Source: a virus
Length of the DNA: 64,000 nucleotides
Reading direction: 5' to 3' (one strand)
IMG/VR virus record: IMGVR_UViG_3300009370_001603
Span: 58,519 to 122,518 of that record
Made by a program: the position numbers and the translations under genes. The stretch's first letter is position 1. Every line of letters starts with the position of its first letter. The notes below the pieces were generated by a model. That model was not told where the DNA came from. It searched no databases and saw only the letters and a list, made by a program, of their open reading frames with translations. Of the stretch, positions 1 to 64,000 are shown in pieces.

Positions 1-3000
1 CAATAAGGTTCTTTTTTCTTCGTATATAAGCTTACGACTAACCTTGGGCCTTTATAGTGATCTTGGTAAGCGTGTTTATGTTCATTGCAAAGATGGAAGG
101 TGGTCGGTTTGCACTCTGGCCATTGAATGTCATTATCGGCTCTGTGTTCAAGGACAGTTTCGACAACCAAGGCCTTGTCTTTAAAGTTGTACCCAATAGG
201 CAGACTCTTAGTTATTCTCTTAGCTACAGAGTGGAAGTTGTCCGACGTGTCGCTTAGGTGGAACCGCAAGAAGTCATTTTCGATTTGGGTGTGATAGGAA
301 ACGCCGCTACTAATCGTCGAGGGCCAAGAGTTCAACGATAGAGAGCTTTGATTCTCATATGGAATGCCGCTATGTTTCAGGTGGAAACTAATTAAATCTT
401 TTCCAGCCCTTTTTGTCCAATGGCTAAAGGCAGAGCTAAATGCATGAGTCTTGAAGTCACCTAACGCCCAGTCTGCTTGAGTATCTTCGTTTACGTAGTC
501 CCAGAGCTTGTACGTATCGTTACTGCTAGGCTCTCCCGGCTCAAAGAACTTAACCCTATGATTTTCCAAGAACTTCTGAGCTGTGACCTGTTTGTATGTC
601 GCGTCAGCATTGGTTTCTACAATGTTGGTTCCTGAGCCATATACGCCACTATTCCAAGTAGAGATTCCAAATTCGGTCAGTAGCATATTCATTCCAACGC
701 CAGAACCGTCAGAGTGACCAACGATTAAATTTGCACTATTAGTATGCTTTGTAAACTTACTAGAAGATGCTCTAAGTGTAGTCCAAACGCCGGAGTGGAA
801 TTCATTATCAGTATATAGTTTTAGCTTCTCGCTCTCATGATCATTATATGTGAGTATAACAGACAGTGGGTATTGATATCCGCTATACTTTACAGTGTCT
901 TGAACAGAGACCAATGTTCCGTCTGTGGCTTTAGCGTAACCGCATAAGTAGCCGTCTTTATAACCAAGGGCGAAATCCATGTCTGATGGCGTAGTCCATT
1001 TAGAGAAAAGTACGCCAGAGCTAAATAAATCATAAGTTGTTCCCGACACATCTATATCTGGTGTGAATCTCGTGAAGATAGAGAATCCTCCAGAGGCGTC
1101 AATATTACCAAAATTAACGTTCTGATTATGGCCAGATATTCTTACAACGTTATCAAGAGCATCGGCAATCATACCATATAATTCATGGTCTTCAAAATTG
1201 TGTGCCGGGGAGGTGGAAGACAATGCCGTCCAGTCTGTTGTTTTGTAGCTACTGGTGTGATTAGGTGCTTTTGTACTAAATATATTCTGAGTCTTAAATC
1301 TCCACCCGACATTCTTGTAAATCTCAGGCGTGGAATTAAATAGTCCACTTACTCCACCAAAGCCTGCTCCCAGCGATCTAGATTGAACATATTTTCCATC
1401 CATGTAGTCAAAGTTATAGAAACCGGACAGAAGGGGGAATTCAAGTAAAGGATTATAAAATCCAAAGCCAAACGCATCAGTATCGTATGGACCCTGAACG
1501 GTCCCCTCTAACCCCCTCCACCTTCTAGAGTAATTAGATTTAATGCTAGAGGGGGTGCTATAGGCATGTGGAATATTAGTTATAGTTGAAAGCGGGCCAT
1601 ATCCAGAACCGGCATTTATTATGCTGTCATTACCCTGCTTTGTGGACGGGAAGATTTTACCTTCAGATCTTCCGTCTTGTATTTTATCAAAACACTCTCC
1701 ACCCTGAATCTCAAGTTGTAGCGCGGCCTGTGGGGCATATCTAACCAGTAGATGGGCGCTGGCAATAGCGGCTCCGCTGGGGAGTGGGTATATGTCTAAA
1801 TACAAATGTTCAAGCATAGAGCTGACATTGTAATTTCTGGAAAGCCCGATCTCTACATCATCTTTGTATACCTTTAGTGGTACTTCATAGTCAGCAAAAT
1901 CTGTTGTATTAACTATTGGATATCTTGTCAGGGAATAATGGTCTCCCCCTAAGTTGCCGCTTGTCTCTAAATATTTTTCCCTCTCAGATATACTTCTGGT
2001 AGATAACGCTAAATCGTCATCGTTGTCATAGTATCCAGATATAACAGGGTGAGTGCCCTCGCTGGTTATGATCTCCCCATTAATCTGGACTGATGACGGG
2101 TTCTGTAAAAATCCGCTTGGAGCTTTTGTGATATTGAGGAGTTTGTCGTCGCTCCACCCAACAATGTCTAGCACATAGTCTCGGGAATCTGCTGCCTTCT
2201 TTGCCTTTACCTTTAGTGTAATAGACTCTATGGCCAAGAAGTTATTATCAAATCCAGCTTCAACTTTTCTTTCTGTTTGAAATGCTCCGCTCGGGTGGAA
2301 CCAAATTGGGCAAGTGTTTTGATCAAACTCGCACCCAAATGCTCCCCGCCTGATCTCATTAACAGGCCCGTGGCCATAGCCAAACTTTACAATCATCTTG
2401 CCAGAATCAAAATGAGGCCCAGTACTGTGCAGCTCGGCATAATCTAAGGTAGAATCAGTCTGCAATGCCTTGACAATCTGTTCAGAACCACATGTGTCCA
2501 AGTTATTACCAAGAATGCTAGAACTACCATCGTACATTGGCTTGTTCTTATGCTGCCACACACTACTTACTGCTGGGAAAATTCCACTATTACTTGCGTC
2601 AGCTAAGGCAAAGAACGACGGTAAGATTTTCTTTTCCAGTCTTCTCCCGTTTCGCGGAGTGTCTAGAAAGAGATTAAAATAGTCCTCTCGTCTTGGTCCA
2701 GTGTATGAACTCAGCCAGTCCCCACCGCTGTTACAAATTTCTATAGCAGAGATTCTTATGCTTTTAGTTGGATTAATTAAAGACTGGCCTTGCGTTGATA
2801 GCGGAGCACCGTCCAATGCTAGGTAATCATCATCATCCGCAACGGTCGTGTGCATTACATAGTCTTCTTCAAACCCTTCGTCAAATCCGGGGTCAAACGC
2901 ATCGTCTCTCGGTGTAACCTTTACCTCGAAAGAGAGTTGATAACCAGTGATTTGATGTGTGTGCGGTTGGTCACGACGCTCCCAGTCATACTGGTCTGCA

Positions 3001-4220
3001 AACTTATTTGTAATTGGTTTTAAAGAATATGTAGCATAGTTAACAAGAGTTTTATCGTTACTATAGTCTACATCGCCAAGAATGTTTATATCTTCATACT
3101 GAACCATCGCGTTCCCGGATGGGTCGGAAAAGGTAACGTTCTTAATCGTATAAAGCGGGGCTATTTTGGATTCATAGTTAGCCATCGGGGCAGATGCTCT
3201 AATCCGCAGTCTTGTCTGATCCGGCCTAATGTGGAAATCAGTTAACTCACTCTTGTACTGGAAATTGCCCTCAGTATGGTAGCCACTGGGGTGAATAAAA
3301 GAATTGGCGTCGTCGGCCAAAAGGACGCTTTGGCTAAAGGGGGTGTGATAATCCCCGGTAAAAACACCCTCATCTATAAATGTATAAAGATTTTGTTTTT
3401 CATTGGACGGACCAACGAACTGTTGCATCCCGGAATCAAGATCTAGATCTCCGCTAGGATAAAGCTTTTCTACGCATTTATAATCACCAAAGCTCCCGGC
3501 GAACTTGTCGAGATACGTTGGCATCAACGAGGAGGAAGTTTCAGCCTTCTGTTTGATGCTATAACTAGCGGTCATAACGCCGCTTGCGATCTCCCCGATA
3601 GCTGTGAGACCCGCGAGCATCCCGACTCTTCCGGATATCTTACCGTTAATCCCTGCTATACCATCTAATTCGGACTTTACCCCACGCGCCACTATCATGA
3701 TGGGGTTAGACTGTGTTGTGTATTTTAGAGTTGCTATACAGGTATACCCAACCAATGAGTCGCAAATGTTTATTGGCGAAGGGTCGTTTACATCTTGATC
3801 TAATGAGTATTCTATGTCAAGAATATTTACCTTAACACCATTGGATAGGGTCTTCAATCCAATATATTCGTATACAATGTACTCGTAGGCCCCACTATCA
3901 TTTGTTAGTACAACGGTGTCGCCAATTAATGGGGGTGCCGCTTCAAATGTTTCGGACAGAATTACATAAATTCTATATATTGGCCCCTTTGAGTCAACTT
4001 CAAGGTTGGAACCGGGAGGGGGTGTTACGCGATAGCGGAACTCTTTGTCAACTACGCTTTTTGGAGAAGATAGCTTTCCATAGCCATAGGATCTAGAAGT
4101 TCTTAGGTTAGATGTGCCACTCATCTTAGCTTTAAAAACGCCACCTTGCGCGTCCACATTCTTAGCCGTGGCGTCTTTTACGCATAAGCACTCTAAGTTC
4201 TTGACATTTATATGCGACAT
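1..4220 (-). CDS. Large tail/receptor-binding protein with LamG-like domain (C-terminus outside window)
   Basis: The frame is open from the ATG at 4218-4220 to the left edge, so at least 1,406 codons are present and no stop is seen. It starts 18 bases after the tape-measure stop, the position where distal-tail or tail-tip proteins usually lie. Roughly residues 1030-1190 have the look of a laminin-G/concanavalin-like beta sandwich (GFSIFTRF, a run of short strands, then NLIVGHSDG). LamG modules in phage tails generally bind surface sugars, so a role in host recognition is inferred. The rest is beta-rich with many Ser/Gly/Asp and short PSG and SGVF motifs also seen in the fibre genes of this window. 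I do not recognise the N-terminal part. An AGGA sits upstream of the ATG. Confidence 0.85.
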   Translation of the reverse strand, partial: MSHINVKNLECLCVKDATAKNVDAQGGVFKAKMSGTSNLRTSRSYGYGKLSSPKSVVDKEFRYRVTPPPGSNLEVDSKGPIYRIYVILSETFEAAPPLIGDTVVLTNDSGAYEYIVYEYIGLKTLSNGVKVNILDIEYSLDQDVNDPSPINICDSLVGYTCIATLKYTTQSNPIMIVARGVKSELDGIAGINGKISGRVGMLAGLTAIGEIASGVMTASYSIKQKAETSSSLMPTYLDKFAGSFGDYKCVEKLYPSGDLDLDSGMQQFVGPSNEKQNLYTFIDEGVFTGDYHTPFSQSVLLADDANSFIHPSGYHTEGNFQYKSELTDFHIRPDQTRLRIRASAPMANYESKIAPLYTIKNVTFSDPSGNAMVQYEDINILGDVDYSNDKTLVNYATYSLKPITNKFADQYDWERRDQPHTHQITGYQLSFEVKVTPRDDAFDPGFDEGFEEDYVMHTTVADDDDYLALDGAPLSTQGQSLINPTKSIRISAIEICNSGGDWLSSYTGPRREDYFNLFLDTPRNGRRLEKKILPSFFALADASNSGIFPAVSSVWQHKNKPMYDGSSSILGNNLDTCGSEQIVKALQTDSTLDYAELHSTGPHFDSGKMIVKFGYGHGPVNEIRRGAFGCEFDQNTCPIWFHPSGAFQTERKVEAGFDNNFLAIESITLKVKAKKAADSRDYVLDIVGWSDDKLLNITKAPSGFLQNPSSVQINGEIITSEGTHPVISGYYDNDDDLALSTRSISEREKYLETSGNLGGDHYSLTRYPIVNTTDFADYEVPLKVYKDDVEIGLSRNYNVSSMLEHLYLDIYPLPSGAAIASAHLLVRYAPQAALQLEIQGGECFDKIQDGRSEGKIFPSTKQGNDSIINAGSGYGPLSTITNIPHAYSTPSSIKSNYSRRWRGLEGTVQGPYDTDAFGFGFYNPLLEFPLLSGFYNFDYMDGKYVQSRSLGAGFGGVSGLFNSTPEIYKNVGWRFKTQNIFSTKAPNHTSSYKTTDWTALSSTSPAHNFEDHELYGMIADALDNVVRISGHNQNVNFGNIDASGGFSIFTRFTPDIDVSGTTYDLFSSGVLFSKWTTPSDMDFALGYKDGYLCGYAKATDGTLVSVQDTVKYSGYQYPLSVILTYNDHESEKLKLYTDNEFHSGVWTTLRASSSKFTKHTNSANLIVGHSDGSGVGMNMLLTEFGISTWNSGVYGSGTNIVETNADATYKQVTAQKFLENHRVKFFEPGEPSSNDTYKLWDYVNEDTQADWALGDFKTHAFSSAFSHWTKRAGKDLISFHLKHSGIPYENQSSLSLNSWPSTISSGVSYHTQIENDFLRFHLSDTSDNFHSVAKRITKSLPIGYNFKDKALVVETVLEHRADNDIQWPECKPTTFHLCNEHKHAYQDHYKGPRLVVSLYTKKKEPY

Positions 4221-4238
4221 TATTGTTCCTAAAATCCT

Positions 4239-7200
4239 CTACGAAGGCAACGTTGATTCAGAACGCGCGCTACCACCGCCCTCGGTGTTTTTCCATTTTG
4301 GAATTTCCTGAGCGACAGCATCTAGGGTAGCACTCATTATTTTTTCATCTATAACCTTTAATATGTTATCATTAAGAAGTCTTACGTTTACATCTACTGG
4401 CTTATTGACCGTTACACCAATTTCCATCTTACCCAGTGATGTTACAGCGTCTGAGAATCCGTCAAATATGGATCTAAGGTCGCCAACGGTTTCAACAAAT
4501 CCGCCCATCTGCTTGACCATATCTCCAAACTGATAGTATCCCACGGTGCCTCCTGAAGACATGGCGGCAGCGCCAGCTGGCCCAGCGTTCACAGTAGACC
4601 CATTACCATTCATGGCCCTCAAGAGTTGTAGGTTATTACCACGCTGCACCGCTGCTCTGTTAACGACAAACTCTCCGGGAGTCAACATGGCGGGTACAGT
4701 ATCTGTGCCTCTTGGTACGAATATACCTCTACTTGCGTATACCATTCCCCCTTTAGATAGTGGTAAACCCGCATCGGCGCGTTCTTGCTTTTTACCGGCC
4801 CGTTCCATCTCTTCTTTAAATTTAATCTCGGCTCGTTCAATCGTAAGCTCTGCGTTGGCAATTTCCATCATGGCACTATCTGCCATCATCTGGCTGACCT
4901 GACCACCGGCGGCGGCGAGCGCTTGCCCTTTATTTCTTAACGCATTTAGTTCCTCTGTAGTTCCTGTTAGTACTTGTCCAGCTCTTTCATCTAAGCCAAC
5001 GGACGAAGCAGCAATTTCACCTGCACGCTGTAGCGTTGCCGTATCTGCACCCTCTGCTTTCAACAGCTTAATCCCCTCCGCCATAGCCTGCGGACTAAAC
5101 ATTCCAGCCATTTCAGCATCGCCAGTTCTTAGGGCGGATGCTGCTCCGGCTGCGGCCTGTTGATCTAAAAAGCCACCTATGTCTCCACTGAGTAATTTAT
5201 CAATAGAAGATTGTTCTAATGAATTTCTCTTCTCGATAATCGCTATTTGATCTTTAGTCGCCTGAATTTGTGCCTGAATAAATCCAACCAAGTCTTTCAT
5301 TGACTGATTGGTTTCTTTAATCCTGTCAGCGTCTATACCTTGAGTATCCTGAAATCCACCAGTGGCCCTATCAATTTGCTGCTGGTTCATACGGCTTTGA
5401 ATATTAGATGCTACGCTTTGTATATCAGCCACGCTACCAGTTCTTAGTTGCTGAACTCCAGCGTCTTTAGCCCCAAGATTAAACTTAGCTAAGTTGGCAG
5501 AAAGCTTTTGATCTGCGGTTAATTTAGCGCCACCAAATTCTTCAAACGTTTTAGCGAACTGTAGTTGTGCATCAATAGCCTGTCTTTGTACCGCTATGTA
5601 TTGAAGTTCTGCCTGTCTTCTTATCGTTGTTAGCTTTGTTATTGTTTGCTCGTGTTTCAATAACGCCTTGGCTGCCTTTAGGGCGCCGTCCCTCATCGGT
5701 CCCAAGCCCTTAGTTATCTCAGCAATCAACGCGGAGGCATCTTTACCTCTAATGTCGCCCATCGCAGCGATTTGTCCCTGTATGGACGCTCTGATATCAG
5801 CATCTTTAACCCCGGCTAATAGGGCAGATTCTAATGATTGCTTTGCGGCGGCTTCAGTGCCCTGATTAAGATCCAAGTTACTAACGCGGCTCTGTACAGA
5901 TGCCATAAATTTATTTGCGGCATCGGCTCTAGAGAACTGACGATTTACAGCTTTACCTTGAGCTGTTGTTTCATCGCCACCAGCCGCAACTTTTATTATC
6001 CGTTGCCTTATACTCTCTAGCGCAGCAGACCCTTCACCGCCCATACCCATATTTGATGAGGCAGTCTCAACTGTGGCAATGGAATCTGCCAGTGTGGAAG
6101 AGCCGGTTTTTAGCGAATTTAAGAATTGGTCAACACCAAGATTTGCTTTATTAAATGCAGACATTACTTTGAGATTATCAAAGTTAGCCTTGGCTAAAGC
6201 TCTTTGAGCTTCTGCAACATTAAAGGCTGTTCTGGCCATTCGCTCAAGTTGATCTTTAGTATAGGCAGTCTTGTTACCCAAAGAGGCAAGGCCTTTCTGG
6301 AGATCTGCCATTGAGCCTGCCGTTGAGCCGAGCGATGTAACGAATTTCTTTTCGCCCTCTTTGAGGCTCTTCTCAACTTCCATTCGTGTTTTTTCGTCAG
6401 CTTTAACGCCACTCTTTGTCGTCTTGTCGAGTTCGGCTAGGGCATCTCTGGAAGAACTTCCAATGACCTCACCAAGCTGGCTCATGTCTGTGACTTTGCC
6501 CTCATCCAAGGCCTGAAAAGCCAGTTCATTACGGACGCGAGCGCCTTCGCCAGCTGCTCGGGCGCCCTTGTTTTGTACATCTTGGGCCATACGTTTCCGC
6601 ATCCCCTCGGGGTCTTGGAACATTTCTATCATTCCGCCTAGCGTAAACATTCGGCCCATTCCTTCGGCCACAGCGCCCGCTCTGGCGTGTTTGGCTGCCC
6701 CCGAAACATCACCCTTACCAACAGCTTGCTCAGACTTTCTTTGGGAAATCTCCGAAAGTGCGCTCGCAAGCATTTGGGCCGCCATTCCGGCCATCATCCC
6801 TACGCCACCAATCCCGGACCCCATGCTCATGGCTCGGCCACCCATCCTTCTCCCCAAGCCGGGGCCACCGGCGCCGCCGCCGCCCATGCCAGCCATCTTC
6901 ATCCGCTTCATGTCTTTAGTAACCTTCTTGACGGCCATGTCGGCGCCTAGGGTTTCTTTTTTGAGCCTGCTAGTGTTTCGAGTCAGATGTTGTGTTGTTA
7001 CGGTCGCCCTTCTCTTGGTCGAAGCCCCGAGATTTTCGGCATTGGCCTGCGCCATGATCTCCTTTTTCTGCCTCCGGGCGGCTCGGCCAGACTTAGTCAT
7101 CCAGCCAGTGAGCGCTGAGAATGTGCGGGAGAGCACAGAACTCTCTTTCCCTGCTTGTCTAGCTGTGATACTGTTTATTTGTTGAGTGCGATTCAGATTC

Positions 7201-10200
7201 CTTTGTCTGCCCTCCAGTATTCTGGTGGATTGAACAAGCCGCTTCCCTGCGGTAGTTACTTTATCAAAGAGTCCAGCCTGTTTTGTTTGAAGATTGGATA
7301 ACTTCCTTTGTGAACCCGCCAGCTTGTTGTTGGCAGAATCGCTCTTCCTCTTCGTCCTGTCTAACTTAACATCACTCGCCTTCACCTTTTCATTTGCTTG
7401 GACTAACTTGCTGGCAGTGGTTATCCTCGTTTTCGTGGCTTTATCAATCCGAGCATCACTCTTTGCGAATGCAGCCGCAAGGTCTTTATTGGCACCCTGA
7501 ACATCTTTTACTTTTTTATTAGCTTTTGTTAACTCTTTAGTCGCGCCCCTCTGGACTTGCTTTGATTTCCTTAGAGCTTTAGCTGCATCAACCGTCTTTT
7601 TCTTTTGGTCTGCGGTGGCCTTTGAATTTTTATTCCTTGCATTCTTTAGTTCGTGCTCTCTCTGTTCAAGCTTATTGATTGACGCCTCGGTTTTTTTGCG
7701 TTCATCGGACCCCTTCTCTTGGGTCATGGCCTTTTTCTCTAAGTTTTGCCTGTTCTCCTTATGCCCCGCTAGATCTTTATCTATCTTCGCATTCTTCTTC
7801 GCTTCGCTTGCTTCCGCACCTTCAAGCAAGTTCTTTTCTTTGTTGAGCTTGCCTTGGTCTTTTCTCACTTGCTCGTCCGCCGCCGTTTTGTCGAGTCCTG
7901 CTCGTGCTGATTCGCCCGATGCCGCCATACTCTCTTTGTCAGTGTTTATTTGTTGTTCTTTGAGTGATTCCCTCTCGGCGTGAGCCGATTTTTGTTCAGC
8001 CGCCGCCGCATTATCATCAGTCTGTGCGGTTATTCGCTCATTGTGCGCATCTTGATTCATTTCCCGTTCTACATCGAGATCTTTTTTCTTCTGATCGGCG
8101 TTGGCTTGCTTACCAGCGACCTCCTCTTTTTGAGTGTCAATAGCCGTCTGCCCCGCCGACTCTGCTTCTTGAGCAGCTTTAAACTCTTCTTTGGAAGCCG
8201 CCTGTTGATTCTCTGCTCTTTCAAGTTTTTTCTGCTCTTTAGCTTCTTTTGCCGCACCTTCCTTCAGCTTTGCGTCTTGTTCTGCTTCAGCTTGCGCTTT
8301 GGCTGATTGGGAAGGCTTCTGCTCTTCAGCATCCACCTTGGCGTCCTTCTTGGCTTCTCCCGCATCCTTCTTGTCTTCTGCCGCCTCCTTCTTGGTTTCG
8401 CCATCTTCCGATCCACCCTCTTCCTTCCCTTTTCCTGCTGCTATCTCCCGACCTTTCTCTATACCCTTCATCGTCAGCATGAACACCACTCCAGCCGACA
8501 TTAGTAGTTGACTGGCTTTTTCACCAGCAACGGCCATTGCGAATTGTGAGTCAGTAGCTTCTTTAGACTTATCTCCTAAGTTCTGGAGAGCGGTCGATGC
8601 CGCTCCAGCAATAATTGAGAGATTCATCAGGCCCATACCGCCGCCGCCGCCGACACCCCCGCCTCCTGCGAACTTCTGAATACCAACTGCGCCACCGGCG
8701 TTAAATCCAGTAACGCCTCTTTTGTTCATTCGGTTAAGACTCGCGTAACCAATGCGTTGGGCAGATTTTTTATTAACTACAAATTCGCCCGGAGTAAGAA
8801 GGGCGGGTACGGTGTCTCTACCAGATATGCCACCACCGCCAGCTTTCTTTTTGGGTGAGGCCAAGCCACTAGCGTAGAATTCATCGGCAATTTGATTCGC
8901 AACTTTGGTCCTAAAGTTAGCCTTGCTCGCTTCTTTATAGCTAGTCTTGGCGTCAACCCAAGATCCGGGGAGGCCAGAGAAGTTATCAGCTAGGGCGCCG
9001 CCAATACCGCCGGGGAAATCAAATGGAGAGCTAACTTGATCTGCTCTAAATTTACCCTTACCATCTAAAACAGAAACCGCCGCCTCAAACGCATTGCCCA
9101 TTGGTGCTCCGCGTTTTGCCATGTGGCCAATAAACTCTTGCTTAGAAGCGTCGTCTAATTTTTGAGCACCTATACCAAGGTCTGCACCAAGTGCCGCCGT
9201 AGCATGATCTAATCCCACAGCCATTCCATCGAGAATGTTTTTCTTAAAGCTATCAGAAGTTTTCTTGTTTAATCCTTTTCTGGTGAGTGAGTATTTTCTA
9301 CCATTGAAGAATTGACTGAGGTTCTTTTGTGCTAACTTGTCTGCTTTTAATCTTCTATTGTTCTTAACGTTTGCTTGACTAATATTTCCAAGATCTACCT
9401 TGCTCTTCTCTGGCTCGTCTGGATCTAAGATGGCGGCACCGACCCTTGTGGTGCCAACAATACCGCCAGCAGCAAATTTCCCAATTCTGAGTCTACCCTT
9501 TTTATCGAGGGCTTTAGCTAGTACCTTGTCTTTGCCTGCTGCTTTTTTCGACGCGGCAGTTAACTGAACAGGTGTTATGTCTTGGTATAGCCACGCTTGA
9601 CCTAAATCAAATTTATTGGCCGCGTCAGTTAGTCTAGCTTCGGTCAGCTTGGGCACAACTTTTCTGTCGATACTACTCATGGGGCTGAGAGCCGCCCCGA
9701 TCATCTTATCGCCAATGTTCTTTTCTAGATCTCTTGCTGATTGTTTCTCATAACTCTTGATTTCTACCAGTTTGTTGCCATCCATAGCATCCATTCTTGA
9801 GCTACCACCGGCGGTTTTTGCTATACCGAGGGAATTCAGCAAACCTTCAAATGCTAAACCTCTTGCTTGGTGTTTCCTATTAGCGGCTAGCTTTTGGTAT
9901 TTATTGAATTTCGCCGTCAGGCCTTTGTCTGCCTCTATTCTCTTTTTGTACTGATTAAGATTAATGCCTCTTTTCTGTAGGTCTAGCGAGAATGAATCGT
10001 CTTCATTGAATCTGGTGGCTCCGGAACCTCTGACTGGGGCCGTGTTGAATTTCTTGCCTTTACCTTTATAGAAGGTTTCATCTTCATATTTTACATAGCC
10101 CTTTGAAGAGGGAAAACTAGAAACCTGTCCACCAGCAGCATATTTGTTCATGCCTGCAAGCCGTCCAGCACCAAGCTTTCTAACGCTACTCTTGCGTATT

Positions 10201-11648
10201 ACAAACTCTCCCGGCTGAAGCATTGCGGGAACAGTGTCACGATTACCTGTGCCGGGAACCATGCCACCCCTAGCCATTGCCATAACCCTTCCACCCTCAG
10301 CTTTGGCGGAAAGACCTTTGAGTGCTCCTGCGGCCCCCTTGCCGAACGAAGACATGGCGCCAGCAAACTTAAATGCGGCAAAAGCACCAATTAGGGGTAT
10401 CAATGGTTTTAGAGCTTCGCCAACTTTGATTAATGCACTAGCTAAGTTCAGCGCGGTTTTAACCATCACCTGAAAAGAGGTGGTTTCAGTAAGACCACGA
10501 ACCAAGGCAAGAAATTCTTCTTTGGTCTTTTGTATTTGTACGGCTAAGGCCTGCTGTGCAGTAGCGGCATCTTTATCAAGACTTGAAGCTCCAGCTATAG
10601 CTGCCTGTCTAGCCCTCTCTGCCAATTCAAATTCTTGCAGTAAGGGAATGACCTTACCAATCTGTCGGAAGCCACCAAGCTGTTCAGCGATCTGAATAAA
10701 CTTTACATCGCCCGCTGGCACATCTCCAAGTGCCTTGCTCAATCTCTTTACGGCCTCCATCGGGCCTACAAAGTTACCCTGCATATCAGTAAGGCTAATA
10801 CCTAACTCTTTTAGGTACTGAAGGGTAGTTGGTCTCTGAATACGTGTAAGAATGGTACGTAAACCAGTAGCAATAGACTCTGCGCTTTCACGAGTCGTTG
10901 CACGAATAGATGTGAACAAACCTAAGAATTCATTCAGGTCGCCACCAGCGGCTTTAAAGACACCACCAGTACGGCGAATAGCGCCAATAAGGTCTCCGGA
11001 CTCAACGGCAAACTGTCCAGCAACAGCATTAATGGCACCAAGCTGCTCTTTTAGTTTACCAACACCTTGGCCAAACTGGGCTAAAATGGCAACAGCGCCT
11101 TCAGCCGTCTTGTTGATATCCTCAAATGTAGGAGCAAGGGTGGTCTTAGCCAGAGCTTCTAACGCAACTTTCAGATCAGTAGCTTGAATACCAGCTTGAG
11201 CTAGAATTCTAGTAGCATTCAGTAACTCTTTAGAAGAAGTACCTAGAGATACAGAGAGATTGGTAATCTCCTTACTAAGCCCTTTAAGATCTTTTACGCT
11301 CTTGCCGGTAACCTGCGAGATTTTTACAAGTTCTCGCTGAAAGTCAATCGCTTCATCAACGGCGCCCGCGATAGTGTTAGTAAAAAGACTAACGGCCCTA
11401 CTGGCAACAGTAAAGGCGGCAAACCTCTTTAGGGCTAACCCAAAAGATCTACCCATATCTTGAGCGGCACCCGCCGCTTCCTTGGTAGCGGTAGTGACCT
11501 GCTTGATTTGCTTAGTTGCTTTTGAGGCACCGGTAACCTTAACAGGTACAGACAAACCCTTGAGCTGTGACCTCATTTGGTTCACAACTTGGCTGGTGTT
11601 GGTCGGTGCCTGTAGTTTTAACTGTGCAGTCAGTACAAATTTAGACAT
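4239..11648 (-). CDS. Tail tape measure protein with two embedded nuclease-like modules
   Basis: At 2,469 residues this is a tape measure that sets tail length and lines the tail lumen. Residues about 90-400 match the phage tape-measure core (TP901 type: VKISQVTGKSVKDLKGLSK, then GTSSKELLNATRILAQAG). Three copies of a GxRDTVPAxLxPGEFVxxK motif occur near residues 480, 952 and 2325. Between the first two lie two inserts with PD-(D/E)XK-like residues: E601, D623, E629-x-K631 and E855, D877, D899-x-K901. Residues about 1060-1500 are a charged Lys/Glu/Ala coiled coil. Residues about 1580-1630 are Gly/Met-rich and hydrophobic, a possible membrane-active segment. A tail of about 2,469 residues at 1.5 angstrom each would be roughly 370 nm if all were helical; this is a rule-of-thumb inference. 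It lies directly after the tail chaperone-region genes, as expected. Confidence 0.95.
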   Translation of the reverse strand: MSKFVLTAQLKLQAPTNTSQVVNQMRSQLKGLSVPVKVTGASKATKQIKQVTTATKEAAGAAQDMGRSFGLALKRFAAFTVASRAVSLFTNTIAGAVDEAIDFQRELVKISQVTGKSVKDLKGLSKEITNLSVSLGTSSKELLNATRILAQAGIQATDLKVALEALAKTTLAPTFEDINKTAEGAVAILAQFGQGVGKLKEQLGAINAVAGQFAVESGDLIGAIRRTGGVFKAAGGDLNEFLGLFTSIRATTRESAESIATGLRTILTRIQRPTTLQYLKELGISLTDMQGNFVGPMEAVKRLSKALGDVPAGDVKFIQIAEQLGGFRQIGKVIPLLQEFELAERARQAAIAGASSLDKDAATAQQALAVQIQKTKEEFLALVRGLTETTSFQVMVKTALNLASALIKVGEALKPLIPLIGAFAAFKFAGAMSSFGKGAAGALKGLSAKAEGGRVMAMARGGMVPGTGNRDTVPAMLQPGEFVIRKSSVRKLGAGRLAGMNKYAAGGQVSSFPSSKGYVKYEDETFYKGKGKKFNTAPVRGSGATRFNEDDSFSLDLQKRGINLNQYKKRIEADKGLTAKFNKYQKLAANRKHQARGLAFEGLLNSLGIAKTAGGSSRMDAMDGNKLVEIKSYEKQSARDLEKNIGDKMIGAALSPMSSIDRKVVPKLTEARLTDAANKFDLGQAWLYQDITPVQLTAASKKAAGKDKVLAKALDKKGRLRIGKFAAGGIVGTTRVGAAILDPDEPEKSKVDLGNISQANVKNNRRLKADKLAQKNLSQFFNGRKYSLTRKGLNKKTSDSFKKNILDGMAVGLDHATAALGADLGIGAQKLDDASKQEFIGHMAKRGAPMGNAFEAAVSVLDGKGKFRADQVSSPFDFPGGIGGALADNFSGLPGSWVDAKTSYKEASKANFRTKVANQIADEFYASGLASPKKKAGGGGISGRDTVPALLTPGEFVVNKKSAQRIGYASLNRMNKRGVTGFNAGGAVGIQKFAGGGGVGGGGGMGLMNLSIIAGAASTALQNLGDKSKEATDSQFAMAVAGEKASQLLMSAGVVFMLTMKGIEKGREIAAGKGKEEGGSEDGETKKEAAEDKKDAGEAKKDAKVDAEEQKPSQSAKAQAEAEQDAKLKEGAAKEAKEQKKLERAENQQAASKEEFKAAQEAESAGQTAIDTQKEEVAGKQANADQKKKDLDVEREMNQDAHNERITAQTDDNAAAAEQKSAHAERESLKEQQINTDKESMAASGESARAGLDKTAADEQVRKDQGKLNKEKNLLEGAEASEAKKNAKIDKDLAGHKENRQNLEKKAMTQEKGSDERKKTEASINKLEQREHELKNARNKNSKATADQKKKTVDAAKALRKSKQVQRGATKELTKANKKVKDVQGANKDLAAAFAKSDARIDKATKTRITTASKLVQANEKVKASDVKLDRTKRKSDSANNKLAGSQRKLSNLQTKQAGLFDKVTTAGKRLVQSTRILEGRQRNLNRTQQINSITARQAGKESSVLSRTFSALTGWMTKSGRAARRQKKEIMAQANAENLGASTKRRATVTTQHLTRNTSRLKKETLGADMAVKKVTKDMKRMKMAGMGGGGAGGPGLGRRMGGRAMSMGSGIGGVGMMAGMAAQMLASALSEISQRKSEQAVGKGDVSGAAKHARAGAVAEGMGRMFTLGGMIEMFQDPEGMRKRMAQDVQNKGARAAGEGARVRNELAFQALDEGKVTDMSQLGEVIGSSSRDALAELDKTTKSGVKADEKTRMEVEKSLKEGEKKFVTSLGSTAGSMADLQKGLASLGNKTAYTKDQLERMARTAFNVAEAQRALAKANFDNLKVMSAFNKANLGVDQFLNSLKTGSSTLADSIATVETASSNMGMGGEGSAALESIRQRIIKVAAGGDETTAQGKAVNRQFSRADAANKFMASVQSRVSNLDLNQGTEAAAKQSLESALLAGVKDADIRASIQGQIAAMGDIRGKDASALIAEITKGLGPMRDGALKAAKALLKHEQTITKLTTIRRQAELQYIAVQRQAIDAQLQFAKTFEEFGGAKLTADQKLSANLAKFNLGAKDAGVQQLRTGSVADIQSVASNIQSRMNQQQIDRATGGFQDTQGIDADRIKETNQSMKDLVGFIQAQIQATKDQIAIIEKRNSLEQSSIDKLLSGDIGGFLDQQAAAGAASALRTGDAEMAGMFSPQAMAEGIKLLKAEGADTATLQRAGEIAASSVGLDERAGQVLTGTTEELNALRNKGQALAAAGGQVSQMMADSAMMEIANAELTIERAEIKFKEEMERAGKKQERADAGLPLSKGGMVYASRGIFVPRGTDTVPAMLTPGEFVVNRAAVQRGNNLQLLRAMNGNGSTVNAGPAGAAAMSSGGTVGYYQFGDMVKQMGGFVETVGDLRSIFDGFSDAVTSLGKMEIGVTVNKPVDVNVRLLNDNILKVIDEKIMSATLDAVAQEIPKWKNTEGGGSARSESTLPS

Positions 11649-11683
11649 TTGATCTCTCTAAAATAGGCGACTACACTCTCCCC

Positions 11684-12568
11684 TTAGCTCTCCGTAATTT
11701 CAGTTGTTTCAGCCACTTCGGCTGCTTCAGTTGCTTTCTCTTTGGTGACCTTCGCTTTTCTGGTAGCCCTTTTCTTTTTGGGCGGAGCAAGGTCATTTAC
11801 GTAATCAACCACTTCGTAATTCCCATTCTCATCTAATGGGTTACCGTCAATGTCAATCCTGTTGCCATCTTCATCCAGATAGTGCCCAAGATCATTGATT
11901 ACGTTTCCGGTGGCGTCAACTCTTTGGCCATCGTGGTTGACGAGGTTTCCCTCTTCGTCCGCCAGCTCAAACATCCTTAACCACTTGTTTTCTGGTAGCT
12001 TCTTCTCAAAGTCTGAGTCCAGATTGTAGAGTATATTTCCTAACATGGAGGCGGCAGCAAAAGCAATCTGATCTGAGCTTTTGGTGTTGTAGTCTTCCAC
12101 GTTATTATACACTCTTTTATCGGAATCTTTGTAAAATGTGCAGTTAGCTACGAAGTAGTCGAATCTAGCGTTATCAGATAGTGCCTCAGCGGTATTTTCC
12201 TCTAAAGCAAGCCTTTCTGATATCAACTCTCTAAGCTCTGCCCTTAACTCACGCATACCTACAGCCAGCTTCTTGCCATCAGAAACTTTAGGTTTTTTAC
12301 CGTCTGACCCCCTATAAAGGGTTTTTTCCATTTTTGATATCTCGTCACCAATATCTGACTCCTTGTCACTCTTTGACTTATCCCAAATTCCACGTTCCTC
12401 CATTAGTGACTTTAGCTCTTTTTTGGTGATAATCCCCTCTCTGATACACTTATTCCAGACTCTCGCCCTGTGCATGTCGGCATTGGAAATATCTTCATTT
12501 GACGGCTTTTTAACGTACACGGTTATCTTTTTGCCATCTACTGTTACTTCTTTTTCTTCTCGACTCAT
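11684..12568 (-). CDS. Tail assembly chaperone-like protein A
   Basis: This 294-residue protein sits immediately upstream of the tape measure, where siphophage tail chaperones lie. Residues about 1-75 (PSNEDISNADMHRARVWN, then GIITKKELKSLMEERGIWD) align by eye with the N-terminal part of the 348-residue gene at 12938-13984, so the two look paralogous. The segment from about residue 205 to 255 repeats a GN-(V/I)-x-D-x-DG unit (GNVIND, DEDGNRID, DGNPLDENGN). A Lys-rich tail precedes an acidic end. No slippery site is needed because the gene has its own ATG and an AGGAGG that lies over the end of the upstream gene. Function is inferred from position only. Confidence 0.7.
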   Translation of the reverse strand: MSREEKEVTVDGKKITVYVKKPSNEDISNADMHRARVWNKCIREGIITKKELKSLMEERGIWDKSKSDKESDIGDEISKMEKTLYRGSDGKKPKVSDGKKLAVGMRELRAELRELISERLALEENTAEALSDNARFDYFVANCTFYKDSDKRVYNNVEDYNTKSSDQIAFAAASMLGNILYNLDSDFEKKLPENKWLRMFELADEEGNLVNHDGQRVDATGNVINDLGHYLDEDGNRIDIDGNPLDENGNYEVVDYVNDLAPPKKKRATRKAKVTKEKATEAAEVAETTEITES

Positions 12569-12571
12569 ATC

Positions 12572-12931
12572 CTAGTCCTCCTTAGTTTGTACTGGTATGT
12601 CTACAGAATATCTTAACCATTTAATGTCGTACTGGTTCAGCTCTGCGTCTATGTTTCTAGCTTGGGTATTTCCCTTGTCTAGTATCTCAGAGCGAACCTT
12701 TTGAAAAGTATCGAACATTATCTTTTGCTCCGGGGATAACTCCTCCCCATCCTTCCCCGTCCATAAAAAACAAAAATGCTCTTCTATTGAACTTAGGGCG
12801 CCAATCATAGTAGTCTCGACTTTTTTCCTGAGTATTTTGGAAAGTCTAAACTTTGAATCGTGCTTATATTTCTCATCTCTTTGCGACTTATACTCCTTCT
12901 GCTCCCTTATTAATTTGTCAAATTCATCCAT
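12572..12931 (-). CDS. Small protein of the tail chaperone region
   Basis: A 119-residue charged, mostly helical protein with a Lys/Arg-rich N-terminal 40 residues and the segment SSIEEHFCFLWTGKDGEELS. It lies between the two chaperone-like paralogues, six bases after the first and three bases before the second, so the three genes are translated as one unit. I do not recognise the family. A tail-assembly role is inferred from context. Confidence 0.65.
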   Translation of the reverse strand: MDEFDKLIREQKEYKSQRDEKYKHDSKFRLSKILRKKVETTMIGALSSIEEHFCFLWTGKDGEELSPEQKIMFDTFQKVRSEILDKGNTQARNIDAELNQYDIKWLRYSVDIPVQTKED

Positions 12932-12937
12932 CTTAAT

Positions 12938-13984
12938 CTATCTCCTAAATTTATTTTTGTATTGTTCATTAGACATCTGTCTTAGTTCCAGCTGTTTATC
13001 TTGAAGGTACTGGTCCTGAATTTCTCCTCCCGCAGCCTTGACTTGGGCTATCCTCTGCTTTTTGAGTATTTGCATGTGCAGCGAGTTTGCATCATTGATT
13101 CTTTCTGCTTCTTCTGCGCTATCCGTAAAAATGTAAACTTCTTCTGAGTTTGTTATTTTCTCGTTATTTGTCATGTTCGCAACCTCCGACTGAAGCTTCT
13201 CTTTTTCCTGTTTCTTCCTTTGAATAATAAACCATCCGTCTAGCAAATCGTCATCATCTATGACTTCATCTCCGGGACACTCCATTGATTCTTGGGCATT
13301 ATCATACATTCTAGACCAGATACAAATATTCCTCTGGTCAAAAGATAGCTCTTGTTTTGAAGAGTTTTGGAACAAATCTTGGCCGGTCTCATCCTTCATT
13401 AACCAGATTGACCTCCAAGGTTCATTTCTCGCTAACTCCCGTATTTCTCCCTCTTTAAAGTAACTAGTAGTTAATAGTGAAAAGATCCTATTGGCATCTA
13501 TCGTGGAAAAATCGCAAAGTTCATTGCCTAGATAGGTGCATCTTTTAACATGCTCCAAACACCTCTTTATAAAAGCAATTCCCTCGCATGTATTCTCATA
13601 GTGCGAATCTCTTTTGGCCGACTCTTCTTTTAACGCCTTCTCAGTAGCCCTTAAGTAGGCTCTGGCGGTTTCCCTGACGTTATGTTTGTATCTATTTTCA
13701 AACATCTGGATTTTTAATTTGTCTATATTATCTTCCAGATCCTTTATCTTTTTGTCGCCCTCCTCTGTCCATAGTTCTTTTTCATACATCCATTCTAGCA
13801 TCTCGTCCTGAGTCATCAGGTCTTGCTGATAAGCCTCATTGTATGCATCCATAAACGTTTGATTTATATAAAACTCATCTTCTATATTTGGTGTGACTAC
13901 TTTGAGCTTAATATTGTCATAGTCAATGATATAAATGCCAGACCTTAGTCTAGAAACAAAATACTCCCGCTCATGGTGCTTCAT
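12938..13984 (-). CDS. Tail assembly chaperone-like protein B
   Basis: A 348-residue hydrophilic, helix-rich protein encoded directly downstream of the tail tube gene. Its first 100 residues (TPNIEDEFYINQTFMDAYNE, then LMTQDEMLEWMYEKELW) follow the same pattern as the 294-residue neighbour: P-x-x-ED, an aromatic helix, a (I/M)TxxE(L/M) turn, and E-x-x-x-W. Position and this shared domain suggest that it binds the tape measure during tail assembly. The C-terminal 80 residues are Glu/Lys/Gln-rich and probably coiled coil. The 147-base gap before it carries a CAGTAG/CTACTG hairpin (14102-14121) but no clear late-promoter motif. Confidence 0.65.
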   Translation of the reverse strand: MKHHEREYFVSRLRSGIYIIDYDNIKLKVVTPNIEDEFYINQTFMDAYNEAYQQDLMTQDEMLEWMYEKELWTEEGDKKIKDLEDNIDKLKIQMFENRYKHNVRETARAYLRATEKALKEESAKRDSHYENTCEGIAFIKRCLEHVKRCTYLGNELCDFSTIDANRIFSLLTTSYFKEGEIRELARNEPWRSIWLMKDETGQDLFQNSSKQELSFDQRNICIWSRMYDNAQESMECPGDEVIDDDDLLDGWFIIQRKKQEKEKLQSEVANMTNNEKITNSEEVYIFTDSAEEAERINDANSLHMQILKKQRIAQVKAAGGEIQDQYLQDKQLELRQMSNEQYKNKFRR

Positions 13985-14131
13985 TACAAAACCTCACGGC
14001 GGGAGTATGTGTATATCATAGTATATATTCCTTTCCTTTTACCTTATAACATTACTTGCCTTTCCTAAATCTTAGCTATCGCAAGTTATAAAGTCAGTCC
14101 ACAGTAGCCATATTCCTACTGCAAAGTCAAA

Positions 14132-15322
14132 TTAATCTTGATAGAAGACGCCAGTTGCGAATGTTGCAACCGCATCCGCACCATTCAGCTCTTTCAGTAC
14201 TTCAAATCCAATATATCCATTAGCTCCCAGATCCTGAACATCAAGCTCGTTGAAGTTGGTGTAACTGTAGGTACACGTAGCGTTACCACCAGTTGCGTCA
14301 CCCCCTCCATAGCTCACGCTGGAGAGTCTGTTCTTACGGCCCAAGTCCCAAGCGTAACCAGCTCTAGTGCAGACGAAGATATCTTCATCTGAAGTATTAT
14401 TACCAGAAGCTATGGTGCCGTCTAACGCAGAGTCTCCAAACTCATAAGCATTTACAAAGTCACCAGACGTGGTAATAGCTTCAATCTCACAGGTTACTTC
14501 AATCGGGAACGTAGCAGGACGTGTATAAGGCGTCTTTCTACCCAGTTCCAAAATGTCTTCACGAGAGAAGTCCGTGCTAACTGAGAAGCTTTGAACGTGA
14601 ATTCTGGGGCTATTTGCTCCCGGATCAAACGCATTGGCGTATCCGCTACCAACAACACCCATGATACTATTTGGGAAAATGCATCCGGACATTAGAACGT
14701 CCTCACGTTGCTGTACACCACCAGATGCGGTAATCGAACCATCAACAGCACCAGAAGTAAGGGCAGCCGGGCTATCTTGCCCGTCAAAGGCATCAACTGC
14801 CGTAGCTGTAAGCTTTTGACTAGAAGTTAACCACTGCTTATTGTTACCAACCAAGGTGACAGATTCTGTCATGCTACCATCAGTCGGGATGGTGTACGAA
14901 ACAGAACTAATGAAAAGGCCAGAGCAGTAAACTTCAGCTTCAGCTGAGGCATTACCCGCACTAACATTATTTTTATCGTCTGGGAAGATACCAAGTCTAA
15001 GGTCACACTGAGACTTAGATCGACCAACAAGGCCAGAGCCGCCCGGAGTGCCGTCTAGACCGCCAACGCTGGCCAAGTGATATATAAGTGGATATCCATC
15101 AAGAACTTTCTCTAACGTCACCTCGACATCTGGAGTACCTTCGATGTTTTCGTAAATTTCAATCTGGCCAAGTTCAAAAGCTTGTTCCAAGTTGAAGGTT
15201 GTATTCATGCCAACACTTTGTAGACCATGGACCATCTCCGCAGCGGTGATATCTCCACCATCTTGGAAGGGCTGTATGCCTACTGCCTGTGTTGCATAAA
15301 ATATTCTTTTATTATCTGACAT
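14132..15322 (-). CDS. Major tail tube protein
   Basis: A 396-residue protein beginning MSDNKRIFYATQAVGIQPF, followed by GLQSVGMNTTFNLEQAFELG and a VEVTLEKVLDGYPLIYHLA segment. I recognise this N-terminal pattern from tail-tube-type proteins of environmental phages. It is beta-rich, has no signal or coiled coil, and sits just before the chaperone and tape-measure genes. A GTGTATAA late-promoter candidate lies 39 bases upstream, consistent with a highly expressed structural protein. The assignment as tube rather than another tail component rests on gene order and N-terminal resemblance. Confidence 0.8.
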   Translation of the reverse strand: MSDNKRIFYATQAVGIQPFQDGGDITAAEMVHGLQSVGMNTTFNLEQAFELGQIEIYENIEGTPDVEVTLEKVLDGYPLIYHLASVGGLDGTPGGSGLVGRSKSQCDLRLGIFPDDKNNVSAGNASAEAEVYCSGLFISSVSYTIPTDGSMTESVTLVGNNKQWLTSSQKLTATAVDAFDGQDSPAALTSGAVDGSITASGGVQQREDVLMSGCIFPNSIMGVVGSGYANAFDPGANSPRIHVQSFSVSTDFSREDILELGRKTPYTRPATFPIEVTCEIEAITTSGDFVNAYEFGDSALDGTIASGNNTSDEDIFVCTRAGYAWDLGRKNRLSSVSYGGGDATGGNATCTYSYTNFNELDVQDLGANGYIGFEVLKELNGADAVATFATGVFYQD

Positions 15323-15360
15323 TTTTTCTCTCCTCTAATGGAAAAAAGATTTTCTACTAA

Positions 15361-15369
15361 TTTATACAC
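15361..15369 (-). promoter_or_regulatory. Late promoter candidate (GTGTATAAA)
   Basis: Minus-strand GTGTATAAA 39 bases before the tail tube start; differs only at the last base from the others. Confidence 0.55.
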
Positions 15370-15376
15370 GAAAAAG

Positions 15377-16363
15377 TTAAATATTTGATTTTATTACGTC
15401 TGTAGTCACTCTGACTACCCCTCCAAAAATATTGGAGTCTATCATCTGCATTTGCTGTACAGAAGCCTTTGTTATCCTCATTTTTCCGCCATAATACTGT
15501 TCAACTAGATCTGGATATCTCAAAGCGCTTGGGACTGGCGTTCCCTTGTAGTCTATAGGGAACTTACCAGCCGAATTTATGCTATTGCTATCGAAAAAAG
15601 AGATATTCTTATCATTTTGTAATGAAACTATATCTATTAGCTTATTTCTAGTTACTTCATCCTCAGCTATACAATGGAAAATCACATCTGTGAAGACCCA
15701 TTGTCCACCACCCAATTGATAGCCCTGAAATGTCCTGAGAGGCACTACCTCTACTGCTATCATCGGCAATTGAACCTTAGCTTCCTGCGGCACATTTACA
15801 TCACCCTTTTCGTTAGTAAGGAAATTTGAGGCCACCGCTAGGCTTTTGGCCTGTAATTCCTGTATCCAAGGCAAATTATTAGCATAAATAACATTTATAT
15901 ACTTATAACTATGCTCTGCTTGGACTTTTGACCCCGTAGGGATCGCACTATCGAACACAATCCTTCCATTAAAGTAATCAACGTAGTGGGAATAGTCACC
16001 AGTAGTATCTGATGCGTAGAAGGTATCATCTACCCACACACCCGAAATTCCGGGGATCTCATGATTGCTCCCAGTGATTGGGTCATCTAATCCCGCAACC
16101 CCTGAGACACCACTTTGCCAAATCCAGTTTTTCCTAAACCCTTCCCACGCTTGACCGGCTACAAAATTGTCATTTTTTGACAGCCTTAATCTGCTGTAAT
16201 CCTGCGAACTTGGGGATGATTCCCCTAGTGTACTGTTAAAATAGTTGCCCTTCTCAAGTAAAGACCAATCAAAATACTCTATTAGATTATCCTGTATATC
16301 ATTACTTAAAGTAGACTGATGTACAGAGGTAAAGCCCTTCAACGGTGAATAATAATCAGACAT
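15377..16363 (-). CDS. Neck/tail completion structural protein (function unassigned)
   Basis: This 328-residue protein begins MSDYYSPLKGFTSVHQ and contains GRIVFDSAIPTGSKVQAEHSY, a beta-hairpin-like stretch common in head-to-tail joining proteins. It sits between a gp10-like neck gene and the tail tube, where tail terminator or completion proteins are found. It begins three bases downstream of the stop of the neighbouring gene. I cannot name the family with certainty. Confidence 0.65.
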   Translation of the reverse strand: MSDYYSPLKGFTSVHQSTLSNDIQDNLIEYFDWSLLEKGNYFNSTLGESSPSSQDYSRLRLSKNDNFVAGQAWEGFRKNWIWQSGVSGVAGLDDPITGSNHEIPGISGVWVDDTFYASDTTGDYSHYVDYFNGRIVFDSAIPTGSKVQAEHSYKYINVIYANNLPWIQELQAKSLAVASNFLTNEKGDVNVPQEAKVQLPMIAVEVVPLRTFQGYQLGGGQWVFTDVIFHCIAEDEVTRNKLIDIVSLQNDKNISFFDSNSINSAGKFPIDYKGTPVPSALRYPDLVEQYYGGKMRITKASVQQMQMIDSNIFGGVVRVTTDVIKSNI

Positions 16364-16366
16364 ACC

Positions 16367-17014
16367 TTATACCAATAATTGAGTTAGAACATTGGAAACT
16401 TCTTTCTCTTTTCCTGCAAACGCCCTAGTTATAAAGTTATTTCCAGCAGTACCTGCATGTTCGGGGGGAACCCTAAAAGAGCCACCAATTTTCATAGTTC
16501 CACCTCCGGAACGACCTTTATTGGAAGGCTGGTAAAAGAACCCCTTTACTATAATTGTATCACCCTTTGTTATCAACCAATCTAACCAGTGCAAGTCCTC
16601 ACCAAACGCAGTGATCTGGTGGCCTTCTCCTAGGCCAATCAAATTGCTTAGTGATTTTTCTTGAAAATTAAAAACAATCTCTCCGGAAAAGTTGGAAGAA
16701 AGTCTACTAATCCTTATTTCTGAAGCGTCTGCTACAGAATCTACTATTGCGCTAACGGCGGCGTGGGCGGCTCCCGGCGGTAGTCCAAATAGCGCATTTA
16801 AACTTTCTGGAACCCCTTGAGCCAAAAGGCTACTGACTTCTGGCGACTGCCGTAACCACCCTTTGATTGCCTCCTTCAATCTCCTTGTTACTTTTGCACG
16901 ATTTTTTATTATGGTTTTGCTTATTTGTTCGCTTAATATCTTATTTATCTTTTTAGATATTTCAGCATTTGAGTCGTTAAGCGTAATTGAGATGGTCACA
17001 CGCTTCTCTCCCAA
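16367..17014 (-). CDS. Head-tail joining / minor tail protein (HK97 gp10-like by position)
   Basis: A 215-residue protein with a basic helical N-terminal half (ISKTIIKNRAKVTRRLKEAI, then WLRQSPEVSSLL) and a small beta C-terminal half ending in SGGGTMKIGGSFRVP. Size and position between the stopper-like and completion-like genes suit a neck protein of the HK97 gp10 class. The start overlaps the upstream gene by 19 bases, suggesting translational coupling. Confidence 0.6.
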   Translation of the reverse strand: MGEKRVTISITLNDSNAEISKKINKILSEQISKTIIKNRAKVTRRLKEAIKGWLRQSPEVSSLLAQGVPESLNALFGLPPGAAHAAVSAIVDSVADASEIRISRLSSNFSGEIVFNFQEKSLSNLIGLGEGHQITAFGEDLHWLDWLITKGDTIIVKGFFYQPSNKGRSGGGTMKIGGSFRVPPEHAGTAGNNFITRAFAGKEKEVSNVLTQLLV

Positions 17015-17478
17015 AAACAGCCAAAGTATCTATTCTGTTTTAGTCCCATGGGAAATGGTTCGCCTGACATTTTGAATCTCATTTCCTTATAGTCTTTAAT
17101 ATCTTTGTGGACGATTAATTCTTTTGCACGCACAATCTTCGGCAAATCTGTAGCGTAAAATATAGTCTGGATGGCATTGTCGGGAACCACTATTTCCCCT
17201 CCAACCTTGACCCAGCTTTTACTGTCCCAGTAAACCTTTAATTTTAGGTCTTCAGTTTTTTCAACTTCTTTAAAGACTTTATTCTGTCTTTTATACTGGT
17301 CCTGTGGTCTTCTGTGGGCATTCACCGAATTATTGCTTGGAATATTATTATAGCTGTTAGAAATCTCCTCTACCTTTTCAATATATACCAATTGACATGT
17401 GACTCCAAATATGTTAAATGTGGAATCAACTACATCGTAGTACTTATCGAAAACGCTTTGGGGTATGGTTACAGGCAT
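16996..17478 (-). CDS. Head closure/stopper-like protein
   Basis: A 160-residue protein beginning MPVTIPQSVFDKYYDVVDST. A polar insertion (residues about 45-75, Asn/Arg/Gln-rich) is followed by a beta domain (LKLKVYWDSKSWVKVGG). Small beta proteins at this place in the neck cluster usually close the head after packaging; that role is inferred from order and size. It overlaps the next gene by 19 bases and begins exactly at the stop of the 65-residue gene before it. Confidence 0.6.
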   Translation of the reverse strand: MPVTIPQSVFDKYYDVVDSTFNIFGVTCQLVYIEKVEEISNSYNNIPSNNSVNAHRRPQDQYKRQNKVFKEVEKTEDLKLKVYWDSKSWVKVGGEIVVPDNAIQTIFYATDLPKIVRAKELIVHKDIKDYKEMRFKMSGEPFPMGLKQNRYFGCFWERSV

Positions 17479-17675
17479 TAGCTTGGACCACCGCCATAGT
17501 GCTCATCAAAACGTGTGTTCAGGCGAGAATAGTGTGTTCCAGAAGCAACGAATTGGTTTACTTCTGGATCTATTCGTCTATTCGCCGTATCACCATTTTC
17601 TTGAACTGAAACGACTATTGAGCCGTTCTTTATGTCGGTAGAAGCCTTCGCTTTTCTTACTATCTCGTCAGGCAT
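17478..17675 (-). CDS. Small virion-region protein, 65 residues
   Basis: A short hydrophilic protein ending in RFDEHYGGGPS. It is encoded between the giant repeat fibre and the neck genes, and its stop abuts the start of the next gene. A CGGAGA precedes the ATG. No family is recognised; co-translation with the neck genes suggests a structural or assembly role. Confidence 0.6.
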   Translation of the reverse strand: MPDEIVRKAKASTDIKNGSIVVSVQENGDTANRRIDPEVNQFVASGTHYSRLNTRFDEHYGGGPS

Positions 17676-17728
17676 TTTTCTCTCCGTTTTATTAAAAAAT
17701 TAATAACTATTATTTGCTTCGACTAGGG

Positions 17729-20700
17729 TTACCACGCATTGAATGTATCAACCATTTTTCGCCACTGTCCGTTTAAGTAAGTAGCGAGATTATAATTACT
17801 TCCACTCTTTACTATACAAACCGTACCTTCTACTCGTGAAATCTCATATTTAGCAATAGTGCTGCTCGAATGCGTATACAACTGTCTAGTAGCACCGGTG
17901 CCGGTGGTATTTAAAGCTATGGGGAGCTGTAGGAAACCTTCAGCATTAACAATCGTGTTTGCAAAGTCATACTCATCGGTGGATGCCTGTATTTGGTCGG
18001 CAACCTGATAAGAGCTATACATCGTTGTCTTCAGGCCTGTTTTATCAGTTGAATGGTTTGCCAGTTTTAAAAGGTGGGCACTGAACTCTGCGGCAGTGGT
18101 CGGTTTTTTCCCGATCTGCGTTACCGCATTTGTATTGTGCTGGAAGAAACCCTTTCCGATAGCAACGACGTAATCTTCAGGTGAGGTACTAACCCACGAC
18201 GTGTTGTTCGTAGGTGTGTCGTTGTTAAGCACAATCGCACGATTTAATACCTGACCGCCACCAGCGTTGTAGCCGATGAGAGTATTATAAGCACCACATC
18301 CCGATATTCCAGCCTGATAGCCTATCATGATATTATTGCTGTGGACTGTGCTTGAAATTCTACCGTTGTACTGCTTACCGGCCTCGACCCCAATACTAAT
18401 TTGACGGGCAATCCCGCTAGAATAAGACCCTGCTTCCATGCCAATGCCAATATGCCTATTATATGATGAAGTCGAATCCTTGCCTTGAGCATGTCTCCCG
18501 GCATAGGGGCCGACGTATGTCGAATAATGCTGCCTATTCGCTTCCTCACCAGCTTTGTAGCCAATGACTGTAGCTTTTTCAGTTGTGGCCAGTAAGTATC
18601 CAGCCATGTGGCCCAGCATAGACGTTTCTTTATTACCGGAGGAATAAGCTCCAGCTCCATATCCTAGAAGCTGATTGTTAGATGCATTGTAGCTGTCTTT
18701 TCCTGCAAAGTAGCCAATCGCCACGTCGTTCCAGCTTCCATCCAGAGTGTCGGCCATACCGCTCGCGTTCTGCAATGCCTGCCTTCCGATTCCTACACAC
18801 CTATTCAGACCACTGGCTTGCTGGCCCGCAGTTTGGCCAATGAAAACGTTACCCTGTGTAAGTGATCCACGCTGATGACCCATATAGCCTTGCATAGACT
18901 CCCTGCCGATAGCTATATTTTCACTCATCCCATGGCTAGATTCACCAGCCTTGTAGCCCAACATAATATTATGCTTGTCTAGTACAGCAGATCGACCAGC
19001 ATAGTAGCCTATCGCAACGCTGTGTACCAGCGAGGAATCGAAAGTATACTGATAGGTTGTCCACCCTGACGACGATACGCCAGCTCCATAGCCAATATTA
19101 ACACCCCTGATCCCAGAGGAACCCATACCGGCTTCGTATCCTAGGTTGACAGAGCCGCCCATCCATGCGGAATCTTTCAAACTCCTTGTTCCTATAGCAA
19201 CCGCGTCCGTGTTCCCACTAGAGCTATAACCCGCGAGCGCACCAATGAAATTACCCTGTGTCGCCTTAAAGGAGTACGCACCAGCAGAATGACCGATGAA
19301 GTTAACAATGCCGCTACTTGGTACAGACCCCCCCATGCCAGATTGGGCAACGGCTTGGTATCCAGCTTCACGACCAATGATATTTGAGGATGCAAAACCA
19401 TGCGCTCCGGAACCAGCATAGTCACCGATAAAGTTGGTGTGGTTTGCACCTAAGACTTCTGCGGCAGCATATCTACCCATAGCATTACTATTGTTAATGC
19501 CGCTGCCATATAGTCCTGCTCGATTACCAATCATGTTGGTGTTAGAGCAGCCACTTGCGACACGTCCAGCATGGATACCTATAAAGTTAGAATTATCACA
19601 GCCGCTCGACTGTAAGCCAGCATCTCTCCCTATAAAGTTAGAGCTTTCAGAGTCGGCGTTGATATATGCTCCGGCGCGAGAGCCAACGGCCACAACGTAA
19701 CTATTACCACTAGAAGATGTTCCGGCGTTCGTTCCTATAAAGATACTTTGAATATTACCGCTAGAACTTTGGGCAGCTCCGCTACCAACCGCAATGGACG
19801 CATGACTTCCTCCGAGGGCATTGTGACCCGCAAGCCTTCCGATTGCCATTGCTCCGGAACCAATTGCTCCACTTACGGGACTAACGTCATCCGCCGTTCT
19901 AACTAAGCCGTCACTAAATGTAAGGGCGCTCGTATCAATACTACCCGCCGCAAAGCCAGAAACGGCTGCAATAGCTGTTTTTGATATTCCAGAAACGGCT
20001 GCTCCAGACGAATCTATCTCATACTGTAGATTGCCCGAAGCGAGGCCTGCACTAAAAATTAGGTGGTTACTTGAGGCTGTGTATTGGGTGGTAATACCAC
20101 TTATGCCAGAAATGTTAACGCCTTCTGAGCTACTAATATTGTCAAAATCTGTTAGGCCATCACTTAGTTTCCAGTGTCCATAACCGCCGCCTAAGCCGCC
20201 AATTTTATCGTTCACATACCCAGAGACTAAATTGACACCGACTTGTAATATACCAGAAGTTGCTTTATCGTGACCAAAAGCGAACCCAGAAACCGCAGTG
20301 ATTGCTGTGTTTGCTAAACCAGAGACTGCCGCGCCACTAGCATTTACAACCGCCTCAAGGCCGGAGGCGGAAAATTTCATTACATTTGAGCTTGAGTTGT
20401 ACCCAACGGTTACGTGGTCTACGCCGGAGAAATTAACTGTATTTGTAGAGGCTATAGCATCTGTACCACCCCCAACTCCAACTACCCAGTTGGCATAGTC
20501 AACAGCAGATCCAATTCTTCCATCAAGATATCCAGATAGTCCATTAGCAGTTACAGCAAATAGGTTGACATCGGAATGATATAATACTTCACACCCGCTA
20601 GCCCCGCTTATAAACACAGTATCTGCTGAGGATATAGTTTCGGGGGGATTCGTCGTGCCGTCACTAACCTTGAAAGAGTAATCTGTCGTATTGTCAATAC

Positions 20701-22630
20701 CATATTGAAGAATACCTGATAACTCAGAGGGGTCAAATATTATTCCCCCAGAAGGTGTAGTCGCTATGCCGCTTATGCCAACTGCAAGACCTCTTAGCCC
20801 ACTGAACGCAACCTCGGTGCCTTGGTGTATTTGGTGCGTGGTGTAGGCAAGTGTTGGATTAACATAGCCGGAAGAAATTGCTCCAACCTTAAACATGTTG
20901 CCAATCTGAAAAACTCTTCCGTCGTCAAGCGTTAGACCGCTTCCGCCCACATAAGCACCACTAACTACAGAGCTATCATTAAATATAAGGCCGCTAGTTG
21001 TAATGCCCAGCTTTTCATTATTAGATGTTGCGGCAGCCCATGTGTTCGAACCGCTTTTCCAAGTCCATTTTTTATCGCCAGTGTCTATAGCCCCATCGCC
21101 AGAGGATCTTATTACAACGCCTCCGTCATCAACAAGGTGGTCTACGCTGGAGGAAGAGTCATTGCCACTAGTAGAGGCTAGCTCCAACTGTTTGTCTTGA
21201 ATCGTAACATTCGTACTGTCATTATAGGTAGTGGTACCTTTAACAAAAAGATCACCACTGATTGTCACATCATTGCCAAAATAGGAATCTGTTCTGGCAA
21301 ATACGCCCCCGCTAGAATGTACATTGCTACCGTACGCAGTGTAAATATCTCCAGACGTAATAATATCGCCACTAACGCCAATGTTGCCGCCTCTAACGTC
21401 CAGTGAAAATATAGGGTCGTTCGCCCCAATGCCTACTCTGTTACTAGATTTTAAGAAAACAAACTTATCATCGTATGTGATAATGCCGCTTTCTTTATAG
21501 AGGGCTACGGAGCCAGCAGTAAGGGTGTCTGGATCTTCATCCATCGCCTTGTCTTGGACAACATATCGCGTGGAAAGATCGGGGATATCTTCTAGTTGTA
21601 AGTACCTAAAGGTTGGAACATCTGGGCTACAGCCAACCGCTTCGCATCCGCTCGGCGGACCGGAAAAAATCGTACCCTTCTCTTGTGGTAGGAAGCAAAA
21701 TCTTTCATCTACCACTCCGCTTAAAAAGAATACGGCATTTGTGCCGGTCGTACCATCTAACTCATTTCTAAAAAATGGCTCTAGCTGTGTGCCACCAGAG
21801 GCGGTTTTGGTTGCATCCTGCGGTAAGGCTTGGCCGCCAGAAAAGAGAACGCCAGAACCTCCATCAATAAAGCCAGAAGCCCTAACTTGAGAATAAGATC
21901 TAATACCCCCAATATCTATGGCATATTTAGGATCTGTTTGTGAGATACCAAGTCTAGCTCCAGAAACAGACCATAATATATTATCATCATAATTTAAAAG
22001 CTGTTCACTACCCCAAACCGCTAAACCGCTATTTTGTGGTTCCTTGAAGCCGCTTATGCCATAACCAGTAAATACTGAATATTTTCCGGGATAAGTTACG
22101 TAAACTTCTTTGATTCCAAAGTCTGGAAAATTAAACGGCTGCCCAGAGGCTACATAATCAACACCGCTAAGTCCGGCGTGAGAGGGTTCCGCATGGCCCG
22201 CATGGTTATTGGGCATGTAGAAGGTATTGCCATGATAGCCAGAGAAGGTATGTGTGTGAGCGCTGGTAGCTCCAGCGACTGCTAGTGCAGCAGACTTAGT
22301 TAAATACAGTGGGTGAAAATAACCTTGTTGCCCTCTTGTTGGGCCACTAGCGCTATCTCCATTTAAGTAGTAAGGGCCAGAATCTAAGGCAGAACTTCTT
22401 AATGGGAACCTTGTTAGCTCATTATCTGAGCCACTTTGTCTATATTCACCGGAACCCATCTCGTAATAGGTTCCATCGGTAGCAGCATAATAGACAACAT
22501 CTCCGTACTTGTAGAAATCACCAAAAGGGCTAAATCCAGCAAGCTCTCCGTCGAGAACAAACGGGTCTTGCCCCTTGGTGTGGGAAAGTTCTTTGATTCT
22601 GTCTGATAATACTACTATGTTGGAGTGCAT
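17729..22630 (-). CDS. Giant tail fibre with YadA-like head repeats
   Basis: A 1,633-residue fibre. Residues about 1-90 (DRIKEL, then YGDVVYYAATDGTYYEMGSG) resemble the N-terminus of the 1,589-residue fibre at 28405-33174, so both probably share a virion-anchoring domain. The middle is an elongated set of SG-rich beta segments (ASG, SGAAVSGL). Residues about 915-1490 carry many copies of an xNxxIGxxAGxxSSG unit, the type of left-handed parallel beta-roll found in trimeric adhesin heads such as YadA. The last 90 residues form a compact C-terminal domain (EGTVCIVKSG, then LNGQWRKM). It is probably a trimeric receptor-binding fibre; the trimer is inferred from the repeat type. Confidence 0.85.
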   Translation of the reverse strand: MHSNIVVLSDRIKELSHTKGQDPFVLDGELAGFSPFGDFYKYGDVVYYAATDGTYYEMGSGEYRQSGSDNELTRFPLRSSALDSGPYYLNGDSASGPTRGQQGYFHPLYLTKSAALAVAGATSAHTHTFSGYHGNTFYMPNNHAGHAEPSHAGLSGVDYVASGQPFNFPDFGIKEVYVTYPGKYSVFTGYGISGFKEPQNSGLAVWGSEQLLNYDDNILWSVSGARLGISQTDPKYAIDIGGIRSYSQVRASGFIDGGSGVLFSGGQALPQDATKTASGGTQLEPFFRNELDGTTGTNAVFFLSGVVDERFCFLPQEKGTIFSGPPSGCEAVGCSPDVPTFRYLQLEDIPDLSTRYVVQDKAMDEDPDTLTAGSVALYKESGIITYDDKFVFLKSSNRVGIGANDPIFSLDVRGGNIGVSGDIITSGDIYTAYGSNVHSSGGVFARTDSYFGNDVTISGDLFVKGTTTYNDSTNVTIQDKQLELASTSGNDSSSSVDHLVDDGGVVIRSSGDGAIDTGDKKWTWKSGSNTWAAATSNNEKLGITTSGLIFNDSSVVSGAYVGGSGLTLDDGRVFQIGNMFKVGAISSGYVNPTLAYTTHQIHQGTEVAFSGLRGLAVGISGIATTPSGGIIFDPSELSGILQYGIDNTTDYSFKVSDGTTNPPETISSADTVFISGASGCEVLYHSDVNLFAVTANGLSGYLDGRIGSAVDYANWVVGVGGGTDAIASTNTVNFSGVDHVTVGYNSSSNVMKFSASGLEAVVNASGAAVSGLANTAITAVSGFAFGHDKATSGILQVGVNLVSGYVNDKIGGLGGGYGHWKLSDGLTDFDNISSSEGVNISGISGITTQYTASSNHLIFSAGLASGNLQYEIDSSGAAVSGISKTAIAAVSGFAAGSIDTSALTFSDGLVRTADDVSPVSGAIGSGAMAIGRLAGHNALGGSHASIAVGSGAAQSSSGNIQSIFIGTNAGTSSSGNSYVVAVGSRAGAYINADSESSNFIGRDAGLQSSGCDNSNFIGIHAGRVASGCSNTNMIGNRAGLYGSGINNSNAMGRYAAAEVLGANHTNFIGDYAGSGAHGFASSNIIGREAGYQAVAQSGMGGSVPSSGIVNFIGHSAGAYSFKATQGNFIGALAGYSSSGNTDAVAIGTRSLKDSAWMGGSVNLGYEAGMGSSGIRGVNIGYGAGVSSSGWTTYQYTFDSSLVHSVAIGYYAGRSAVLDKHNIMLGYKAGESSHGMSENIAIGRESMQGYMGHQRGSLTQGNVFIGQTAGQQASGLNRCVGIGRQALQNASGMADTLDGSWNDVAIGYFAGKDSYNASNNQLLGYGAGAYSSGNKETSMLGHMAGYLLATTEKATVIGYKAGEEANRQHYSTYVGPYAGRHAQGKDSTSSYNRHIGIGMEAGSYSSGIARQISIGVEAGKQYNGRISSTVHSNNIMIGYQAGISGCGAYNTLIGYNAGGGQVLNRAIVLNNDTPTNNTSWVSTSPEDYVVAIGKGFFQHNTNAVTQIGKKPTTAAEFSAHLLKLANHSTDKTGLKTTMYSSYQVADQIQASTDEYDFANTIVNAEGFLQLPIALNTTGTGATRQLYTHSSSTIAKYEISRVEGTVCIVKSGSNYNLATYLNGQWRKMVDTFNAW
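18160..19890 (-). repeat. Coding beta-roll repeat array in the giant fibre
   Basis: Several dozen imperfect units encoding NxxIGxxAGxxSSG, diverged at the DNA level. YadA-type head repeats. Confidence 0.75.
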
Positions 22631-22649
22631 TTTAAACCCTTATTGAAAA

Positions 22650-23651
22650 TTAACCGTTTTCACTATAGCTAGCAGAGCGTGTCATTTCTGGTACGATTCC
22701 GGAAGTCTCTCCCGGCTCATAACCGTATGCCACAAAATCACATATCTCAGAATCTACATAGTCACCAGTTTCAGTCCTGATAACATAAGTGCAAGTTCTT
22801 GGATTATTTACATCATCAGGTCCATCATTGCCACGTCGCATTACGGTACCAACAGTGTTTACTACCATGTCTTCTTTACTTCCAGAAGCCACAGTACCAT
22901 GACTATGGCCAATGGCCACATAATCATTGTCATTAAACAGTCCGGACGGGAAAGTAATCTTTAGCTTTCCGGGGGCCAATCTTTCTATACCGCTAATATT
23001 GTGCCAAGATCTTATGTAGGGCAGGTTAAGGTTGCCATCTAGATTGCCACTAGCATTAAAGTTGCACCAAGCCTTTGCTCCAACCTTGCCGTTTGGTATG
23101 CTGGAGTTGTCTCCAAATCTTAGTGTTCCAGAGGTATAAATCTCTTGATCATGGCCATTTACGGGAACAAACTTGAAACCAACTGAGTCATAGCCAGAAG
23201 CATTGATCCAGTTATCATGCCTAACCGGCATGTTGCCGTTCAATACGTTGTTTGACTGGTCAACTCCGTCTATATGGTAGTATTGTGTGTGGACGTGGCC
23301 GACAGCTAAGTTGGTTAATTGGTTATGATTAATAGCCCAAGGTCCGGGGTAAGGAACCAGTTGCAGGACACTGGTATCACCGTTTGGCGCGTTTGGAAAT
23401 TGAATTCCAGAGTGCATAATAAGCTTGCCATCAACATCGTTTACCGTTCTGCCGGTAGCCGCGATAGTGACATTGTGGAAAAATGGGAACTCAACCTCTG
23501 TGTCGCCACTGGCAACTATTCTATTTATGGAAAACGCTGTGTCTTCCATGTTGTGACGGACATCTTCTGCTGAAATTAACCCAGCATTATTGTCAGCCAT
23601 ATCTAAAGTAATACTGGCAATTAAATCGCCAGAGCTTTTCATTGTAGGCAT
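22650..23651 (-). CDS. Fibre-associated structural protein
   Basis: A 333-residue beta-rich protein. Its N-terminus (LISAEDVRHNMEDTAFSI) matches the pattern D-N-x(3-4)-IS-x-ED-x-R-x(4)-D also found at residues about 17-37 of the 544-residue fibre at 40103-41737. This is likely a small helical connector used to dock fibres. The remainder contains Gly/Asn-rich strands and HVHTQYYHIDG, which could bind metal as in other His-rich fibre tips. It is encoded directly upstream of the giant fibre, 19 bases away. Confidence 0.65.
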   Translation of the reverse strand: MPTMKSSGDLIASITLDMADNNAGLISAEDVRHNMEDTAFSINRIVASGDTEVEFPFFHNVTIAATGRTVNDVDGKLIMHSGIQFPNAPNGDTSVLQLVPYPGPWAINHNQLTNLAVGHVHTQYYHIDGVDQSNNVLNGNMPVRHDNWINASGYDSVGFKFVPVNGHDQEIYTSGTLRFGDNSSIPNGKVGAKAWCNFNASGNLDGNLNLPYIRSWHNISGIERLAPGKLKITFPSGLFNDNDYVAIGHSHGTVASGSKEDMVVNTVGTVMRRGNDGPDDVNNPRTCTYVIRTETGDYVDSEICDFVAYGYEPGETSGIVPEMTRSASYSENG

Positions 23652-23663
23652 TTAAAATCTCCT

Positions 23664-24182
23664 TTAGTAATCAAAATATCCACCTGACCTATGACCCGCA
23701 TTGCTTCTTGAAATAGCATCGGAGCCGGGGCTATAGGGACCAAGTATTGACTGTCCGACAACACCATTGCCAGCTCTATATTCTAATAGTGAATGTTCGT
23801 ATTTATCACATAAATCTTTGTATAAAACAATTAATGTTTGCGTAACGCCTCGTAGGTCAATAGCGGAGGGGCCATCTTTAATTGATATGGCGTTTCCGGA
23901 CTCTTTTCTTATCTCACTACCAATTATTATACACGCAGCACGTAAACAACTCAAAGTTATAAAGGGGTCATCCTTCGTTGCTGTATCTGTCGGATCTGGT
24001 GATAGGGTTATGGCCTCCACGTTGATAGTGTAATCATTACCAAAATCTACGTTCATGGTCATAAGTTGGGCCGCGACCAAAAGCGTAGTTTCTATTCTCT
24101 GAGTAGAAAAAGTGTATGCGGAAGAGTCAACATCATTAACGAGATGTCTAACAATTGTGGACATTTGACCTTGCCAAGACAT
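23664..24182 (-). CDS. Head-tail connector/adaptor protein
   Basis: A 172-residue protein starting MSWQGQMSTIVRHLVNDVDS, with two hydrophobic helices (TTLLVAAQLM; LSCLRAACIIIGSEI) and SIKDGPSAIDLRGV. Short helical bundles of this length are typical of the HK97 gp6-type adaptor that binds the portal. I recognise this sequence pattern from connector proteins of environmental phages, but the assignment is by resemblance only. Unusually, it lies inside the fibre cluster rather than next to the neck genes. Confidence 0.65.
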   Translation of the reverse strand: MSWQGQMSTIVRHLVNDVDSSAYTFSTQRIETTLLVAAQLMTMNVDFGNDYTINVEAITLSPDPTDTATKDDPFITLSCLRAACIIIGSEIRKESGNAISIKDGPSAIDLRGVTQTLIVLYKDLCDKYEHSLLEYRAGNGVVGQSILGPYSPGSDAISRSNAGHRSGGYFDY

Positions 24183-24189
24183 AAATCAC

Positions 24190-24504
24190 CTATATATTGC
24201 TATGGACTTTAAAACTATAAATATCTGTGTAGTACGTACCGCTTGGGACGACCACTTTAGCTTGGAGTTTATATAATCCAGCTTCGTCCAAGTCTCCGGC
24301 AACCGTATCGTAATACATTACGCCAGAAATTCCATAGTCCTGAAGCGTTGCGTTTCTGTTTATTACTGTGTCGCTCGGCTTCTTAAAGCTGACCTGATGA
24401 ATGGACCCCCCGCTAACACCAGAAATGTTTACGAGGCTACCGTCATCTTTAACCGTAATTAAAAATCTTGTCCCCACATCGTCTTGGTGAATTTCACTAG
24501 CCAT
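24190..24504 (-). CDS. Baseplate BppU-like N-terminal domain protein
   Basis: A 104-residue single-domain protein with the pattern DDVGTRF, ITVKDDG, VSFKKPSDT, GDLDEAGLYKLQAKV and a final FKVHSN. This follows the BppU/DUF2479 N-terminal beta-sandwich fold, which attaches receptor-binding parts to the baseplate of lactococcal-type phages. Here it stands alone, so it may be an adaptor between tail tip and fibres. Confidence 0.7.
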   Translation of the reverse strand: MASEIHQDDVGTRFLITVKDDGSLVNISGVSGGSIHQVSFKKPSDTVINRNATLQDYGISGVMYYDTVAGDLDEAGLYKLQAKVVVPSGTYYTDIYSFKVHSNI

Positions 24505-24508
24505 CTTT

Positions 24509-24631
24509 TTACCTTATCAAAGTAATTGGTAGACTTGTCTGAATGTTTAACCCCAAATCAAAGAGAACCCCTTCAATATTGAGGGTTGTCTCTGTAGATT
24601 TCTGTATGTTTAAACTTACTTCTACTATCAT
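24509..24631 (-). CDS. Tiny coupled gene, 40 residues
   Basis: ATG at 24629-24631 overlaps the stop of the 45-residue gene before it (ATGA), and the frame ends at 24509, just before the BppU-like gene. The product (SLNIQKSTETTLNIEG, then LGLNIQTSLPITLI) is short and beta-like. SLNIQK echoes SLSIQK at the end of the preceding mini-gene, suggesting that the pair arose by duplication or by splitting of a beta-repeat protein. No family is recognised. Confidence 0.5.
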   Translation of the reverse strand: MIVEVSLNIQKSTETTLNIEGVLFDLGLNIQTSLPITLIR

Positions 24632-24765
24632 TTTTGAATACTTAAGCTGACGTTAATTGTATTTTGCACTGATAGCACTAGCGAAATAACCTCACCATTG
24701 CTTTTGAACAACATCTGTTCAGAAGAGCAAATTGGAAGTTCGCTAAGTGTTTCAGATCCAAACAT
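24628..24765 (-). CDS. Tiny coupled gene, 45 residues
   Basis: ATG at 24763-24765 overlaps the TAA of the 118-residue gene (TAATG) and the frame runs 45 codons to a TGA that overlaps the next start. The product ends NTINVSLSIQK. The perfect chain of stop-start overlaps over four genes argues that this small frame is translated. Function unknown. Confidence 0.5.
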   Translation of the reverse strand: MFGSETLSELPICSSEQMLFKSNGEVISLVLSVQNTINVSLSIQK

Positions 24766-25121
24766 TATACTGCGGGGTCGCTAATTTCTACTGAAGTGTC
24801 CAGAGCTTCGACAGCCTGTGACCTTGCCAATCCAACTTCATAGGATTGTACGTGTTCAGACAAAAACTGTCTAACTATTCTGTGTACAAACTGCCCCTGA
24901 TCTTCCGGGTTGTCTATCATCTCCTGTTGGTCGGGATCTGGTATGGTGCTAGGGTTCTCTGGGGACTCAGGCTCTGCTGGGTCGAAATCTGGATTCGCAA
25001 CGGTCGCGGACGCATCATAGTCTGGATTGACAACCTGATCTACACGACCATAATTGGCGCAAATGGCGTCAAAGACCCTTGCCACGTCTTCGTCTGCGAT
25101 TGCTAGTTCAAAAACTGCCAT
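24765..25121 (-). CDS. Conserved-looking small virion protein, 118 residues
   Basis: The N-terminus MAVFELAIADEDVARVFDAI is a hydrophobic strand-helix, followed by a very acidic Pro/Asp/Glu linker (residues 33-70) and a helical C-terminus (VHRIVRQFLSEHVQSYEVG). A GTGTATAA late-promoter candidate lies 37 bases upstream, so this gene starts a new transcription unit leading into the connector and neck genes. I have a sense of similar small proteins in other phages, but no named function. Confidence 0.65.
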   Translation of the reverse strand: MAVFELAIADEDVARVFDAICANYGRVDQVVNPDYDASATVANPDFDPAEPESPENPSTIPDPDQQEMIDNPEDQGQFVHRIVRQFLSEHVQSYEVGLARSQAVEALDTSVEISDPAV

Positions 25122-25157
25122 TATTATATCTCCTAATAAAACTAGAGTGATTTACAT

Positions 25158-25166
25158 ATTATACAC
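25158..25166 (-). promoter_or_regulatory. Late promoter candidate (GTGTATAAT)
   Basis: Minus-strand GTGTATAAT, 37 bases before the 118-residue gene. One of seven similar sites, all in gaps between minus-strand genes; probable target of the sigma-like protein at 54670-55194. Confidence 0.6.
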
Positions 25167-25189
25167 GGTTTTAGCAAATATATAGTGTT

Positions 25190-25741
25190 TTACCTATTGG
25201 TGTTGAGGTGGGGTAACTCACATCTTGGTATCTGACATTTATCACATATTTCGTGCCATCTATCGTTTAATTCTTCAAATTTGTAGACTTCCACACCAAG
25301 ATCTTCACCGTAATCCCCTTCTGTGAAAAACTGAGTGGTGTAAGGAGTCCAAGTGTCTCTTATGTTGTCTATGTAATCGTCTCGTCCAATAAATTCTTTC
25401 ATTTCTTCTGCGGTATTGGGGTTTTTATGAAAATCTGTACTTCTCAGGTGCTCTACCCATTTTATGGCGCTTTTAATTCTATCTTCCACGGATCTGTGAA
25501 TAGTGAATCTATAAATGTCTTTCCATTCTCTTATGTAGCCTTTAAGATTAACCCCTCTTTGATGTATCTCAACTCTATCGTATTGTTTTATCCAGCCGGG
25601 AATAGTGCTGGCGACAACCGGTATATTGTGTCTCAGGCAAACATTACTAATGGCGGATTTTACTGAGTGACCACCAGTTCTTGGTATGTGAATAAAGGCG
25701 GCTCTCTTGGGTAGGTATAACATGTCTAAAAACTTTCGCAC
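25190..25741 (-). CDS. Sulfotransferase-like protein, copy 2
   Basis: This 183-residue protein carries FIHIPRTGGHS at residues 16-26, the 5'-phosphosulfate loop of PAPS-dependent sulfotransferases of the Sulfotransfer_2/heparan 2-O type. It is followed by a mid-protein IHRSVEDRIKSAI segment, where the second 3'-phosphate-binding Arg/Ser is usual. It is about 180 residues, short for the family, so it may be a minimal enzyme. It is a tandem paralogue of the next gene upstream, with the same C-terminal IC(D)KCQIPRCxLP signature. The predicted reaction is transfer of sulfate from PAPS to a sugar hydroxyl; the substrate is unknown. It overlaps copy 1 by 16 bases. Confidence 0.75.
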   Translation of the reverse strand: MRKFLDMLYLPKRAAFIHIPRTGGHSVKSAISNVCLRHNIPVVASTIPGWIKQYDRVEIHQRGVNLKGYIREWKDIYRFTIHRSVEDRIKSAIKWVEHLRSTDFHKNPNTAEEMKEFIGRDDYIDNIRDTWTPYTTQFFTEGDYGEDLGVEVYKFEELNDRWHEICDKCQIPRCELPHLNTNR

Positions 25742-26271
25742 AATTTAGGTAGGGTGCATCTTGGGATTTGGCACTTATCACATATCATGTCCCATTGGAT
25801 ATTTAATTCATCAAAGTTGTATAGCTCAACCCCAAGATCCTCGCCGTGCTTTCCTTTTGTAAAAAATTCCGTTGTGTGGTCATTCCAGTTTTCTAAAATC
25901 CACTCTCTGTAGTCATCTCTGCACACCACTTCTTTAATTTCTTCATGAATATTTGGATGTGTACAGCTCCCCTTGTCTCTAACGTTTTCTATGAGTCTAA
26001 ACATGCTTTCAAATCTATCTTTTTGTGGTCTGTGAACTGCAAATCGGTAAATATCGTCCCATTCTTTTATGTATGGTTTTAAATTATAAGCCGTCTGATG
26101 ACCTTGGATCATTTCAAATTCTTTTATAAAGTTAGGAGTTGTGCTAATTAGGCACGCTATCCCATGTCCTACGCAACTACTCGCTATAGCATTTTTGATC
26201 GAATTGCCGCCAGTTCTTGGTATGTGTATAAACACCGCCCGTTTTGGCAGATATATCATAAAACTTCGCAC
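25726..26271 (-). CDS. Sulfotransferase-like protein, copy 1
   Basis: A 181-residue paralogue of the adjacent gene, with the PAPS loop FIHIPRTGGNS at residues 14-24, the segment FAVHRPQKDRFESMF, and the shared C-terminal CDKCQIPRCTLP motif with two cysteines. It overlaps the methyltransferase gene by 16 bases, exactly the overlap that it has with copy 2. The duplication therefore included the gene junction. The four overlapping genes (PRTase-HAD, methyltransferase, two sulfotransferases) look like one cassette for making or attaching a modified sugar. Confidence 0.75.
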   Translation of the reverse strand: MRSFMIYLPKRAVFIHIPRTGGNSIKNAIASSCVGHGIACLISTTPNFIKEFEMIQGHQTAYNLKPYIKEWDDIYRFAVHRPQKDRFESMFRLIENVRDKGSCTHPNIHEEIKEVVCRDDYREWILENWNDHTTEFFTKGKHGEDLGVELYNFDELNIQWDMICDKCQIPRCTLPKLCESF

Positions 26272-26816
26272 ATGTAACTTGGGAACTTTTCTATCGTAAT
26301 TCCTATCATCTTCATGTCGCCACTTTGAATCCTTTCGTTAACAGCTCTGATAACACCAGCTCGCCAAACTTGACAGTTGGTAACATAGTCATGTCCCATT
26401 ATTAAACCGCCCTTTCTGACTTTCCGTAGTGCACTTTCAATTTCCATCGCAACCGGCTTGTAATCATGGCAGGCATCTATATAGACCCAATCTAAGCAGT
26501 CATCTTCTAGGCTGGATAAAAAGGTGGCTCCCCACTGTCTAACGATCTCTACCTTTCCATTTTTAATTTCTCTTGAAAATAGTGAGCTAACTAAATCTCG
26601 GTGGTCGTCCTCCCATAATTCAGGTTCTGCAATGAGGCCTAAATTTGGATGACGCTCTCTCCAGACATCGCAAAGGTACATCTTTATAGGTTTTGTTATG
26701 TGCCATAAATTTATAGCACCCGCCCCTTTGCAGACTCCAATTTCTGCCCCTACTCCGTCTTTCGGTACATCTAAAAACATTTCTTGAGATGTCTCGTATT
26801 CTATAATTCTTTCCAT
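26256..26816 (-). CDS. Class I SAM-dependent methyltransferase
   Basis: A 186-residue Rossmann methyltransferase of the Methyltransf_24 type. Motif I is GAEIGVCKGAG (about residues 23-33). The segment DWVYIDACHDYKPV (about 109-122) and KGGLIMGHDY complete the fold and supply the acidic/His residues that bind metal in O-methyltransferases of this group. It probably methylates a sugar or other small acceptor. Its start shares one base with the stop of the PRTase-HAD gene, and its end overlaps the first sulfotransferase, so all four are co-translated. Confidence 0.8.
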   Translation of the reverse strand: MERIIEYETSQEMFLDVPKDGVGAEIGVCKGAGAINLWHITKPIKMYLCDVWRERHPNLGLIAEPELWEDDHRDLVSSLFSREIKNGKVEIVRQWGATFLSSLEDDCLDWVYIDACHDYKPVAMEIESALRKVRKGGLIMGHDYVTNCQVWRAGVIRAVNERIQSGDMKMIGITIEKFPSYMCEVL

Positions 26817-27886
26817 TATGCAAATTTTCCTTCATCTGGACAAATAATCGTTGTTTCAAAGGCTTTTTCTCTCATGACCCTAGCTTCTGATGGTTCACTC
26901 TCAATATAATAACACGGTGGGAATCTGCTGACGACTTTAGCCTTAAAGCTTGCAGCCTCGTTGATATGGTCCGCATCTCTTTCTTTCTCTCTCTCGGTGG
27001 GGAACATAATTAGATTCTCATATGCCACGTCGTATTTCTTTAGCCATGCCTTGGTGATGTCTTTATATTTTTCAAGCCTTGCTGTTATGATACCCTTGCA
27101 CTTGTATGTCGTTGGCAATCTGTGATACAGGGGTTCCACATTTGTTATATAATCAATATATTTTTCTTCGTCTAGTGTGCATTCGTAGGGTACGTTGGGG
27201 CATAGTATTCCATCAAAGTCCAAGAAGGAATTTTCCACATACGAACTATTAAAGAAATTCCACTCTAGTAGGTGTGGAGGATCTAGGATCTCACCATAAA
27301 CATCTACGTCGCTGGGTCGGCTTGAATGAACGTAAACTACGCCATATACAACGTCATCTCTTTTACCGACAATTTCTCTTGTATTCTTTATTGCGATGCC
27401 ACCATAAAGCGTGTCATCAAGAATAAGTATTTTTCCATCGCCCTCTTCATAATTCTGCATCCTGAACCCACCGAATTTGCTTAGTGCAGAAAGCGGTGAT
27501 ATGTTACCTTCTTTGTCGAAAGAGTATATAGGAACATTCAACCACATCGCCACTATACTAGCGGGAAATACTCCTGACCTAGGAATTCCGGCTACACCCT
27601 TTAGGTTTAAACGTCCTAATTTGGGTAATAGCTTGGTCTTAATTACATGCATCATATTGTTGATGGTAATAAATTTTCCGCACAACCTGTATGACTGTCT
27701 GTCATGTTTTTTATCAACCTGTTCTTTGTACCAAATCCTTTCCTCTGGTGTGGCATCTTGACACCATTGCCAGTTGGGTGGGATAGCCGACATATTCTGT
27801 GAATAAAAACTGCAAAACCCCGGCTTTGAACATTCACACTTGTTCATAACCTGCTTTGCGTCAAACCTTAATTTTTTCTTTTCCAT
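26816..27886 (-). CDS. Phosphoribosyltransferase-HAD phosphatase fusion with Cys-rich N-terminus
   Basis: The 356 residues have three parts. Residues 10-60 hold a C-x-C-x(4)-GFC-x(n)-WCQ cluster that could bind zinc; I have seen such a leader on phage glycan-related proteins. Residues about 70-215 are a type I phosphoribosyltransferase with the PRPP loop KILILDDTLYGG near residue 155. Residues about 220-350 are HAD-like, with motif I FLDFDGIL near 225 and a second motif IITAR. PRTase-HAD fusions are known near sugar-nucleotide genes. The substrate is not evident. It heads the overlapping methyltransferase-sulfotransferase cassette. Confidence 0.75.
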   Translation of the reverse strand: MEKKKLRFDAKQVMNKCECSKPGFCSFYSQNMSAIPPNWQWCQDATPEERIWYKEQVDKKHDRQSYRLCGKFITINNMMHVIKTKLLPKLGRLNLKGVAGIPRSGVFPASIVAMWLNVPIYSFDKEGNISPLSALSKFGGFRMQNYEEGDGKILILDDTLYGGIAIKNTREIVGKRDDVVYGVVYVHSSRPSDVDVYGEILDPPHLLEWNFFNSSYVENSFLDFDGILCPNVPYECTLDEEKYIDYITNVEPLYHRLPTTYKCKGIITARLEKYKDITKAWLKKYDVAYENLIMFPTEREKERDADHINEAASFKAKVVSRFPPCYYIESEPSEARVMREKAFETTIICPDEGKFA

Positions 27887-27889
27887 GTA

Positions 27890-28405
27890 TTACTCCACAA
27901 ACGCCATAAACGCACCACCCAAATCTCTAGTGAAGGTGTGGGGTGCCTTGCCGGGAGATCCTGAGCTACCCTCTCCATCTGGTAGGTCGCAAGGGGAATC
28001 GTCTCCACTACTAGCACTGTCCGTTATATATTTCACCCAGAGGGTTGTGTTGTTAACTCGTTTCACAACTTTGTAGGTATATATGGACTCCCAATTTTCA
28101 GCGTCTAAATCATACGGCTCCCCCAGTGCCACCTCCATTTTATAAGCAGTAACCCAATCGCCAACCATCACCGTTGCGTTGTTGGCGGCACTGTAGACCA
28201 CTTGGTAGATTGGGCCATTTGAATCGGTCTCATCGACTGATCCACCATGAATAGCTGAAGCGTCTTCTTGCCAGTCACCAAGCCCCTCTTCGGATTGATC
28301 AGCACTGGCAGAGCAGGAAGATATAGCTAAATCGGTAGCTACCGTTATCCTCTGCCTTCCGGTTGCTGAATATATAGGATCGTGTGGTACGGGATAATTT
28401 GGCAT
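27890..28405 (-). CDS. Fibre-linked structural protein, 171 residues
   Basis: A beta-rich protein with the polar Ser/Gly/Asp stretch DLPDGEGSSGSPG near the C-terminus and a repeated WESIYTYKVVKRV / TTLWVKYITD strand pair. It begins at the last base of the 1,589-residue fibre gene, so it is coupled to it and may be a fibre connector or chaperone. I do not recognise the family. Confidence 0.6.
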   Translation of the reverse strand: MPNYPVPHDPIYSATGRQRITVATDLAISSCSASADQSEEGLGDWQEDASAIHGGSVDETDSNGPIYQVVYSAANNATVMVGDWVTAYKMEVALGEPYDLDAENWESIYTYKVVKRVNNTTLWVKYITDSASSGDDSPCDLPDGEGSSGSPGKAPHTFTRDLGGAFMAFVE

Positions 28406-31400
28406 TAGTCTGGTAAGTCCTGACCTATAATAAATCCATCAAATGCAGTACCGGCAGCGTTCGTGCAAAGAAATCCATAAACGTCTGTATGCCCAGTGTT
28501 GGTTGTCATGGTAGGAATTGTGTTTCCAGCCCATCTGACGGTTGCACCACCACCGGTAGTATTGTAGTCAACATCAGTCCAAGCTACTGTAGCTGCTGTT
28601 TCGCCATCGGCTACTTGTGTAATTCTCAAAATAAACTTTTGACCTCTTGTTCCATTTGTGAACTCAATCTTTGTTACATTTGTGTTATCAGTTAATACCA
28701 CATTGAAAAGATTGCTTTGCTTCAAATCAAGACTGATAGTAGCACCCGAATCATCATTGGACTCATTCAATGCTTTTGGAGAATCGTTGGCGTGATGGAA
28801 CTCATTCACGATATTCCCAACTAGCGTAAGTCTGTCGTGGCTTTCATCCCACAATAAGTATTTGCCCGAAGTAGCGCCGAACAATTTCACGTCATGCCCT
28901 GTGTCATCAACACCAACTGTAAGGCTGCCAGCCAAGGTTAACCCAGCACTTGCTAGCGTCATCAAGTCAGTGTCGCTCGTATGGCCGATTGTAGTGCCAT
29001 TTATGCTAACGTTATCGACTGTTAGTGCAGTAAGAGTACCTAGCCCAGTAATATTTGATTGGTTTGCAACAGATACTAGCCCTGCATTTGTTAAAGCTGC
29101 CGTACTACCCATAGTGAGCGTGCCTGCTATGGTTGTGGTCGATGCGGCACCAGCCCCAAGTGTTACATCAACTTCACCGTCAGCGTCAGCTTGCCCAGCA
29201 AGTACCAATCCCGCCGTTAAATTGGCATCGTTTTCTGCTACATAAAATCTAAGCGATGCAGCCTCAGAAGTATGTGCTGAGTCTGTAATAATTGCGTCTA
29301 TATACGCTAATCTTTCGTGTGTATTTTCAGCAGCATCAGTACCATAGAAAGATATTAATCCCATGACATCACTATCGTCACCAGACGCACTATCTTTATT
29401 AAATCTTAATTCGCCAGCAGTCGCCCCAGCGTGTGTATTTGTAATATGAAATATGGGCTTACTAGCAGAAGAGGATGTTAAGGTTAATTCGTCCGAGGCG
29501 TAGGTAAAGTTAGCTTCAGAGGCAAACGTATTATCACTAGTAACCCATGTAATAATTCCATTGTCAGTATCGCCAGCAACAGATCTTGAACTACCCCCAC
29601 CAGCAGAGGCCCATGATATATCAGTACCGTCAGACGTTAAAACATAAGTATTACTTCCAATAGCTAAAGCGGCAGGGTCTCCACTCGAATCTCCGATAAT
29701 TATACTGCCTCTAGTAAGGCCCGCCATCTTAGCAAGGGTTACTTGATCATCAGCTATATGGGCGGTATCAATCGACCCATCTACGTAGTGTTCTGAATTT
29801 ATAACATCGTCTTGTATGTTATCTCCATCAACACAATCTGCCGCTAAGTGAACGTGATCGATAGAACCATCTTTGTAGTGAACACTATCAATGCCATCTT
29901 CTAAGAGAGTTAATATTTCTCCAGCGGTCTGGTCTGCTGTAGCACCATCTTCTACATTAATCATAGTGCGCAAACTAGCAGGACTAATCTCTTCAATTAC
30001 TCCGGCACCCGCTGAATCTCTACCTAAGATTTTATCTGTAGCACTGACATTTTGTATCTTAGCATAGCTGATGGCGTCATCTGCCACCATGTCTGTAGCA
30101 ACCTGTACTTCTCCAATAGCTCCAGCACTGGCCGCTCCTAAAACTCTATTAGCAGTACCGGTGTGCTGCATTTTAGCATAAGTAACAGCGTCATCGGCTA
30201 TCATGGCGGTAGCAACCTGTACTTCTCCGATAGTACCAGCGGTAGCAGCACCTAATAATCTATTGTCAGCGCTAGTGTCTTGCATCTTGGCGTAGGTTAC
30301 AGCGTCGTTGGCTATGGTACTTGTAATTGAGATGCCTGCCGAACCATCGAAGTTTGCTGTGCCTGTTACGTCTCCAGCTAGCGCTATAGCTCTTGCAGTG
30401 GTAAGGGTAGCTGCGCTACCAGTAGTATTTTGGTTAAGTGTGCCAATTGTAATATTTATCTCTGTATCTGGGGTTTCTGCAACACCAAAGTCGGACGAGA
30501 AGTCTAGGGTAACTATATCTGAACCGCCAACGGCAGAGCCATTAGACTTGACGCTAGTCATGCTGCCGCCGCCCCCTCCGCCTCCGGCATTCTCTACCCA
30601 AGTAAATTTACCGGTAGCAATATCGTAAGATGGGACATAGTTGTCCGTGGGAGTATTTGTGGCTAAAAGATTAGCTCCACTAACTGCGGCTTGGAATGCT
30701 TTTCCGTGAAGTTCTATTCCGGAACCCGCCGAGAAATTTCCACTCGCACTGTTTGTTGTAATCTCATTAAGCAGGAAATCGCCGGAAGCATTTATTGCAT
30801 TAACGTTCACGGTTCCGCTGGCTGAATTAGCTCTAATCTCTGTTAAGTTAGCAGCTCCAGAAGCTGAGTTAGCCCTGATTTCGGTGAGGTTGAAGTTGCC
30901 ACTCGCTGAGTTAGCTCTGATCTCGGTAAGGTTGGCAGCTCCAGAAGCTGAATTGGTTTGGATTTCCCCAAGCCAGAACACGCCCGAGTTATTAATTGCG
31001 CTGGCATTTGTTACTCCGCTGGCTGAGTTGGCTCTAATCTCTGTTAAGTTAGCAGCCCCAGAAGCTGAGTTAGCTCTGATCTCGGTAAGGTTGAAGTTGC
31101 CACTGGCCGAATTGGCTCTGACTTCTGTGAGATTTGAACTTCCACTAGCAGAATTAGTCTGTATCTCCCCGAGTAGGAAATCCCCAGAGGCGTTTACAAG
31201 ATTGGTGTTAGAAACCCCGCTGGCACTATTGGCTCGTATTTCAGTTGTGTTTGCAGTTATGAGACTAGTAAGTGTGGTGGAGATGTTTGCATCATCATTA
31301 ATTGCAGCAGCTAGTTCGTTGAGAGTATCTAGGGCTGCGGGGGCACTATCAATAAGATTGGCCACCTTCATGTTTGCATAGCCTTGAGCATATCCTGAGA

Positions 31401-33174
31401 TGGAGGCTCCACTAGCTGAATTGACAGTTATTTCTCCAAGAAGGAAATCGCCCGAAGAATGAACTAGATTTGTATTAGTAACGCCGCTGGCTGAGTTAGC
31501 CCTTATTTCGGTAAGATTTGAGTTTCCACTAGCCGAATTGGATCTTATCTCGGTGAGGAAATAATCCCCAGAAGAATAAGGTAGGCCACCGCCGCCCGCT
31601 GATGCTACACCAGAAATAACCAGTCCACTAGCTGAATTGGCCCTAACCTCATCTAATAGCATATTCCCCGAAGAATTTATAGATAAAGTGTTATTATTTA
31701 TATTAGTATTTCTTGTTATCCCACTATCTGAATTAGCTATAATTTTAGTGAGAAGTGAATTACCGGAAGCATGAATGAGATTAGTATTTGATGTAATATT
31801 AGTAGAATTTGTATTTCCACTGGCAGAGTTAACTACTATTTCACCAAGTAAGAAATCGCCCGACGCATGGACAAGGCTTGTATTCGCCGTTATGTTCGTC
31901 GCATTGGTATTTCCACTCGCAGAGTTTGCGCGAATTTCGTCAAGATTATATGTAATTTTACCGCCACTGGCTACTGGCAGGGCGCTACCGGTTGAAGCGG
32001 CTATACCGGAAACGACTAGTAGGTCTGATGCGTTAGTGGTCCCACTAGCTGAATTTGACCTAATTTCATCTAAGAAATAATCTCCCGAAGCGTGTGTAAG
32101 AGCATCTATGCCAACCGCTGTTAGTCCAGAAACAAGTAATATGTCTGCTGTATTTTTTGTTATCTGGGGCTGTAGGGCACCACTAACAGCTGTAGCTGAG
32201 TGGTCTTGGTTGTCTGTATAGTATTTTGCCCAACCGCTGACAGCAACCCCACTCGTAGTGTTGTTTTCAATATTTGTCAGTACATTATGGCCCGAAGCAA
32301 ATAAAGACCCCGTAGCTGTAATTGTGCGAGCGGAAAGATCTCCATCCTTATCTATCTTGGCAAGAACAATGTCGGAACTATTAGTCCATTCTTGTAAATT
32401 TGCTGATTGGGCAGATGCACCCTTGACTCTAAAAGCAGGTTGGGAAGTAGTATAAGATGTAGCAAGAAAGCCAGTATCGCTATTTGACTCAAAAACAGTA
32501 TTGCCTTTGTGGGCTACATTAAAGCCCCCACCATGGGTTAAATTAATGCTGGTTAGAGAATTTGAGTACAAGCCAATGTTGCCATCTCCAGCGTAAACGT
32601 AAGCGTAGGTCGGCGGATCTCCGGAGTTATTAGGAGAATCTTTAAGGCCTAGCTTCCAGTCTGGCGATACGGTACCATCATGATACAGCGATATAGTCTC
32701 ATCATTAGAGTCATCTACATAAGCATGGAAGAAATTACCGGCACTGTCACGCTTAAGTGTTAACAGACCACTAACGCCCAGATCCCCACGCACATCTAGT
32801 GTGTTGGAAACCTCTAGGCCAGAAGCAATCGTTAGGCCAACAGATATATTTGCTTGACCGTCCTCATCTAGAAAAACAGCTTTACTCGCGGGATACGAAC
32901 AAAACACATAAGAGACACCACTAAGATCGATCTTAGAGCCACTATTAGAGCTTGACAGAACAGTATCTCTAGAGAGGGTATTGCCCACCTCAGTATATGT
33001 ACCTATACCAATCTCGAAGTTTGTCCCGTTTTCAATAACGTAATATGTGGTATTGCCGTTACCTATTCCGGCAGAGAAAGAGACAAAACCACCAAACGCA
33101 CCGGCGAGCGTGACGCTCCCAGTGCCGCTTGTGATTGATGTTTCTTTTACCCTATCTGTTAGAATCAGACCCAT
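28405..33174 (-). CDS. Giant tail fibre with EIRANSASG repeats
   Basis: A 1,589-residue fibre. Residues about 1-90 (DRVKETS, then TTYYVIENGTNFEIGIGTYT) form an anchoring domain shared with the 1,633-residue fibre. Residues about 360-820 are a long array of 13-residue units of the form NLTEIRANSASG alternating with SGDFLLGEI units, compatible with a trimeric coiled-coil or beta-spiral stalk. A six-Gly linker follows, then AKMQ/IGEVQVATxMIADDA repeats. The C-terminal domain (TKIEFTNGTRGQKF, then DGFIIGQDLPD) is a compact tip type found in many environmental phage fibres. The protein is probably receptor-binding. Confidence 0.85.
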   Translation of the reverse strand: MGLILTDRVKETSITSGTGSVTLAGAFGGFVSFSAGIGNGNTTYYVIENGTNFEIGIGTYTEVGNTLSRDTVLSSSNSGSKIDLSGVSYVFCSYPASKAVFLDEDGQANISVGLTIASGLEVSNTLDVRGDLGVSGLLTLKRDSAGNFFHAYVDDSNDETISLYHDGTVSPDWKLGLKDSPNNSGDPPTYAYVYAGDGNIGLYSNSLTSINLTHGGGFNVAHKGNTVFESNSDTGFLATSYTTSQPAFRVKGASAQSANLQEWTNSSDIVLAKIDKDGDLSARTITATGSLFASGHNVLTNIENNTTSGVAVSGWAKYYTDNQDHSATAVSGALQPQITKNTADILLVSGLTAVGIDALTHASGDYFLDEIRSNSASGTTNASDLLVVSGIAASTGSALPVASGGKITYNLDEIRANSASGNTNATNITANTSLVHASGDFLLGEIVVNSASGNTNSTNITSNTNLIHASGNSLLTKIIANSDSGITRNTNINNNTLSINSSGNMLLDEVRANSASGLVISGVASAGGGGLPYSSGDYFLTEIRSNSASGNSNLTEIRANSASGVTNTNLVHSSGDFLLGEITVNSASGASISGYAQGYANMKVANLIDSAPAALDTLNELAAAINDDANISTTLTSLITANTTEIRANSASGVSNTNLVNASGDFLLGEIQTNSASGSSNLTEVRANSASGNFNLTEIRANSASGAANLTEIRANSASGVTNASAINNSGVFWLGEIQTNSASGAANLTEIRANSASGNFNLTEIRANSASGAANLTEIRANSASGTVNVNAINASGDFLLNEITTNSASGNFSAGSGIELHGKAFQAAVSGANLLATNTPTDNYVPSYDIATGKFTWVENAGGGGGGGSMTSVKSNGSAVGGSDIVTLDFSSDFGVAETPDTEINITIGTLNQNTTGSAATLTTARAIALAGDVTGTANFDGSAGISITSTIANDAVTYAKMQDTSADNRLLGAATAGTIGEVQVATAMIADDAVTYAKMQHTGTANRVLGAASAGAIGEVQVATDMVADDAISYAKIQNVSATDKILGRDSAGAGVIEEISPASLRTMINVEDGATADQTAGEILTLLEDGIDSVHYKDGSIDHVHLAADCVDGDNIQDDVINSEHYVDGSIDTAHIADDQVTLAKMAGLTRGSIIIGDSSGDPAALAIGSNTYVLTSDGTDISWASAGGGSSRSVAGDTDNGIITWVTSDNTFASEANFTYASDELTLTSSSASKPIFHITNTHAGATAGELRFNKDSASGDDSDVMGLISFYGTDAAENTHERLAYIDAIITDSAHTSEAASLRFYVAENDANLTAGLVLAGQADADGEVDVTLGAGAASTTTIAGTLTMGSTAALTNAGLVSVANQSNITGLGTLTALTVDNVSINGTTIGHTSDTDLMTLASAGLTLAGSLTVGVDDTGHDVKLFGATSGKYLLWDESHDRLTLVGNIVNEFHHANDSPKALNESNDDSGATISLDLKQSNLFNVVLTDNTNVTKIEFTNGTRGQKFILRITQVADGETAATVAWTDVDYNTTGGGATVRWAGNTIPTMTTNTGHTDVYGFLCTNAAGTAFDGFIIGQDLPD
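30780..32110 (-). repeat. Coding repeat array (EIRANSASG) in the giant fibre
   Basis: Tandem 39-base units encoding NLTEIRANSASG-like 13-residue repeats, interspersed with FLLGEI units. DNA similarity is strong between units near 30830-31140, so slippage or recombination could change stalk length. Confidence 0.8.
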
Positions 33175-33180
33175 TTTGTA

Positions 33181-34350
33181 TTACCCCAAAGAAAGCTTCG
33201 TTGATTTTTTCTTTTTACAGCATTTCTTGCTTTCACCTTGCTTCAATAACTCTATCTGCTTTTCTAGTAGCTCTATTTTAGATTCTAAATCTCCCCCGCT
33301 TTCATCTGGATCGTCACCCATTGTATCTGTTTCCTCTAATAGCTTTTGCCAAGTGCTCTCCGAAAAACTCAGTTCATCTACAAAGTGCTTCTTCAGATCA
33401 GACAAGTCAAGGCCGATCTCTTTAAATTCTAGTATATAATTCTTAAGTTTATCCTCTGTGCTGAGGGCGTACTTCACACCGTCTGGCCTATCAAATCTAT
33501 GCAACCATTTCAAGAATGGCAAACACATCGTCTTTCTTCCTGCCTGCCTGTATTTCTCATGAATGTAGCACTCTTCTCCACCGAAGCCCGTTGTGTTCGG
33601 ATTAAATTTAAGCCAAGAATTTTTCCTAGTTAAAAACAATCCAAGGCCTTGTGCAAATATTTCAAAGGGTTTTTCTTTTGGGTCAAACCCGCACCTATTA
33701 TAGCCCTCTTGTTTTAGCTTGTTATCATGACTGTTGTATTGAAGGTCTGGGAATTCTCTAGAGCAATACCCACATTCTTTGATTCTCTCCTGCGTTCCTA
33801 GTGAAACAAAGCTGCATTTCTTATCAACATTCATCACTGAGAAGTAAAAAGAATCACAAACACACTTCCACGCAAAACCCCAGCGGCCCCACATGCCTCC
33901 TCCCCACTCATCGTTAAAATGCGTGGAGATGTTGTTCATCGCGTCGTAAACCAATGGACCTGTGAATAAATCCTCAGATTTCTCGTTATAACTAATAAAG
34001 GCTAAAAGTTGGTCTATGACCTTAACCGTGGGACAAAGTAGTACGTGACAGTCCATAACTAATACGAAATTAGTTCTAGCTTCCTCTATTATCTTGTTTC
34101 TTGTGCAAGAGGTTCCCTGATTTTCATCTAAATCTATAACTTTTACTAGTCCGTTTGAACCATTGGCAAATCTTTTGACTGAATTTGCGTGTGGGCATGA
34201 GGAGTTATTCTCTACTATCAAGAATTCTATCTGGGATAGTAAATCTCTTCTTCCGTTATATACAAGTTCTTTAATAATATCCTGAATAGTGAAGTAAACA
34301 CCATTAAAATCAGAATAGTGTGCCATTCCTATAGTTAACATCTTCTCCAT
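33181..34350 (-). CDS. Family 2-type glycosyltransferase
   Basis: A 389-residue GT-A enzyme. The nucleotide-binding half includes QIEFLIVENNSS, SNGLVKVIDLDENQG and the metal site FVLVMDCHVLL near residue 95, where D-C-H replaces the usual D-x-D. The centre holds Trp/Gly-rich EWGGGMWGRWGFAW, and GFGGEECYIHEKYRQAG is the ED-containing catalytic loop usual in GT2 (GG-E-E). The C-terminus is a coiled coil followed by CCKKKKSTK. It is encoded just after a Thr/Pro- and Cys-rich virion protein and has its own late promoter 36 bases upstream, so late expression and a virion substrate are plausible. Donor sugar unknown. Confidence 0.8.
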   Translation of the reverse strand: MEKMLTIGMAHYSDFNGVYFTIQDIIKELVYNGRRDLLSQIEFLIVENNSSCPHANSVKRFANGSNGLVKVIDLDENQGTSCTRNKIIEEARTNFVLVMDCHVLLCPTVKVIDQLLAFISYNEKSEDLFTGPLVYDAMNNISTHFNDEWGGGMWGRWGFAWKCVCDSFYFSVMNVDKKCSFVSLGTQERIKECGYCSREFPDLQYNSHDNKLKQEGYNRCGFDPKEKPFEIFAQGLGLFLTRKNSWLKFNPNTTGFGGEECYIHEKYRQAGRKTMCLPFLKWLHRFDRPDGVKYALSTEDKLKNYILEFKEIGLDLSDLKKHFVDELSFSESTWQKLLEETDTMGDDPDESGGDLESKIELLEKQIELLKQGESKKCCKKKKSTKLSLG

Positions 34351-34385
34351 GTTTTTCTCCTAAAAGTATCCTAAAGTTACGTTGT

Positions 34386-34394
34386 ATTATACAC
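34386..34394 (-). promoter_or_regulatory. Late promoter candidate (GTGTATAAT)
   Basis: Minus-strand GTGTATAAT in the gap between the Cys-rich gene and the GT2 gene, 36 bases before the GT2 start. A short GGTAT/ATACC hairpin lies beside it. Confidence 0.6.
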
Positions 34395-34424
34395 TATTTT
34401 GGTATTAAATACCCTGAGCGTTGA

Positions 34425-37400
34425 TTAAGAATATCCTCCACCGGGGTCGCCTTCATCGCCACCGTCATCTCCGCCGGAGTCGGGAGCGTCACCGGTATCC
34501 TCATCTCCACCGTCATCTCCGCCGGGGTCGGGAGCGCCACCGGTATCAGCATCGTCGTCGTCGCCGCCACCGGGATCGGGAGCTTCACCCGTATCGTCGT
34601 CGTCATCGCCACCGTCACCTCCGCCGCCACCGCCTTGTACGCAGGGTTTTGTTGCAGTATGAATGACGGCGTGGGCGTGGTGTGATGGGTCTGTGTTTTC
34701 AGGTGGATCGTCGCATTCACAGCCGTCTGCGCAATCGCTTGATAATAGTGTCCACCCACCACCTGACGCGTCGTGTTCCCATGTACATTGACCGCAGGTA
34801 ATACAGCAGGGGCAGTCCGTTTTTGTTACTGGAACTTCAAATTCCCACACTGGCGGTTTAAAGCATAAATTGGTCGCGTCAGGATTCTGAGCTTGCAGCC
34901 GAGAGTACTTACCCTGACAAGTCTCAAGCCATCCCATCCACCGATCTGCCGAACTCTTTGGCTTTTGTGAATTGCAAGTAAAACTATACTTCCAAGTATC
35001 ACCATCAAAATCGCTGCCATCAGGATTTTTCTTGCCGCCACATGTAAACCTCTGCTGAGATGTTACGTAATAATATGTCCCGTTCTGACCGCCATCAAGC
35101 AGGTAACGTGCTGCCGACTCGGCAGTCATTGTCGCTTTCGGGTACAAGGAGACATCGTCTCCGGTGTAACTTGTCTCCTCGAAGCCGCATGTATTATTAT
35201 CATCACTTCCAATAACCTTGAGTTTGGCGACTACTGAGAAACTACTCGGACATGAACAGTCGTTACAAGGCATCCAGCCATCAACTGTCGAGGCATTTGA
35301 CTCGGGCGAGTAGCGTTCACAGTTATGATTGTCTTCACTCCATTTTGATTCACACCCATCTTTGCCGTGGTTCCATTTCTCACTATCGTTACAATAGCCA
35401 AGGCAATCGGCTTCCTTTATGTTGTCTTCACACTCCCAGTCGCCCATAATTCTTAACCAATAATTTTCTTCAGTTTTGTGCTCATCGCCAAAAGGTGAAC
35501 CGTCTGACCAAGTTGTCGGCCAACTCCAATGCCTTCTACAACACGATCCGTCACCGCAGCCAACCTGCTTCCACTCGGAGCCGGTAATGTAATCTGGAGC
35601 AATCTTCCCACAGTACCCCTCTGGCCAATCTTCTTCCCCACGCCCAGCGGATGGAAAAAACGCTCCGCCATCAACAACCCAAGGTTGATCAGATACTAAA
35701 GAATCGTCGATGATACGATCTGGACACGGGCATTTGCACCCATTATTCTCAGGTTCATCTGGATGTCTCATTGGCCACCCCGGCTTGTCATTTTCCCAAT
35801 CGGTATTGCCCGCGCAAATATTAGCCCACTGTGTCTCCCATCCGGAGCCATATGCTGTTGCAAACTCTTCCTCAGTTGGTAATTTCCAGTACCATACTCC
35901 ATCAACCAGTTTTTTGACCCAATAACACGATCCGCAGGAAGGACCATCTTCGGGGGGGTCATCCCCACCTCCGGTGCCCGTGCCCTCTGTGCAAACCAGT
36001 CCATGCATCTCAGCTACATCATCGCAACCGGCGGAACAGGTTTGACCACCATCCCAGTAGCCATCCTTATCATCGCATTCTGCTTCGGTAAACATGCTAC
36101 AGGTGAGACCGTACTCTCCGCAATAGCAGCATCGCCCCAGCGGGCCGGGGGGGCTAGTTGTAGTTGTGCCGCCGGGGGGGCTAGTTGTAGTTGTGCCGCC
36201 GGGGGTCGGCTCCGGGTCCGGGTCCGGGTCCGGGCCACCGCCACCGCCGGGACATCCTCCGGGCGGCTGTCTAGTATATCCATCAGGACATGAAACGCAG
36301 CAGTTATCTAGGCCTTCGATAATTCCCCCGTCAGTTCCATCAGGCTTACAGCATGACACTCCACCACAGCCTGCATTGTCAGGACAATCGCCATCATCCT
36401 CGCAATCTGTGCCACCTGCCGCCTGACAGGGCGTACACGGACTAAAAAACTCTGGACAGCAGCAGCAACAGCCAACTGGATCGTTACAGAAAATCTCTAC
36501 CTTAGTACCGTCATCATTACAACATTCTAGCTTTTGTCCCTCTGATGAAATTGTTATGCACGGACCCATGTTGGGACATCCGGGCTGAGGGTTAAGCGCG
36601 CAGCCAAGGTCACCGCGAAGGTCTGGATCAAGACATTCTGGGCACTCAGGATCTGGGGGTTCAGTGGTATTACAGCAGAGGCAATCATCGGATATATCGT
36701 CGCAGGGCGCAGGAAGTTGAAAAGTAATTCCATCGATTATTTCATCGCAATTTCCAGCCTCCCCGTGTCCGAAACCTTTCAAGCCATAACAGGTTTCCCC
36801 CTCATAATTCCATCTGAGCCACGCTGTTTCGGGCATCTGCGACTGACAAACTACTGTGGCTCTCCAGTCGTCACCACAGTCAAACGTACCCTCATCACTA
36901 TATGTGATTGGGTCTGAACAGAGATCACCCCCAAGGCCGACGCCATTAAAGGTGTCAGTTTCATCCATTACGCAGTCTTCACAGTCGGTTTTTACCCGAA
37001 TGGGAATACTTAGTGTGGGTGGGCAGCAGCATTTTACGCAGGCTAAAGACCCTGCGTCTTCACACGTTTTACTCAGGGCGGTTCCGCCAAGGTCTTCGCA
37101 TTGAGTCCTTGTTAGATTGACACACGTATGCACATCATCCTCACCGGGAAGGCAGCATCCAAGCTCTGGGTCGGGCGGATCAGTAGTGGGGGGTTGGGTA
37201 GTAGGGGGGGCGGTAGTAACGGGAGGCTGGGTAGTAGGCTCAGGGGTAGTGGTAATGCAGGTTATCTGAGCACATGTTTTATCTCGGTAGAATCGAGAAC
37301 ACGGTTTTACTAGGCAGTCCCCTTCGCTGATGACGCTATCACAATTCGAGGGAGGGCACCCCTCTGTACCATAACAGCAGGCTCCGGTAGGCGGTGGTGG

Positions 37401-37436
37401 CGGCGTGACGCCATCACATTGACAACACTGTGTCAT
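34425..37436 (-). CDS. Cysteine-rich virion protein with mucin-like Thr/Pro linkers
   Basis: A 1,003-residue protein with dozens of cysteines, many as CC pairs. A repeated unit of the form G-x-CC-x(n)-C-x(3)-T-x(3)-C-x(4)-G-x(n)-C occurs near residues 15-60, 90-135 and 430-475, a pattern also known to me from secreted repeat proteins of environmental bacteria. Linkers are Thr/Pro-rich (TTPEPTTQPPVTTAPP near residue 65; two TTTTSPPGG copies near 425). The C-terminal 70 residues are Asp/Gly/Pro (DDGGDEDTGDAPD), a possible calcium-binding tail. No signal peptide is present. It lies in the fibre cluster, so it is probably on the virion, where the cysteines could cross-link or bind metal. The family is not named. 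Confidence 0.75.
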   Translation of the reverse strand: MTQCCQCDGVTPPPPPTGACCYGTEGCPPSNCDSVISEGDCLVKPCSRFYRDKTCAQITCITTTPEPTTQPPVTTAPPTTQPPTTDPPDPELGCCLPGEDDVHTCVNLTRTQCEDLGGTALSKTCEDAGSLACVKCCCPPTLSIPIRVKTDCEDCVMDETDTFNGVGLGGDLCSDPITYSDEGTFDCGDDWRATVVCQSQMPETAWLRWNYEGETCYGLKGFGHGEAGNCDEIIDGITFQLPAPCDDISDDCLCCNTTEPPDPECPECLDPDLRGDLGCALNPQPGCPNMGPCITISSEGQKLECCNDDGTKVEIFCNDPVGCCCCCPEFFSPCTPCQAAGGTDCEDDGDCPDNAGCGGVSCCKPDGTDGGIIEGLDNCCVSCPDGYTRQPPGGCPGGGGGPDPDPDPEPTPGGTTTTSPPGGTTTTSPPGPLGRCCYCGEYGLTCSMFTEAECDDKDGYWDGGQTCSAGCDDVAEMHGLVCTEGTGTGGGDDPPEDGPSCGSCYWVKKLVDGVWYWKLPTEEEFATAYGSGWETQWANICAGNTDWENDKPGWPMRHPDEPENNGCKCPCPDRIIDDSLVSDQPWVVDGGAFFPSAGRGEEDWPEGYCGKIAPDYITGSEWKQVGCGDGSCCRRHWSWPTTWSDGSPFGDEHKTEENYWLRIMGDWECEDNIKEADCLGYCNDSEKWNHGKDGCESKWSEDNHNCERYSPESNASTVDGWMPCNDCSCPSSFSVVAKLKVIGSDDNNTCGFEETSYTGDDVSLYPKATMTAESAARYLLDGGQNGTYYYVTSQQRFTCGGKKNPDGSDFDGDTWKYSFTCNSQKPKSSADRWMGWLETCQGKYSRLQAQNPDATNLCFKPPVWEFEVPVTKTDCPCCITCGQCTWEHDASGGGWTLLSSDCADGCECDDPPENTDPSHHAHAVIHTATKPCVQGGGGGGDGGDDDDDTGEAPDPGGGDDDDADTGGAPDPGGDDGGDEDTGDAPDSGGDDGGDEGDPGGGYS

Positions 37437-37454
37437 TACAAACTCCTAGTATAA

Positions 37455-40082
37455 TTAAGATCCGTCGCCGGAGCAACTCACAAAAACAGGTCTATTTTCT
37501 CCATTTACTCTTGCTGTTACAACAAACGCTGCTCCACCATCGGCGCCGGGACCATGAATATCTAGTTTCGAGTCTCTATTCGTTACCCACACTAAGCCAT
37601 CCGTGCCGTATCCTTGCTGATACGTTTGAGTTCTCATTAGTCCGCTAGTTGGGGAACCATAACTAGATGGTGCGTAAATATAATCTACCATAAAACCTTC
37701 GTAATGGCCAAACCAAGTGTCCATCCCCTGCTCGTCTCTTCGTATATAGTCTCCAGAATTCTGGACTCTAGCAACGGTTACATCATTATCAAACCAAGTT
37801 TGTACATTTTCAGTATCGCTATGTCCGGTAAGGTCAACATCTCTTCTGACCTCAAGGGGCGCTTGTGGGGAGAGTCTAGCATCTCCTATGGAGATCATCC
37901 TTCTACCATGATTTCCAGCTATAACATTTTGTATATTTATTCTAGCATTTACGTCTCCACTAGCGTATAATAGCCTTTGATTATTATTTAGACCTGTAAC
38001 AATTTCTATATTGTTATTTCCGCCAAGTGAATCGTGACCCGGAGTGTCAATCCCATTCAGGGCATTCTCGCCTATGCCTATACAGTTTCTATTGCCTGAG
38101 CTATTTAAGCCAGCACTCGACCCTATGAAGATAGAATCGGAAGACTGGTCTGCATTCTTTCCTGCGCTAGTACCAATCGCAATTGTATTTTCTAAATCAT
38201 CACAGTCGTAGCCCGCCTGATGCCCAATGAAGATCGGTGATGTGGAGGTTGCTAAACTAGTATTTGCAGTAGTACTATACGCTCCGGCTTGCGTGCCCAA
38301 AAATACGCCGTTCTTCCAGCCGGTAGATTCAACTCCCACCTCACATCCGATAAATACCGTACCAGAATTATTGACAACATCAATTCTTGATTCAGATTCT
38401 ATATCAGACCATACAAGGTTGCAATTCTCAGAAACGCTTGCGTAACCGCTGGAAACATAGGAAGCAAGGGCTTCTATACTAATCTTCCCAACCATCCTAT
38501 TGCTTCCCTCAGCAACTTCTAGAGGAAGATAGCTAGTCCCAGCATCTATACTGGAAGTAAGAGAAGAAGCTAGAGAAAGTTCACTGAAGTCTAATACGAG
38601 AAAGGTAGTATTTGCAGTGGTTCTTTTGTCGATGCCCGATGTTGCTGCTATTTGAAGATCTTCGGCAGAATCTAAAACCGTTCCGTTTGAAAACCTTATA
38701 GCGCCCAATAGTTTAATGTCACCGCTAACGGCAACGTAAGGCGTATCGTACTCAGGTAGAACAAAGCTCGGACTTGTGTTTGGAACTTCGCCACTTGGAA
38801 CAAAATCCACAAGAGTTTGGTTGTCATCAAACCTATTAGCAAACCTAAGAGATGCCATCCCTCTATGCTGTAAAGCCGAAACGGTATCCTTAAACTTGAG
38901 CACACCCACATTAACAAGGCCAAGATCAGTTGACTCTGCGGAATCAGTGAAAATCACTTGATTAGACTCACTGTCCACAGAGAAAAAGGCTCTATCATCA
39001 GCTGTCGCCACCACAGATAGGGATCTACTGTTTGTACCGCCAAGGCCCGCTTTTATCACTGGGTGCTCACCGTGACCAATTAATAAGGTATATTCATCTA
39101 ACTGTAGGTCTTGAGCTAGTGAGGTTCCTATAAGTATATTGTGTGAGAATATACTTCCCTGTTGCAGGGGTGACGCAATGGTTGGTGTTAGGTTTCTAGA
39201 ACCTAATATGGTCATAAATGAAGCATTGTTGTTAGTAAGGTTGCTATGACCCACTATGGTGTTCTCTGCCCCGCTGTCTACACCGCTACCGGCATAACAT
39301 CCAACCAGAGTGTTGTCATCACCCGTACTTAACCTATAACCGGCAGCAAAGCCATATACAGTATCGCAGGATAACGCAGCGTTGTCATTACAGCCAAAAG
39401 AAGATAAGGGGGCGTACAAGCCACCAAACGTATTGTTGCCGTCGGTCTTTAGGAAGCCGCTGGGGTGTGAAAGATTAAACTCTTTTCCAGCGTCGTCTAA
39501 GAAGAATAGGCTTTGCCGCTCAGAACAGCCAACGTCAGGTTTGACATATATTTTCCCAAATGAAGACGTGTTAGTGGGAGTACTAGCCTGCTCTTTTAGG
39601 GCTATCGTTCCACTATTGGTAGTACCGCCATGCCAGATTGTGAGCGGTGAATTTGGGGTGAATTTTCTTGAGGATTGAAATTTAGTAGTACCAATGCCCA
39701 CGAAGTTGTTGCTCGTGACGGACATAAATCCAGATTCTACGCCGCCGCAACCACTGGGTCTTATTGAAGAAAAATCTATGTAGCTATCTGTGGGTGAATA
39801 TGATATCTGAAGACCTGAAGCTTTAGCGTTTCCATTAGAGAGTAACTCAAGACTACTCTTTTCTAAGTCCAAGCTAGAAAACCTGATATTAGATTCCCCA
39901 GAGGACTGAACATTGAAAACTGTTTCTGGTAATATCGGATGGGCGTTTTCCGCGTGGGGCATATTGGTAACACCCACCAATCCGGATGGATGAGATCCAA
40001 TAAAACCATTCCTCATAACGGTCAGAGCTTCAAGTATGCCAGTCTGCCCATCATGTATGTGTAGTGAAAATCTGTCTTTCAT
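37455..40082 (-). CDS. Tail fibre with YadA-like repeats
   Basis: An 875-residue fibre. It begins MKDRFSLHIHDGQTGILEAL and contains two clusters of IG-x-x-AG repeats (GFAAGYRLSTGDDNTLVGCY near 240; NTIAIGTSAGKNADQSSDSI near 620). This is the beta-roll type seen in the 1,633- and 544-residue fibres. It starts 20 bases after the 544-residue fibre ends and is followed by the Cys-rich gene, so these are one late operon. Probably part of the receptor-binding apparatus. Confidence 0.8.
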   Translation of the reverse strand: MKDRFSLHIHDGQTGILEALTVMRNGFIGSHPSGLVGVTNMPHAENAHPILPETVFNVQSSGESNIRFSSLDLEKSSLELLSNGNAKASGLQISYSPTDSYIDFSSIRPSGCGGVESGFMSVTSNNFVGIGTTKFQSSRKFTPNSPLTIWHGGTTNSGTIALKEQASTPTNTSSFGKIYVKPDVGCSERQSLFFLDDAGKEFNLSHPSGFLKTDGNNTFGGLYAPLSSFGCNDNAALSCDTVYGFAAGYRLSTGDDNTLVGCYAGSGVDSGAENTIVGHSNLTNNNASFMTILGSRNLTPTIASPLQQGSIFSHNILIGTSLAQDLQLDEYTLLIGHGEHPVIKAGLGGTNSRSLSVVATADDRAFFSVDSESNQVIFTDSAESTDLGLVNVGVLKFKDTVSALQHRGMASLRFANRFDDNQTLVDFVPSGEVPNTSPSFVLPEYDTPYVAVSGDIKLLGAIRFSNGTVLDSAEDLQIAATSGIDKRTTANTTFLVLDFSELSLASSLTSSIDAGTSYLPLEVAEGSNRMVGKISIEALASYVSSGYASVSENCNLVWSDIESESRIDVVNNSGTVFIGCEVGVESTGWKNGVFLGTQAGAYSTTANTSLATSTSPIFIGHQAGYDCDDLENTIAIGTSAGKNADQSSDSIFIGSSAGLNSSGNRNCIGIGENALNGIDTPGHDSLGGNNNIEIVTGLNNNQRLLYASGDVNARINIQNVIAGNHGRRMISIGDARLSPQAPLEVRRDVDLTGHSDTENVQTWFDNDVTVARVQNSGDYIRRDEQGMDTWFGHYEGFMVDYIYAPSSYGSPTSGLMRTQTYQQGYGTDGLVWVTNRDSKLDIHGPGADGGAAFVVTARVNGENRPVFVSCSGDGS

Positions 40083-40102
40083 CTAATGTGCCTTTTTAGT
40101 TA

Positions 40103-41737
40103 TTATCCCGGTAATGGAAAACTAGCCATAGAGTTGTTACTGTCACAATTAACTGCCTCTGTATCCATCTCATCGTGATAGACCCAGCTAAAACCTCGTA
40201 AAGTATTACAGCTTTTTACTCTAGACGCAAATTGATTAGAAATTTGTACACCAGAGTCCACGCTCCCGAAGAGAACGGATAGGTCGTGCCCACTGGGGTT
40301 TCCATCAATAAGGTAATCGCCCGAAGGGGACAAGAAATCAACATCTTTACTGCAATAGCCGCTGTCTATGATTCCTAACGGACCAAAACCTAAATTATTT
40401 CCTGAGTCTAGGAAGTTAGTTCTTATACCAATGCCAAAACATCCGCTTTGAGTTACTAAGGATAGCCTATCTCTTGGTCCTAAAACCCTCTCAGTTTGTA
40501 CATGTCTACCTGAATCTACTTCTATAGAAACGTTTGACTGCCATCTAGCTCTGGAATAATGATCGTCTACCTCTAGTGCGCAAGAATTAATTGTTTGATC
40601 TGGAAATCTAAATAGGAATTTATAGTCTCTTTGATAATCGGCCCCGCTAGAGTGTATCTCAAATCCACCACCATCTATGGCCTCGTCACTTAAAAAACCA
40701 CATATGCCATCGTTGTGGAAGCCCAAATCTTCTGGATCACAGAAACCGCTGGTGGCTAAATGTAGTGTCTTGCAGTCATAGAGGCATTCATTGATATGGT
40801 TGTAATTAACATCATTTGCGTGAAGCTGTCCGCTAATAACAACGTCGTTAAACCACCCATCCCATCTTAAGTGTTTATGGCCTAAAGAGTATAATGCATC
40901 TTCTTGGGGTACAACATGACCTTTAATGGTCATTATGCCGTGATCACCAGAGGGGCTATCTGTGGCAACCCCAACCTTGCCTCCAGAGAAATATACAACC
41001 TCGTTCACAGAATTCCAAGCGTAATCAGATATACCAATATTTCCATCACCACTGATCAGTGGGGTTATATCTCCAGATACTTGGAGGGTGCCGCCATCTG
41101 TGTGCGTGGAATTTACAGCGACACCAAGTCTTAGATTGTCTAATTCGCCGTATAAAAGCGGTCTTTTGCCAGAGTTGGCAACGATGTCACAGGTAGCGTC
41201 AGAGTCAAAGCCCGGATAGACACCTAAGTAAAATTTATTGTCAGTATTTGAATCAACAAAGTGGCCAGCACCGTGGCCTATTGCTATATTAAAATCTCCA
41301 TTTTTGTTTGACAGTAAAGAGAAGTTACCTAAGCCTATGTTCCCAGAGCCATTTACATTGCCACCCAAGGCATTAAGGCCGACAGCGACATTGTGGGTAC
41401 CCTGTAGATTGCACCCTAAAGCATAAGACCCAAGGGCGGTGTTTCCGCTACTTGCATAGTTGGCCCCTAAAGAATAATAGCCATAAGCCGTATTGTCAAT
41501 ACTGAGCCTATTTGCTAGGTGTATTTTACCTAGAGCAAGATCTCCCCCTTTAGTCGTCCTGAAATCAGGAGTGGCGAAATTGGAGGTTGCAATTTTCTTT
41601 CCATCCAGAAAGAGATGGACAGAATCTATCAGGTCAATCAGGCTTTCCCTGAGATCTTCTGGGGAAATCTGCTGAGTTGCATTGTCTGGTAATAGACCCT
41701 GTATTTTTGAGATGTACTCAGACTTTGATAGAATCAT
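40103..41737 (-). CDS. Tail fibre with N-terminal docking motif and short beta-roll
   Basis: A 544-residue fibre. Residues 14-37 (LLPDNATQQISPEDLRESLI) share the docking pattern of the 333-residue protein at 22650-23651. Residues about 85-165 hold six to seven beta-roll units (NTAYGYYSLG, NTALGSYALG, NVAVGLNALGG). The C-terminal half is beta-rich without recognised domains. An AAAGGC precedes the ATG. Confidence 0.8.
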   Translation of the reverse strand: MILSKSEYISKIQGLLPDNATQQISPEDLRESLIDLIDSVHLFLDGKKIATSNFATPDFRTTKGGDLALGKIHLANRLSIDNTAYGYYSLGANYASSGNTALGSYALGCNLQGTHNVAVGLNALGGNVNGSGNIGLGNFSLLSNKNGDFNIAIGHGAGHFVDSNTDNKFYLGVYPGFDSDATCDIVANSGKRPLLYGELDNLRLGVAVNSTHTDGGTLQVSGDITPLISGDGNIGISDYAWNSVNEVVYFSGGKVGVATDSPSGDHGIMTIKGHVVPQEDALYSLGHKHLRWDGWFNDVVISGQLHANDVNYNHINECLYDCKTLHLATSGFCDPEDLGFHNDGICGFLSDEAIDGGGFEIHSSGADYQRDYKFLFRFPDQTINSCALEVDDHYSRARWQSNVSIEVDSGRHVQTERVLGPRDRLSLVTQSGCFGIGIRTNFLDSGNNLGFGPLGIIDSGYCSKDVDFLSPSGDYLIDGNPSGHDLSVLFGSVDSGVQISNQFASRVKSCNTLRGFSWVYHDEMDTEAVNCDSNNSMASFPLPG

Positions 41738-41756
41738 TTATACAGCCTTTATTGAT

Positions 41757-42275
41757 TTATTTAAAGCTAATTTGCAAAGTTGAAACATCAAACTTCACGG
41801 TATCACCAGCATATATTACTCGCGGGTTATCTAGAGCGGCGTGCATTAATAGGTTTCCAGTTCCATATTCTCCAGAATCGACAATAGCAATTCCAGAAAC
41901 CCATCCCCAGTCCACTAACGCGGCAGAACCCTCACCAGCGTCAAACAAAAAGGAATCAGTATTTTTTATTAGCCCACTTCCAGCCGCGTGGTCATCTGCG
42001 TGGTAGGTCCATTTTCCATTTCCAGCCGTTGCTGGTACACCAAGGTCTAGCCGTCTGTAACCAGTATCGTTACCATTTGCATCCCCAGAGGGAAGTTCTG
42101 GTAGTAAGGTTGCATCATAAGTTCCACCCTTTTGGTAGTGCGAAACTCCAGTATTTGCATCGCTTGGAACACCGCTAGTTAGCGCGATAGCTACATTTAG
42201 CGGTTTCGAGAAGGTTTCACCCCTGAAAATGTGGTGTAATAGTCCAGATTCAAGATAATCTGATAAAGCTGCCAT
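41757..42275 (-). CDS. Phage structural protein of the short LSDYLE type
   Basis: A 172-residue protein beginning MAALSDYLESGLLHHIFRGE, followed by NVAIALTSG and a C-terminal WGWVSGIAIVDSG-GN-LL-ALDNPRVIYAGD pattern. This arrangement is frequent among phage virion proteins annotated as hypothetical or tail-fibre-associated; its exact place in the virion is not known to me. It is the first gene after the capsid terminator and has a late promoter 51 bases upstream, so it opens the fibre operon. Confidence 0.7.
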   Translation of the reverse strand: MAALSDYLESGLLHHIFRGETFSKPLNVAIALTSGVPSDANTGVSHYQKGGTYDATLLPELPSGDANGNDTGYRRLDLGVPATAGNGKWTYHADDHAAGSGLIKNTDSFLFDAGEGSAALVDWGWVSGIAIVDSGEYGTGNLLMHAALDNPRVIYAGDTVKFDVSTLQISFK

Positions 42276-42325
42276 AGTTTAACTCCTAGTATTAGTCCTT
42301 AAATTGAGGTTTTAAATTATATAGT

Positions 42326-42334
42326 ATTATACAC
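42326..42334 (-). promoter_or_regulatory. Late promoter candidate (GTGTATAAT)
   Basis: GTGTATAATACTATATAA on the minus strand immediately after the capsid terminator and 51 bases before the 172-residue structural gene; restarts transcription for the fibre operon. Confidence 0.6.
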
Positions 42335-42373
42335 AAAAAAGAGCCACTCCCAAGAAAATGGAAGTGACTCTTT
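42335..42373 (-). terminator. Intrinsic terminator after the major capsid gene
   Basis: On the minus strand, AAAGAGTCACTTCC pairs with GGGAGTGGCTCTTT (14 pairs, two G-U) around a short loop, followed by a T run. It lies 30 bases after the capsid stop and directly before a late promoter, so it insulates capsid from fibre expression. Confidence 0.85.
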
Positions 42374-42402
42374 AGAGGTAACGGTGACTATGCTAACTCG
42401 TG

Positions 42403-43416
42403 TTAGAACGAACCAAGGATAACTCGTCTGTTATCCAGTACGCCAAATCCAAGTTCAGCAAAACCGTAGTAACCAGCTCGTTGCTGACGATGAAGCGTAG
42501 GATCTTCAAAAATCTCTACATTTTGCTTCATTGGCATGATAAAGCTGTCATTTGCAGCCTGATCGATACCAACAACAAGCTCAAGGTCAGCGGATTGAAC
42601 AGAACCGCCAAGGCCGTCTGACGCTGAGAAGAAAGTCTGGTATTCTTGACCTTCTCCAAGTTCATCGAGATCATGCAAATTCACACCAAAGATTCGTGTG
42701 ATTGGAGCACCGCCTTCAGAAGCGGTGTAGATTTCTCGACGGGTTACTTCGTCAATCTGATCAAGACCCCAGTTACGGACATCTTCAAGAGCCTCTGGTG
42801 AGACGTAAAGATCAGTAAGACGACCGCGATTAGCCGATCCAGTGTTACCGCCCGCATTTCGTCGCATAACAGTCTGCATCAGGGAAACTAATCGCTTGCT
42901 AAACATTCCAGCCGTGGCATCGCCATCGTAGACCAGAATGTTACGATCAACGCCAGCAGCAAGAATAGTATGCCAACCGTCGTCATTCATCTTCTTGACG
43001 AAACCGGCTTCTAGAACCTGCATTGCGCGACCAACAATATCCCAACGAGCCTCACGAGCATAACGAAGCAAGTAATCAATACTCGAAGTGATGCTGTAGG
43101 TTGGGATCATGACATAATCGCTCTCTACCGCTCGTTCCGGTACGCGACCATGACCCGGATTGGTATAAGCTACGTGCTCACCCTCAAGTCCGGGAGAAAT
43201 CAAGTCAAGTGGATACTCCGTAGAGGCTCCCGGCTCAACATTGATAGTTTCAAAAATATCACCAAGGATATTTCCGACAAGAACGCCTTTTCGCAAAGGA
43301 AGTTCTAATGCTTTAGCGAATTCACGCTGTGCGGCGTATGCGACATTTTGATCGCTATCGCCCGATTTTTTAAGCAACGAAATAAATTCATCGCTTGGTC
43401 TTTCTGTAAGTGACAT
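42403..43416 (-). CDS. Major capsid protein (HK97-fold, by position and pattern)
   Basis: I place the start at the ATG at 43414-43416 (MSLTERPSDEFISLLKKSGD) because AAAGGAG lies just upstream. The same frame stays open 46 codons further to 43554, but that part overlaps the decoration gene and looks spurious. The 337-residue product has an N-terminal helical arm, QVLEAGFVKKMNDDGWHTIL and a late NVEIFEDPTLHRQQRAGYY segment, as in HK97-type shells. The order is portal, protease/scaffold, decoration, then this gene, followed by a strong terminator. High expression is expected. Confidence 0.85.
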   Translation of the reverse strand: MSLTERPSDEFISLLKKSGDSDQNVAYAAQREFAKALELPLRKGVLVGNILGDIFETINVEPGASTEYPLDLISPGLEGEHVAYTNPGHGRVPERAVESDYVMIPTYSITSSIDYLLRYAREARWDIVGRAMQVLEAGFVKKMNDDGWHTILAAGVDRNILVYDGDATAGMFSKRLVSLMQTVMRRNAGGNTGSANRGRLTDLYVSPEALEDVRNWGLDQIDEVTRREIYTASEGGAPITRIFGVNLHDLDELGEGQEYQTFFSASDGLGGSVQSADLELVVGIDQAANDSFIMPMKQNVEIFEDPTLHRQQRAGYYGFAELGFGVLDNRRVILGSF

Positions 43417-43441
43417 ATTATTATCTCCTTTATTTGGGCGA

Positions 43442-43945
43442 TTAAGCGTTATGGGGAAGGTTGACGTATACTTTAGCATACCCATCTGCGTCTTTACGGG
43501 ACATAAAACGTCCGATGCAGAGAGCGCCTGAAGCACCCGTAAACAGGGTTGCATTAGTTATTGCGCCTGCGGTTGCATCCCCGACGCCTTCACCTACGGC
43601 ATAGGCTTTTTCGCCAGCCTTCGGTGTGCCTTCGAGGTTGTTCGTAACAACCCAGCCTTTAGTAAGTACTGTAACCTTGCCACCCTTTTGTACCTCGTCC
43701 TTGTATTGGTTGAGGTGGGTTCTGGTCAAGTCTTTATCGACAACATCGTTCAGAAGGATGCCGACTGGGATATCAAGTTTGGTCGCCGCTTTATAAGTGA
43801 CAAGGTTTTCGCCCTGATCCATTGCTGCACCAGAAGCTTGACCCTGATCTGCTAAAACAACAACGCCACCACGAGTGACCGCACCAGCATTGTAGAAAAA
43901 GCTGATATCTGTTGATTCTTCATATCTATCTGCTTTAAGAGCCAT
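43442..43945 (-). CDS. Capsid decoration-like protein
   Basis: A 167-residue beta-rich protein (GAVTRGGVVVLADQGQ, then KGGKVTVLTKGWVVTNN, then KAGEKAYAVGEG) encoded between the scaffold and the major capsid gene, where head decoration proteins lie. The repeated short strands and lack of helices agree with that role. The evidence is order and composition, not a recognised family match. Confidence 0.65.
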   Translation of the reverse strand: MALKADRYEESTDISFFYNAGAVTRGGVVVLADQGQASGAAMDQGENLVTYKAATKLDIPVGILLNDVVDKDLTRTHLNQYKDEVQKGGKVTVLTKGWVVTNNLEGTPKAGEKAYAVGEGVGDATAGAITNATLFTGASGALCIGRFMSRKDADGYAKVYVNLPHNA

Positions 43946-43965
43946 GATTATAATCTCCTGTTAAA

Positions 43966-44619
43966 TTACTTGTTAAGTACGTGATTTTCTAACCAGCTAG
44001 AAACACTAGCTCTGGTTGCTTCCATTTCATCTTCAACTTCGGCTTCGACCAAAGTGGCTTCCGACGTTTCGACTTCTTCGAAAGCTTCCTGAGTAATTTC
44101 AGCTTCAGCTTCCTCTTCAGTTTCAGTTTCAGCTTCTTCTGCTTTAACATCATCTTCCTTCTTTTCGTCCTTTTTGTCGTCCTTCTTTTTCTTATCGAAC
44201 CATTTTGCAACAATGGCGTTGAACGCTTCGTCGCTAAGGGCCGCATAAAGTTCGAGGGACTCTTCAGCTTCTTCGTCTTCAAAGCCAGCCTCAACAAGTG
44301 AAGTCTTTCTTTGTTCCGCTTTCTCTTTCAGTCTCATGTCTTCCATTTCTTTCATGGAAACAGCGAGTTCTTCTTGAGATTGAGCCAGAGCATCTTCAAG
44401 TTCAGCAACGCGAGCCTGTGTGCTCTTAATGCTTTCTTCTAATTCTGCAATACTTGCATCCTTATCTTGAATTGTGCCTTCAAATGCCTCAATCGTAGAG
44501 GCAAATTCATTATCTTTAGCTTCTTCGATTTTTGCTTTAATAGCTTCATTTTCTGCTTTCGAGGCAGTGAGTTCTGCACGAACTTCTTCCAACTGCTTCT
44601 CCAAAAGATTATCAGCCAT
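43966..44619 (-). CDS. Nested in-frame scaffolding protein
   Basis: An ATG at 44617-44619 in the same frame as the protease is preceded by TATAGGAGATTTTACC, an AGGAG spaced for initiation. Starting here gives MADNLLEKQLEEV and 217 residues that form exactly the coiled-coil scaffold half. A scaffold made from an internal start of the protease gene is the arrangement of lambda C/Nu3. The sequence evidence is the ribosome site and the domain boundary; expression is inferred. Confidence 0.75.
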   Translation of the reverse strand: MADNLLEKQLEEVRAELTASKAENEAIKAKIEEAKDNEFASTIEAFEGTIQDKDASIAELEESIKSTQARVAELEDALAQSQEELAVSMKEMEDMRLKEKAEQRKTSLVEAGFEDEEAEESLELYAALSDEAFNAIVAKWFDKKKKDDKKDEKKEDDVKAEEAETETEEEAEAEITQEAFEEVETSEATLVEAEVEDEMEATRASVSSWLENHVLNK

Positions 44620-45414
44620 GGTAAAATCTCCTATATTAAAATTAGAGTTGTGATCTACGTCAAACGCGACAGATTTTAAAATTATACTTCTTGGGTTCGC
44701 GGGTTTGGCCACCAAGCCTTTACCTGAAAAAGAAATATTCTTTAAGGCTCTACCCACTTTGTAACCTTCATATTCTCCATTTCCTCCATAAGATCTTAGG
44801 TGTTTAGTCAGAAATGCTGACTCCTCGTCTCTAGCTAAAATCTTGGCACTTCCTTCTTTGTCAATCAAAGCGTAATCAAAACCAGCAAATAGGCATTCCA
44901 TAGAAACGTACCATTTGCCATCTTTGATTTCAGCTATAATTTTACTCATTCTTTCTTGATTCTCTAGGCCGGTCCAGCTGTTGTATAAAACAGCCTGAGT
45001 TACAATGTCGAACTCGTCCGGCATCTGAGCATCGTCAGCTACGGTCTTCCCGTCTTTACTTAAAACATAGCTCCCGGTAATATGGCCGATGATATCATTT
45101 TCATCGTGCATAAAGTTAAATTGTTTATCTTCGGGAGTGTCTCTAGCTTCCCAAGTCGCCTTGGAGAGGAATACATCATCATTCTTATTCCACCCAGTGG
45201 AAACCAGTACGGATTCTAAGTAGTATAGATCTATCTGGTCTTTATTCTCCGCTAGGATTTTATCAAGTATTTCTTTGTCTGATATGACATCCTTCGCAGC
45301 ATTTACGTCGCCCTGATGAAGCGTTGCTTCCGCACAATAGGCGACACTAGCGGTACTTTTGACAAGATCGCCAACTCCATCGTCTATTTCTTTTTGATAT
45401 ATTTTTATAGTCAT
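43966..45414 (-). CDS. Prohead protease-scaffold fusion
   Basis: A 482-residue protein. The N-terminal 260 residues look like the HK97-type (S78) prohead protease: FMHDENDIIGHITG (H near residue 103) and GKWYVSMECLF (Ser near 172) match the catalytic H-D-x(n)-IG and xS motifs of that family. The C-terminal 217 residues are an acidic coiled coil (EKQLEEVRAELTASKAENEA, then EAETETEEEAEAEI), typical of scaffolding. An internal start with its own ribosome site exists at residue 266. A late promoter sits only 17 bases upstream. The protease would cleave scaffold and capsid N-termini during maturation. Confidence 0.85.
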   Translation of the reverse strand: MTIKIYQKEIDDGVGDLVKSTASVAYCAEATLHQGDVNAAKDVISDKEILDKILAENKDQIDLYYLESVLVSTGWNKNDDVFLSKATWEARDTPEDKQFNFMHDENDIIGHITGSYVLSKDGKTVADDAQMPDEFDIVTQAVLYNSWTGLENQERMSKIIAEIKDGKWYVSMECLFAGFDYALIDKEGSAKILARDEESAFLTKHLRSYGGNGEYEGYKVGRALKNISFSGKGLVAKPANPRSIILKSVAFDVDHNSNFNIGDFTMADNLLEKQLEEVRAELTASKAENEAIKAKIEEAKDNEFASTIEAFEGTIQDKDASIAELEESIKSTQARVAELEDALAQSQEELAVSMKEMEDMRLKEKAEQRKTSLVEAGFEDEEAEESLELYAALSDEAFNAIVAKWFDKKKKDDKKDEKKEDDVKAEEAETETEEEAEAEITQEAFEEVETSEATLVEAEVEDEMEATRASVSSWLENHVLNK

Positions 45415-45430
45415 TTTAAAACCTCAAGAC

Positions 45431-45439
45431 ATTATACAC
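45431..45439 (-). promoter_or_regulatory. Late promoter candidate (GTGTATAAT)
   Basis: Minus-strand GTGTATAAT 17 bases before the prohead protease start; a short leader if used. Same motif as the other late sites. Confidence 0.55.
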
Positions 45440-45470
45440 AAAAACTGAAAAAAAGTTAAAAAAACACTAT

Positions 45471-47498
45471 TTAACTTAAGTAAAAATCAACATAAATACT
45501 GATTATATGCTTTTTGTACGTTTCTACCGTCATCTTCTCTACGGAAACATTTTTAGATGCAAGAATCTTTCTAAAGTCCGATGGTGTGGGTTTGTTGCTA
45601 GCTAGTACCTTGTGTATGGCGGGCATGTTCACCTCTTGCATTGGTTCTAGATTCGTTAGAACTGAAAGTTTCAGGTCTTCTAGCTCCTTAAACTCCGCCT
45701 TGGTTAGCTGTCTCATGTTGTCCTTGCCCTTTACGCCAAGGTAGGCATCCGATATTTCAGCAACCTTGTCTAGGGCATCAGAAGTCCAAATAAACATTTC
45801 TGCAACTCCCGGTTTTGACTTCGGCGTATCCACCCTCTTCTTTCTAGGGCCATCGTCCTGCTTGAATGGGGGCCTCCCATTGTCCTTTTTCGGGTTTGGT
45901 TGGTCCGACCGTTTAGATTCTTCGTTTTTCTTATTGATGTCGCCCTGCTTGTCAATCTTCTCCATCTCTTTTTCATGGTTGGCATTGTGAAATGGACTTG
46001 CTTTTGGGGGGATCTTTTCAGAATCTCTATCTTTATCCTCTCTTTGTAGTCTGACTTTTTCGACGGCTGGGATCTCTTTGAACCTCTCCAGAACCGTCTC
46101 GTGGGAAATGATATCTCTATCTGCTAACTGAATTAGCAAATTTTTCTCTGAAGCTTCATCCGAAAGGCTCATCTGGTCGTATACGATATGAGCTGATTTC
46201 CTGAAGCCCATGGACTTTCTTATGTGCTCAAGTTCAACTTGCCAAAACTTAGTTAATTGATCTCTCCCGTACTGTAGTCTTTCGACCAATGTCTTCAGGG
46301 ATATAAAATTATTCGTAAACCCTCCGCTTTGACCAGCGATACCCGTTAAGGTTGGTGGAACGCCAAGGCCAGCATAGATACTGTTTAAAACAGATTGGTA
46401 TTTCTCTGAACCCAAGAATTTGTATACCTGACTATTGGACTCAGTGTAGCTCAACTCTGGACCCCAGACAAGTTCCATCGTTCCCCCTCCAACATTACTA
46501 GCAAGTATGTTTCTGAGTTTATTGATTACGGCCTTATTGGGGAGTATTTTATGGTCTAAGCTACCAATTGTCCAAAGTCTAATGTTTGATATGGCCCCGT
46601 CTAGAGCGGACAGGTCGGCTAGCTTCATCTTCTCTAGCATTATAATATCGTCTAGGATAGCATAGGTTAACGGATACGCCCACTGCTGCCAGTCGTCTTT
46701 TTTGTAGTAAAAGACAGATAGCCTTTCTTCATCTAGGTCTATCTTTCTTTTCCCAGTCTTAATTGCATTTTTAACGCTAGGGGGCAAAGTATCCATGATT
46801 TTAGCGGGGACGGTTCCGCCGTTTTTGAAATTATCGAAGAATGAGTTTGCTGTTAGCTCATAGTTTTTTCTGCCCAAGAAAAGGCTTATGTTGCCATCTT
46901 TCACATCAATGTTCAATGGGTTAAAAAAATTGTATCTCCAAGGAATCACATTTTGTTGAGTTATTGGTAAGTCAAGTCTTATGTCATGAGCCATTGACCT
47001 CATGTATTTTTTTATTTCGGGTGTTATCGCAGCGTTGCTTCTATAGGTAAATACCTGCCCCGTTTTGTATAGATTGTTAAGGAATCTTTCCGACCGCTCT
47101 TTTCCCCCCACCTTTTTGAACCATTGCTTGTAGAATTTTTCTACACTTTTGCTTTCATGTACAATATCTATCCCTTGACAGCCAAAATCACCCATTAAAT
47201 CTATTACATTTCTGACAATGCCTACTTTTTCATAGGCGTCCATACACATCTTGATGGCCCTCTTCTGTTTTTTGGGCGTGGCCTCGTTTGGTCTGAATGC
47301 GTAATAGTCGTTTGCTCCATATCCGGGCCTGACAGATCTATTTGACTCAATATCTAAAAAGTCTCTGTGATACCCCTTTGAGATGCCATCATAAGAGTCC
47401 AACGATTCAGAAAAACTCTCAAAAGCACGAGTTTTACTTGTTTGGTCCGTTTCGTTCCATGTTATGAATGAATCTTCTTTACGATCTTCTTTTGCCAT
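45471..47498 (-). CDS. Portal protein
   Basis: A 675-residue protein between large terminase and protease. The N-terminal 60 residues are polar. A helical core follows (KMCMDAYEKVGIVRNVIDLM, then RFLNNLYKTGQVFTYR), then a VIPWRYNFFNPLNIDV wing-like part and LPPSVKNAIKTGKRKIDLDE. The final 200 residues contain an acidic/Lys linker and a C-terminal helix. Size, order and the helical core fit a portal ring subunit, through which DNA is packaged. A late promoter lies 50 bases upstream. Confidence 0.85.
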   Translation of the reverse strand: MAKEDRKEDSFITWNETDQTSKTRAFESFSESLDSYDGISKGYHRDFLDIESNRSVRPGYGANDYYAFRPNEATPKKQKRAIKMCMDAYEKVGIVRNVIDLMGDFGCQGIDIVHESKSVEKFYKQWFKKVGGKERSERFLNNLYKTGQVFTYRSNAAITPEIKKYMRSMAHDIRLDLPITQQNVIPWRYNFFNPLNIDVKDGNISLFLGRKNYELTANSFFDNFKNGGTVPAKIMDTLPPSVKNAIKTGKRKIDLDEERLSVFYYKKDDWQQWAYPLTYAILDDIIMLEKMKLADLSALDGAISNIRLWTIGSLDHKILPNKAVINKLRNILASNVGGGTMELVWGPELSYTESNSQVYKFLGSEKYQSVLNSIYAGLGVPPTLTGIAGQSGGFTNNFISLKTLVERLQYGRDQLTKFWQVELEHIRKSMGFRKSAHIVYDQMSLSDEASEKNLLIQLADRDIISHETVLERFKEIPAVEKVRLQREDKDRDSEKIPPKASPFHNANHEKEMEKIDKQGDINKKNEESKRSDQPNPKKDNGRPPFKQDDGPRKKRVDTPKSKPGVAEMFIWTSDALDKVAEISDAYLGVKGKDNMRQLTKAEFKELEDLKLSVLTNLEPMQEVNMPAIHKVLASNKPTPSDFRKILASKNVSVEKMTVETYKKHIISIYVDFYLS

Positions 47499-47547
47499 TT
47501 TTTAACCCAGTCTTAAAGTAATTGGAATGTAATTGAAATGCTTTTAG

Positions 47548-47556
47548 ATTATACAC
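47548..47556 (-). promoter_or_regulatory. Late promoter candidate (GTGTATAAT)
   Basis: Minus-strand GTGTATAAT 50 bases before the portal start, in the terL-portal gap. Confidence 0.6.
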
Positions 47557-47559
47557 CAA

Positions 47560-49536
47560 TCAGTATAAATTTTCCATATTATCGGTGAACCAATTCGGCC
47601 CAGAATACATGTTGCCTTTATTGTCAGTCTTTTCTACCGTTGCGAATCCACCATAGAATTTGTATTCTTCGGGTGTGGGTATCCTAGACAGAGTTCTGGC
47701 TGCCATATTTGCCATTAATAGTGCAGAATAACGGTCTTTCCTAAGCTTGCCCTTTTTGCCTGTTCCAATTACAGTCTCTGGAGTATCCCACTTATCTCTA
47801 CCTGTAGGAGTTTGGGTTATCTGTATCATTGTAAGTTCATCCTTAAGGTCTTCAATTTCCATAACGCACTGCTCCAGTGTGTCGAAATTTCTACCTTTTA
47901 GGCCGTCTTCAGCATTAGCAATGCCCAGACTGATCGTGTCGAACATTGGAAATAAGAGAACTTTATCCTCAAAGTCTTTTCTCATCCCGTGGTTGGCTTC
48001 AGCGAGCCAATCGTACTTTGAAAACTGACACATTTCTAGTATATGAAGTCCTCTTTCGTCGTCCGTGTCCTTTGGTTTGTCGTCATCTATCGTTGGCCAT
48101 ATTGCAAGTTCATCTGGCTGTATTTTATCCTTATCGTGAAGAGATTCCATTACGGCTATACCACCACCTCCGGCGTCCATAGATATATGTATGCATGGGA
48201 ATATTCTCATTAAATCTCTAATTTTTCTGGCGCAATAAGAATAGAAATCAGTTTCTGAAGAGAACCCGCTTTTTACCTTTTCTTTGTGTTGCTCTCGATT
48301 GGTAGTCCAGCAGTGTACTATTTTACGATGATCTAGACCAACTTCTAGAACTACAATGCTAAAATTATCGACCTCTGAAGCTGGATCGACGCCATATATA
48401 TACTTTTTGTTGGAATCCCCACGTAGCTGGGCTTGAAAGCACACCTCTTTGTCCTCAGAGTCTTTTAGCCTTCCGTCGTCACTCGTTACGCAGCTTTCTA
48501 TTAAGGTACGCTTGAAGAAGCCGTGAGAATCGCGTGTAAAGCACGCTCCGTATTCCATCTGATAAATTCCAGCATGAACCGTAGCTTTTGATCTGGCGAC
48601 CTGTGAGGCGTCCATGAAGCCCTCTGGCAAAAGTTCGTAGGGGACTCTTATAATTGAATAATCTTCCCAATTAAAATCTCGCGGTGGATCTTCCCCGAAA
48701 ATTTCTTTTAGCCTCCCGGCTTTCCCTTGGCTTTGTATGATAGACTTCCATTTTTTCCAGTATTCAGCGAAATGATTGAAGTCATAATAGGCGGTGCCGG
48801 ATATAATTATTTGGTTGTCAATTTTCCTTAGTGTGTCCTCATTGTTCGAAATCATCTCTATACCAAGCTCGGCGGCCTTTTTTTCAGACGCTATTCTTTT
48901 AACATTTTCAATTGGGTCGGAGCTAACGGCGGCAAAACCTGCAACAACCGTTTCGAAAATTTCTCTCGGGATACTTCCGAATTCATCACCGATAATATCA
49001 TTTGCGCGTTGACCACGAATTTTCTGACCGTCACCTAGGGGTAGGCAGGTAACGCGAGACTTGTTAATTCGCATTACACATCTATCCACGTCTCTGCGTG
49101 GGCCACTGCTAGCATCGCACATGCTTCTCAAGATTGGGGCGTTGTTCCAGATGGTCTCCATATACTCAAACAATACCTTAGATTGACGAAAGGCAGCTCC
49201 AACAACCACCACTTTTCTTTCTGGCATTATCAACGCTCTCATCATTGCATATAAAGATAGTATAAAAGATTTCCCAAAACCACGACTCGCTATAAGCATT
49301 GGGAACTTGCGATTCCACATCTCATATAGAAATAGAGCTTGAGACGGTAAGAGGGTAATATTAAATATATGCTTGCATAGAAAAGAGAAGTACTCTGGTC
49401 TAGTCATGAGCCAAAGTATCTTGTAATGTGCGTTGTCTTCGCTAAACTTTATAATATCAAACGGATTTGAAAGATCAGACTCTTTTATTCCGTCAATATT
49501 TAACCAAGCGTCATTTAGTTTTTTTAGTTTGCTCAT
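47560..49536 (-). CDS. terL: Terminase large subunit
   Basis: A 658-residue packaging motor. Walker A is IASRGFGKS near residue 84, Walker B is DIIGDEF near 183, and the C-terminal RNase H-like nuclease has YGVDPASE near 382, HISMDAGGGG near 452 and a late Asp near 602 (KDRYSALL). These are the ATPase and nuclease signatures of tailed-phage terminases. It overlaps the membrane hydroxylase gene by four bases and precedes the portal gene. Confidence 0.93.
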   Translation of the reverse strand: MSKLKKLNDAWLNIDGIKESDLSNPFDIIKFSEDNAHYKILWLMTRPEYFSFLCKHIFNITLLPSQALFLYEMWNRKFPMLIASRGFGKSFILSLYAMMRALIMPERKVVVVGAAFRQSKVLFEYMETIWNNAPILRSMCDASSGPRRDVDRCVMRINKSRVTCLPLGDGQKIRGQRANDIIGDEFGSIPREIFETVVAGFAAVSSDPIENVKRIASEKKAAELGIEMISNNEDTLRKIDNQIIISGTAYYDFNHFAEYWKKWKSIIQSQGKAGRLKEIFGEDPPRDFNWEDYSIIRVPYELLPEGFMDASQVARSKATVHAGIYQMEYGACFTRDSHGFFKRTLIESCVTSDDGRLKDSEDKEVCFQAQLRGDSNKKYIYGVDPASEVDNFSIVVLEVGLDHRKIVHCWTTNREQHKEKVKSGFSSETDFYSYCARKIRDLMRIFPCIHISMDAGGGGIAVMESLHDKDKIQPDELAIWPTIDDDKPKDTDDERGLHILEMCQFSKYDWLAEANHGMRKDFEDKVLLFPMFDTISLGIANAEDGLKGRNFDTLEQCVMEIEDLKDELTMIQITQTPTGRDKWDTPETVIGTGKKGKLRKDRYSALLMANMAARTLSRIPTPEEYKFYGGFATVEKTDNKGNMYSGPNWFTDNMENLY

Positions 49537-49985
49537 ATTTTTGTTTTGAATATATAATCAGTCCAAAGGAAAACCACCCCAAAGTTTTTTGATGGTCTTC
49601 TATGATGTTTAAGGTGATGGTCTTTAGCTTTATGGTAATATTCTGTTTTGGTTATCCAGTGATCCTTGATGTCGTGAATCGCCCTATGCATATGTGTCCA
49701 TACATACGAGTGATAATAAAATATAGCCAAAAGGCAAAGCGTTGACGTTAAGCCAAAATAAGTAGATGCTAATATTAAAGGTGAACCAAGTGTAAGGTGT
49801 ATGTAAAAAGGTAAGTCTATATTTAGATCGTGTCGGTTGTCGCGGTGGTGGTAGATAGCGTGGTGTTTCCAGATCCACTCTGGGATTATTACCAGTTTTT
49901 TGTGCATCGTATATCTGTGTATAAGGTATTCTGCGAATGCCATTACAAAATACCATATTGTTAACCAAGCTAAAATCTCATACAT
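49533..49985 (-). CDS. Membrane fatty-acid-hydroxylase/desaturase-like di-iron protein
   Basis: A 150-residue protein with two to three hydrophobic spans and the histidine boxes of the fatty acid hydroxylase superfamily: H-R-Y-T-M-H near residue 24, H-H-A-I-Y-H-H near 41, H-M-H-R-A-I-H near 98 and H-H-L-K-H-H near 124. These would hold two irons at the membrane face and oxidise a lipid or carotenoid. Members include CrtZ-type hydroxylases. The protein is short but all His boxes are present. It lies between a ClpP-like gene and terL, so it is made with late proteins. Substrate unknown. Confidence 0.8.
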   Translation of the reverse strand: MYEILAWLTIWYFVMAFAEYLIHRYTMHKKLVIIPEWIWKHHAIYHHRDNRHDLNIDLPFYIHLTLGSPLILASTYFGLTSTLCLLAIFYYHSYVWTHMHRAIHDIKDHWITKTEYYHKAKDHHLKHHRRPSKNFGVVFLWTDYIFKTKI

Positions 49986-49994
49986 GCTTACCCT

Positions 49995-50648
49995 TTATTT
50001 TAGATCACTTATATTTTGACATTTCCTAGTATTTAATACGCAGTCGGCAAGGCCATAATATACGGCCTCGTTGGCGTCCAGATACCAATCTCCATCCTTT
50101 AATTTCCTCTTTAGGTAGTTCCTTACTTTTTCCTCTGTTGCGTTCGTGTAATGTTCTTTGAAGTGCTTACCTTTAACGCAGACATCCGTATAGATATCGA
50201 GCATCTTGTCGGTCATTTTCTTTTCAAAGACAGCTCCCTTTTGTACATCAAGATAATTGCCGCTATACTCACTAGCGCCAAAGTGACACATAAAGTAGGC
50301 GTTTGGAGTCATGACTCTATTGTCCGCAGATTGAAGTATTACACTACTCATTGATTCCGCTTGCCCATAGGCAATGATTGTCACGTAAGACTGACAAAGC
50401 AATATAGCATCGTATATGGCCATTCCATCACCCCAATTACCACCAACACTATGCATATGTATAATAATTGGATCTTGACTAATTGAATCAAGAATTCTGA
50501 TGTTTTTATACAGATTGGTTGACATCCTATAGTCTACTCCGGGATCTTCGTCGGTATTACCTACATAGCCGTGTAAATAAATCTCTCTGTTTGTAACATC
50601 TAGCCCGTGACCATGGGTGTCAGATATGGTGTCTACGCTAATTTGCAT
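49995..50648 (-). CDS. ClpP-like serine protease
   Basis: A ClpP-fold peptidase: IIIHMHSVGGNWGDGMAIYD, the nucleophile context AESMSSVIL (Ser near residue 99) and the histidine in FMCHFGA near 120. I chose the ATG at 50646-50648 because AGGAGG lies five bases before it. The frame also allows a start at 50666, which would bury that ribosome site. The usual third residue (Asp) is not obvious by eye. It may process virion proteins or cut host proteins late in infection. The gene overlaps the ERCC4 nuclease by 11 bases. Confidence 0.85.
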   Translation of the reverse strand: MQISVDTISDTHGHGLDVTNREIYLHGYVGNTDEDPGVDYRMSTNLYKNIRILDSISQDPIIIHMHSVGGNWGDGMAIYDAILLCQSYVTIIAYGQAESMSSVILQSADNRVMTPNAYFMCHFGASEYSGNYLDVQKGAVFEKKMTDKMLDIYTDVCVKGKHFKEHYTNATEEKVRNYLKRKLKDGDWYLDANEAVYYGLADCVLNTRKCQNISDLK

Positions 50649-51150
50649 CATCGCCTCCTGAGTCATATAGCTCGTTTACTCTTTTTAAGATACTGAGAAC
50701 AGCCCACTTGGCATGTTTCTTGCAATCGCAAAACATTACGTGTATATCGTCACGCATTTGAAATTCCATTATTCGTCTAAGCATGAATTTGTTTGTTACT
50801 TTTAGTTTCCCCCAGTCTTCTTCTGGTATTCCAGACCGTTCGGGGAAATCCATCAAGTCAGACAAAGAAAACTCTAAGACCAAGAATCTATGGGGAAAGG
50901 ATTTCATTCTTTCTATTTCGTTTGTAAATCTAACCATGTCGTGACCAATATTGTTAGCAAATTCGACAACGCTGGCCTTTCTCTCGATACACACCTTATC
51001 CTCTAGTCCCTCTAGGCTATAATCTCCGGTATCTAACTTTCTGACTACCATGCCCTTGCATTTATGGTATCTTGAGCTGCTAGGCTCAAAGGTGTATCCC
51101 TCTTGTTCTCTAGTATCTTTTATTATTGTAAACGGTTGTATTTTAGGCAT
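50638..51150 (-). CDS. ERCC4-type structure-selective nuclease
   Basis: A 170-residue protein with the ERCC4/XPF active site: IIKDTREQ at residues 9-16, GDYS near 42 and IERKASVVEFANNIG near 54. It lacks helicase and HhH parts, so it is a minimal nuclease that would cut branched or flap DNA, for example during recombination-linked packaging. It overlaps HNH and ClpP genes by a few bases each. Confidence 0.85.
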   Translation of the reverse strand: MPKIQPFTIIKDTREQEGYTFEPSSSRYHKCKGMVVRKLDTGDYSLEGLEDKVCIERKASVVEFANNIGHDMVRFTNEIERMKSFPHRFLVLEFSLSDLMDFPERSGIPEEDWGKLKVTNKFMLRRIMEFQMRDDIHVMFCDCKKHAKWAVLSILKRVNELYDSGGDDAN

Positions 51151-51409
51151 TTTTTCGACTCACTATTTGGCGGAATAAAGATTCATAAAAGGTTTCGTTT
51201 CTGTTTACTTCTTTGTGACATCTGGCGCAAAGTGTTATACCATTTTCTGTCTCAAATCGTAAAGAAGACGCTGAAGACCACTTTCTTATGTGGTGTACTT
51301 GTAGATATTTCTTATGTTTGCATTGTGGCATCTGACATTTATAACCATCTCTTGCTAAGACCTTCTTTCTCCACTCTTTATATACTGGATCTTCGTAATT
51401 TCTTTTCAC
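51143..51409 (-). CDS. HNH endonuclease
   Basis: An 88-residue HNH protein with CQMPQCKHKK (Cys pair), LQVHHIRKWSS, GITLCARCHKEVN. This is the beta-beta-alpha metal finger with zinc-binding cysteines. HNH enzymes beside terminases often assist packaging; here terL is three genes away. It begins with an ATGA overlap with the preceding 80-residue gene. Confidence 0.88.
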   Translation of the reverse strand: MKRNYEDPVYKEWRKKVLARDGYKCQMPQCKHKKYLQVHHIRKWSSASSLRFETENGITLCARCHKEVNRNETFYESLFRQIVSRKNA

Positions 51410-51648
51410 GGTGTAAACATTTTCTTAATTGAAACGTCGGCCAAGATATCTTTCATCTCTCCGGCCATTTCGGGTTCCTGTTGTAGTATTAATCCTGCAA
51501 GCTTGTAGTAGCACTTGTAACATGCGTCATCAGGGTTTTCAGCCTCAACAAAAATTATAGGATTGTCGCTATTAAATTCTTTTAGGGATATTTTTCTTAG
51601 TCTGGAAATTACCAGTGAAAGATCTAGGGTTATCTTGTAAAGTTTCAT
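51406..51648 (-). CDS. Small protein between gmd and HNH, 80 residues
   Basis: A short alpha/beta protein (YKITLDLSLVISRLRKISLK, then DDACYKCYYKLAGLILQQEP) with a C-Y-K-C pair. Both ends are joined by ATGA overlaps to gmd upstream and HNH downstream. No family recognised. Confidence 0.6.
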   Translation of the reverse strand: MKLYKITLDLSLVISRLRKISLKEFNSDNPIIFVEAENPDDACYKCYYKLAGLILQQEPEMAGEMKDILADVSIKKMFTP

Positions 51649-52718
51649 CTTTTGTCGTGGTCTACCATCATTTTGACCAAGTCGTCAAACGAGTTTCGTG
51701 GTTCCCAGCCTAATTTGTTGCGAGCTTTTTCGTTTTGACCTCTTAGGTAATCTACTTCTGCTGGCCTATAGAACTCTGGGTCTTGAACTACAAGCTCAGA
51801 CCAGTCTCCCACGCCAATATGTTTAAATGCCACGTCTAGGAACTCACGAATAGTATGTGTATTACCGGTGCAGATGACATAATCTTCTGGACTGTCCTGT
51901 TGAAGCATCATCCACATCGCCTCCACGTAATCTCCCGCATACCCCCAGTCACGAAATGCTTCCAAGTTTCCTAAACGTAGCTTTGGAAAAGTTTTGACCT
52001 CATTATATTCTACTCTATATAACAAATTGGGATCTGGCTCGAAGGTAATCTCGTGAACTCCGGGTGTGAGTCTTACACCCCCTTGTCTCCATTTGTGATA
52101 TTCTCCAATCCACTTTGTTATTTTTCTTGTTACAAAGGATTCTCCGCGTCTTGGACCCTCGTGATTAAATAGTATGCCAGCACTCGCGTGTAAGCCGTAG
52201 CCTTCACGGTATAATCTTGTTATGTAGTGGGCGGCGCACTTAGCTATAGCGTAAGGAGACTGGGGTAGAAACTTAGTATTTTCGTTTTGATACTTGTTTT
52301 GTTCTCTATCGATGTCGTAGCTTTTTCCAAACATCTCGCTACTACTAGCTTGATAGAATCTGACCCCTAACATTTCGCGGTCAACTATGGATTGTAAGAT
52401 ATTGAGACAACCTTTACCCGTTATATCCCAAGTCAAGGCTGGCTGCTTAAAAGACACTGCTACATGGCTTTGAGCGGCTAAATTGTAGATTTCATCTACA
52501 TCAGCGTGTTCTTTTAGAATGTTATTGATAGAATGCGCATCGGTGATGTCGCCCTGAATTAACTTGAGTCTTTTATCATCAAGAATATGTTTGATTCTCT
52601 CTGTATTATCAGTGCTAGACCTTCTGCATACACCAACAACTTGATAGTTCTTCTCTAGTAATAGGTCGGCCAGATGGCTACCGTCTTGTCCTGTTATTCC
52701 GAAAATAATAGCTTTCAT
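51645..52718 (-). CDS. gmd: GDP-mannose 4,6-dehydratase
   Basis: A 357-residue short-chain dehydrogenase/reductase. The NADP loop is FGITGQDGSHLADLL at the N-terminus. The sequence GVCRRSSTDNTERI, NLAAQSHVAVSF, the catalytic SSSEMFG and Y-AIAK, and NHEGPRRGESFVTRKI are hallmarks of GDP-mannose 4,6-dehydratases. It converts GDP-mannose to GDP-4-keto-6-deoxymannose, the branch point to fucose, rhamnose and perosamine. No epimerase/reductase partner is in the window, so the sugar must be finished by host or other genes. It lies next to a sialyltransferase-like enzyme and a methyltransferase. Confidence 0.93.
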   Translation of the reverse strand: MKAIIFGITGQDGSHLADLLLEKNYQVVGVCRRSSTDNTERIKHILDDKRLKLIQGDITDAHSINNILKEHADVDEIYNLAAQSHVAVSFKQPALTWDITGKGCLNILQSIVDREMLGVRFYQASSSEMFGKSYDIDREQNKYQNENTKFLPQSPYAIAKCAAHYITRLYREGYGLHASAGILFNHEGPRRGESFVTRKITKWIGEYHKWRQGGVRLTPGVHEITFEPDPNLLYRVEYNEVKTFPKLRLGNLEAFRDWGYAGDYVEAMWMMLQQDSPEDYVICTGNTHTIREFLDVAFKHIGVGDWSELVVQDPEFYRPAEVDYLRGQNEKARNKLGWEPRNSFDDLVKMMVDHDKR

Positions 52719-52729
52719 TGTTTTCCTTG

Positions 52730-53266
52730 TTAATTTAAAAATAAAACTTTACCCTGATTGGACAGTTCCTTTATGATCTTATACTCTTCTTTTGGGTTGT
52801 GTAGTTTACCTCTTGTTTCATTATCTGCGTAGTGGTGTTTTTCTCTTTCCCACCAGTCAAAACCTGTAATAAAAACTTGACCAAACCTTTCCATCATCAT
52901 ATATATTGCTATCAGACCGGTGCTAGGCGCCCTAACGGGTATACTTCTAACAAACGCCCTGTCTGTTTTATGGCAATACTTACCCGCGAATCCGCAGGGG
53001 TATTTGTTTTCAGAAAGCTTATGGTAAATCTTGCATTTGCTCTTATCCCATTCCCAGCTATGAACAATAATTTCGTCAAAGGTCTCCATGTCTGCCATGT
53101 GTGAAGCGTTGACAGTAAACCATATGTTTGTTTTTGTACCAGTGTAGTCCTCGTAGCCATCCAGTTTGAAACTGTTGAATCTTAATACTGTGTCGAACCC
53201 ATCAATTTTGTATCCATTTTTATTATCTGTTATAGATGTTCCATTGCCCACTATAACTAGACTCAT
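52730..53266 (-). CDS. GT29 sialyltransferase-like enzyme
   Basis: A 178-residue protein with the sialyl motif L-like start VIVGNGTSI, GFDTVLRFNSF near residue 25, and the motif S-like PSTGLIAIYMMMERF with FITGFDWWE and the downstream HHYADN (motif III/VS His). GT29 enzymes move sialic acid from CMP-sialate; short bacterial and phage members may use other donors. It is a minimal single-domain copy without a membrane anchor, so cytoplasmic action on a sugar or virion protein is inferred. Confidence 0.75.
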   Translation of the reverse strand: MSLVIVGNGTSITDNKNGYKIDGFDTVLRFNSFKLDGYEDYTGTKTNIWFTVNASHMADMETFDEIIVHSWEWDKSKCKIYHKLSENKYPCGFAGKYCHKTDRAFVRSIPVRAPSTGLIAIYMMMERFGQVFITGFDWWEREKHHYADNETRGKLHNPKEEYKIIKELSNQGKVLFLN

Positions 53267-53267
53267 A

Positions 53268-53876
53268 TTATTTTTTCTCCATCTTCAACGCTATTTCTCT
53301 ATGATGAAATCTGTCTTTACTCTTAATGACCGTAAAATGTTTATTAATGAAGCTAAAAAAATCTGACCTGCTATCTATTCCGGGATGTCCAACATGAGGA
53401 GTAGAGCTAAGATCCGTTCCTAAGAGAACCAATCCCCCTTTTTTGGAATACAGGCTAATATTCTCTAATATCTGTCTCCAGTCATAGGTGTGGTCTAATA
53501 CGTTCCAGCAGTGAACATAATCGCACTTATCGACTAAGTTTTCCACCAGTTGCTCCGCCGGTTGAGAATAGAGGAGGGGCTTATTCTCCCAGTGGGGCTT
53601 CATTCTGTCTACCTCTAGAAAATCATTTAATAGGGGGTCAAGGTGGTGAACTGTTCCTTCGTTGAACCAATCTAGACAGGGTCGAGATCCACATCCAATA
53701 TCTACCAAGATATCTTCGTTAGTAAAGTAGGATGGTGTGAGTTCCATGAATTCAATGAAGACTTTATCCCACTGATTGTTCCAAGATGCATCATTCCACC
53801 TGAAGTTTGAGTTTTGGTGGTATCTAAGCTCCCATGGTTGATGGGTATTTCGCCATTCATGTTTGGTATTCATCAT
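53268..53876 (-). CDS. SAM-dependent methyltransferase
   Basis: A 202-residue class I enzyme with motif I LVDIGCGSRPCLDW near residue 58, HHLDPL for the acidic ribose-binding loop, VHCWNVLDHTYDW for motif post-I and LVLLGTDLS. This order is usual for methyltransferases acting on small molecules or glycans. It is encoded between the probable small terminase and the GT29 gene and could methylate the same glycan. Confidence 0.8.
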   Translation of the reverse strand: MMNTKHEWRNTHQPWELRYHQNSNFRWNDASWNNQWDKVFIEFMELTPSYFTNEDILVDIGCGSRPCLDWFNEGTVHHLDPLLNDFLEVDRMKPHWENKPLLYSQPAEQLVENLVDKCDYVHCWNVLDHTYDWRQILENISLYSKKGGLVLLGTDLSSTPHVGHPGIDSRSDFFSFINKHFTVIKSKDRFHHREIALKMEKK

Positions 53877-53882
53877 TTTAGC

Positions 53883-54701
53883 TTAATCCTTCACTGTGTC
53901 CGGTGTTAGGAAGGGCTGATCTACCATTTCGTCTTGAAACTTATGAAACTCACTGAGTCTTTTCTTTTCTTTATCCATAGCCATCCTCATCTTTTCCATC
54001 TCAACCCCATAGGATTTTGTTACATCTGGGTTTGACACAAGATATGCCATCCAGCCAGAGAAACTAGTCTTGCTATCTTCAAATCTTTTAACTCTCTGCT
54101 CTCTTGTTGCTTTCATCTCTTTGAGCATCGAGTTCTTCTTGGTTTGTAGCTCTCTATAGTCTTTATTCAATGATTCCTGTGAGGCCTTCAGTGAGGCTAC
54201 CTGTCGCTCCATGTTAAATATATGGTCTAGGTCATGATCTGGCTCTAATGCTCTCTCGGTAGCGATCAGGGTGTCTAGGGCGGATATCTGCTCTATATTA
54301 TCTTTATTATGTTTAAGAGATCTGTTCATGAGTAGTTCTAGCTTAATTAAATCTACAACTTGAAGTTCTTCTGTAGGTATGACATCATCTTTGAACTGAG
54401 AAATAATCCTCGCCCAGTGGTATTGGAATAATTTTAGCTCATCTTCTGTAAATTGTTGCTTTAGCTCCACCCAATATGGCCTAAACTCTAAATCAAAGCG
54501 AGCTTTTTCTTCATCAGTTATATCACTAAGCCATACTGGGGATTTCATTTCGCCCTTGGCTATTTTTTTCTTTATGAAACCGAGAACACTGTCTGGATCT
54601 CGGTCTAGCTCGGTTGATATTTGATCTAAACCGAAATCAATGCTCTCTTTTATGAATTTCTCTTCTTCTTTAGAGATTCTGCCCTTCTTCATGGTATCCA
54701 T
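53883..54701 (-). CDS. Probable small terminase/DNA-binding protein
   Basis: This 272-residue protein starts with a compact helix-turn-helix pattern (GRISKEEEKFIKESIDFGLD, then ISTELDRDPDSVLGFIKKK) like the DNA-recognition domain of small terminases. A long coiled coil follows (ASLKASQESLNKDYRELQTK, then MKATREQRVKRFED), which could form the ring. It overlaps the end of the sigma-like gene. Terminase pairs are usually near terL; here they are about 4 kb apart, so the call is tentative. Confidence 0.55.
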   Translation of the reverse strand: MDTMKKGRISKEEEKFIKESIDFGLDQISTELDRDPDSVLGFIKKKIAKGEMKSPVWLSDITDEEKARFDLEFRPYWVELKQQFTEDELKLFQYHWARIISQFKDDVIPTEELQVVDLIKLELLMNRSLKHNKDNIEQISALDTLIATERALEPDHDLDHIFNMERQVASLKASQESLNKDYRELQTKKNSMLKEMKATREQRVKRFEDSKTSFSGWMAYLVSNPDVTKSYGVEMEKMRMAMDKEKKRLSEFHKFQDEMVDQPFLTPDTVKD

Positions 54702-55194
54702 GCTCCTCTAAAATCTCTGTAATCATATCGATAATCTCTTCTCTACGTTGTTTTGTCACATAAACATCATTAATTATCTTTAAGTAGTCCATTCGTACTT
54801 GGGCAGGAAGGTATTTATTAACTAAATCAACAATATTTTTATTGTCTATGTCATTATATGAGATAGAGTACTTCTTTTTGCTGTCAATTATTGTGCCCTC
54901 ATAGTCTAGCTGCGCTGGTTGCAAGACTTTCACCCTATCTTCATCAGATCCACTAACAAAATGATTGTCTCTAACGAAGTTTTTGAGTCTATTAGATAAA
55001 TTTACACTGAGGAAGTTTTCAAGAGGGCGATCTTCATCATATCTATGTAGGGCTTCCATACAAATAATAAAGGATTCTTGTTTTATATCATCAATAGTAT
55101 ATCCATAGAAGGTATATCTGGGTGAAATTCTATTGCAGACTAGTGTAATTGTGTCTACAACCTCTTGTTCGGTCATTCCTTTTGGTATATGCAT
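54670..55194 (-). CDS. Sigma-70-like late transcription factor
   Basis: The best start is the ATG at 55192-55194 (MHIPKGMTEQEVVDTI), which follows the upstream stop with one base between and has GGAG eight bases before it. A longer frame to 55236 lies wholly inside the upstream gene. Residues about 20-85 (RYTFYGYTIDDIKQESFIIC, ALHRYDEDRPLENFLSVNL, RLKNFVRDNH) are a sigma region 2: the DDIKQE helix and the P-x-x-x-F-L-x(4)-R-L-x-N segment. The 174 residues lack region 4, as in the T4 gp55 late factor. It is the natural candidate to read the GTGTATAA motifs. Confidence 0.8.
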   Translation of the reverse strand: MHIPKGMTEQEVVDTITLVCNRISPRYTFYGYTIDDIKQESFIICMEALHRYDEDRPLENFLSVNLSNRLKNFVRDNHFVSGSDEDRVKVLQPAQLDYEGTIIDSKKKYSISYNDIDNKNIVDLVNKYLPAQVRMDYLKIINDVYVTKQRREEIIDMITEILEEHGYHEEGQNL

Positions 55195-55195
55195 G

Positions 55196-55981
55196 TTAGT
55201 TCTCCGTTTTAATCGTCTTCCATTTTGATCCATCAAAGAATTCTAGAGAATTTGTAGATGAATTGAAAATAATAGAGCCTTTTTCTCGGTTTCTCGGTTT
55301 ACTGGGGCGAGATTTCAAGACAACGTGTCCTGTCAGGAGCTTAGATTTATCATTAAGCATTTCAAAGTGCTTTGTAGCAACTAAAATAGGGTCATTATTA
55401 TCTTTTAAAGAGTTAACAACATAATCTGGAGTAAGAATAAAGGATAGATCTTTAGAATCTATGGATTTTATCTCTCCATCAAGCCTACCCAATAGGGAAT
55501 TTTCTGATATTTCTACGGGAGAGGGCGTTAAAGGCTCTGTACTACAGATAACAGAGTGTTCTTTGTAGTATAATTCTATATAATTAGCTGGTATGTATGA
55601 ACCAACGATTAAATAAGTATCGTCTGGGAAATCTAGAGAGCCATCTTCTAAGGTAACAAGATCATCGTCTCCTTGTTGTAATGCTTCTAAAATAACGTCT
55701 CGTACAAGAAAAAAATCCTCTTTATCTCTTTCAACGTGGGCTAAACCCCTTTCAACGTGAATTACTTTCCTAGAGTTTACATCGGTGCTATCACAATTCT
55801 CTATAGTATAGAAAAATTCTACGTCAGGGTTGATTACCTGTCTTAGGCTATGCTCTTCTTGTATGTATCTAGCAAAACGGCTACCAGTATGATCGAGATC
55901 ATCTATATGTAACAGATGTACGCGGCCTTCTTTGACCACGGCTGGGCTTACTGCGAAGTTTTTATTCCGTATCTTGCGCAT
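55196..55981 (-). CDS. Fibre-like structural protein of the sigma operon
   Basis: A 261-residue protein whose final 25 residues (GSIIFNSSTNSLEFFDGSKW) match the GxIxFNSxTxxLExFDGxxW end domain used by many phage fibres. The N-terminal 100 residues are beta/alpha with RVHLLHIDDLDHTG and are not recognised. It is the second gene after the small Cys-containing protein and just upstream of the sigma-like gene. A virion role is inferred from the C-terminal motif. Confidence 0.65.
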   Translation of the reverse strand: MRKIRNKNFAVSPAVVKEGRVHLLHIDDLDHTGSRFARYIQEEHSLRQVINPDVEFFYTIENCDSTDVNSRKVIHVERGLAHVERDKEDFFLVRDVILEALQQGDDDLVTLEDGSLDFPDDTYLIVGSYIPANYIELYYKEHSVICSTEPLTPSPVEISENSLLGRLDGEIKSIDSKDLSFILTPDYVVNSLKDNNDPILVATKHFEMLNDKSKLLTGHVVLKSRPSKPRNREKGSIIFNSSTNSLEFFDGSKWKTIKTEN

Positions 55982-56123
55982 TCTTTATGATTTCCTCTAT
56001 TGGTTTATCCTCTTCCTGCAACTCTGCCTCCACCTCCGCATTGAGGGCAGCGGTAGCTTTACACTCCAGTTCGGTTTCAGCCGTTACATCACAGCTTTCG
56101 TTCTTACAGCACTTCTTTGTCAT
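55962..56123 (-). CDS. Small acidic Cys-containing protein, 53 residues
   Basis: ATG at 56121-56123 with AAAGGAG upstream, 53 codons, ending 20 bases inside the next gene. The product MTKKCCKNESCDVTAETELE has a CC-x(4)-C-x(9)-C set near the N-terminus and a strongly acidic remainder. The cysteines could bind a metal. It is the first gene of the late block and carries a variant late-promoter motif (GTGTATTA) 28 bases upstream. Function unknown. Confidence 0.6.
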   Translation of the reverse strand: MTKKCCKNESCDVTAETELECKATAALNAEVEAELQEEDKPIEEIIKNAQDTE

Positions 56124-56150
56124 GATATTCTCCTTTTCTAGGACACTATA

Positions 56151-56158
56151 TAATACAC
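56151..56158 (-). promoter_or_regulatory. Variant late promoter candidate (GTGTATTA)
   Basis: Minus-strand GTGTATTATATAG 28 bases before the first late gene (53 residues). A one-base variant of the motif; would start the operon that encodes the sigma-like factor itself. Confidence 0.45.
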
Positions 56159-56392
56159 GGGTGGCACATTTTTTCCAAAAAGGAATTTGAAGTTTTTACG
56201 AAAACAGCTATAATAACAAAGACCAATGGTTGAAAAGTGGTCAAATTCAGCAAATATTTGTATAAATCCGTAAAATGGGGCTGTGGTATCGAGTCCAAGT
56301 CCATCTGAATAATAAGTTACTTGAGAGTTTCCAAGAACTCCAAGGCTAGGCAAAAATTGAATCTAGGCACTGTCCCACCATGACAACCTAGT

Positions 56393-56494
56393 CCTGTGAA
56401 GGCCCTTTAGGGCGAAGTTGCAATAATCGAATTTAAGCATTGAAGACCTAGCTGCTTATTAATCCAACCTAGTACCTGTTGTATTCTTCACAGG
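56393..56494 (+). ncRNA. Candidate multi-hairpin RNA in the divergent gap
   Basis: CCTGTGAAG and CTTCACAGG form a 9-bp outer stem around a GCCC-TTTA-GGGC hairpin and a TTAAGCA/TGCTTA stem. Strand is not determined by sequence; no promoter box was found beside it. It may instead be a DNA structure at an origin. Confidence 0.4.
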
Positions 56495-56700
56495 TATAAA
56501 TGGTCTTGGTGCGTCTATTGGGCGCTTAGAATCAAGTGGGGGCGATCTAATAATTACATACTCTTTTTTATTAGTGAAGTTTAGCTAAGACAACCGTAGA
56601 GTGTGCGGCCAGTTGTGCATGAACCACCCCAGCCTTTTTAGCAATACAAACACAAAAAAACCGTGAAAATAAAACCCCCGCACCCTTTTGGAACAGAAAT

Positions 56701-56760
56701 CGCTGCCCGAGTCGCCGTAAGTACTTACTATCAAACGACTTACAACTATTTAGAGAAAAA
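56701..56760 (+). repeat. Promoter-upstream repeat R1
   Basis: GCTGCCC, then CGTAAGT and ACTTAC arms around a 13-16 base centre, then TTTAGAGAAAAA. One of six copies of a roughly 60-base element found 24-34 bases before a -35 box. The most diverged 5' end of the set. Confidence 0.75.
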
Positions 56761-56784
56761 TTCTATTTTATTTAAAGAATAAGC

Positions 56785-56813
56785 TTGACAAGTGCCGATA
56801 ACTATAGTATAAT
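56785..56813 (+). promoter_or_regulatory. Early promoter P1
   Basis: TTGACA, 17-base spacer with GCCGATAA, TATAAT. Drives the 37-residue membrane gene. Preceded at 24 bases by repeat R1. Confidence 0.85.
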
Positions 56814-56855
56814 AAGAACATAACAAGTTAAGTAATTCACACAAGGAAAAAACAA

Positions 56856-56969
56856 ATGAGCGAAAGAATGATTGAGACAATTAAAGTAACATTGATTATC
56901 GGTTCTGGTATCATCGGCATTATTACGACGGCAATCGCTTGTTCATGGCTATTATTATCACAAATATAA
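56856..56969 (+). CDS. Tiny membrane protein, 37 residues
   Basis: The first early gene. MSERMIETIK is followed by one hydrophobic span rich in Gly/Ile (LIIGSGIIGIITTAIACSWL). It lies about 36 bases after the predicted start site of the first early promoter and has ACAAGGAAAAAAC before the ATG. A single-span phage protein of this size may act on the host membrane; the exact role is unknown. Confidence 0.6.
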   Translation: MSERMIETIKVTLIIGSGIIGIITTAIACSWLLLSQI

Positions 56970-57002
56970 TCACATTTATTTAATAATAATTAAAGATTAC
57001 CC

Positions 57003-57031
57003 TTGACAAATGACGATAATAATAGTATAAT
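57003..57031 (+). promoter_or_regulatory. Early promoter P2
   Basis: TTGACA-17-TATAAT with ACGATAA in the spacer and AATTAAAGATTA upstream. The next ATG is at +1, giving a leaderless message. Confidence 0.85.
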
Positions 57032-57037
57032 AAGAAC

Positions 57038-57286
57038 ATGAAAAACAACAACAACAACAACGATAAGGCAAACCAAATGAATCAACCTAATGGCTATAAA
57101 TTCCGAGTATACAAGTTCAATAAAAACACTTACGACGCTTTTGCTACTTTTGTGACGCTTCAAGATGCGGTATCGTATATGAGGCGATGGAATCCTAATC
57201 AGATGCATAACTGGTACATCCTAGACGAAGACACTAGCCGAAGATTTGAAATGAATCCTACTGGTGATGCACTCCGGCTAGTCTAA
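57038..57286 (+). CDS. Early protein, 82 residues, possibly leaderless
   Basis: The ATG at 57038 is 7 bases after the last base of the -10 box, so it coincides with the predicted transcription start and no ribosome site precedes it. Read this way the protein begins with an Asn-rich stretch (MKNNNNNNDK). An alternative ATG at 57077 (MNQPNGYKFRVYKFNKN) has a weak AAGG upstream and gives 69 residues. The core looks folded (FRVYKFNKNTYDAFATFVTL, then MRRWNPNQMHNWYILD). Family unknown. Confidence 0.65.
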   Translation: MKNNNNNNDKANQMNQPNGYKFRVYKFNKNTYDAFATFVTLQDAVSYMRRWNPNQMHNWYILDEDTSRRFEMNPTGDALRLV

Positions 57287-57316
57287 AAAAAACTTGAGAA
57301 AATCCCCGTTTAGGGC

Positions 57317-57345
57317 TTGACAACACCGACAATTTATGGTATAAT
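57317..57345 (+). promoter_or_regulatory. Early promoter P3
   Basis: TTGACA-17-TATAAT with TGG before the -10 (extended -10). Drives the 81-residue gene. Confidence 0.85.
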
Positions 57346-57382
57346 TAGGATATAAGAAATTAACACAACACAAAGGAAAATT

Positions 57383-57628
57383 ATGAGAGTTTCAGATTTA
57401 CAACCAGCGGCTTACCCGCAATCACCTTCAGTAGAGAATCCTAATTGTGATTCTCACCGATTGTTTACTAACGAGTTCAACAAAGCCAGCTTTATCGAAG
57501 CTAATGGCGACGTTGAAGTTGTTTGGAACGAACAGTATAAATACTGGGCGGTTCCCGCTTTCGCTGAACAGCGTAAGCGTTATAGTGACCTGAAACAGGC
57601 GTACTGTGACCAGTACGGTTGTGAATAG
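57383..57628 (+). CDS. Early protein, 81 residues
   Basis: AAAGGAAAATT precedes the ATG and a perfect early promoter lies just upstream. The product has SVENPNCDSHRLFTNEFNKA, IEANGDVEVVWNEQYKYWAV and a charged end (QRKRYSDLKQAYCDQYGCE). It is soluble and of unknown function. A structured RNA element follows its stop. Confidence 0.65.
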   Translation: MRVSDLQPAAYPQSPSVENPNCDSHRLFTNEFNKASFIEANGDVEVVWNEQYKYWAVPAFAEQRKRYSDLKQAYCDQYGCE

Positions 57629-57694
57629 GGTTTAACCCGCAAGCCTTGCCCTAGTCGCAAGCATAGCCAGCTGTGAGGCTATTCAAGATACCAG
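57629..57694 (+). ncRNA. Structured RNA element, copy A
   Basis: After the 81-residue gene: a GGGTT/ACCC hairpin, GCAAG/CTTGC and a final stem ATAGCC/GGCTAT. Shares about 40 bases with copy B at 60209, where the last stem is ATAGTT/AACTAT, so pairing is kept by paired changes. Confidence 0.55.
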
Positions 57695-57721
57695 CATTTT
57701 TATTTTAACAAAGGAAAGATA

Positions 57722-58069
57722 ATGAGAAAAGCACACAATCCACGAATCACATGTAAAGACGGTTTCACTATGTCAGTACAGGCACGAGATAGCGCATACT
57801 GTACGCCAAGAGAAGATTATCCCGATACGCCATACACTAAAGTAGAATGTGGCTATCCGTCATCTACACCCAAAACAGATGGGCTAAGAGCTTACGCAGA
57901 GCTGTTCGGTACTCAGGATTACACTGAAACCGTTTACGGATACGTGCCGGTTGAGATAGTACAGGCAGAGCTTGACGCACATGGTGGTATAGTTGAAGGG
58001 TGTATGCCGTCCAACGAACCAACCAAGGAAGTACTTGCCGACATCTACTTCAATGATTACTCTGAGTGA
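57722..58069 (+). CDS. Conserved small phage protein of the GYVPVEIV type
   Basis: A 115-residue protein: NPRITCKDGFTMSVQA near the start, YCTPRED, a VECGYPSS segment and TVYGYVPVEIVQAELDAHGG. I recognise this pattern from a widespread family of small phage/prophage proteins with no assigned function, but cannot cite a family name. No own promoter is evident between it and the preceding gene, so it is probably on the same transcript. AAAGGAAAGATA precedes the ATG. Confidence 0.75.
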   Translation: MRKAHNPRITCKDGFTMSVQARDSAYCTPREDYPDTPYTKVECGYPSSTPKTDGLRAYAELFGTQDYTETVYGYVPVEIVQAELDAHGGIVEGCMPSNEPTKEVLADIYFNDYSE

Positions 58070-58130
58070 GCCTGTCTTAACTAACCCAGACAGCTAAGGG
58101 GCGCAGGGTGCCTGTACACAGGTAGGCCGA

Positions 58131-58192
58131 GGCGCTGCCCCGCGCGACGTAAGTCCTTTGGTAGTAACGACTTACGACGATTCAGAGAAAAA
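58131..58192 (+). repeat. Promoter-upstream repeat R2
   Basis: GGCGCTGCCCCG, CGTAAGTC, loop, GACTTACG, then AGAGAAAAA. Perfect 8-base inverted arms. Lies 34 bases before the -35 of P4. Confidence 0.8.
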
Positions 58193-58226
58193 CCTTCTTT
58201 TTATCTTTTTTTATTAATGTTTGGGG

Positions 58227-58255
58227 TTGATTTATGCCGATATATATTATATAAG
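58227..58255 (+). promoter_or_regulatory. Early promoter P4
   Basis: TTGATT-17-TATAAG with GCCGATAT in the spacer. Weaker boxes. 34 bases after repeat R2. Drives the 28-residue membrane gene. Confidence 0.65.
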
Positions 58256-58281
58256 AGTTAATCACAACAAAGGAGATAAGT

Positions 58282-58368
58282 ATGATATATTTACTAACGG
58301 CGGCTTGCATTATCGGCATTATTGGGGCTGATACTTTTAATAAATTTATTCTAAAAAATCTAGAATAG
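58282..58368 (+). CDS. Tiny membrane protein, 28 residues
   Basis: AAAGGAGATAAGT precedes ATG 58282. The product is one hydrophobic span (IYLLTAACIIGIIGADTF) and a short basic tail (NKFILKNLE). The CIIGIIGA core echoes the GIIGIITTA of the first early gene, hinting at a related mini-protein. Promoter box TTGATT/TATAAG lies upstream. Confidence 0.55.
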   Translation: MIYLLTAACIIGIIGADTFNKFILKNLE

Positions 58369-58371
58369 GGG

Positions 58372-58400
58372 TTGACAAACCTAACTTTTTATGGTATAAT
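58372..58400 (+). promoter_or_regulatory. Early promoter P5
   Basis: TTGACA-17-TATAAT with TTTTTATGG before the -10. Its ATG is at +1: leaderless 53-residue gene. Confidence 0.85.
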
Positions 58401-58406
58401 ACAATT

Positions 58407-58568
58407 ATGAAAAACACAACAAACAAAGTCTTTAAGCTAATCATAACCGGAAAGCTATCGCCAAATAGCAAGGCTTACAAAAAAACGATAGCGAACTCGC
58501 AAGGTATGCTGACCGGCAAGCCCGACATATATACAACAGTAACCAAGCTGGTCGACAAAAAAACTTAA
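58407..58568 (+). CDS. Leaderless early basic protein, 53 residues
   Basis: The ATG starts exactly 7 bases after the -10 box of its promoter and no ribosome site can exist before it; no in-frame ATG near the start offers an alternative. The product MKNTTNKVFKLIITGKLSPN is basic, with SKAYKKTIAN in the middle. Function unknown. Confidence 0.6.
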   Translation: MKNTTNKVFKLIITGKLSPNSKAYKKTIANSQGMLTGKPDIYTTVTKLVDKKT

Positions 58569-58587
58569 AAAAATCCCAAAATAGGGC

Positions 58588-58616
58588 TTGACAAAACTAA
58601 GTTTTTATGGTATAAT
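58588..58616 (+). promoter_or_regulatory. Early promoter P6
   Basis: TTGACA-17-TATAAT with TTTTTATGG before the -10. It leads into a 300-base stretch without a substantial gene (tandem repeats); the first ATG after its ribosome site reads only three codons (MNN then stop). Confidence 0.85.
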
Positions 58617-58692
58617 GTAAACATAACGAAAGGGAAATACAATCCAATGAACAACTAAAACGGTGGCCCTGCTGGGCGATAGAGTCAAAAAC

Positions 58693-58814
58693 CGTGACAC
58701 GAAGAACTGATGCCGAACAGTATAACACCGACACGAGAAGTCTAACTGCGTAAACAATGACACGAGAAGCCGAACTGCGTTAACAACGGCACTTGAAGCC
58801 TAACAAGTAAACAA
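58693..58814 (+). repeat. Tandem 28-29-base repeats
   Basis: Units of the form GACACGAGAAGYCNAACTG then CGTAAACAA occur at 58729-58757 and 58758-58786, with diverged copies before and after. Each unit contains a TAA and an ATG or similar start, so it is not a coding repeat. Confidence 0.7.
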
Positions 58815-58854
58815 TGGCGGGGCAAAAAACTTTGGAAAAAACTAAAGATTCCAC

Positions 58855-58882
58855 TTGACAACGCCGATAATTACTATATAAT
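58855..58882 (+). promoter_or_regulatory. Early promoter P7
   Basis: TTGACA-16-TATAAT with GCCGATAA in the spacer. Drives the acidic 94-residue gene and its two coupled partners. Confidence 0.85.
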
Positions 58883-58919
58883 AAGAGTATTACAAGCAAC
58901 ACTTTTGAAAGGTTTTACT

Positions 58920-59204
58920 ATGAGCGAATTCAGCAAATTTGACACCCAAATCCACATCGAAGAAACCAACGAATATCAGCCAACGGCGGCTGATTTGGCA
59001 GAGCTTAACGAATGGCTCGATGAGATGGAAGGCGATATGCCTTTCCCAGAGGAAGAAGAATTCCAACTGTCTGCCCCCGAAGGATGGGACGCTATCGAGG
59101 GAGATGATTCGCTTGGCGAATTGTCAACGTTCGACGGTATTGAAATTGATTACGAGCCGGAAGACAGTTTTTATGATTACGCCGATTTAATGGAGAATTT
59201 TTAA
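58920..59204 (+). CDS. Very acidic early protein, 94 residues
   Basis: ATG at 58920 has GAAAGG upstream; a TTG at 58905 in the same frame overlaps that site and is rejected. About a third of the residues are Asp or Glu (ELNEWLDEMEGDMPFPEEEE, then GDDSLGELSTFDGIEIDYEP), with few basic residues. Small, very acidic early phage proteins can mimic DNA, as T7 Ocr does; here that is only a possibility. It is followed by two genes joined by stop-start overlaps. Confidence 0.7.
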   Translation: MSEFSKFDTQIHIEETNEYQPTAADLAELNEWLDEMEGDMPFPEEEEFQLSAPEGWDAIEGDDSLGELSTFDGIEIDYEPEDSFYDYADLMENF

Positions 59205-59299
59205 TGGTAGATTTTGAAATGTGGAATTGGATTATTGGCGTTTCCATTACGGTAACGATTTTATCTTGCCTTTATCTGGATTGGGATTTGTCTCGATGA
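59204..59299 (+). CDS. Tiny membrane protein, 31 residues
   Basis: Its ATG overlaps the preceding TAA (TAATG) and its TGA overlaps the next ATG. One span, WIIGVSITVTILSCLYLDWD, is flanked by acidic residues. Translational coupling to the acidic protein suggests that the two work together. Function unknown. Confidence 0.55.
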   Translation: MVDFEMWNWIIGVSITVTILSCLYLDWDLSR

Positions 59300-59442
59300 G
59301 CGATGAGCACTACCAACAACCCGAAGACGATGGAGCTTTGTTGTTTTGGATGCACTGCGAAGAGCTTGCCAACCAACCGGAGCAAACGGAAGAACCTGAC
59401 CCCGATGAGCCAATTGGATTCGACGACCCGCCACCCTTTTAG
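59296..59442 (+). CDS. Acidic Pro-rich early protein, 48 residues
   Basis: Starts at the ATGA overlap with the mini membrane gene (MSDEHYQQPEDDGALLFWMH) and ends QTEEPDPDEPIGFDDPPPF. The frame extends upstream without an ATG, so the coupled start is preferred. The third member of a coupled acidic-membrane-acidic set. Nine bases after the stop begins repeat R3. Confidence 0.55.
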   Translation: MSDEHYQQPEDDGALLFWMHCEELANQPEQTEEPDPDEPIGFDDPPPF

Positions 59443-59450
59443 GGGGTCGC

Positions 59451-59511
59451 GGGGCTGCCCCGCAGGCCGTAAGTCCTTTGACAGCAACGACTTATGACTA
59501 TTTAGAGAAAA
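59451..59511 (+). repeat. Promoter-upstream repeat R3
   Basis: GGGGCTGCCCCGCAGG, CGTAAGTC / GACTTATG arms (one change that would be a G-U pair in RNA), TTTAGAGAAAA. 25 bases before P8. Confidence 0.8.
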
Positions 59512-59536
59512 CTTTCTAAAAATTCCTAAATTACTC

Positions 59537-59565
59537 TTGACAGGCTAAAGATATTGTGGTATAAT
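59537..59565 (+). promoter_or_regulatory. Early promoter P8
   Basis: TTGACA-17-TATAAT with TGTGG before the -10. 25 bases after R3. Drives the 44-residue gene. Confidence 0.85.
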
Positions 59566-59594
59566 GTCGATATAAGTAATAAGGAAACAAAGTT

Positions 59595-59729
59595 ATGACA
59601 ATTCAAAGACTAATGACAATTTTAAGCTATGGACAAATCCCGGCAAAACCTGCTAACATTACCGCAGTACGCTGGAATGCCATGATTAAAATGGCTAAAA
59701 AAACTTTGGAAAAAGTTGAGAATAATTAA
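59595..59729 (+). CDS. Small basic early protein, 44 residues
   Basis: AAGGAAACAAAGTT precedes the ATG. The product MTIQRLMTILSYGQIPAKPA ends in a basic helix (IKMAKKTLEKVENN). It is driven by a TTGACA/TATAAT promoter with an extended -10 (TGG). Function unknown. Confidence 0.55.
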   Translation: MTIQRLMTILSYGQIPAKPANITAVRWNAMIKMAKKTLEKVENN

Positions 59730-59738
59730 AGATTAGGC

Positions 59739-59767
59739 TTGACAAATGCCGATAAATATAGTATACT
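59739..59767 (+). promoter_or_regulatory. Early promoter P9
   Basis: TTGACA-17-TATACT with GCCGATAA in the spacer. Drives the 102-residue gene. Confidence 0.8.
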
Positions 59768-59805
59768 TAAGACATAAGAAGTTAACACAACACAAAGGAA
59801 AGAAA

Positions 59806-60114
59806 ATGAAAACTACCGAAACAAACATCTTGAACGTAACATACGACACCGCCGACGGGTTGCACCGCATCTTGATTGACAAGCTGGTTGAGTACGACTA
59901 TAATGGCGATATGGCAGTAGCCAAAAAAATGTGTACTGTTATCACTCCCGATAACGTTCCAATGATATTCAACGTGTCGCCATACACACCGTTGAGCGAT
60001 ATGCATACTATGGTTAAGGTATGGATTGATTGCGGTTGCCCAATGGATTGCGACAAATATGGAATTGCCCGCAAGTGGGATAAAATAAGTCTTCACAAGT
60101 GGGTAGCGGGATAA
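59806..60114 (+). CDS. Early protein, 102 residues
   Basis: AAAGGAAAGAAA precedes the ATG at 59806; the frame is open further upstream through the promoter but that part cannot be translated from it. The product includes YDTADGLHRILIDKLVEYDY, VPMIFNVSPYTPLSDMHTMV and a C-G-C-P-M-D-C cluster that could bind metal. Family unknown. Confidence 0.65.
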   Translation: MKTTETNILNVTYDTADGLHRILIDKLVEYDYNGDMAVAKKMCTVITPDNVPMIFNVSPYTPLSDMHTMVKVWIDCGCPMDCDKYGIARKWDKISLHKWVAG

Positions 60115-60208
60115 CACGAAGGGAACTGGAACTCACCCGCCCGTCTTGAGGCGTAGAATATCAAGCTAGTGAGTTAGGGTTAAGAGCCACTGCATCCCAC
60201 GGCTACAA

Positions 60209-60273
60209 AGGGTTGAAACCCGCAAGTCTTGCCCAAGTCGCAAGCATAGTTTACGGAACTATTCAAAACCGTT
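60209..60273 (+). ncRNA. Structured RNA element, copy B
   Basis: GGGTTGAAACCC hairpin, GCAAG/CTTGC, then ATAGTT/AACTAT. The two-pair change relative to copy A supports a real RNA stem. Located in the 60115-60511 gap before R4. Confidence 0.55.
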
Positions 60274-60353
60274 TTCATACAACGGGTGGGAGTGTCTTTC
60301 CTTATCCAAACGGATAAAGACGAGATGACATAGCCAGCCAGCGAAACCGACGC

Positions 60354-60414
60354 GGCGCTGCCCCGCAGGCCGTAAGTCCTTTGGTGGCAACGAGTTACGG
60401 CGATTTATAAAAAA
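60354..60414 (+). repeat. Promoter-upstream repeat R4
   Basis: GGCGCTGCCCCGCAGG, CCGTAAGTC / GAGTTACGG arms (one mismatch, one extra pair), then TTTATAAAAAA. 25 bases before P10. Confidence 0.8.
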
Positions 60415-60439
60415 CTTTATCTTTTTTTGAAAAAAGTAG

Positions 60440-60489
60440 TTGACAATGACCTAACGTGTCACACCTATGGGCGATAATATATATATAAG
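60440..60489 (+). promoter_or_regulatory. Disrupted early promoter P10
   Basis: TTGACA at 60440 is followed by 38 bases before TATAAG at 60484. Removing 21 bases between two ATG triplets restores TTGACA-17-TATAAG with GGCGATAA. It is 25 bases after R4 and upstream of the 35-residue gene. Probably weak or inactive as it stands. Confidence 0.5.
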
Positions 60490-60511
60490 AAGTTAACACG
60501 AAAGGAAAGTT

Positions 60512-60619
60512 ATGTTTGGTTTATCAGATGAGTTTATGATGTTTGTTGTTGTCCCGGCACTACTGTTGCCGGTTGGTTGGGTTGTCACAAAAATATTAAA
60601 AATTTATGATAATAATTAA
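60512..60619 (+). CDS. Tiny membrane protein, 35 residues
   Basis: GAAAGGAAAGTT precedes ATG 60512. One hydrophobic span (MMFVVVPALLLPVGWVV) precedes a short basic tail (TKILKIYDNN). Its promoter (P10) has a 21-base insertion in the spacer, see findings. Confidence 0.55.
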   Translation: MFGLSDEFMMFVVVPALLLPVGWVVTKILKIYDNN

Positions 60620-60628
60620 AGTTTGGGC

Positions 60629-60657
60629 TTGACAACAGCCGATAAATAGTATATAAT
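60629..60657 (+). promoter_or_regulatory. Early promoter P11
   Basis: TTGACA-17-TATAAT with GCCGATAA in the spacer and AATTAAAGTTTG upstream. Drives the 62- and 69-residue genes. Confidence 0.85.
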
Positions 60658-60682
60658 AAGCACATAACACGAAAGGAAAATT

Positions 60683-60871
60683 ATGAGTTATTACCCGAAA
60701 GAAATCGCAAGTAAAATGAAAAAAGGTTTAGAAAATGAATTACAGCAAATCTGTGAAATCGGTAAGGTTTTACGTGAAGATGGAAATTCGAGAATCGAAG
60801 TAAACTACTACATGAACGTAGATGAGGATTTTATCTCTGACGTTCTTGGTTGTTACAATTATAAAGGTTGA
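60683..60871 (+). CDS. Early protein, 62 residues
   Basis: GAAAGGAAAATT precedes the ATG. The product (SKMKKGLENELQQICEIGKV, then IEVNYYMNVDEDFISDVLGC) is helical then beta and of unknown function. It is followed after four bases by the next gene, so both share one message. Confidence 0.65.
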   Translation: MSYYPKEIASKMKKGLENELQQICEIGKVLREDGNSRIEVNYYMNVDEDFISDVLGCYNYKG

Positions 60872-60875
60872 GAAA

Positions 60876-61085
60876 ATGAGAGAATTTGAAATTGAAGCCG
60901 CAAAGCGAAGACTCACCGGCATGGTATTGGTTCGATTCCGTGAAGGGTTGCGTTATCACGTTGGTATATCGGACATTGTGACACTGGCAAACAATCGGGT
61001 GCGAGTCGCTACCAAGAGATGCCACCAGAGAGAAATTGTGTCGATTACCAGCGACCCAGAAATATATGCAAAAAAAGTAAAATAG
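60876..61085 (+). CDS. Early basic beta-rich protein, 69 residues
   Basis: ATG 60876 with AAAGGTTGAGAAA upstream; the in-frame upstream region lies inside the previous gene. The product (GMVLVRFREGLRYHVGISDI, then NNRVRVATKRCHQREIVSIT) looks like a small SH3/OB-like barrel. This may be a nucleic-acid-binding fold, but no family is recognised. Confidence 0.6.
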   Translation: MREFEIEAAKRRLTGMVLVRFREGLRYHVGISDIVTLANNRVRVATKRCHQREIVSITSDPEIYAKKVK

Positions 61086-61088
61086 GGC

Positions 61089-61117
61089 TTGACAAGTACC
61101 AATTATTATGGTACAAT
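61089..61117 (+). promoter_or_regulatory. Early promoter P12
   Basis: TTGACA-17-TACAAT with TATGG before the -10. Drives the 131-residue gene and the following coupled set. Confidence 0.8.
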
Positions 61118-61154
61118 TAAGACATACAACACAACAACTTTGAAAGGTTAAATT

Positions 61155-61550
61155 ATGAAAACTGTTGAACAAATGCTCGCTGAACTTGAAGTCGCCGTGA
61201 ATGAGTGCATCGTCATTCCTAACGAATGGTTGCCGGAAGGATACCACGACCAAACACGGGGCGGTCGCACGCTCGCAAGGTTAAATGAAATGTGCGACGA
61301 AAAACAGGACGAAGAATCCGAACACCAAAAGGTAAAAGCGTTGAAGGCTCGCAATATCGAAAAGCTACAAAAGCAAGTAGAAGAAAAATCCTTATTTGCT
61401 TCTCACGGCGATTTTGTTGACCTTGATAGCGAACTTGATTACAGCGACAATGAAGCCGACGAAATCCAACTACATAAAAATATGATGGCGTTGGTTGGCG
61501 GTATGGTAAACAGTGGCATGATTGATGCGGAAGATTTGGAGGAAGAATAA
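61155..61550 (+). CDS. Early protein, 131 residues
   Basis: GAAAGGTTAAATT precedes the ATG. The product has an N-terminal helix MKTVEQMLAELEVAVNECIV, a VIPNEWLPEGYHDQTRGGRT-like loop, and a charged helical, acidic C-terminus (SELDYSDNEADEIQLHKN). It shares its stop with the next start (TAATG). Unknown function. Confidence 0.65.
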   Translation: MKTVEQMLAELEVAVNECIVIPNEWLPEGYHDQTRGGRTLARLNEMCDEKQDEESEHQKVKALKARNIEKLQKQVEEKSLFASHGDFVDLDSELDYSDNEADEIQLHKNMMALVGGMVNSGMIDAEDLEEE

Positions 61551-61816
61551 TGTTTTCAGAAAAAGATTACGATTACGGCGATGGTCTTCTGCACAGGTGG
61601 GGAATTTGCCTAGTACGGCAAAGCACGGGTAGTGTACTCAATATGGGTTTGCCCCGCGTGTTGAATGAAATGTTAAACTTGGTTACGTTCAACGATTTGC
61701 CTACAGAAGATGTTTTTGAAGCTATTGCTAAATGGGCAAATGTCGATTTTCCATCGTGGGAACCGGCGGGACTAATGCCCCAATATCAGAATGATGGGAG
61801 TAACGCAAATGGATAA
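61550..61816 (+). CDS. Early protein, 88 residues
   Basis: Coupled to the preceding gene by TAATG. The product (DYGDGLLHRWGICLVRQSTG, then LPTEDVFEAIAKWANVDFPS) is aromatic-rich and soluble. It overlaps the next mini membrane gene by 8 bases. Function unknown. Confidence 0.6.
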   Translation: MFSEKDYDYGDGLLHRWGICLVRQSTGSVLNMGLPRVLNEMLNLVTFNDLPTEDVFEAIAKWANVDFPSWEPAGLMPQYQNDGSNANG

Positions 61817-61910
61817 GTTTGATATTTTAATGTATGCCGTATGTATTGGAACAATTGTAGCCAGTGCTGTATTTGGAACATGGGCGTTATTTATGACAAT
61901 GAGTTTATAG
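61809..61910 (+). CDS. Tiny membrane protein, 33 residues
   Basis: ATG at 61809 inside the end of the previous gene. One span, MYAVCIGTIVASAVFGTWAL, with a Met-rich end. Unknown role. Coupling with the upstream gene suggests joint expression. Confidence 0.5.
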   Translation: MDKFDILMYAVCIGTIVASAVFGTWALFMTMSL

Positions 61911-61916
61911 GGGTTT

Positions 61917-62009
61917 ATGATGAATAGCAAAGAACAAAGACGAAACATTTATATTTGCCTAGCGGCAATGATTGCCGGTTTTATTTTGCAAGGGATACTT
62001 GTTCCATGA
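61917..62009 (+). CDS. Tiny membrane protein, 30 residues
   Basis: Starts 6 bases after the previous stop (MMNSKEQRRNIYICLAAMIA) and has one span ending ILQGILVP; basic residues precede the span, predicting an N-in orientation. Its stop overlaps the next ATG (ATGA). Either of the two adjacent Met codons could start. Confidence 0.5.
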   Translation: MMNSKEQRRNIYICLAAMIAGFILQGILVP

Positions 62010-62176
62010 TGAGAAAACAACACGCGATAGAAATCGCACGTTATTACCAACGACTAGAAAATATTGAAAAAAGGAAAAAAGAAGATGAGAGACAGAGACA
62101 GACTAAAGTCAATTTTATTCTTCGCGGTTTCCGCCGCTTGGGTTTCTTTCGCCGTAACGATAATGAGCCACTATAG
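62006..62176 (+). CDS. Basic early protein, 56 residues
   Basis: Starts at ATGA over the previous stop (MMRKQHAIEIARYYQRLENI) and ends FRRLGFFRRNDNEPL, very basic. A second frame (62085-62183) overlaps most of it. The operon chain of stop-start overlaps supports this frame. Function unknown. Confidence 0.5.
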   Translation: MMRKQHAIEIARYYQRLENIEKRKKEDERQRQTKVNFILRGFRRLGFFRRNDNEPL

Positions 62177-62183
62177 CAGGTAA
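62085..62183 (+). CDS. Overlapping-frame mini membrane protein, 32 residues
   Basis: ATG 62085 with AAGGAAAAAAGAAG just upstream, in another frame within the 56-residue gene. The product has a basic start (MRDRDRLKS) and a clean span (ILFFAVSAAWVSFAVTIM). The good ribosome site and membrane helix suggest a real overlapping gene, in the style of nested spanin pairs, but without a lipobox. Uncertain. Confidence 0.4.
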   Translation: MRDRDRLKSILFFAVSAAWVSFAVTIMSHYSR

Positions 62184-62187
62184 AAAC

Positions 62188-62248
62188 GGGGCTGCCCGCC
62201 GCGACGTAAACCCTTACAGTTAAAGCACTTACGACTATTTTGAGAAAA
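62188..62248 (+). repeat. Promoter-upstream repeat R5
   Basis: GGGGCTGCCC, CGTAAA / ACTTACG arms (diverged), TTTTGAGAAAA. 25 bases before P13. Confidence 0.75.
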
Positions 62249-62273
62249 TTTCAGAAAAGTTAAAGTTTACCCC

Positions 62274-62301
62274 TTGATTTTGACGATAATAATAGTATAA
62301 T
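62274..62301 (+). promoter_or_regulatory. Promoter P13 of a structured RNA
   Basis: TTGATT-16-TATAAT with ACGATAA in the spacer. 25 bases after R5. The +1 base (62308) is the first base of a 10-bp closing stem; no gene follows before P14. Confidence 0.75.
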
Positions 62302-62307
62302 GAGAGA

Positions 62308-62394
62308 GTAAGATAGGCACGCAGTTAGCCAAGCAATAAGTCCCCTCTGGTGCAAGGGCTGTCAGTCAAGCAGTAAGTCGGCGCCCTGTCTTAC
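62308..62394 (+). ncRNA. Promoter-driven self-closing small RNA
   Basis: The predicted +1 of P13 is base 62308, the first base of GTAAGATAGG, which pairs with CCTGTCTTAC ending at 62394 (10 pairs, one G-U). The interior has a CCC/GGG hairpin and an imperfect direct repeat (AGCAATAAGTC / AGCAGTAAGTC). No open frame. The size (87 bases) and closed ends suggest a stable non-coding RNA; it lacks tRNA arms. Confidence 0.6.
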
Positions 62395-62469
62395 CTAATA
62401 CAAGCAAGTTAAGCGAATATAGCACAGCCAGCCAGCAAAAAAAATCGAAAATAAATTAAAGTTTACCCC

Positions 62470-62497
62470 TTGACAATGCCGATATATAAGGTATAAT
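62470..62497 (+). promoter_or_regulatory. Early promoter P14
   Basis: TTGACA-16-TATAAT with GCCGATAT in the spacer. The ATG of the 49-residue gene is at +1: leaderless. Confidence 0.85.
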
Positions 62498-62503
62498 GAG
62501 AAC

Positions 62504-62653
62504 ATGACAGAACAACGATTTACAAGCATGGCACAACAAAGACGATTTGAGGCACAACACAATGAAATCCAAAAAGCAAGAGAAGCCAAAGCAAAGAATT
62601 TGGATGCCCAAGACGAGGGCAGTAACGATGGAGGATCGTCGGACGAAGCGTAA
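62504..62653 (+). CDS. Leaderless early protein, 49 residues
   Basis: The ATG is 7 bases after the -10 box, thus at the predicted start site, with no ribosome site. The product MTEQRFTSMAQQRRFEAQHN is a charged helix, ending in an acidic Gly/Ser tail (DEGSNDGGSSDEA). A second frame at 62562 overlaps it. Function unknown. Confidence 0.5.
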   Translation: MTEQRFTSMAQQRRFEAQHNEIQKAREAKAKNLDAQDEGSNDGGSSDEA

Positions 62654-62699
62654 GCGTACACGCCAAGCACAGCGTAGTGCGTGGCAAAATTCTATTTAA
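62562..62699 (+). CDS. Overlapping-frame basic protein, 45 residues
   Basis: An ATG at 62562 opens a 45-codon frame inside and beyond the preceding gene; the product is strongly basic (MKSKKQEKPKQRIWMPKTRA, then RRTKRKRTRQAQRSAWQ). No clear ribosome site precedes it, so translation is doubtful. Basicity and Trp content are unlike random sequence. Alternative: a by-chance open frame. Confidence 0.3.
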   Translation: MKSKKQEKPKQRIWMPKTRAVTMEDRRTKRKRTRQAQRSAWQNSI

Positions 62700-62714
62700 G
62701 CGAAAGGTAATGCA

Positions 62715-62867
62715 ATGAGCGTTAAATTTATCAAAGACAAAGAAACTAAAACTAAAATCCGCTACACAGCAACCGGCGATGTGTCTGGGTCAATTTATAT
62801 TGACAAGGAAAGCGAACTTGCAAAAGAATCCGAAATTATTTTGGAAATTCCTCAAGTTACCGCTTGA
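62715..62867 (+). CDS. Early protein, 50 residues
   Basis: GAAAGGTAATGCA precedes the ATG. The product (VKFIKDKETKTKIRYTATGD, then SGSIYIDKESELAKES) is a beta-hairpin-like small protein. Its TGA is embedded in the -35 TTGACA of the next promoter, showing how compact the region is. Function unknown. Confidence 0.6.
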   Translation: MSVKFIKDKETKTKIRYTATGDVSGSIYIDKESELAKESEIILEIPQVTA

Positions 62868-62891
62868 CATTGCCGATAAATATAGTATAAT
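62864..62891 (+). promoter_or_regulatory. Early promoter P15
   Basis: TTGACA-16-TATAAT with GCCGATAA in the spacer. The -35 overlaps the stop of the 50-residue gene. It drives the 66-residue gene through a long structured leader. Confidence 0.85.
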
Positions 62892-62897
62892 GGTAGT

Positions 62898-62977
62898 ATA
62901 ACACGAAAAGGCATCTGGAGCAACGTGCTAGGGTTAAGAGCCACTGCTTGCCGCACACATTTTTGAAAGGTTTTGAT
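62898..62977 (+). ncRNA. Structured 5' leader of the 66-residue gene
   Basis: About 80 bases between P15 and its ATG, far longer than other leaders here. Contains TAGGGTTAAGAGCCACTGC, identical to 60175-60193, within GTGC/GCAC and GGC/GCC pairings. May regulate translation; unproven. Confidence 0.4.
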
Positions 62978-63178
62978 ATGAAAATCAAACAAACAGTTGA
63001 TACCAAGTATGATAATTTGTACATTGGTTGGAACAATCTTCAGTTCACCGACATTGCCGGTAACGAGGTCAAAATTGATGTCACCGACAATCAAATTTTG
63101 GAAATAGCCGAAATCATTAACACAAAGCGTGATTCGATTTTGGAAGAACGAGCAGAAAAGGAAATCGAAGTTGAGTAA
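62978..63178 (+). CDS. Early protein, 66 residues
   Basis: GAAAGGTTTTGAT precedes ATG 62978, and an unusually long (about 80-base) leader lies before it. The product (MKIKQTVDTKYDNLYIGWNN, then EIAEIINTKRDSILEERAEK) is alpha/beta with an acidic C-terminus. It overlaps the TTG start of the next gene. Confidence 0.65.
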   Translation: MKIKQTVDTKYDNLYIGWNNLQFTDIAGNEVKIDVTDNQILEIAEIINTKRDSILEERAEKEIEVE

Positions 63179-63347
63179 TGCACAAAAGCCGCTTGTAGGA
63201 ATCGGCACAATTTTTCCTGCTGGAAAGGTCGTCGCCATAAAGAACGACCACGTATTGTTAGAGACTCCCAACGAGGGTGTCAAGAGTTTTACTTTTTCTC
63301 AAGTCGAAAGGTTTATCAATGTTGAACGAACTTTATCACAAGCGTAA
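63171..63347 (+). CDS. Early beta-barrel-like protein, 58 residues, TTG start
   Basis: The only suitable start is TTG at 63171, 8 bases after AAAAGGAA, overlapping the previous gene by 8 bases; no ATG lies nearby in frame. The product (GTIFPAGKVVAIKNDHVLLE, then GVKSFTFSQVERFI) resembles a small SH3/KOW-like barrel. It is followed, with an overlap, by a gene ending in a similar VKSF...FSL pattern. Function unknown. Confidence 0.55.
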   Translation: MSNAQKPLVGIGTIFPAGKVVAIKNDHVLLETPNEGVKSFTFSQVERFINVERTLSQA

Positions 63348-63522
63348 CGAACGCAAAGTTAATTTCCTTTACCCAGTAAACGGAAGCAAGAACGTCTTGC
63401 GAAATGTTGACGGGGTTAAGGTCAAGAGTTTCACCGGCCCAAGTGGTCGTGGAATCACCGTCAAAGAGAGCAATGGCTTACACAAGTCATTCTCACTGAC
63501 CAAGTGCGTGGCTTCACTCTAA
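63319..63522 (+). CDS. Early basic beta protein, 67 residues
   Basis: GAAAGGTTTATCA precedes ATG 63319, which overlaps the previous gene by 29 bases. The product (KVNFLYPVNGSKNVLRNVDG, then GRGITVKESNGLHKSFSLTK) is basic and beta-rich. VKVKSF and the final SFSL repeat the VKSFTFSQV of the neighbour, so they could be diverged copies. Function unknown. Confidence 0.6.
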   Translation: MLNELYHKRNERKVNFLYPVNGSKNVLRNVDGVKVKSFTGPSGRGITVKESNGLHKSFSLTKCVASL

Positions 63523-63543
63523 ACTAAGCCAACCTTTCGTGTT

Positions 63544-63646
63544 GTGTGAGAGGTTGGGGACTAGCTCGCAATCAAGTGAACTTAGTCCATAGCTCAGAGG
63601 TTGCCGCTATAAGCAGGCTTTGGACTGTCCCCCACTCTCTCTACAC
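63544..63646 (+). ncRNA. Structured 3' region with alternative pairings
   Basis: GTGTGAGAG-x-GGGGAC pairs at a distance with GTCCCC-x-CTCTC-x-ACAC. Inside, TAGTCCA can pair with either GGACTA upstream or TGGACT downstream, and ATAGC/GCTAT forms a hairpin. The exclusive pairings resemble a switch or stable 3' end before a terminator. Function unknown. Confidence 0.45.
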
Positions 63647-63665
63647 GAATTGAATACAAAATACG

Positions 63666-63730
63666 ACCCACGCTCGGGGCCTTTCGGTTATGCCGTTTTA
63701 TCAATCGCAGCGTGTGGTTGTTTTTTTTAT
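63666..63730 (+). terminator. Intrinsic terminator ending the early transcript
   Basis: ACC-CACGCT pairs with AGCGTG-T-GGT around an inner loop, followed by TTGTTTTTTTT. It closes the block transcribed from P15 before R6/P17 begins the next. Confidence 0.75.
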
Positions 63731-63748
63731 TTTAGGGGTTGACAAATC

Positions 63749-63811
63749 GGGGCTGCCCCGCAGGTCATAAGTCCTTTGTTTCTGGTGGTTTACGTCAATT
63801 TAGAAAAAAAA
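63749..63811 (+). repeat. Promoter-upstream repeat R6
   Basis: GGGGCTGCCCCGCAGG, CATAAGTC / GGTTTACG arms (weaker pairing), TTTAGAAAAAAA. 24 bases before P17. Confidence 0.75.
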
Positions 63812-63835
63812 CCAGAAAAAGTTAAAGTTACCCCA

Positions 63836-63863
63836 TTGACTTTGACGATATATATAGTATAAT
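63836..63863 (+). promoter_or_regulatory. Early promoter P17
   Basis: TTGACT-16-TATAAT with ACGATAT in the spacer. 24 bases after R6. Drives the gene at the right edge. A lone TTGACA at 63739 (P16) has no -10 and was not counted. Confidence 0.75.
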
Positions 63864-63898
63864 CAAAGAGTAACATATTAACACGAAGGGAAGAAAAG

Positions 63899-64000
63899 AT
63901 GCCAGCACACAACGTAAACACAGCCGCACTCGACCAAGTAGTTGAAGCGGCACGACGATTTGAAGCACTAAGCGATGCCCTTAACCTAGCACCAGTTGAC
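63899..64000 (+). CDS. Early protein, N-terminal 34 residues only
   Basis: ATG 63899 with GAAGGGAAGAAAAG upstream and its own promoter; the frame is open to the right edge. The visible residues (MPAHNVNTAALDQVVEAARR) are helical. No family can be assigned from this fragment. Confidence 0.6.
   Translation, partial: MPAHNVNTAALDQVVEAARRFEALSDALNLAPVD

What the first reader, a model, noticed from the sequence alone, without database searches (positions are those of the whole stretch)
25190..26271. Tandem sulfotransferase-like genes in a phage
Two adjacent paralogues with the PAPS loop FIHIPRTGG and a shared CDKCQIPRC ending. Sulfotransferases are rare in phages in my knowledge. They are located among fibre genes, suggesting sulfated glycans or tyrosines on the virion, or modification of the host surface to block superinfection.
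Basis: partly seen in the sequence, partly recalled or inferred. Interest (0 to 1): 0.75.

Follow-up and report, generated by a model that had tools for sequence, protein, structure and literature searches.

The report
Phage sulfotransferase pair in fibre operon
An uncultured phage carries two sulfotransferase-like genes directly behind a tail-fibre gene, in a recurring cassette with a predicted ribose-adding enzyme and a methyltransferase, which suggests that these viruses build a sulfated sugar decoration whose target (fibre or host surface) is still unknown.

Summary
Confirmed: two 177-aa paralogues (54% identical; likely ATG starts at 25723 and 26259) close a tightly packed gene run behind a long fibre gene. 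They match PHROG 3347 (galactose-3-O-sulfotransferase, 1e-12 and 4e-9) but no Pfam or NCBIfam family. PAPS-site motifs are present in all 19 family members compared; the best fold matches are sulfotransferases, on medium-quality models. Sulfotransferases in phages are already reported, so that part is not new.

What appears undescribed is the cassette. Two genes upstream lies a protein joining a PRPP-type phosphoribosyltransferase to a HAD phosphatase, the plan of bacterial ribofuranosyltransferases. Searching with that protein alone, 25 of 28 non-redundant relatives with its N-terminal Cys module have a sulfotransferase-type gene within 2.5 kb, against 3 of 28 without. The sulfotransferase belongs to several diverged groups, switching about 8 times on the tree. 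In some phages the PRTase-HAD is fused to a glycosyltransferase. No PRTase-HAD relative was found in 50,697 GenBank phage records.

Best reading: a glycan-decorating module that ribosylates, sulfates and methylates an acceptor using host PAPS. Activity, substrate and target are not shown. A 769-bp tract over the pair is identical to a phage that is otherwise 74% identical.

The parts
25190..25723 (-). Sulfotransferase-like copy A, 177 aa (ATG start; listed by the ORF finder from GTG 25741)
   Evidence: PHROG 3347 1.1e-12; motifs; start choice
25726..26259 (-). Sulfotransferase-like copy B, 177 aa (ATG start overlapping the methyltransferase stop; listed from GTG 26271)
   Evidence: PHROG 3347 3.6e-9; motifs; start choice
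26256..26816 (-). Class I SAM methyltransferase, 186 aa, in the same gene run
   Evidence: Pfam Methyltransf_24 3.4e-14
26816..27886 (-). PRTase-HAD protein, 356 aa: N-terminal Cys module, PRPP-type phosphoribosyltransferase, HAD phosphatase
   Evidence: Invariant PRPP-loop DDT and HAD DxDG residues; PDB profile hits to purine PRTases 1.8e-5 and to Pnkp1 0.026; PHROG polynucleotide kinase 1.3e-4 on the HAD part
27890..28405 (-). 171-aa protein of unknown function between fibre and PRTase-HAD, conserved at this place in many relatives
28405..33174 (-). Long tail-fibre-like protein, 1589 aa, upstream in the same gene run; C-terminal part conserved in relatives
25493..26261 (.). 769-bp tract identical to the L001 phage contig (rest of the two genomes 74% identical where aligned)

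Best explanation
The two genes encode small cytoplasmic PAPS-dependent sulfotransferases that act at the end of a phage glycan-decorating cassette made together with a tail fibre. Proposed order: (1) the PRTase-HAD protein transfers ribose-5-phosphate from PRPP onto an acceptor and removes the phosphate, leaving a ribofuranosyl group, as the bacterial gPRT-PRP ribofuranosyltransferases do; (2) the methyltransferase and the two sulfotransferases cap that group or a neighbouring sugar, using host SAM and PAPS; two copies would serve two positions or acceptors. I favour the fibre of the same gene run as the acceptor over host envelope glycan, by roughly 3 to 2. Shown: the genes, family assignment, intact motifs, gene packing, and a repeated PRTase-sulfotransferase partnership. 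Inferred: PAPS use, ribosylation, order of steps, acceptor.
For: PHROG 3347 hits. PAPS-loop, R-x7-S and C-terminal Cys motifs in 19 of 19 family members, window pair included. Best PDB fold match is sulfotransferase 3rnl, prob 0.89; many of the top BFVD matches are viral sulfotransferases. Packed gene run from the fibre gene to copy A; PRTase-HAD next to or one to two genes before the sulfotransferase in all 16 relatives whose gene order was listed. A search seeded on the PRTase-HAD alone found a sulfotransferase-type gene within 2.5 kb in 25 of 28 non-redundant relatives with the Cys module and 3 of 28 without (Fisher p=3e-9). These genes form several diverged groups; representatives of three groups just pass the Pfam cut-off for Sulfotransfer_1 or _2, others hit PHROG 3347; the group changes about 8 times on the PRTase tree. 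Other partners are glycan-type enzymes: PS_pyruv_trans, radical SAM/SPASM, weak GT8, cytidylyltransferase-like. In L054, L065 and L072 the PRTase-HAD is fused in one chain to that GT8-like glycosyltransferase (E 1e-54 to 1e-105). Dual-domain gPRT-PRP precedent: PMC11127046, PMC11231755. No strongly hydrophobic segment in the cassette proteins, so they look cytoplasmic.
Against: Models are medium quality (mean pLDDT 68.7 and 65.0) and the PDB fold match is not significant alone (E=0.02). The proteins lack the C-terminal tail of other sulfotransferases. The PRTase part resembles purine PRTases and no ribofuranosyltransferase is among its PDB hits, so nucleotide salvage is possible. No APS kinase was found in 15 phage records and the host is unknown. 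Ser-Gly enrichment of fibres, looked at as an acceptor signal, does not clearly track the cassette.
Confidence: 0.5

Rival explanations
1. The cassette modifies host envelope glycan during infection, for example to hide the receptor and block superinfection or keep released virions from sticking to debris. The sulfotransferases then act on host lipopolysaccharide or capsule precursors in the cytoplasm.
For: Partners are of kinds used in bacterial surface polysaccharide synthesis (PS_pyruv_trans, GT8-like, cytidylyltransferase-like), and the gPRT-PRP precedents build O-antigens and capsules. The window also carries GDP-mannose dehydratase and a GT29-like gene.
Against: Position directly behind a fibre gene in the same packed run in many phages, and no membrane or export partner seen in the cassette. 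Late expression would leave little time to remodel the envelope (inference).
Confidence: 0.3
2. The enzymes make or modify a small molecule or nucleotide (PRTase-HAD in purine or nucleoside chemistry, sulfotransferase on a small metabolite), with the fibre neighbourhood only a convenient insertion site for cargo genes.
For: PRTase part is closest to purine and xanthine PRTases, HAD part to polynucleotide-kinase phosphatases.
Against: Fusion of PRTase-HAD to a GT8-like glycosyltransferase and the glycan-type partners.
Confidence: 0.12
3. The pair are P-loop proteins of the sulfotransferase fold that no longer transfer sulfate (changed P-loop residue, missing C-terminal tail), kept for binding or for another transfer.
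For: Arg where the P-loop Lys is usual, compact length, unusual C-terminal Cys triad; no Pfam match.
Against: 3'-phosphate Arg and Ser and a central His are invariant, purifying selection, and replacement at the same place by Pfam-recognised sulfotransferases. Arg at that P-loop place is, from my own knowledge, normal in tyrosylprotein-sulfotransferase-like enzymes.
Confidence: 0.08

Closest known systems
PHROG 3347, phage galactose-3-O-sulfotransferase-like family
   Same: Both copies match most of the profile; same PAPS motifs
   Different: Own subfamily with C-terminal CxKCxIPxC triad that ends soon after LPxLN; no relative in 50,697 GenBank phage records by tblastn
Sulfotransfer_2 (PF03567) carbohydrate sulfotransferases
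   Same: Order of PAPS loop, conserved His and R-x7-S fits that family as I know it; hhalign to a classical sulfotransferase from a MAG contig aligns both motifs, P=2.4e-5
   Different: No Pfam match in 19 members; about 175 aa; Arg in the PAPS loop where Lys is usual
Bacterial dual-domain ribofuranosyltransferases (gPRT-PRP; Klebsiella O4/O7, Haemophilus type b) for the upstream gene
   Same: PRPP-dependent transferase plus HAD phosphatase in one protein among glycan genes (PMC11127046, PMC11231755)
   Different: PRTase part purine-PRTase-like by profile; extra Cys module; phage fibre locus; sulfotransferase partner

Membership tests
PAPS-dependent sulfotransferase superfamily | 5'-PSB (PAPS) loop near the N terminus | tested here: met
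   [FV]IH[IV]PR[TA][GA]GxS[IV] in 19 of 19 members; Arg at the usual Lys place
PAPS-dependent sulfotransferase superfamily | 3'-phosphate-binding Arg and Ser eight residues apart | tested here: met
   R83 and S91 of copy A invariant
PAPS-dependent sulfotransferase superfamily | Sulfotransferase fold | tested here: inconclusive
   Medium-quality model; best PDB match is a sulfotransferase but E=0.02; many viral sulfotransferases among top BFVD matches, only one match below 1e-3
PAPS-dependent sulfotransferase superfamily | PAPS binding and sulfate transfer | not testable with these tools
   Needs an enzyme assay
PHROG 3347 | Profile match over most of the family length | tested here: met
   Profile positions 9-184 and 8-180 of 219
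Pfam and NCBIfam sulfotransferase families | Match over the curated cut-off | tested here: not met
   No sulfotransferase family matched in 19 members with Pfam, nor for the pair with NCBIfam
Dual-domain ribofuranosyltransferase (upstream gene) | PRPP-type transferase domain with intact PRPP loop | tested here: met
   D157, D158, T159 invariant; purine PRTase hits 1.8e-5
Dual-domain ribofuranosyltransferase (upstream gene) | HAD phosphatase domain in the same chain | tested here: met
   D223, D225, T268, K315, E329, E331 invariant; PHROG polynucleotide kinase 1.3e-4
Dual-domain ribofuranosyltransferase (upstream gene) | Sequence kinship with characterised gPRT domains | tested here: not met
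   PDB profile search lists purine-type PRTases and Pnkp1 only; it may work like one but is not filed as one
Dual-domain ribofuranosyltransferase (upstream gene) | PRPP-dependent ribosylation of a glycan | not testable with these tools
   Needs an enzyme assay

The most novel reading that the evidence does not exclude
An undescribed phage module in which a PRTase-HAD ribosyltransferase and an interchangeable sulfotransferase decorate the phage's own tail fibre with sulfated, methylated ribose, the sulfotransferase gene being swapped between phages to change the decoration.
Probability: 0.25. Interest if true: 0.85.

Novelty: new variant of a known kind. Interest (0 to 1): 0.55.

Why it matters
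[quoted passage not shown] A recurrent partnership of a PRPP-type transferase, a phosphatase and a sulfotransferase in fibre loci gives a concrete pathway that can be tested with purified enzymes, and would point to sulfated pentose chemistry on virions or infected cells. Swapping of sulfotransferase types and the 769-bp identical tract suggest that the decoration is exchanged between phages.

Tried and rejected
Pfam and NCBIfam gave no usable assignment of the pair; weak RE_AccI and SecA hits were taken as chance. PDB sequence search of the pair gave only ubiquitin and one cilia protein at E 0.06 or worse. No relatives of copy A or of the stretch 25190-28405 in GenBank phages, none of 25400-26270 in plasmids. 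APS kinase and PAPS-reductase-family genes were not found in 15 phage records, some of them fragments. Ser-Gly enrichment of fibres as an acceptor signal was dropped: modest and not clearly linked to the cassette. Promoter- and terminator-like sites were no more than shuffles give. The SAR202 MAG contig L019 was not taken as a host assignment: of 293 other genomes of that class only one had a match, a weak one, and the contig may be misbinned. A larger alignment (other copy) did not give a better model. A first regular expression for sulfotransferase motifs found nothing and was dropped for profiles; a first Cys-module pattern was mistyped and redone.

Full report
Two minus-strand ORFs lie at 25190-25741 and 25726-26271, 54% identical over 179 aa, with FIHIPRTGG near the start and CDKCQIPRC near the end. 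Several orthologues begin at M(I/L)YLP, so the likely starts are ATG 25723 and ATG 26259; the first follows the stop of the upstream copy by two bases, the second overlaps the methyltransferase stop as ATGA.

Identity. Both match PHROG 3347, galactose-3-O-sulfotransferase, at 1.1e-12 and 3.6e-9. Pfam and NCBIfam do not recognise them. In 19 family members, window pair included, the PAPS-loop motif, an R-x7-S 3'-phosphate motif and a C-terminal CxKCxIPxC motif are always present, and one His between the first two is invariant. The residue that is usually Lys in the loop is Arg. hhalign against a classical sulfotransferase from another contig of a SAR202 MAG aligns both motifs, P=2.4e-5. AlphaFold2 models are medium quality (pLDDT 68.7; 65.0). 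The family stops soon after LPxLN and lacks the C-terminal tail of other sulfotransferases.

Setting. On the minus strand the order is fibre (33174-28405), 171-aa protein, PRTase-HAD, methyltransferase, copy B, copy A, with gaps or overlaps of a few bases. In the 16 relatives from IMG/VR and one MAG whose gene order I listed (several are near-copies of each other), the sulfotransferase always follows a PRTase-HAD gene directly or after one or two genes. Eleven have the methyltransferase before it; a second clade (L006, L007, L015, L017, L018) lacks that gene and has a pyruvyltransferase-like and a radical SAM/SPASM gene after it. The tandem occurs in the window, L001 and L010, in the same order. 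Copy A, its two orthologues and the single gene of L030 form a well-supported clade, so the duplication predates the split of these phages.

Partnership. The PRTase-HAD search did not use the sulfotransferase, yet it recovered it. Of 79 PRTase-HAD proteins, 57 remain at 90% identity. With the N-terminal Cys module, 25 of 29 have a sulfotransferase-type gene within 2.5 kb; one of the four without ends at a contig end, giving 25 of 28. Without the module it is 3 of 28 (Fisher p=3e-9). The genes belong to several diverged groups: representatives of three just exceed the Pfam cut-off for Sulfotransfer_1 or Sulfotransfer_2 and others hit PHROG 3347. One representative (L031) has no family hit of its own and is placed by similarity to L033. 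On the PRTase tree the group needs about 8 changes, though strongly supported branches force fewer, and some rows sit on long branches. I first recognised these groups by eye in the neighbour sequences and then tested them with profiles; clusters are related to one another, so the p-value overstates independence.

Mechanism. A PRPP-dependent transferase plus a HAD phosphatase in one protein is the plan of bacterial ribofuranosyltransferases, which add ribose-5-phosphate and then remove the phosphate (PMC11127046, PMC11231755). The phage protein keeps the catalytic residues of both domains, but its PRTase part is purine-PRTase-like by profile; I say that it may work like those enzymes, not that it is one. 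In L054, L065 and L072 it is fused to a GT8-like glycosyltransferase, and the Cys module also heads such a glycosyltransferase without a PRTase in L117; that favours sugar transfer. The likely sequence is ribosylation, then sulfation and methylation. PAPS must come from the host if these records are representative: no APS kinase was found in 15 phage records.

Target. Packing with the fibre gene and the absence of hydrophobic or export partners in the cassette make the fibre my first choice, by about 3 to 2 over host envelope glycan. No experiment and no sequence signal decides it.

Exchange. The window's genome and G001 (the L001 contig) are 74% identical over 66 kb of aligned DNA; the only exact run above 120 bp is 769 bp, window 25493-26261, covering copy B and the first part of copy A. 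A 46-base probe from it found no other IMG/VR contig. Recent recombination is likely; an assembly chimera is not excluded.

Known versus new. Sulfotransferases in phages are known (PHROG 3347; PMC10580990, PMC8290583) and their function is called unclear. The PRTase-HAD partner was not found in 50,697 GenBank phage records by tblastn, nor was copy A, and the literature searches gave no description of the module; preprints and most subscription journals are not covered, so this is a statement about what I could search.

Noticed in passing
window 25493-26261: 769-bp tract identical to phage contig IMGVR_UViG_3300030419_003589, which is otherwise 74% identical where it aligns; recent recombination or assembly chimera.
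   Followed up: partly
window 51645-53876: Second sugar gene group: GDP-mannose 4,6-dehydratase (PF16363, 1.6e-113), GT29 sialyltransferase-like gene (1.4e-18) and a methyltransferase.
   Followed up: no
window 49533-49985: Fatty acid hydroxylase-like gene (PF04116, 1.3e-12) between the terminase large subunit and a Clp-protease-like gene.
   Followed up: no
L019 (VFHP01000007.1) and L022: A SAR202 MAG holds a contig with the same cassette and a second contig, phage-like by eye, with a classical sulfotransferase beside sugar genes; possible host hint or misbinning.
   Followed up: partly
L054, L065, L072, L117: GT8-like glycosyltransferase fused to PRTase-HAD, or headed by the same N-terminal Cys module without a PRTase; role of the Cys module unknown.
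   Followed up: partly
window 17729-22630 and 28405-33174: Very long fibre-like proteins with SSG- and NSASG-type repeats; Ser-Gly about 2.4 times expectation.
   Followed up: partly

What the first reader, a model, noticed from the sequence alone, without database searches (positions are those of the whole stretch)
56701..63811. Sixty-base inverted-repeat element at a fixed distance before six early promoters
Six copies (56701, 58131, 59451, 60354, 62188, 63749) share GGGGCTGCCCC, CGTAAGTC/GACTTACG arms and AGAGAAAA. The gap to the -35 box is 24-25 bases in five and 34 in one. Fixed spacing suggests an operator or enhancer. Compensating or G-U changes in the arms also allow an RNA role, such as processing of the previous transcript. 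It is not an intrinsic terminator (no T run).
Basis: seen in the sequence. Interest (0 to 1): 0.8.

Follow-up and report, generated by a model that had tools for sequence, protein, structure and literature searches.

The report
Helix-phased operator before early phage promoters
Before the lead promoters of its early genes this uncultured bacterial virus carries six copies of a 29-base palindrome; many related viruses carry the same site, placed in whole turns of the DNA helix from the promoter, which points to a landing site for an unidentified gene-control protein and not to an RNA structure.

Summary
The six copies are real and are the only ones in the 122.5-kb phage contig. The conserved part is a 29-bp imperfect palindrome, CGTAAGTCSTT-N7-AASGACTTACG, just downstream of a short GC-rich block. 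Related phages (found by terminase, not by the motif) have the same site in their early region, often as two palindromes 52-53 bp apart around a GC-rich linker. From palindrome centre to -35 box the distances peak at 44, 54, 64 and 74 bp (period 10.3-10.4 bp; redundancy-filtered n=76, R=0.60): rotational phasing of a DNA-bound protein relative to RNA polymerase. An RNA role for the palindrome is contradicted: the arms pair and covary less than in 498-500 of 500 shuffles. A recombination site is unlikely (no tyrosine recombinase in 36 contigs). Close relatives lacking the palindrome have GC-rich, terminator-like hairpins in the same place, so the GC block is probably the end of the previous operon. 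Best reading: an operator for an unidentified dimeric regulator that contacts RNA polymerase from the same helix face (class-I-like). Its sign is not shown; I favour stimulation. The binding protein was not found. No match was found among 50,697 cultured-phage records.

The parts
56701..56744 (+). copy 1: GC block (CGCTGCCCGAG) and 29-bp palindrome 56716-56744
56785..56813 (+). promoter of copy 1, TTGACA-17-TATAAT, -35 start 55 bp from palindrome centre
58131..58176 (+). copy 2: GC block and palindrome 58148-58176
58227..58255 (+). promoter-like site of copy 2, TTGATT-17-TATAAG, 65 bp from centre (one helical turn more than the others)
59449..59496 (+). copy 3: GC block GCGGGGCTGCCCCGC and palindrome 59468-59496; starts just after the stop codon of the upstream ORF (59442)
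59537..59565 (+). promoter of copy 3, TTGACA-17-TATAAT, 55 bp from centre
60352..60399 (+). copy 4: GC block and palindrome 60371-60399
60440..60483 (+). ambiguous promoter of copy 4: TTGACA 60440 (55 bp) without a -10, or GTGTCA 60456 with TATATA 60478, inside a TGACCTAACGTGTCA motif seen also in L014 and L020
   Evidence: read; relatives
62188..62233 (+). copy 5: GC block and palindrome 62205-62233 (weak-half state CGTAAACCC)
62274..62301 (+). promoter of copy 5, TTGATT-16-TATAAT, 55 bp from centre
63749..63794 (+). copy 6: GC block GGGGCTGCCCC and palindrome 63766-63794 (most degenerate right arm); preceded by an intrinsic-terminator-like site 63702-63720
63836..63863 (+). promoter of copy 6, TTGACT-16-TATAAT, 56 bp from centre

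Best explanation
The 29-bp palindrome is a double-stranded DNA operator: two 11-bp half-sites, 7 bp apart, for a dimeric sequence-specific protein. It sits about -80, -90, -100 or -110 from the expected start site, on one constant face of the helix relative to the polymerase at the first promoter of each early gene block. Bound there, the protein most likely contacts RNA polymerase (for example its alpha C-terminal domain) and sets the output of the operon-lead promoters. I favour stimulation, because many equally strong internal early promoters lack the site and would escape a shut-off. The GC-rich block next to it is most likely the (sometimes degenerated) end of the previous operon, so the element is a compact boundary: upstream stop, operator, promoter. 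Shown by sequence statistics: the site, its spread, the fixed 7-bp spacer, the helical phasing, the failure of RNA pairing, and the position of terminator-like hairpins in relatives. Inferred: a protein, its dimeric state, contact with polymerase, the sign, and the boundary role. The protein is unidentified.
For: Terminase-selected relatives carry the site in the early region. In 12 other element-bearing contigs and in this one, sites cluster mainly in one early region of roughly 10-25 kb (two contigs wrap their ends); four terminase relatives have none. The spacer is always 7. Distances centre to -35 peak at 44/54/64/74: Rayleigh best period 10.3-10.4, n=154; same phase in single, 53-bp and 52-bp classes separately; n=76, R=0.60 after redundancy filtering, above all 3,000 uniform simulations; n=109, R=0.69 when promoters are found by their spacer motif and -10, not by -35. 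In G021 seven of eight elements have a promoter at 54 or 63-64. Half-state AC/AC is absent from the viral list shown (20 expected) while GT/AC is 201 (145 expected): each site keeps one strong half. Pair measures lie below nearly all shuffles. The GC block is confined to about 20 bp, flanks normal.
Against: No binding protein found: no protein family is common to the element-bearing contigs and absent from the others, and Pfam/PHROGs scans of two relatives show no obvious regulator among the families listed. Element promoters are near consensus, -35 slightly better than internal ones, so they need no activator. The 50-bp, 58-bp and 42-bp classes (G009, G003, G013) do not show the same promoter phase. 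Copy 4 is ambiguous. No expression data. Sequences are related, so p-values are optimistic even after filtering.
Confidence: 0.66

Rival explanations
1. Roadblock insulator: the protein bound to the palindrome, with or without the GC hairpin, stops polymerase arriving from the upstream operon, as a stoperator does; the promoter next to it is a bystander.
For: Elements mark block boundaries, two start within a few bases of an upstream stop codon. Relatives lacking the palindrome have terminator-like GC hairpins there; G013 elements enclose GACCCC-tetraloop-GGGGTC hairpins. Intrinsic terminators are not above chance in the window early region.
Against: Does not explain helical phasing to the downstream promoter. 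Linkers are not more self-complementary than shuffles overall.
Confidence: 0.25
2. Operator of a repressor that shuts early lead promoters off later in infection, through the same helix-face contact or DNA looping.
For: Element promoters are near consensus. The phi29 p4 protein activates one promoter and represses another through the same residues (title of Monsalve 1996, cited in PMC11476376).
Against: Many strong internal promoters in the same blocks lack the element and would escape.
Confidence: 0.25
3. RNA element: the arms form a hairpin in the 3' end of the previous transcript (processing or stability).
For: Arms are complementary; copy 3 folds better than shuffles (z -2.4).
Against: Percent paired and covariation lie below 498-500 of 500 shuffles; position 9 is a mismatch in most sites; five of six copies fold like shuffles; no Rfam match.
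Confidence: 0.04
4. Core site of a tyrosine recombinase (11-7-11 geometry) that shuffles early gene cassettes.
For: Geometry; variable 7-bp centre; about 20 chromosomal pattern matches lie 0-24 bp from a tRNA 3' end, two with an integrase gene within about 200 bp.
Against: No PF00589 in this contig or 35 others, mostly element-bearing; sites within one element have different centres; promoter phasing unexplained.
Confidence: 0.04

Closest known systems
Class I activator sites (CRP-type) and Fis sites upstream of rRNA promoters (own knowledge)
   Same: Dimer site upstream of a sigma-70 promoter, allowed only at whole-turn distances from the promoter
   Different: Other sequence, 29-bp 11-7-11 palindrome, centred about -80 to -110, often doubled around a GC-rich linker, repeated at 6-16 places of one early region; protein unknown
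phi29 protein p4 sites (PMC11476376)
   Same: Phage regulator bound upstream of polymerase and contacting it
   Different: phi29 has four p4 sites at one early/late control region; here one or two sites at each early lead promoter; no p4 relative was looked for
Mycobacteriophage L5 stoperators (PMC9283540)
   Same: Many copies of one repressor site spread over a phage genome, placed in intergenic gaps
   Different: Stoperators are 13-bp asymmetric sites for a monomer; here 29-bp palindromes only in the early region and phased to promoters
T4-type early-promoter stem-loop cassettes (PeSL; own knowledge, paper not held)
   Same: Stem-loop joined to an early promoter, repeated in hypervariable early regions
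   Different: Here the palindrome is a DNA site without RNA covariation; only the GC block resembles a terminator

Membership tests
Helix-phased upstream operator (class-I-like) | Sequence-specific, palindromic, conserved site | tested here: met
Helix-phased upstream operator (class-I-like) | Distances to promoter differ by whole helical turns | tested here: met
   not met for the 50-bp class
Helix-phased upstream operator (class-I-like) | Known protein binding it and contacting RNA polymerase | not testable with these tools
   no candidate found
Structured RNA element | Compensatory changes in the stem | tested here: not met
Structured RNA element | Folds better than shuffled sequence | tested here: not met
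   one of six copies only
Intrinsic terminator (window copies) | GC stem followed by a T run | tested here: not met
   met in some relatives
Tyrosine-recombinase core site | Recombinase encoded by the element-bearing phages | tested here: not met
Stoperator | 13-bp asymmetric site bound by a monomeric repressor | tested here: not met
   site is a 29-bp palindrome; feature from PMC9283540
PeSL cassette of T4-type phages | Carried by T4-type phages | not tested
   only terminase was compared with isolates; best match 25.5% identity, not a T4-type phage

The most novel reading that the evidence does not exclude
A previously undescribed boundary element of a large group of uncultured phages: one or two 29-bp operators, five helical turns apart, flank the terminator core of one early operon and are rotationally locked to the promoter of the next, so that one bound protein both ends the upstream transcript and drives the downstream promoter.
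Probability: 0.25. Interest if true: 0.75.

Novelty: new variant of a known kind. Interest (0 to 1): 0.62.

Why it matters
It would be a shared regulatory code of a widespread but uncultured phage lineage, with a clear prediction (whole-turn spacing works, half-turn spacing fails) that can be tested in a reporter without culturing the phage. It also defines a strong bait (29 bp, two half-sites) for finding the missing regulator, and shows how early operons of a phage family are bounded and controlled in two different ways (operator versus hairpin) at the same position.

Tried and rejected
RNA hairpin and a known RNA family: rejected. Tyrosine-recombinase or cassette site: geometry fits, but no PF00589 in 36 contigs. 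Conserved GC hairpin: GC-richness of the linker is conserved, self-complementarity is not above dinucleotide shuffles, although one subgroup (G013) does have a clear hairpin. Host regulon: a scan of one genome per bacterial and archaeal species gave 77 stretches, mostly single sites that look like terminators (many beside tRNA genes) or phage contigs in MAGs; the one multi-copy chromosome carries it inside a dispersed repeat. Regulator search by gene content: adjacent sigma-like and HTH/coiled-coil proteins are equally conserved in relatives without the site; a 77-aa HTH family occurs in only 15 loci; no family separates element-bearing from element-free contigs. Weaker -35 boxes as a sign of activator dependence: not seen. 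Literature searches for the sequence and for such an element found nothing relevant. The first exact pattern was too strict.

Full report
What is there. The window is the last 64 kb of a 122.5-kb IMG/VR phage contig. On the minus strand lie terminase, portal, capsid and other structural genes; from about 56.7 kb to the end there is a plus-strand early region of short ORFs with many near-consensus promoters. All six share GCTGCCC, then a 29-bp imperfect palindrome, then an A-rich stretch. Centre of palindrome to -35 is 55, 65, 55, 55 or 71, 55, 56 bp. In copy 2 the extra ten bases are one clean insertion.

Spread. A terminase search, which does not use the motif, brought 80 relatives. Seventeen of those that reach the early region carry the palindrome at the score used, with a spacer of 7 although 4-11 were allowed. 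Whole-contig reads show 5-26 sites per contig, clustered mainly in one early region, in 13 element-bearing contigs, and none in four relatives, one of them 167 kb long with 83% identical terminase. The nine contigs compared first share terminase and portal families. A blastn search of 50,697 cultured-phage records with a consensus element found nothing (the query is short), and the best isolate terminase match is 25.5% identical.

Architecture. Many relatives have two palindromes, most often 52-53 bp apart, around a linker of 77% GC; other groups use 50, 58 or 41-42 bp. The GC block is local, with normal composition outside it. Its self-complementarity is not above dinucleotide shuffles. Relatives without the palindrome have GC-rich hairpins with A and T flanks at the same place, some with a T run, and the G013 type encloses GACCCC-tetraloop-GGGGTC. 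I infer that the GC block is the terminator, or its remnant, of the previous operon.

Helical phasing. Pooling all sites, centre to -35 distances peak at 44, 54, 64 and 74 bp. Rayleigh statistics give a best period of 10.3-10.4 bp (n=154, R=0.52). Single sites and the 53- and 52-bp classes show the same phase independently. After keeping one of any group at least 70% alike in the promoter-proximal 70 nt, the signal rises with promoter quality (R 0.32, 0.46, 0.60 for at least 9, 10, 11 of 12 matches). Promoters found by spacer motif and -10 alone give R=0.69, n=109. In relative G021 seven of eight elements have a promoter at 54 or 63-64 bp. The 50-bp class does not share this phase, and no element in G003 has a recognisable sigma-70 promoter, so the phasing claim is limited to the window's own branch and its nearer relatives.

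DNA, not RNA. Half-sites occur in two main states, CGTAAGTC and CGTAAACC. If arms paired in RNA, AC should be matched by AC; instead AC/AC is missing from the viral list shown (20 expected) and GT/AC is in excess (201 against 145). In a 90-sequence alignment pairing and covariation lie below 498-500 of 500 shuffles. Five of six window copies fold no better than shuffles. This is what a dimer site with at least one strong half would show.

Mechanism. The simplest account is a dimeric regulator bound on one helix face, contacting polymerase at the next promoter, as class I activators do (established knowledge), or as phi29 p4, which can activate or repress (PMC11476376). The sign is not shown. 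Element promoters are as strong as internal ones, which does not favour dependence on an activator; but internal promoters in the same blocks lack the site, which does not favour shut-off either. I lean to stimulation, with an insulating role of the GC block. No regulator was found: no family is common to the element-bearing contigs and absent from the others. A host factor, a virion protein or a fast-evolving phage protein all remain open; the scan of 84,980 species genomes shows no regulon of such sites.

Verdict. The function itself remains inferred, and the binding protein is the missing piece.

Noticed in passing
window 56785-63863: Early promoters share a spacer motif (TTGACA..TGCCGATA....TATAAT) in many copies, with or without the palindrome; it may be a second regulatory contact.
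   Followed up: partly
window 54673-55236 (-) and relatives: Sigma-70 region 2-like phage protein next to the early region; relatives G021 and G002 each have two such proteins.
   Followed up: partly
L287:11732-12214, L287:12936-13730, L287:14584-15471: Early genes of relative G021 match mycobacteriophage L5 gp82, GP88 and DUF932 families.
   Followed up: no
window 60440-60490: Copy 4 precedes a different promoter containing TGACCTAACGTGTCA, seen also before element promoters in L014 and L020; possibly a second operator.
   Followed up: partly
L214, L217, L218, L222, L223, L224, L244, L250, L269, L276 and others: About 20 of the 77 chromosomal pattern matches lie 0-24 bp from the 3' end of a tRNA gene, in different phyla; two (L214, L225) are within about 200 bp of an integrase gene. 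Many look like tRNA terminators, some lack a T run.
   Followed up: partly
L213, L253, L263, L268, L275, L278: A Verrucomicrobiae chromosome carries CGTAAGTCGTTGATTACCAACGACTTACG or close variants about seven times inside a dispersed repeat.
   Followed up: partly
window 63733-63745; L020, L097, L118, L182, L215: GGGGTTGACAAA, the usual -35 context, lies directly upstream of the element without a -10, as if elements had been joined at promoter sequences.
   Followed up: partly
window 58724-58810: Three tandem copies of a 29-bp repeat between two early promoters.
   Followed up: no
L153:6937-7167 and 14 other loci: A 77-aa helix-turn-helix protein with an RGRPKK tail recurs near the arrays in a subset of element-bearing phages.
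   Followed up: partly
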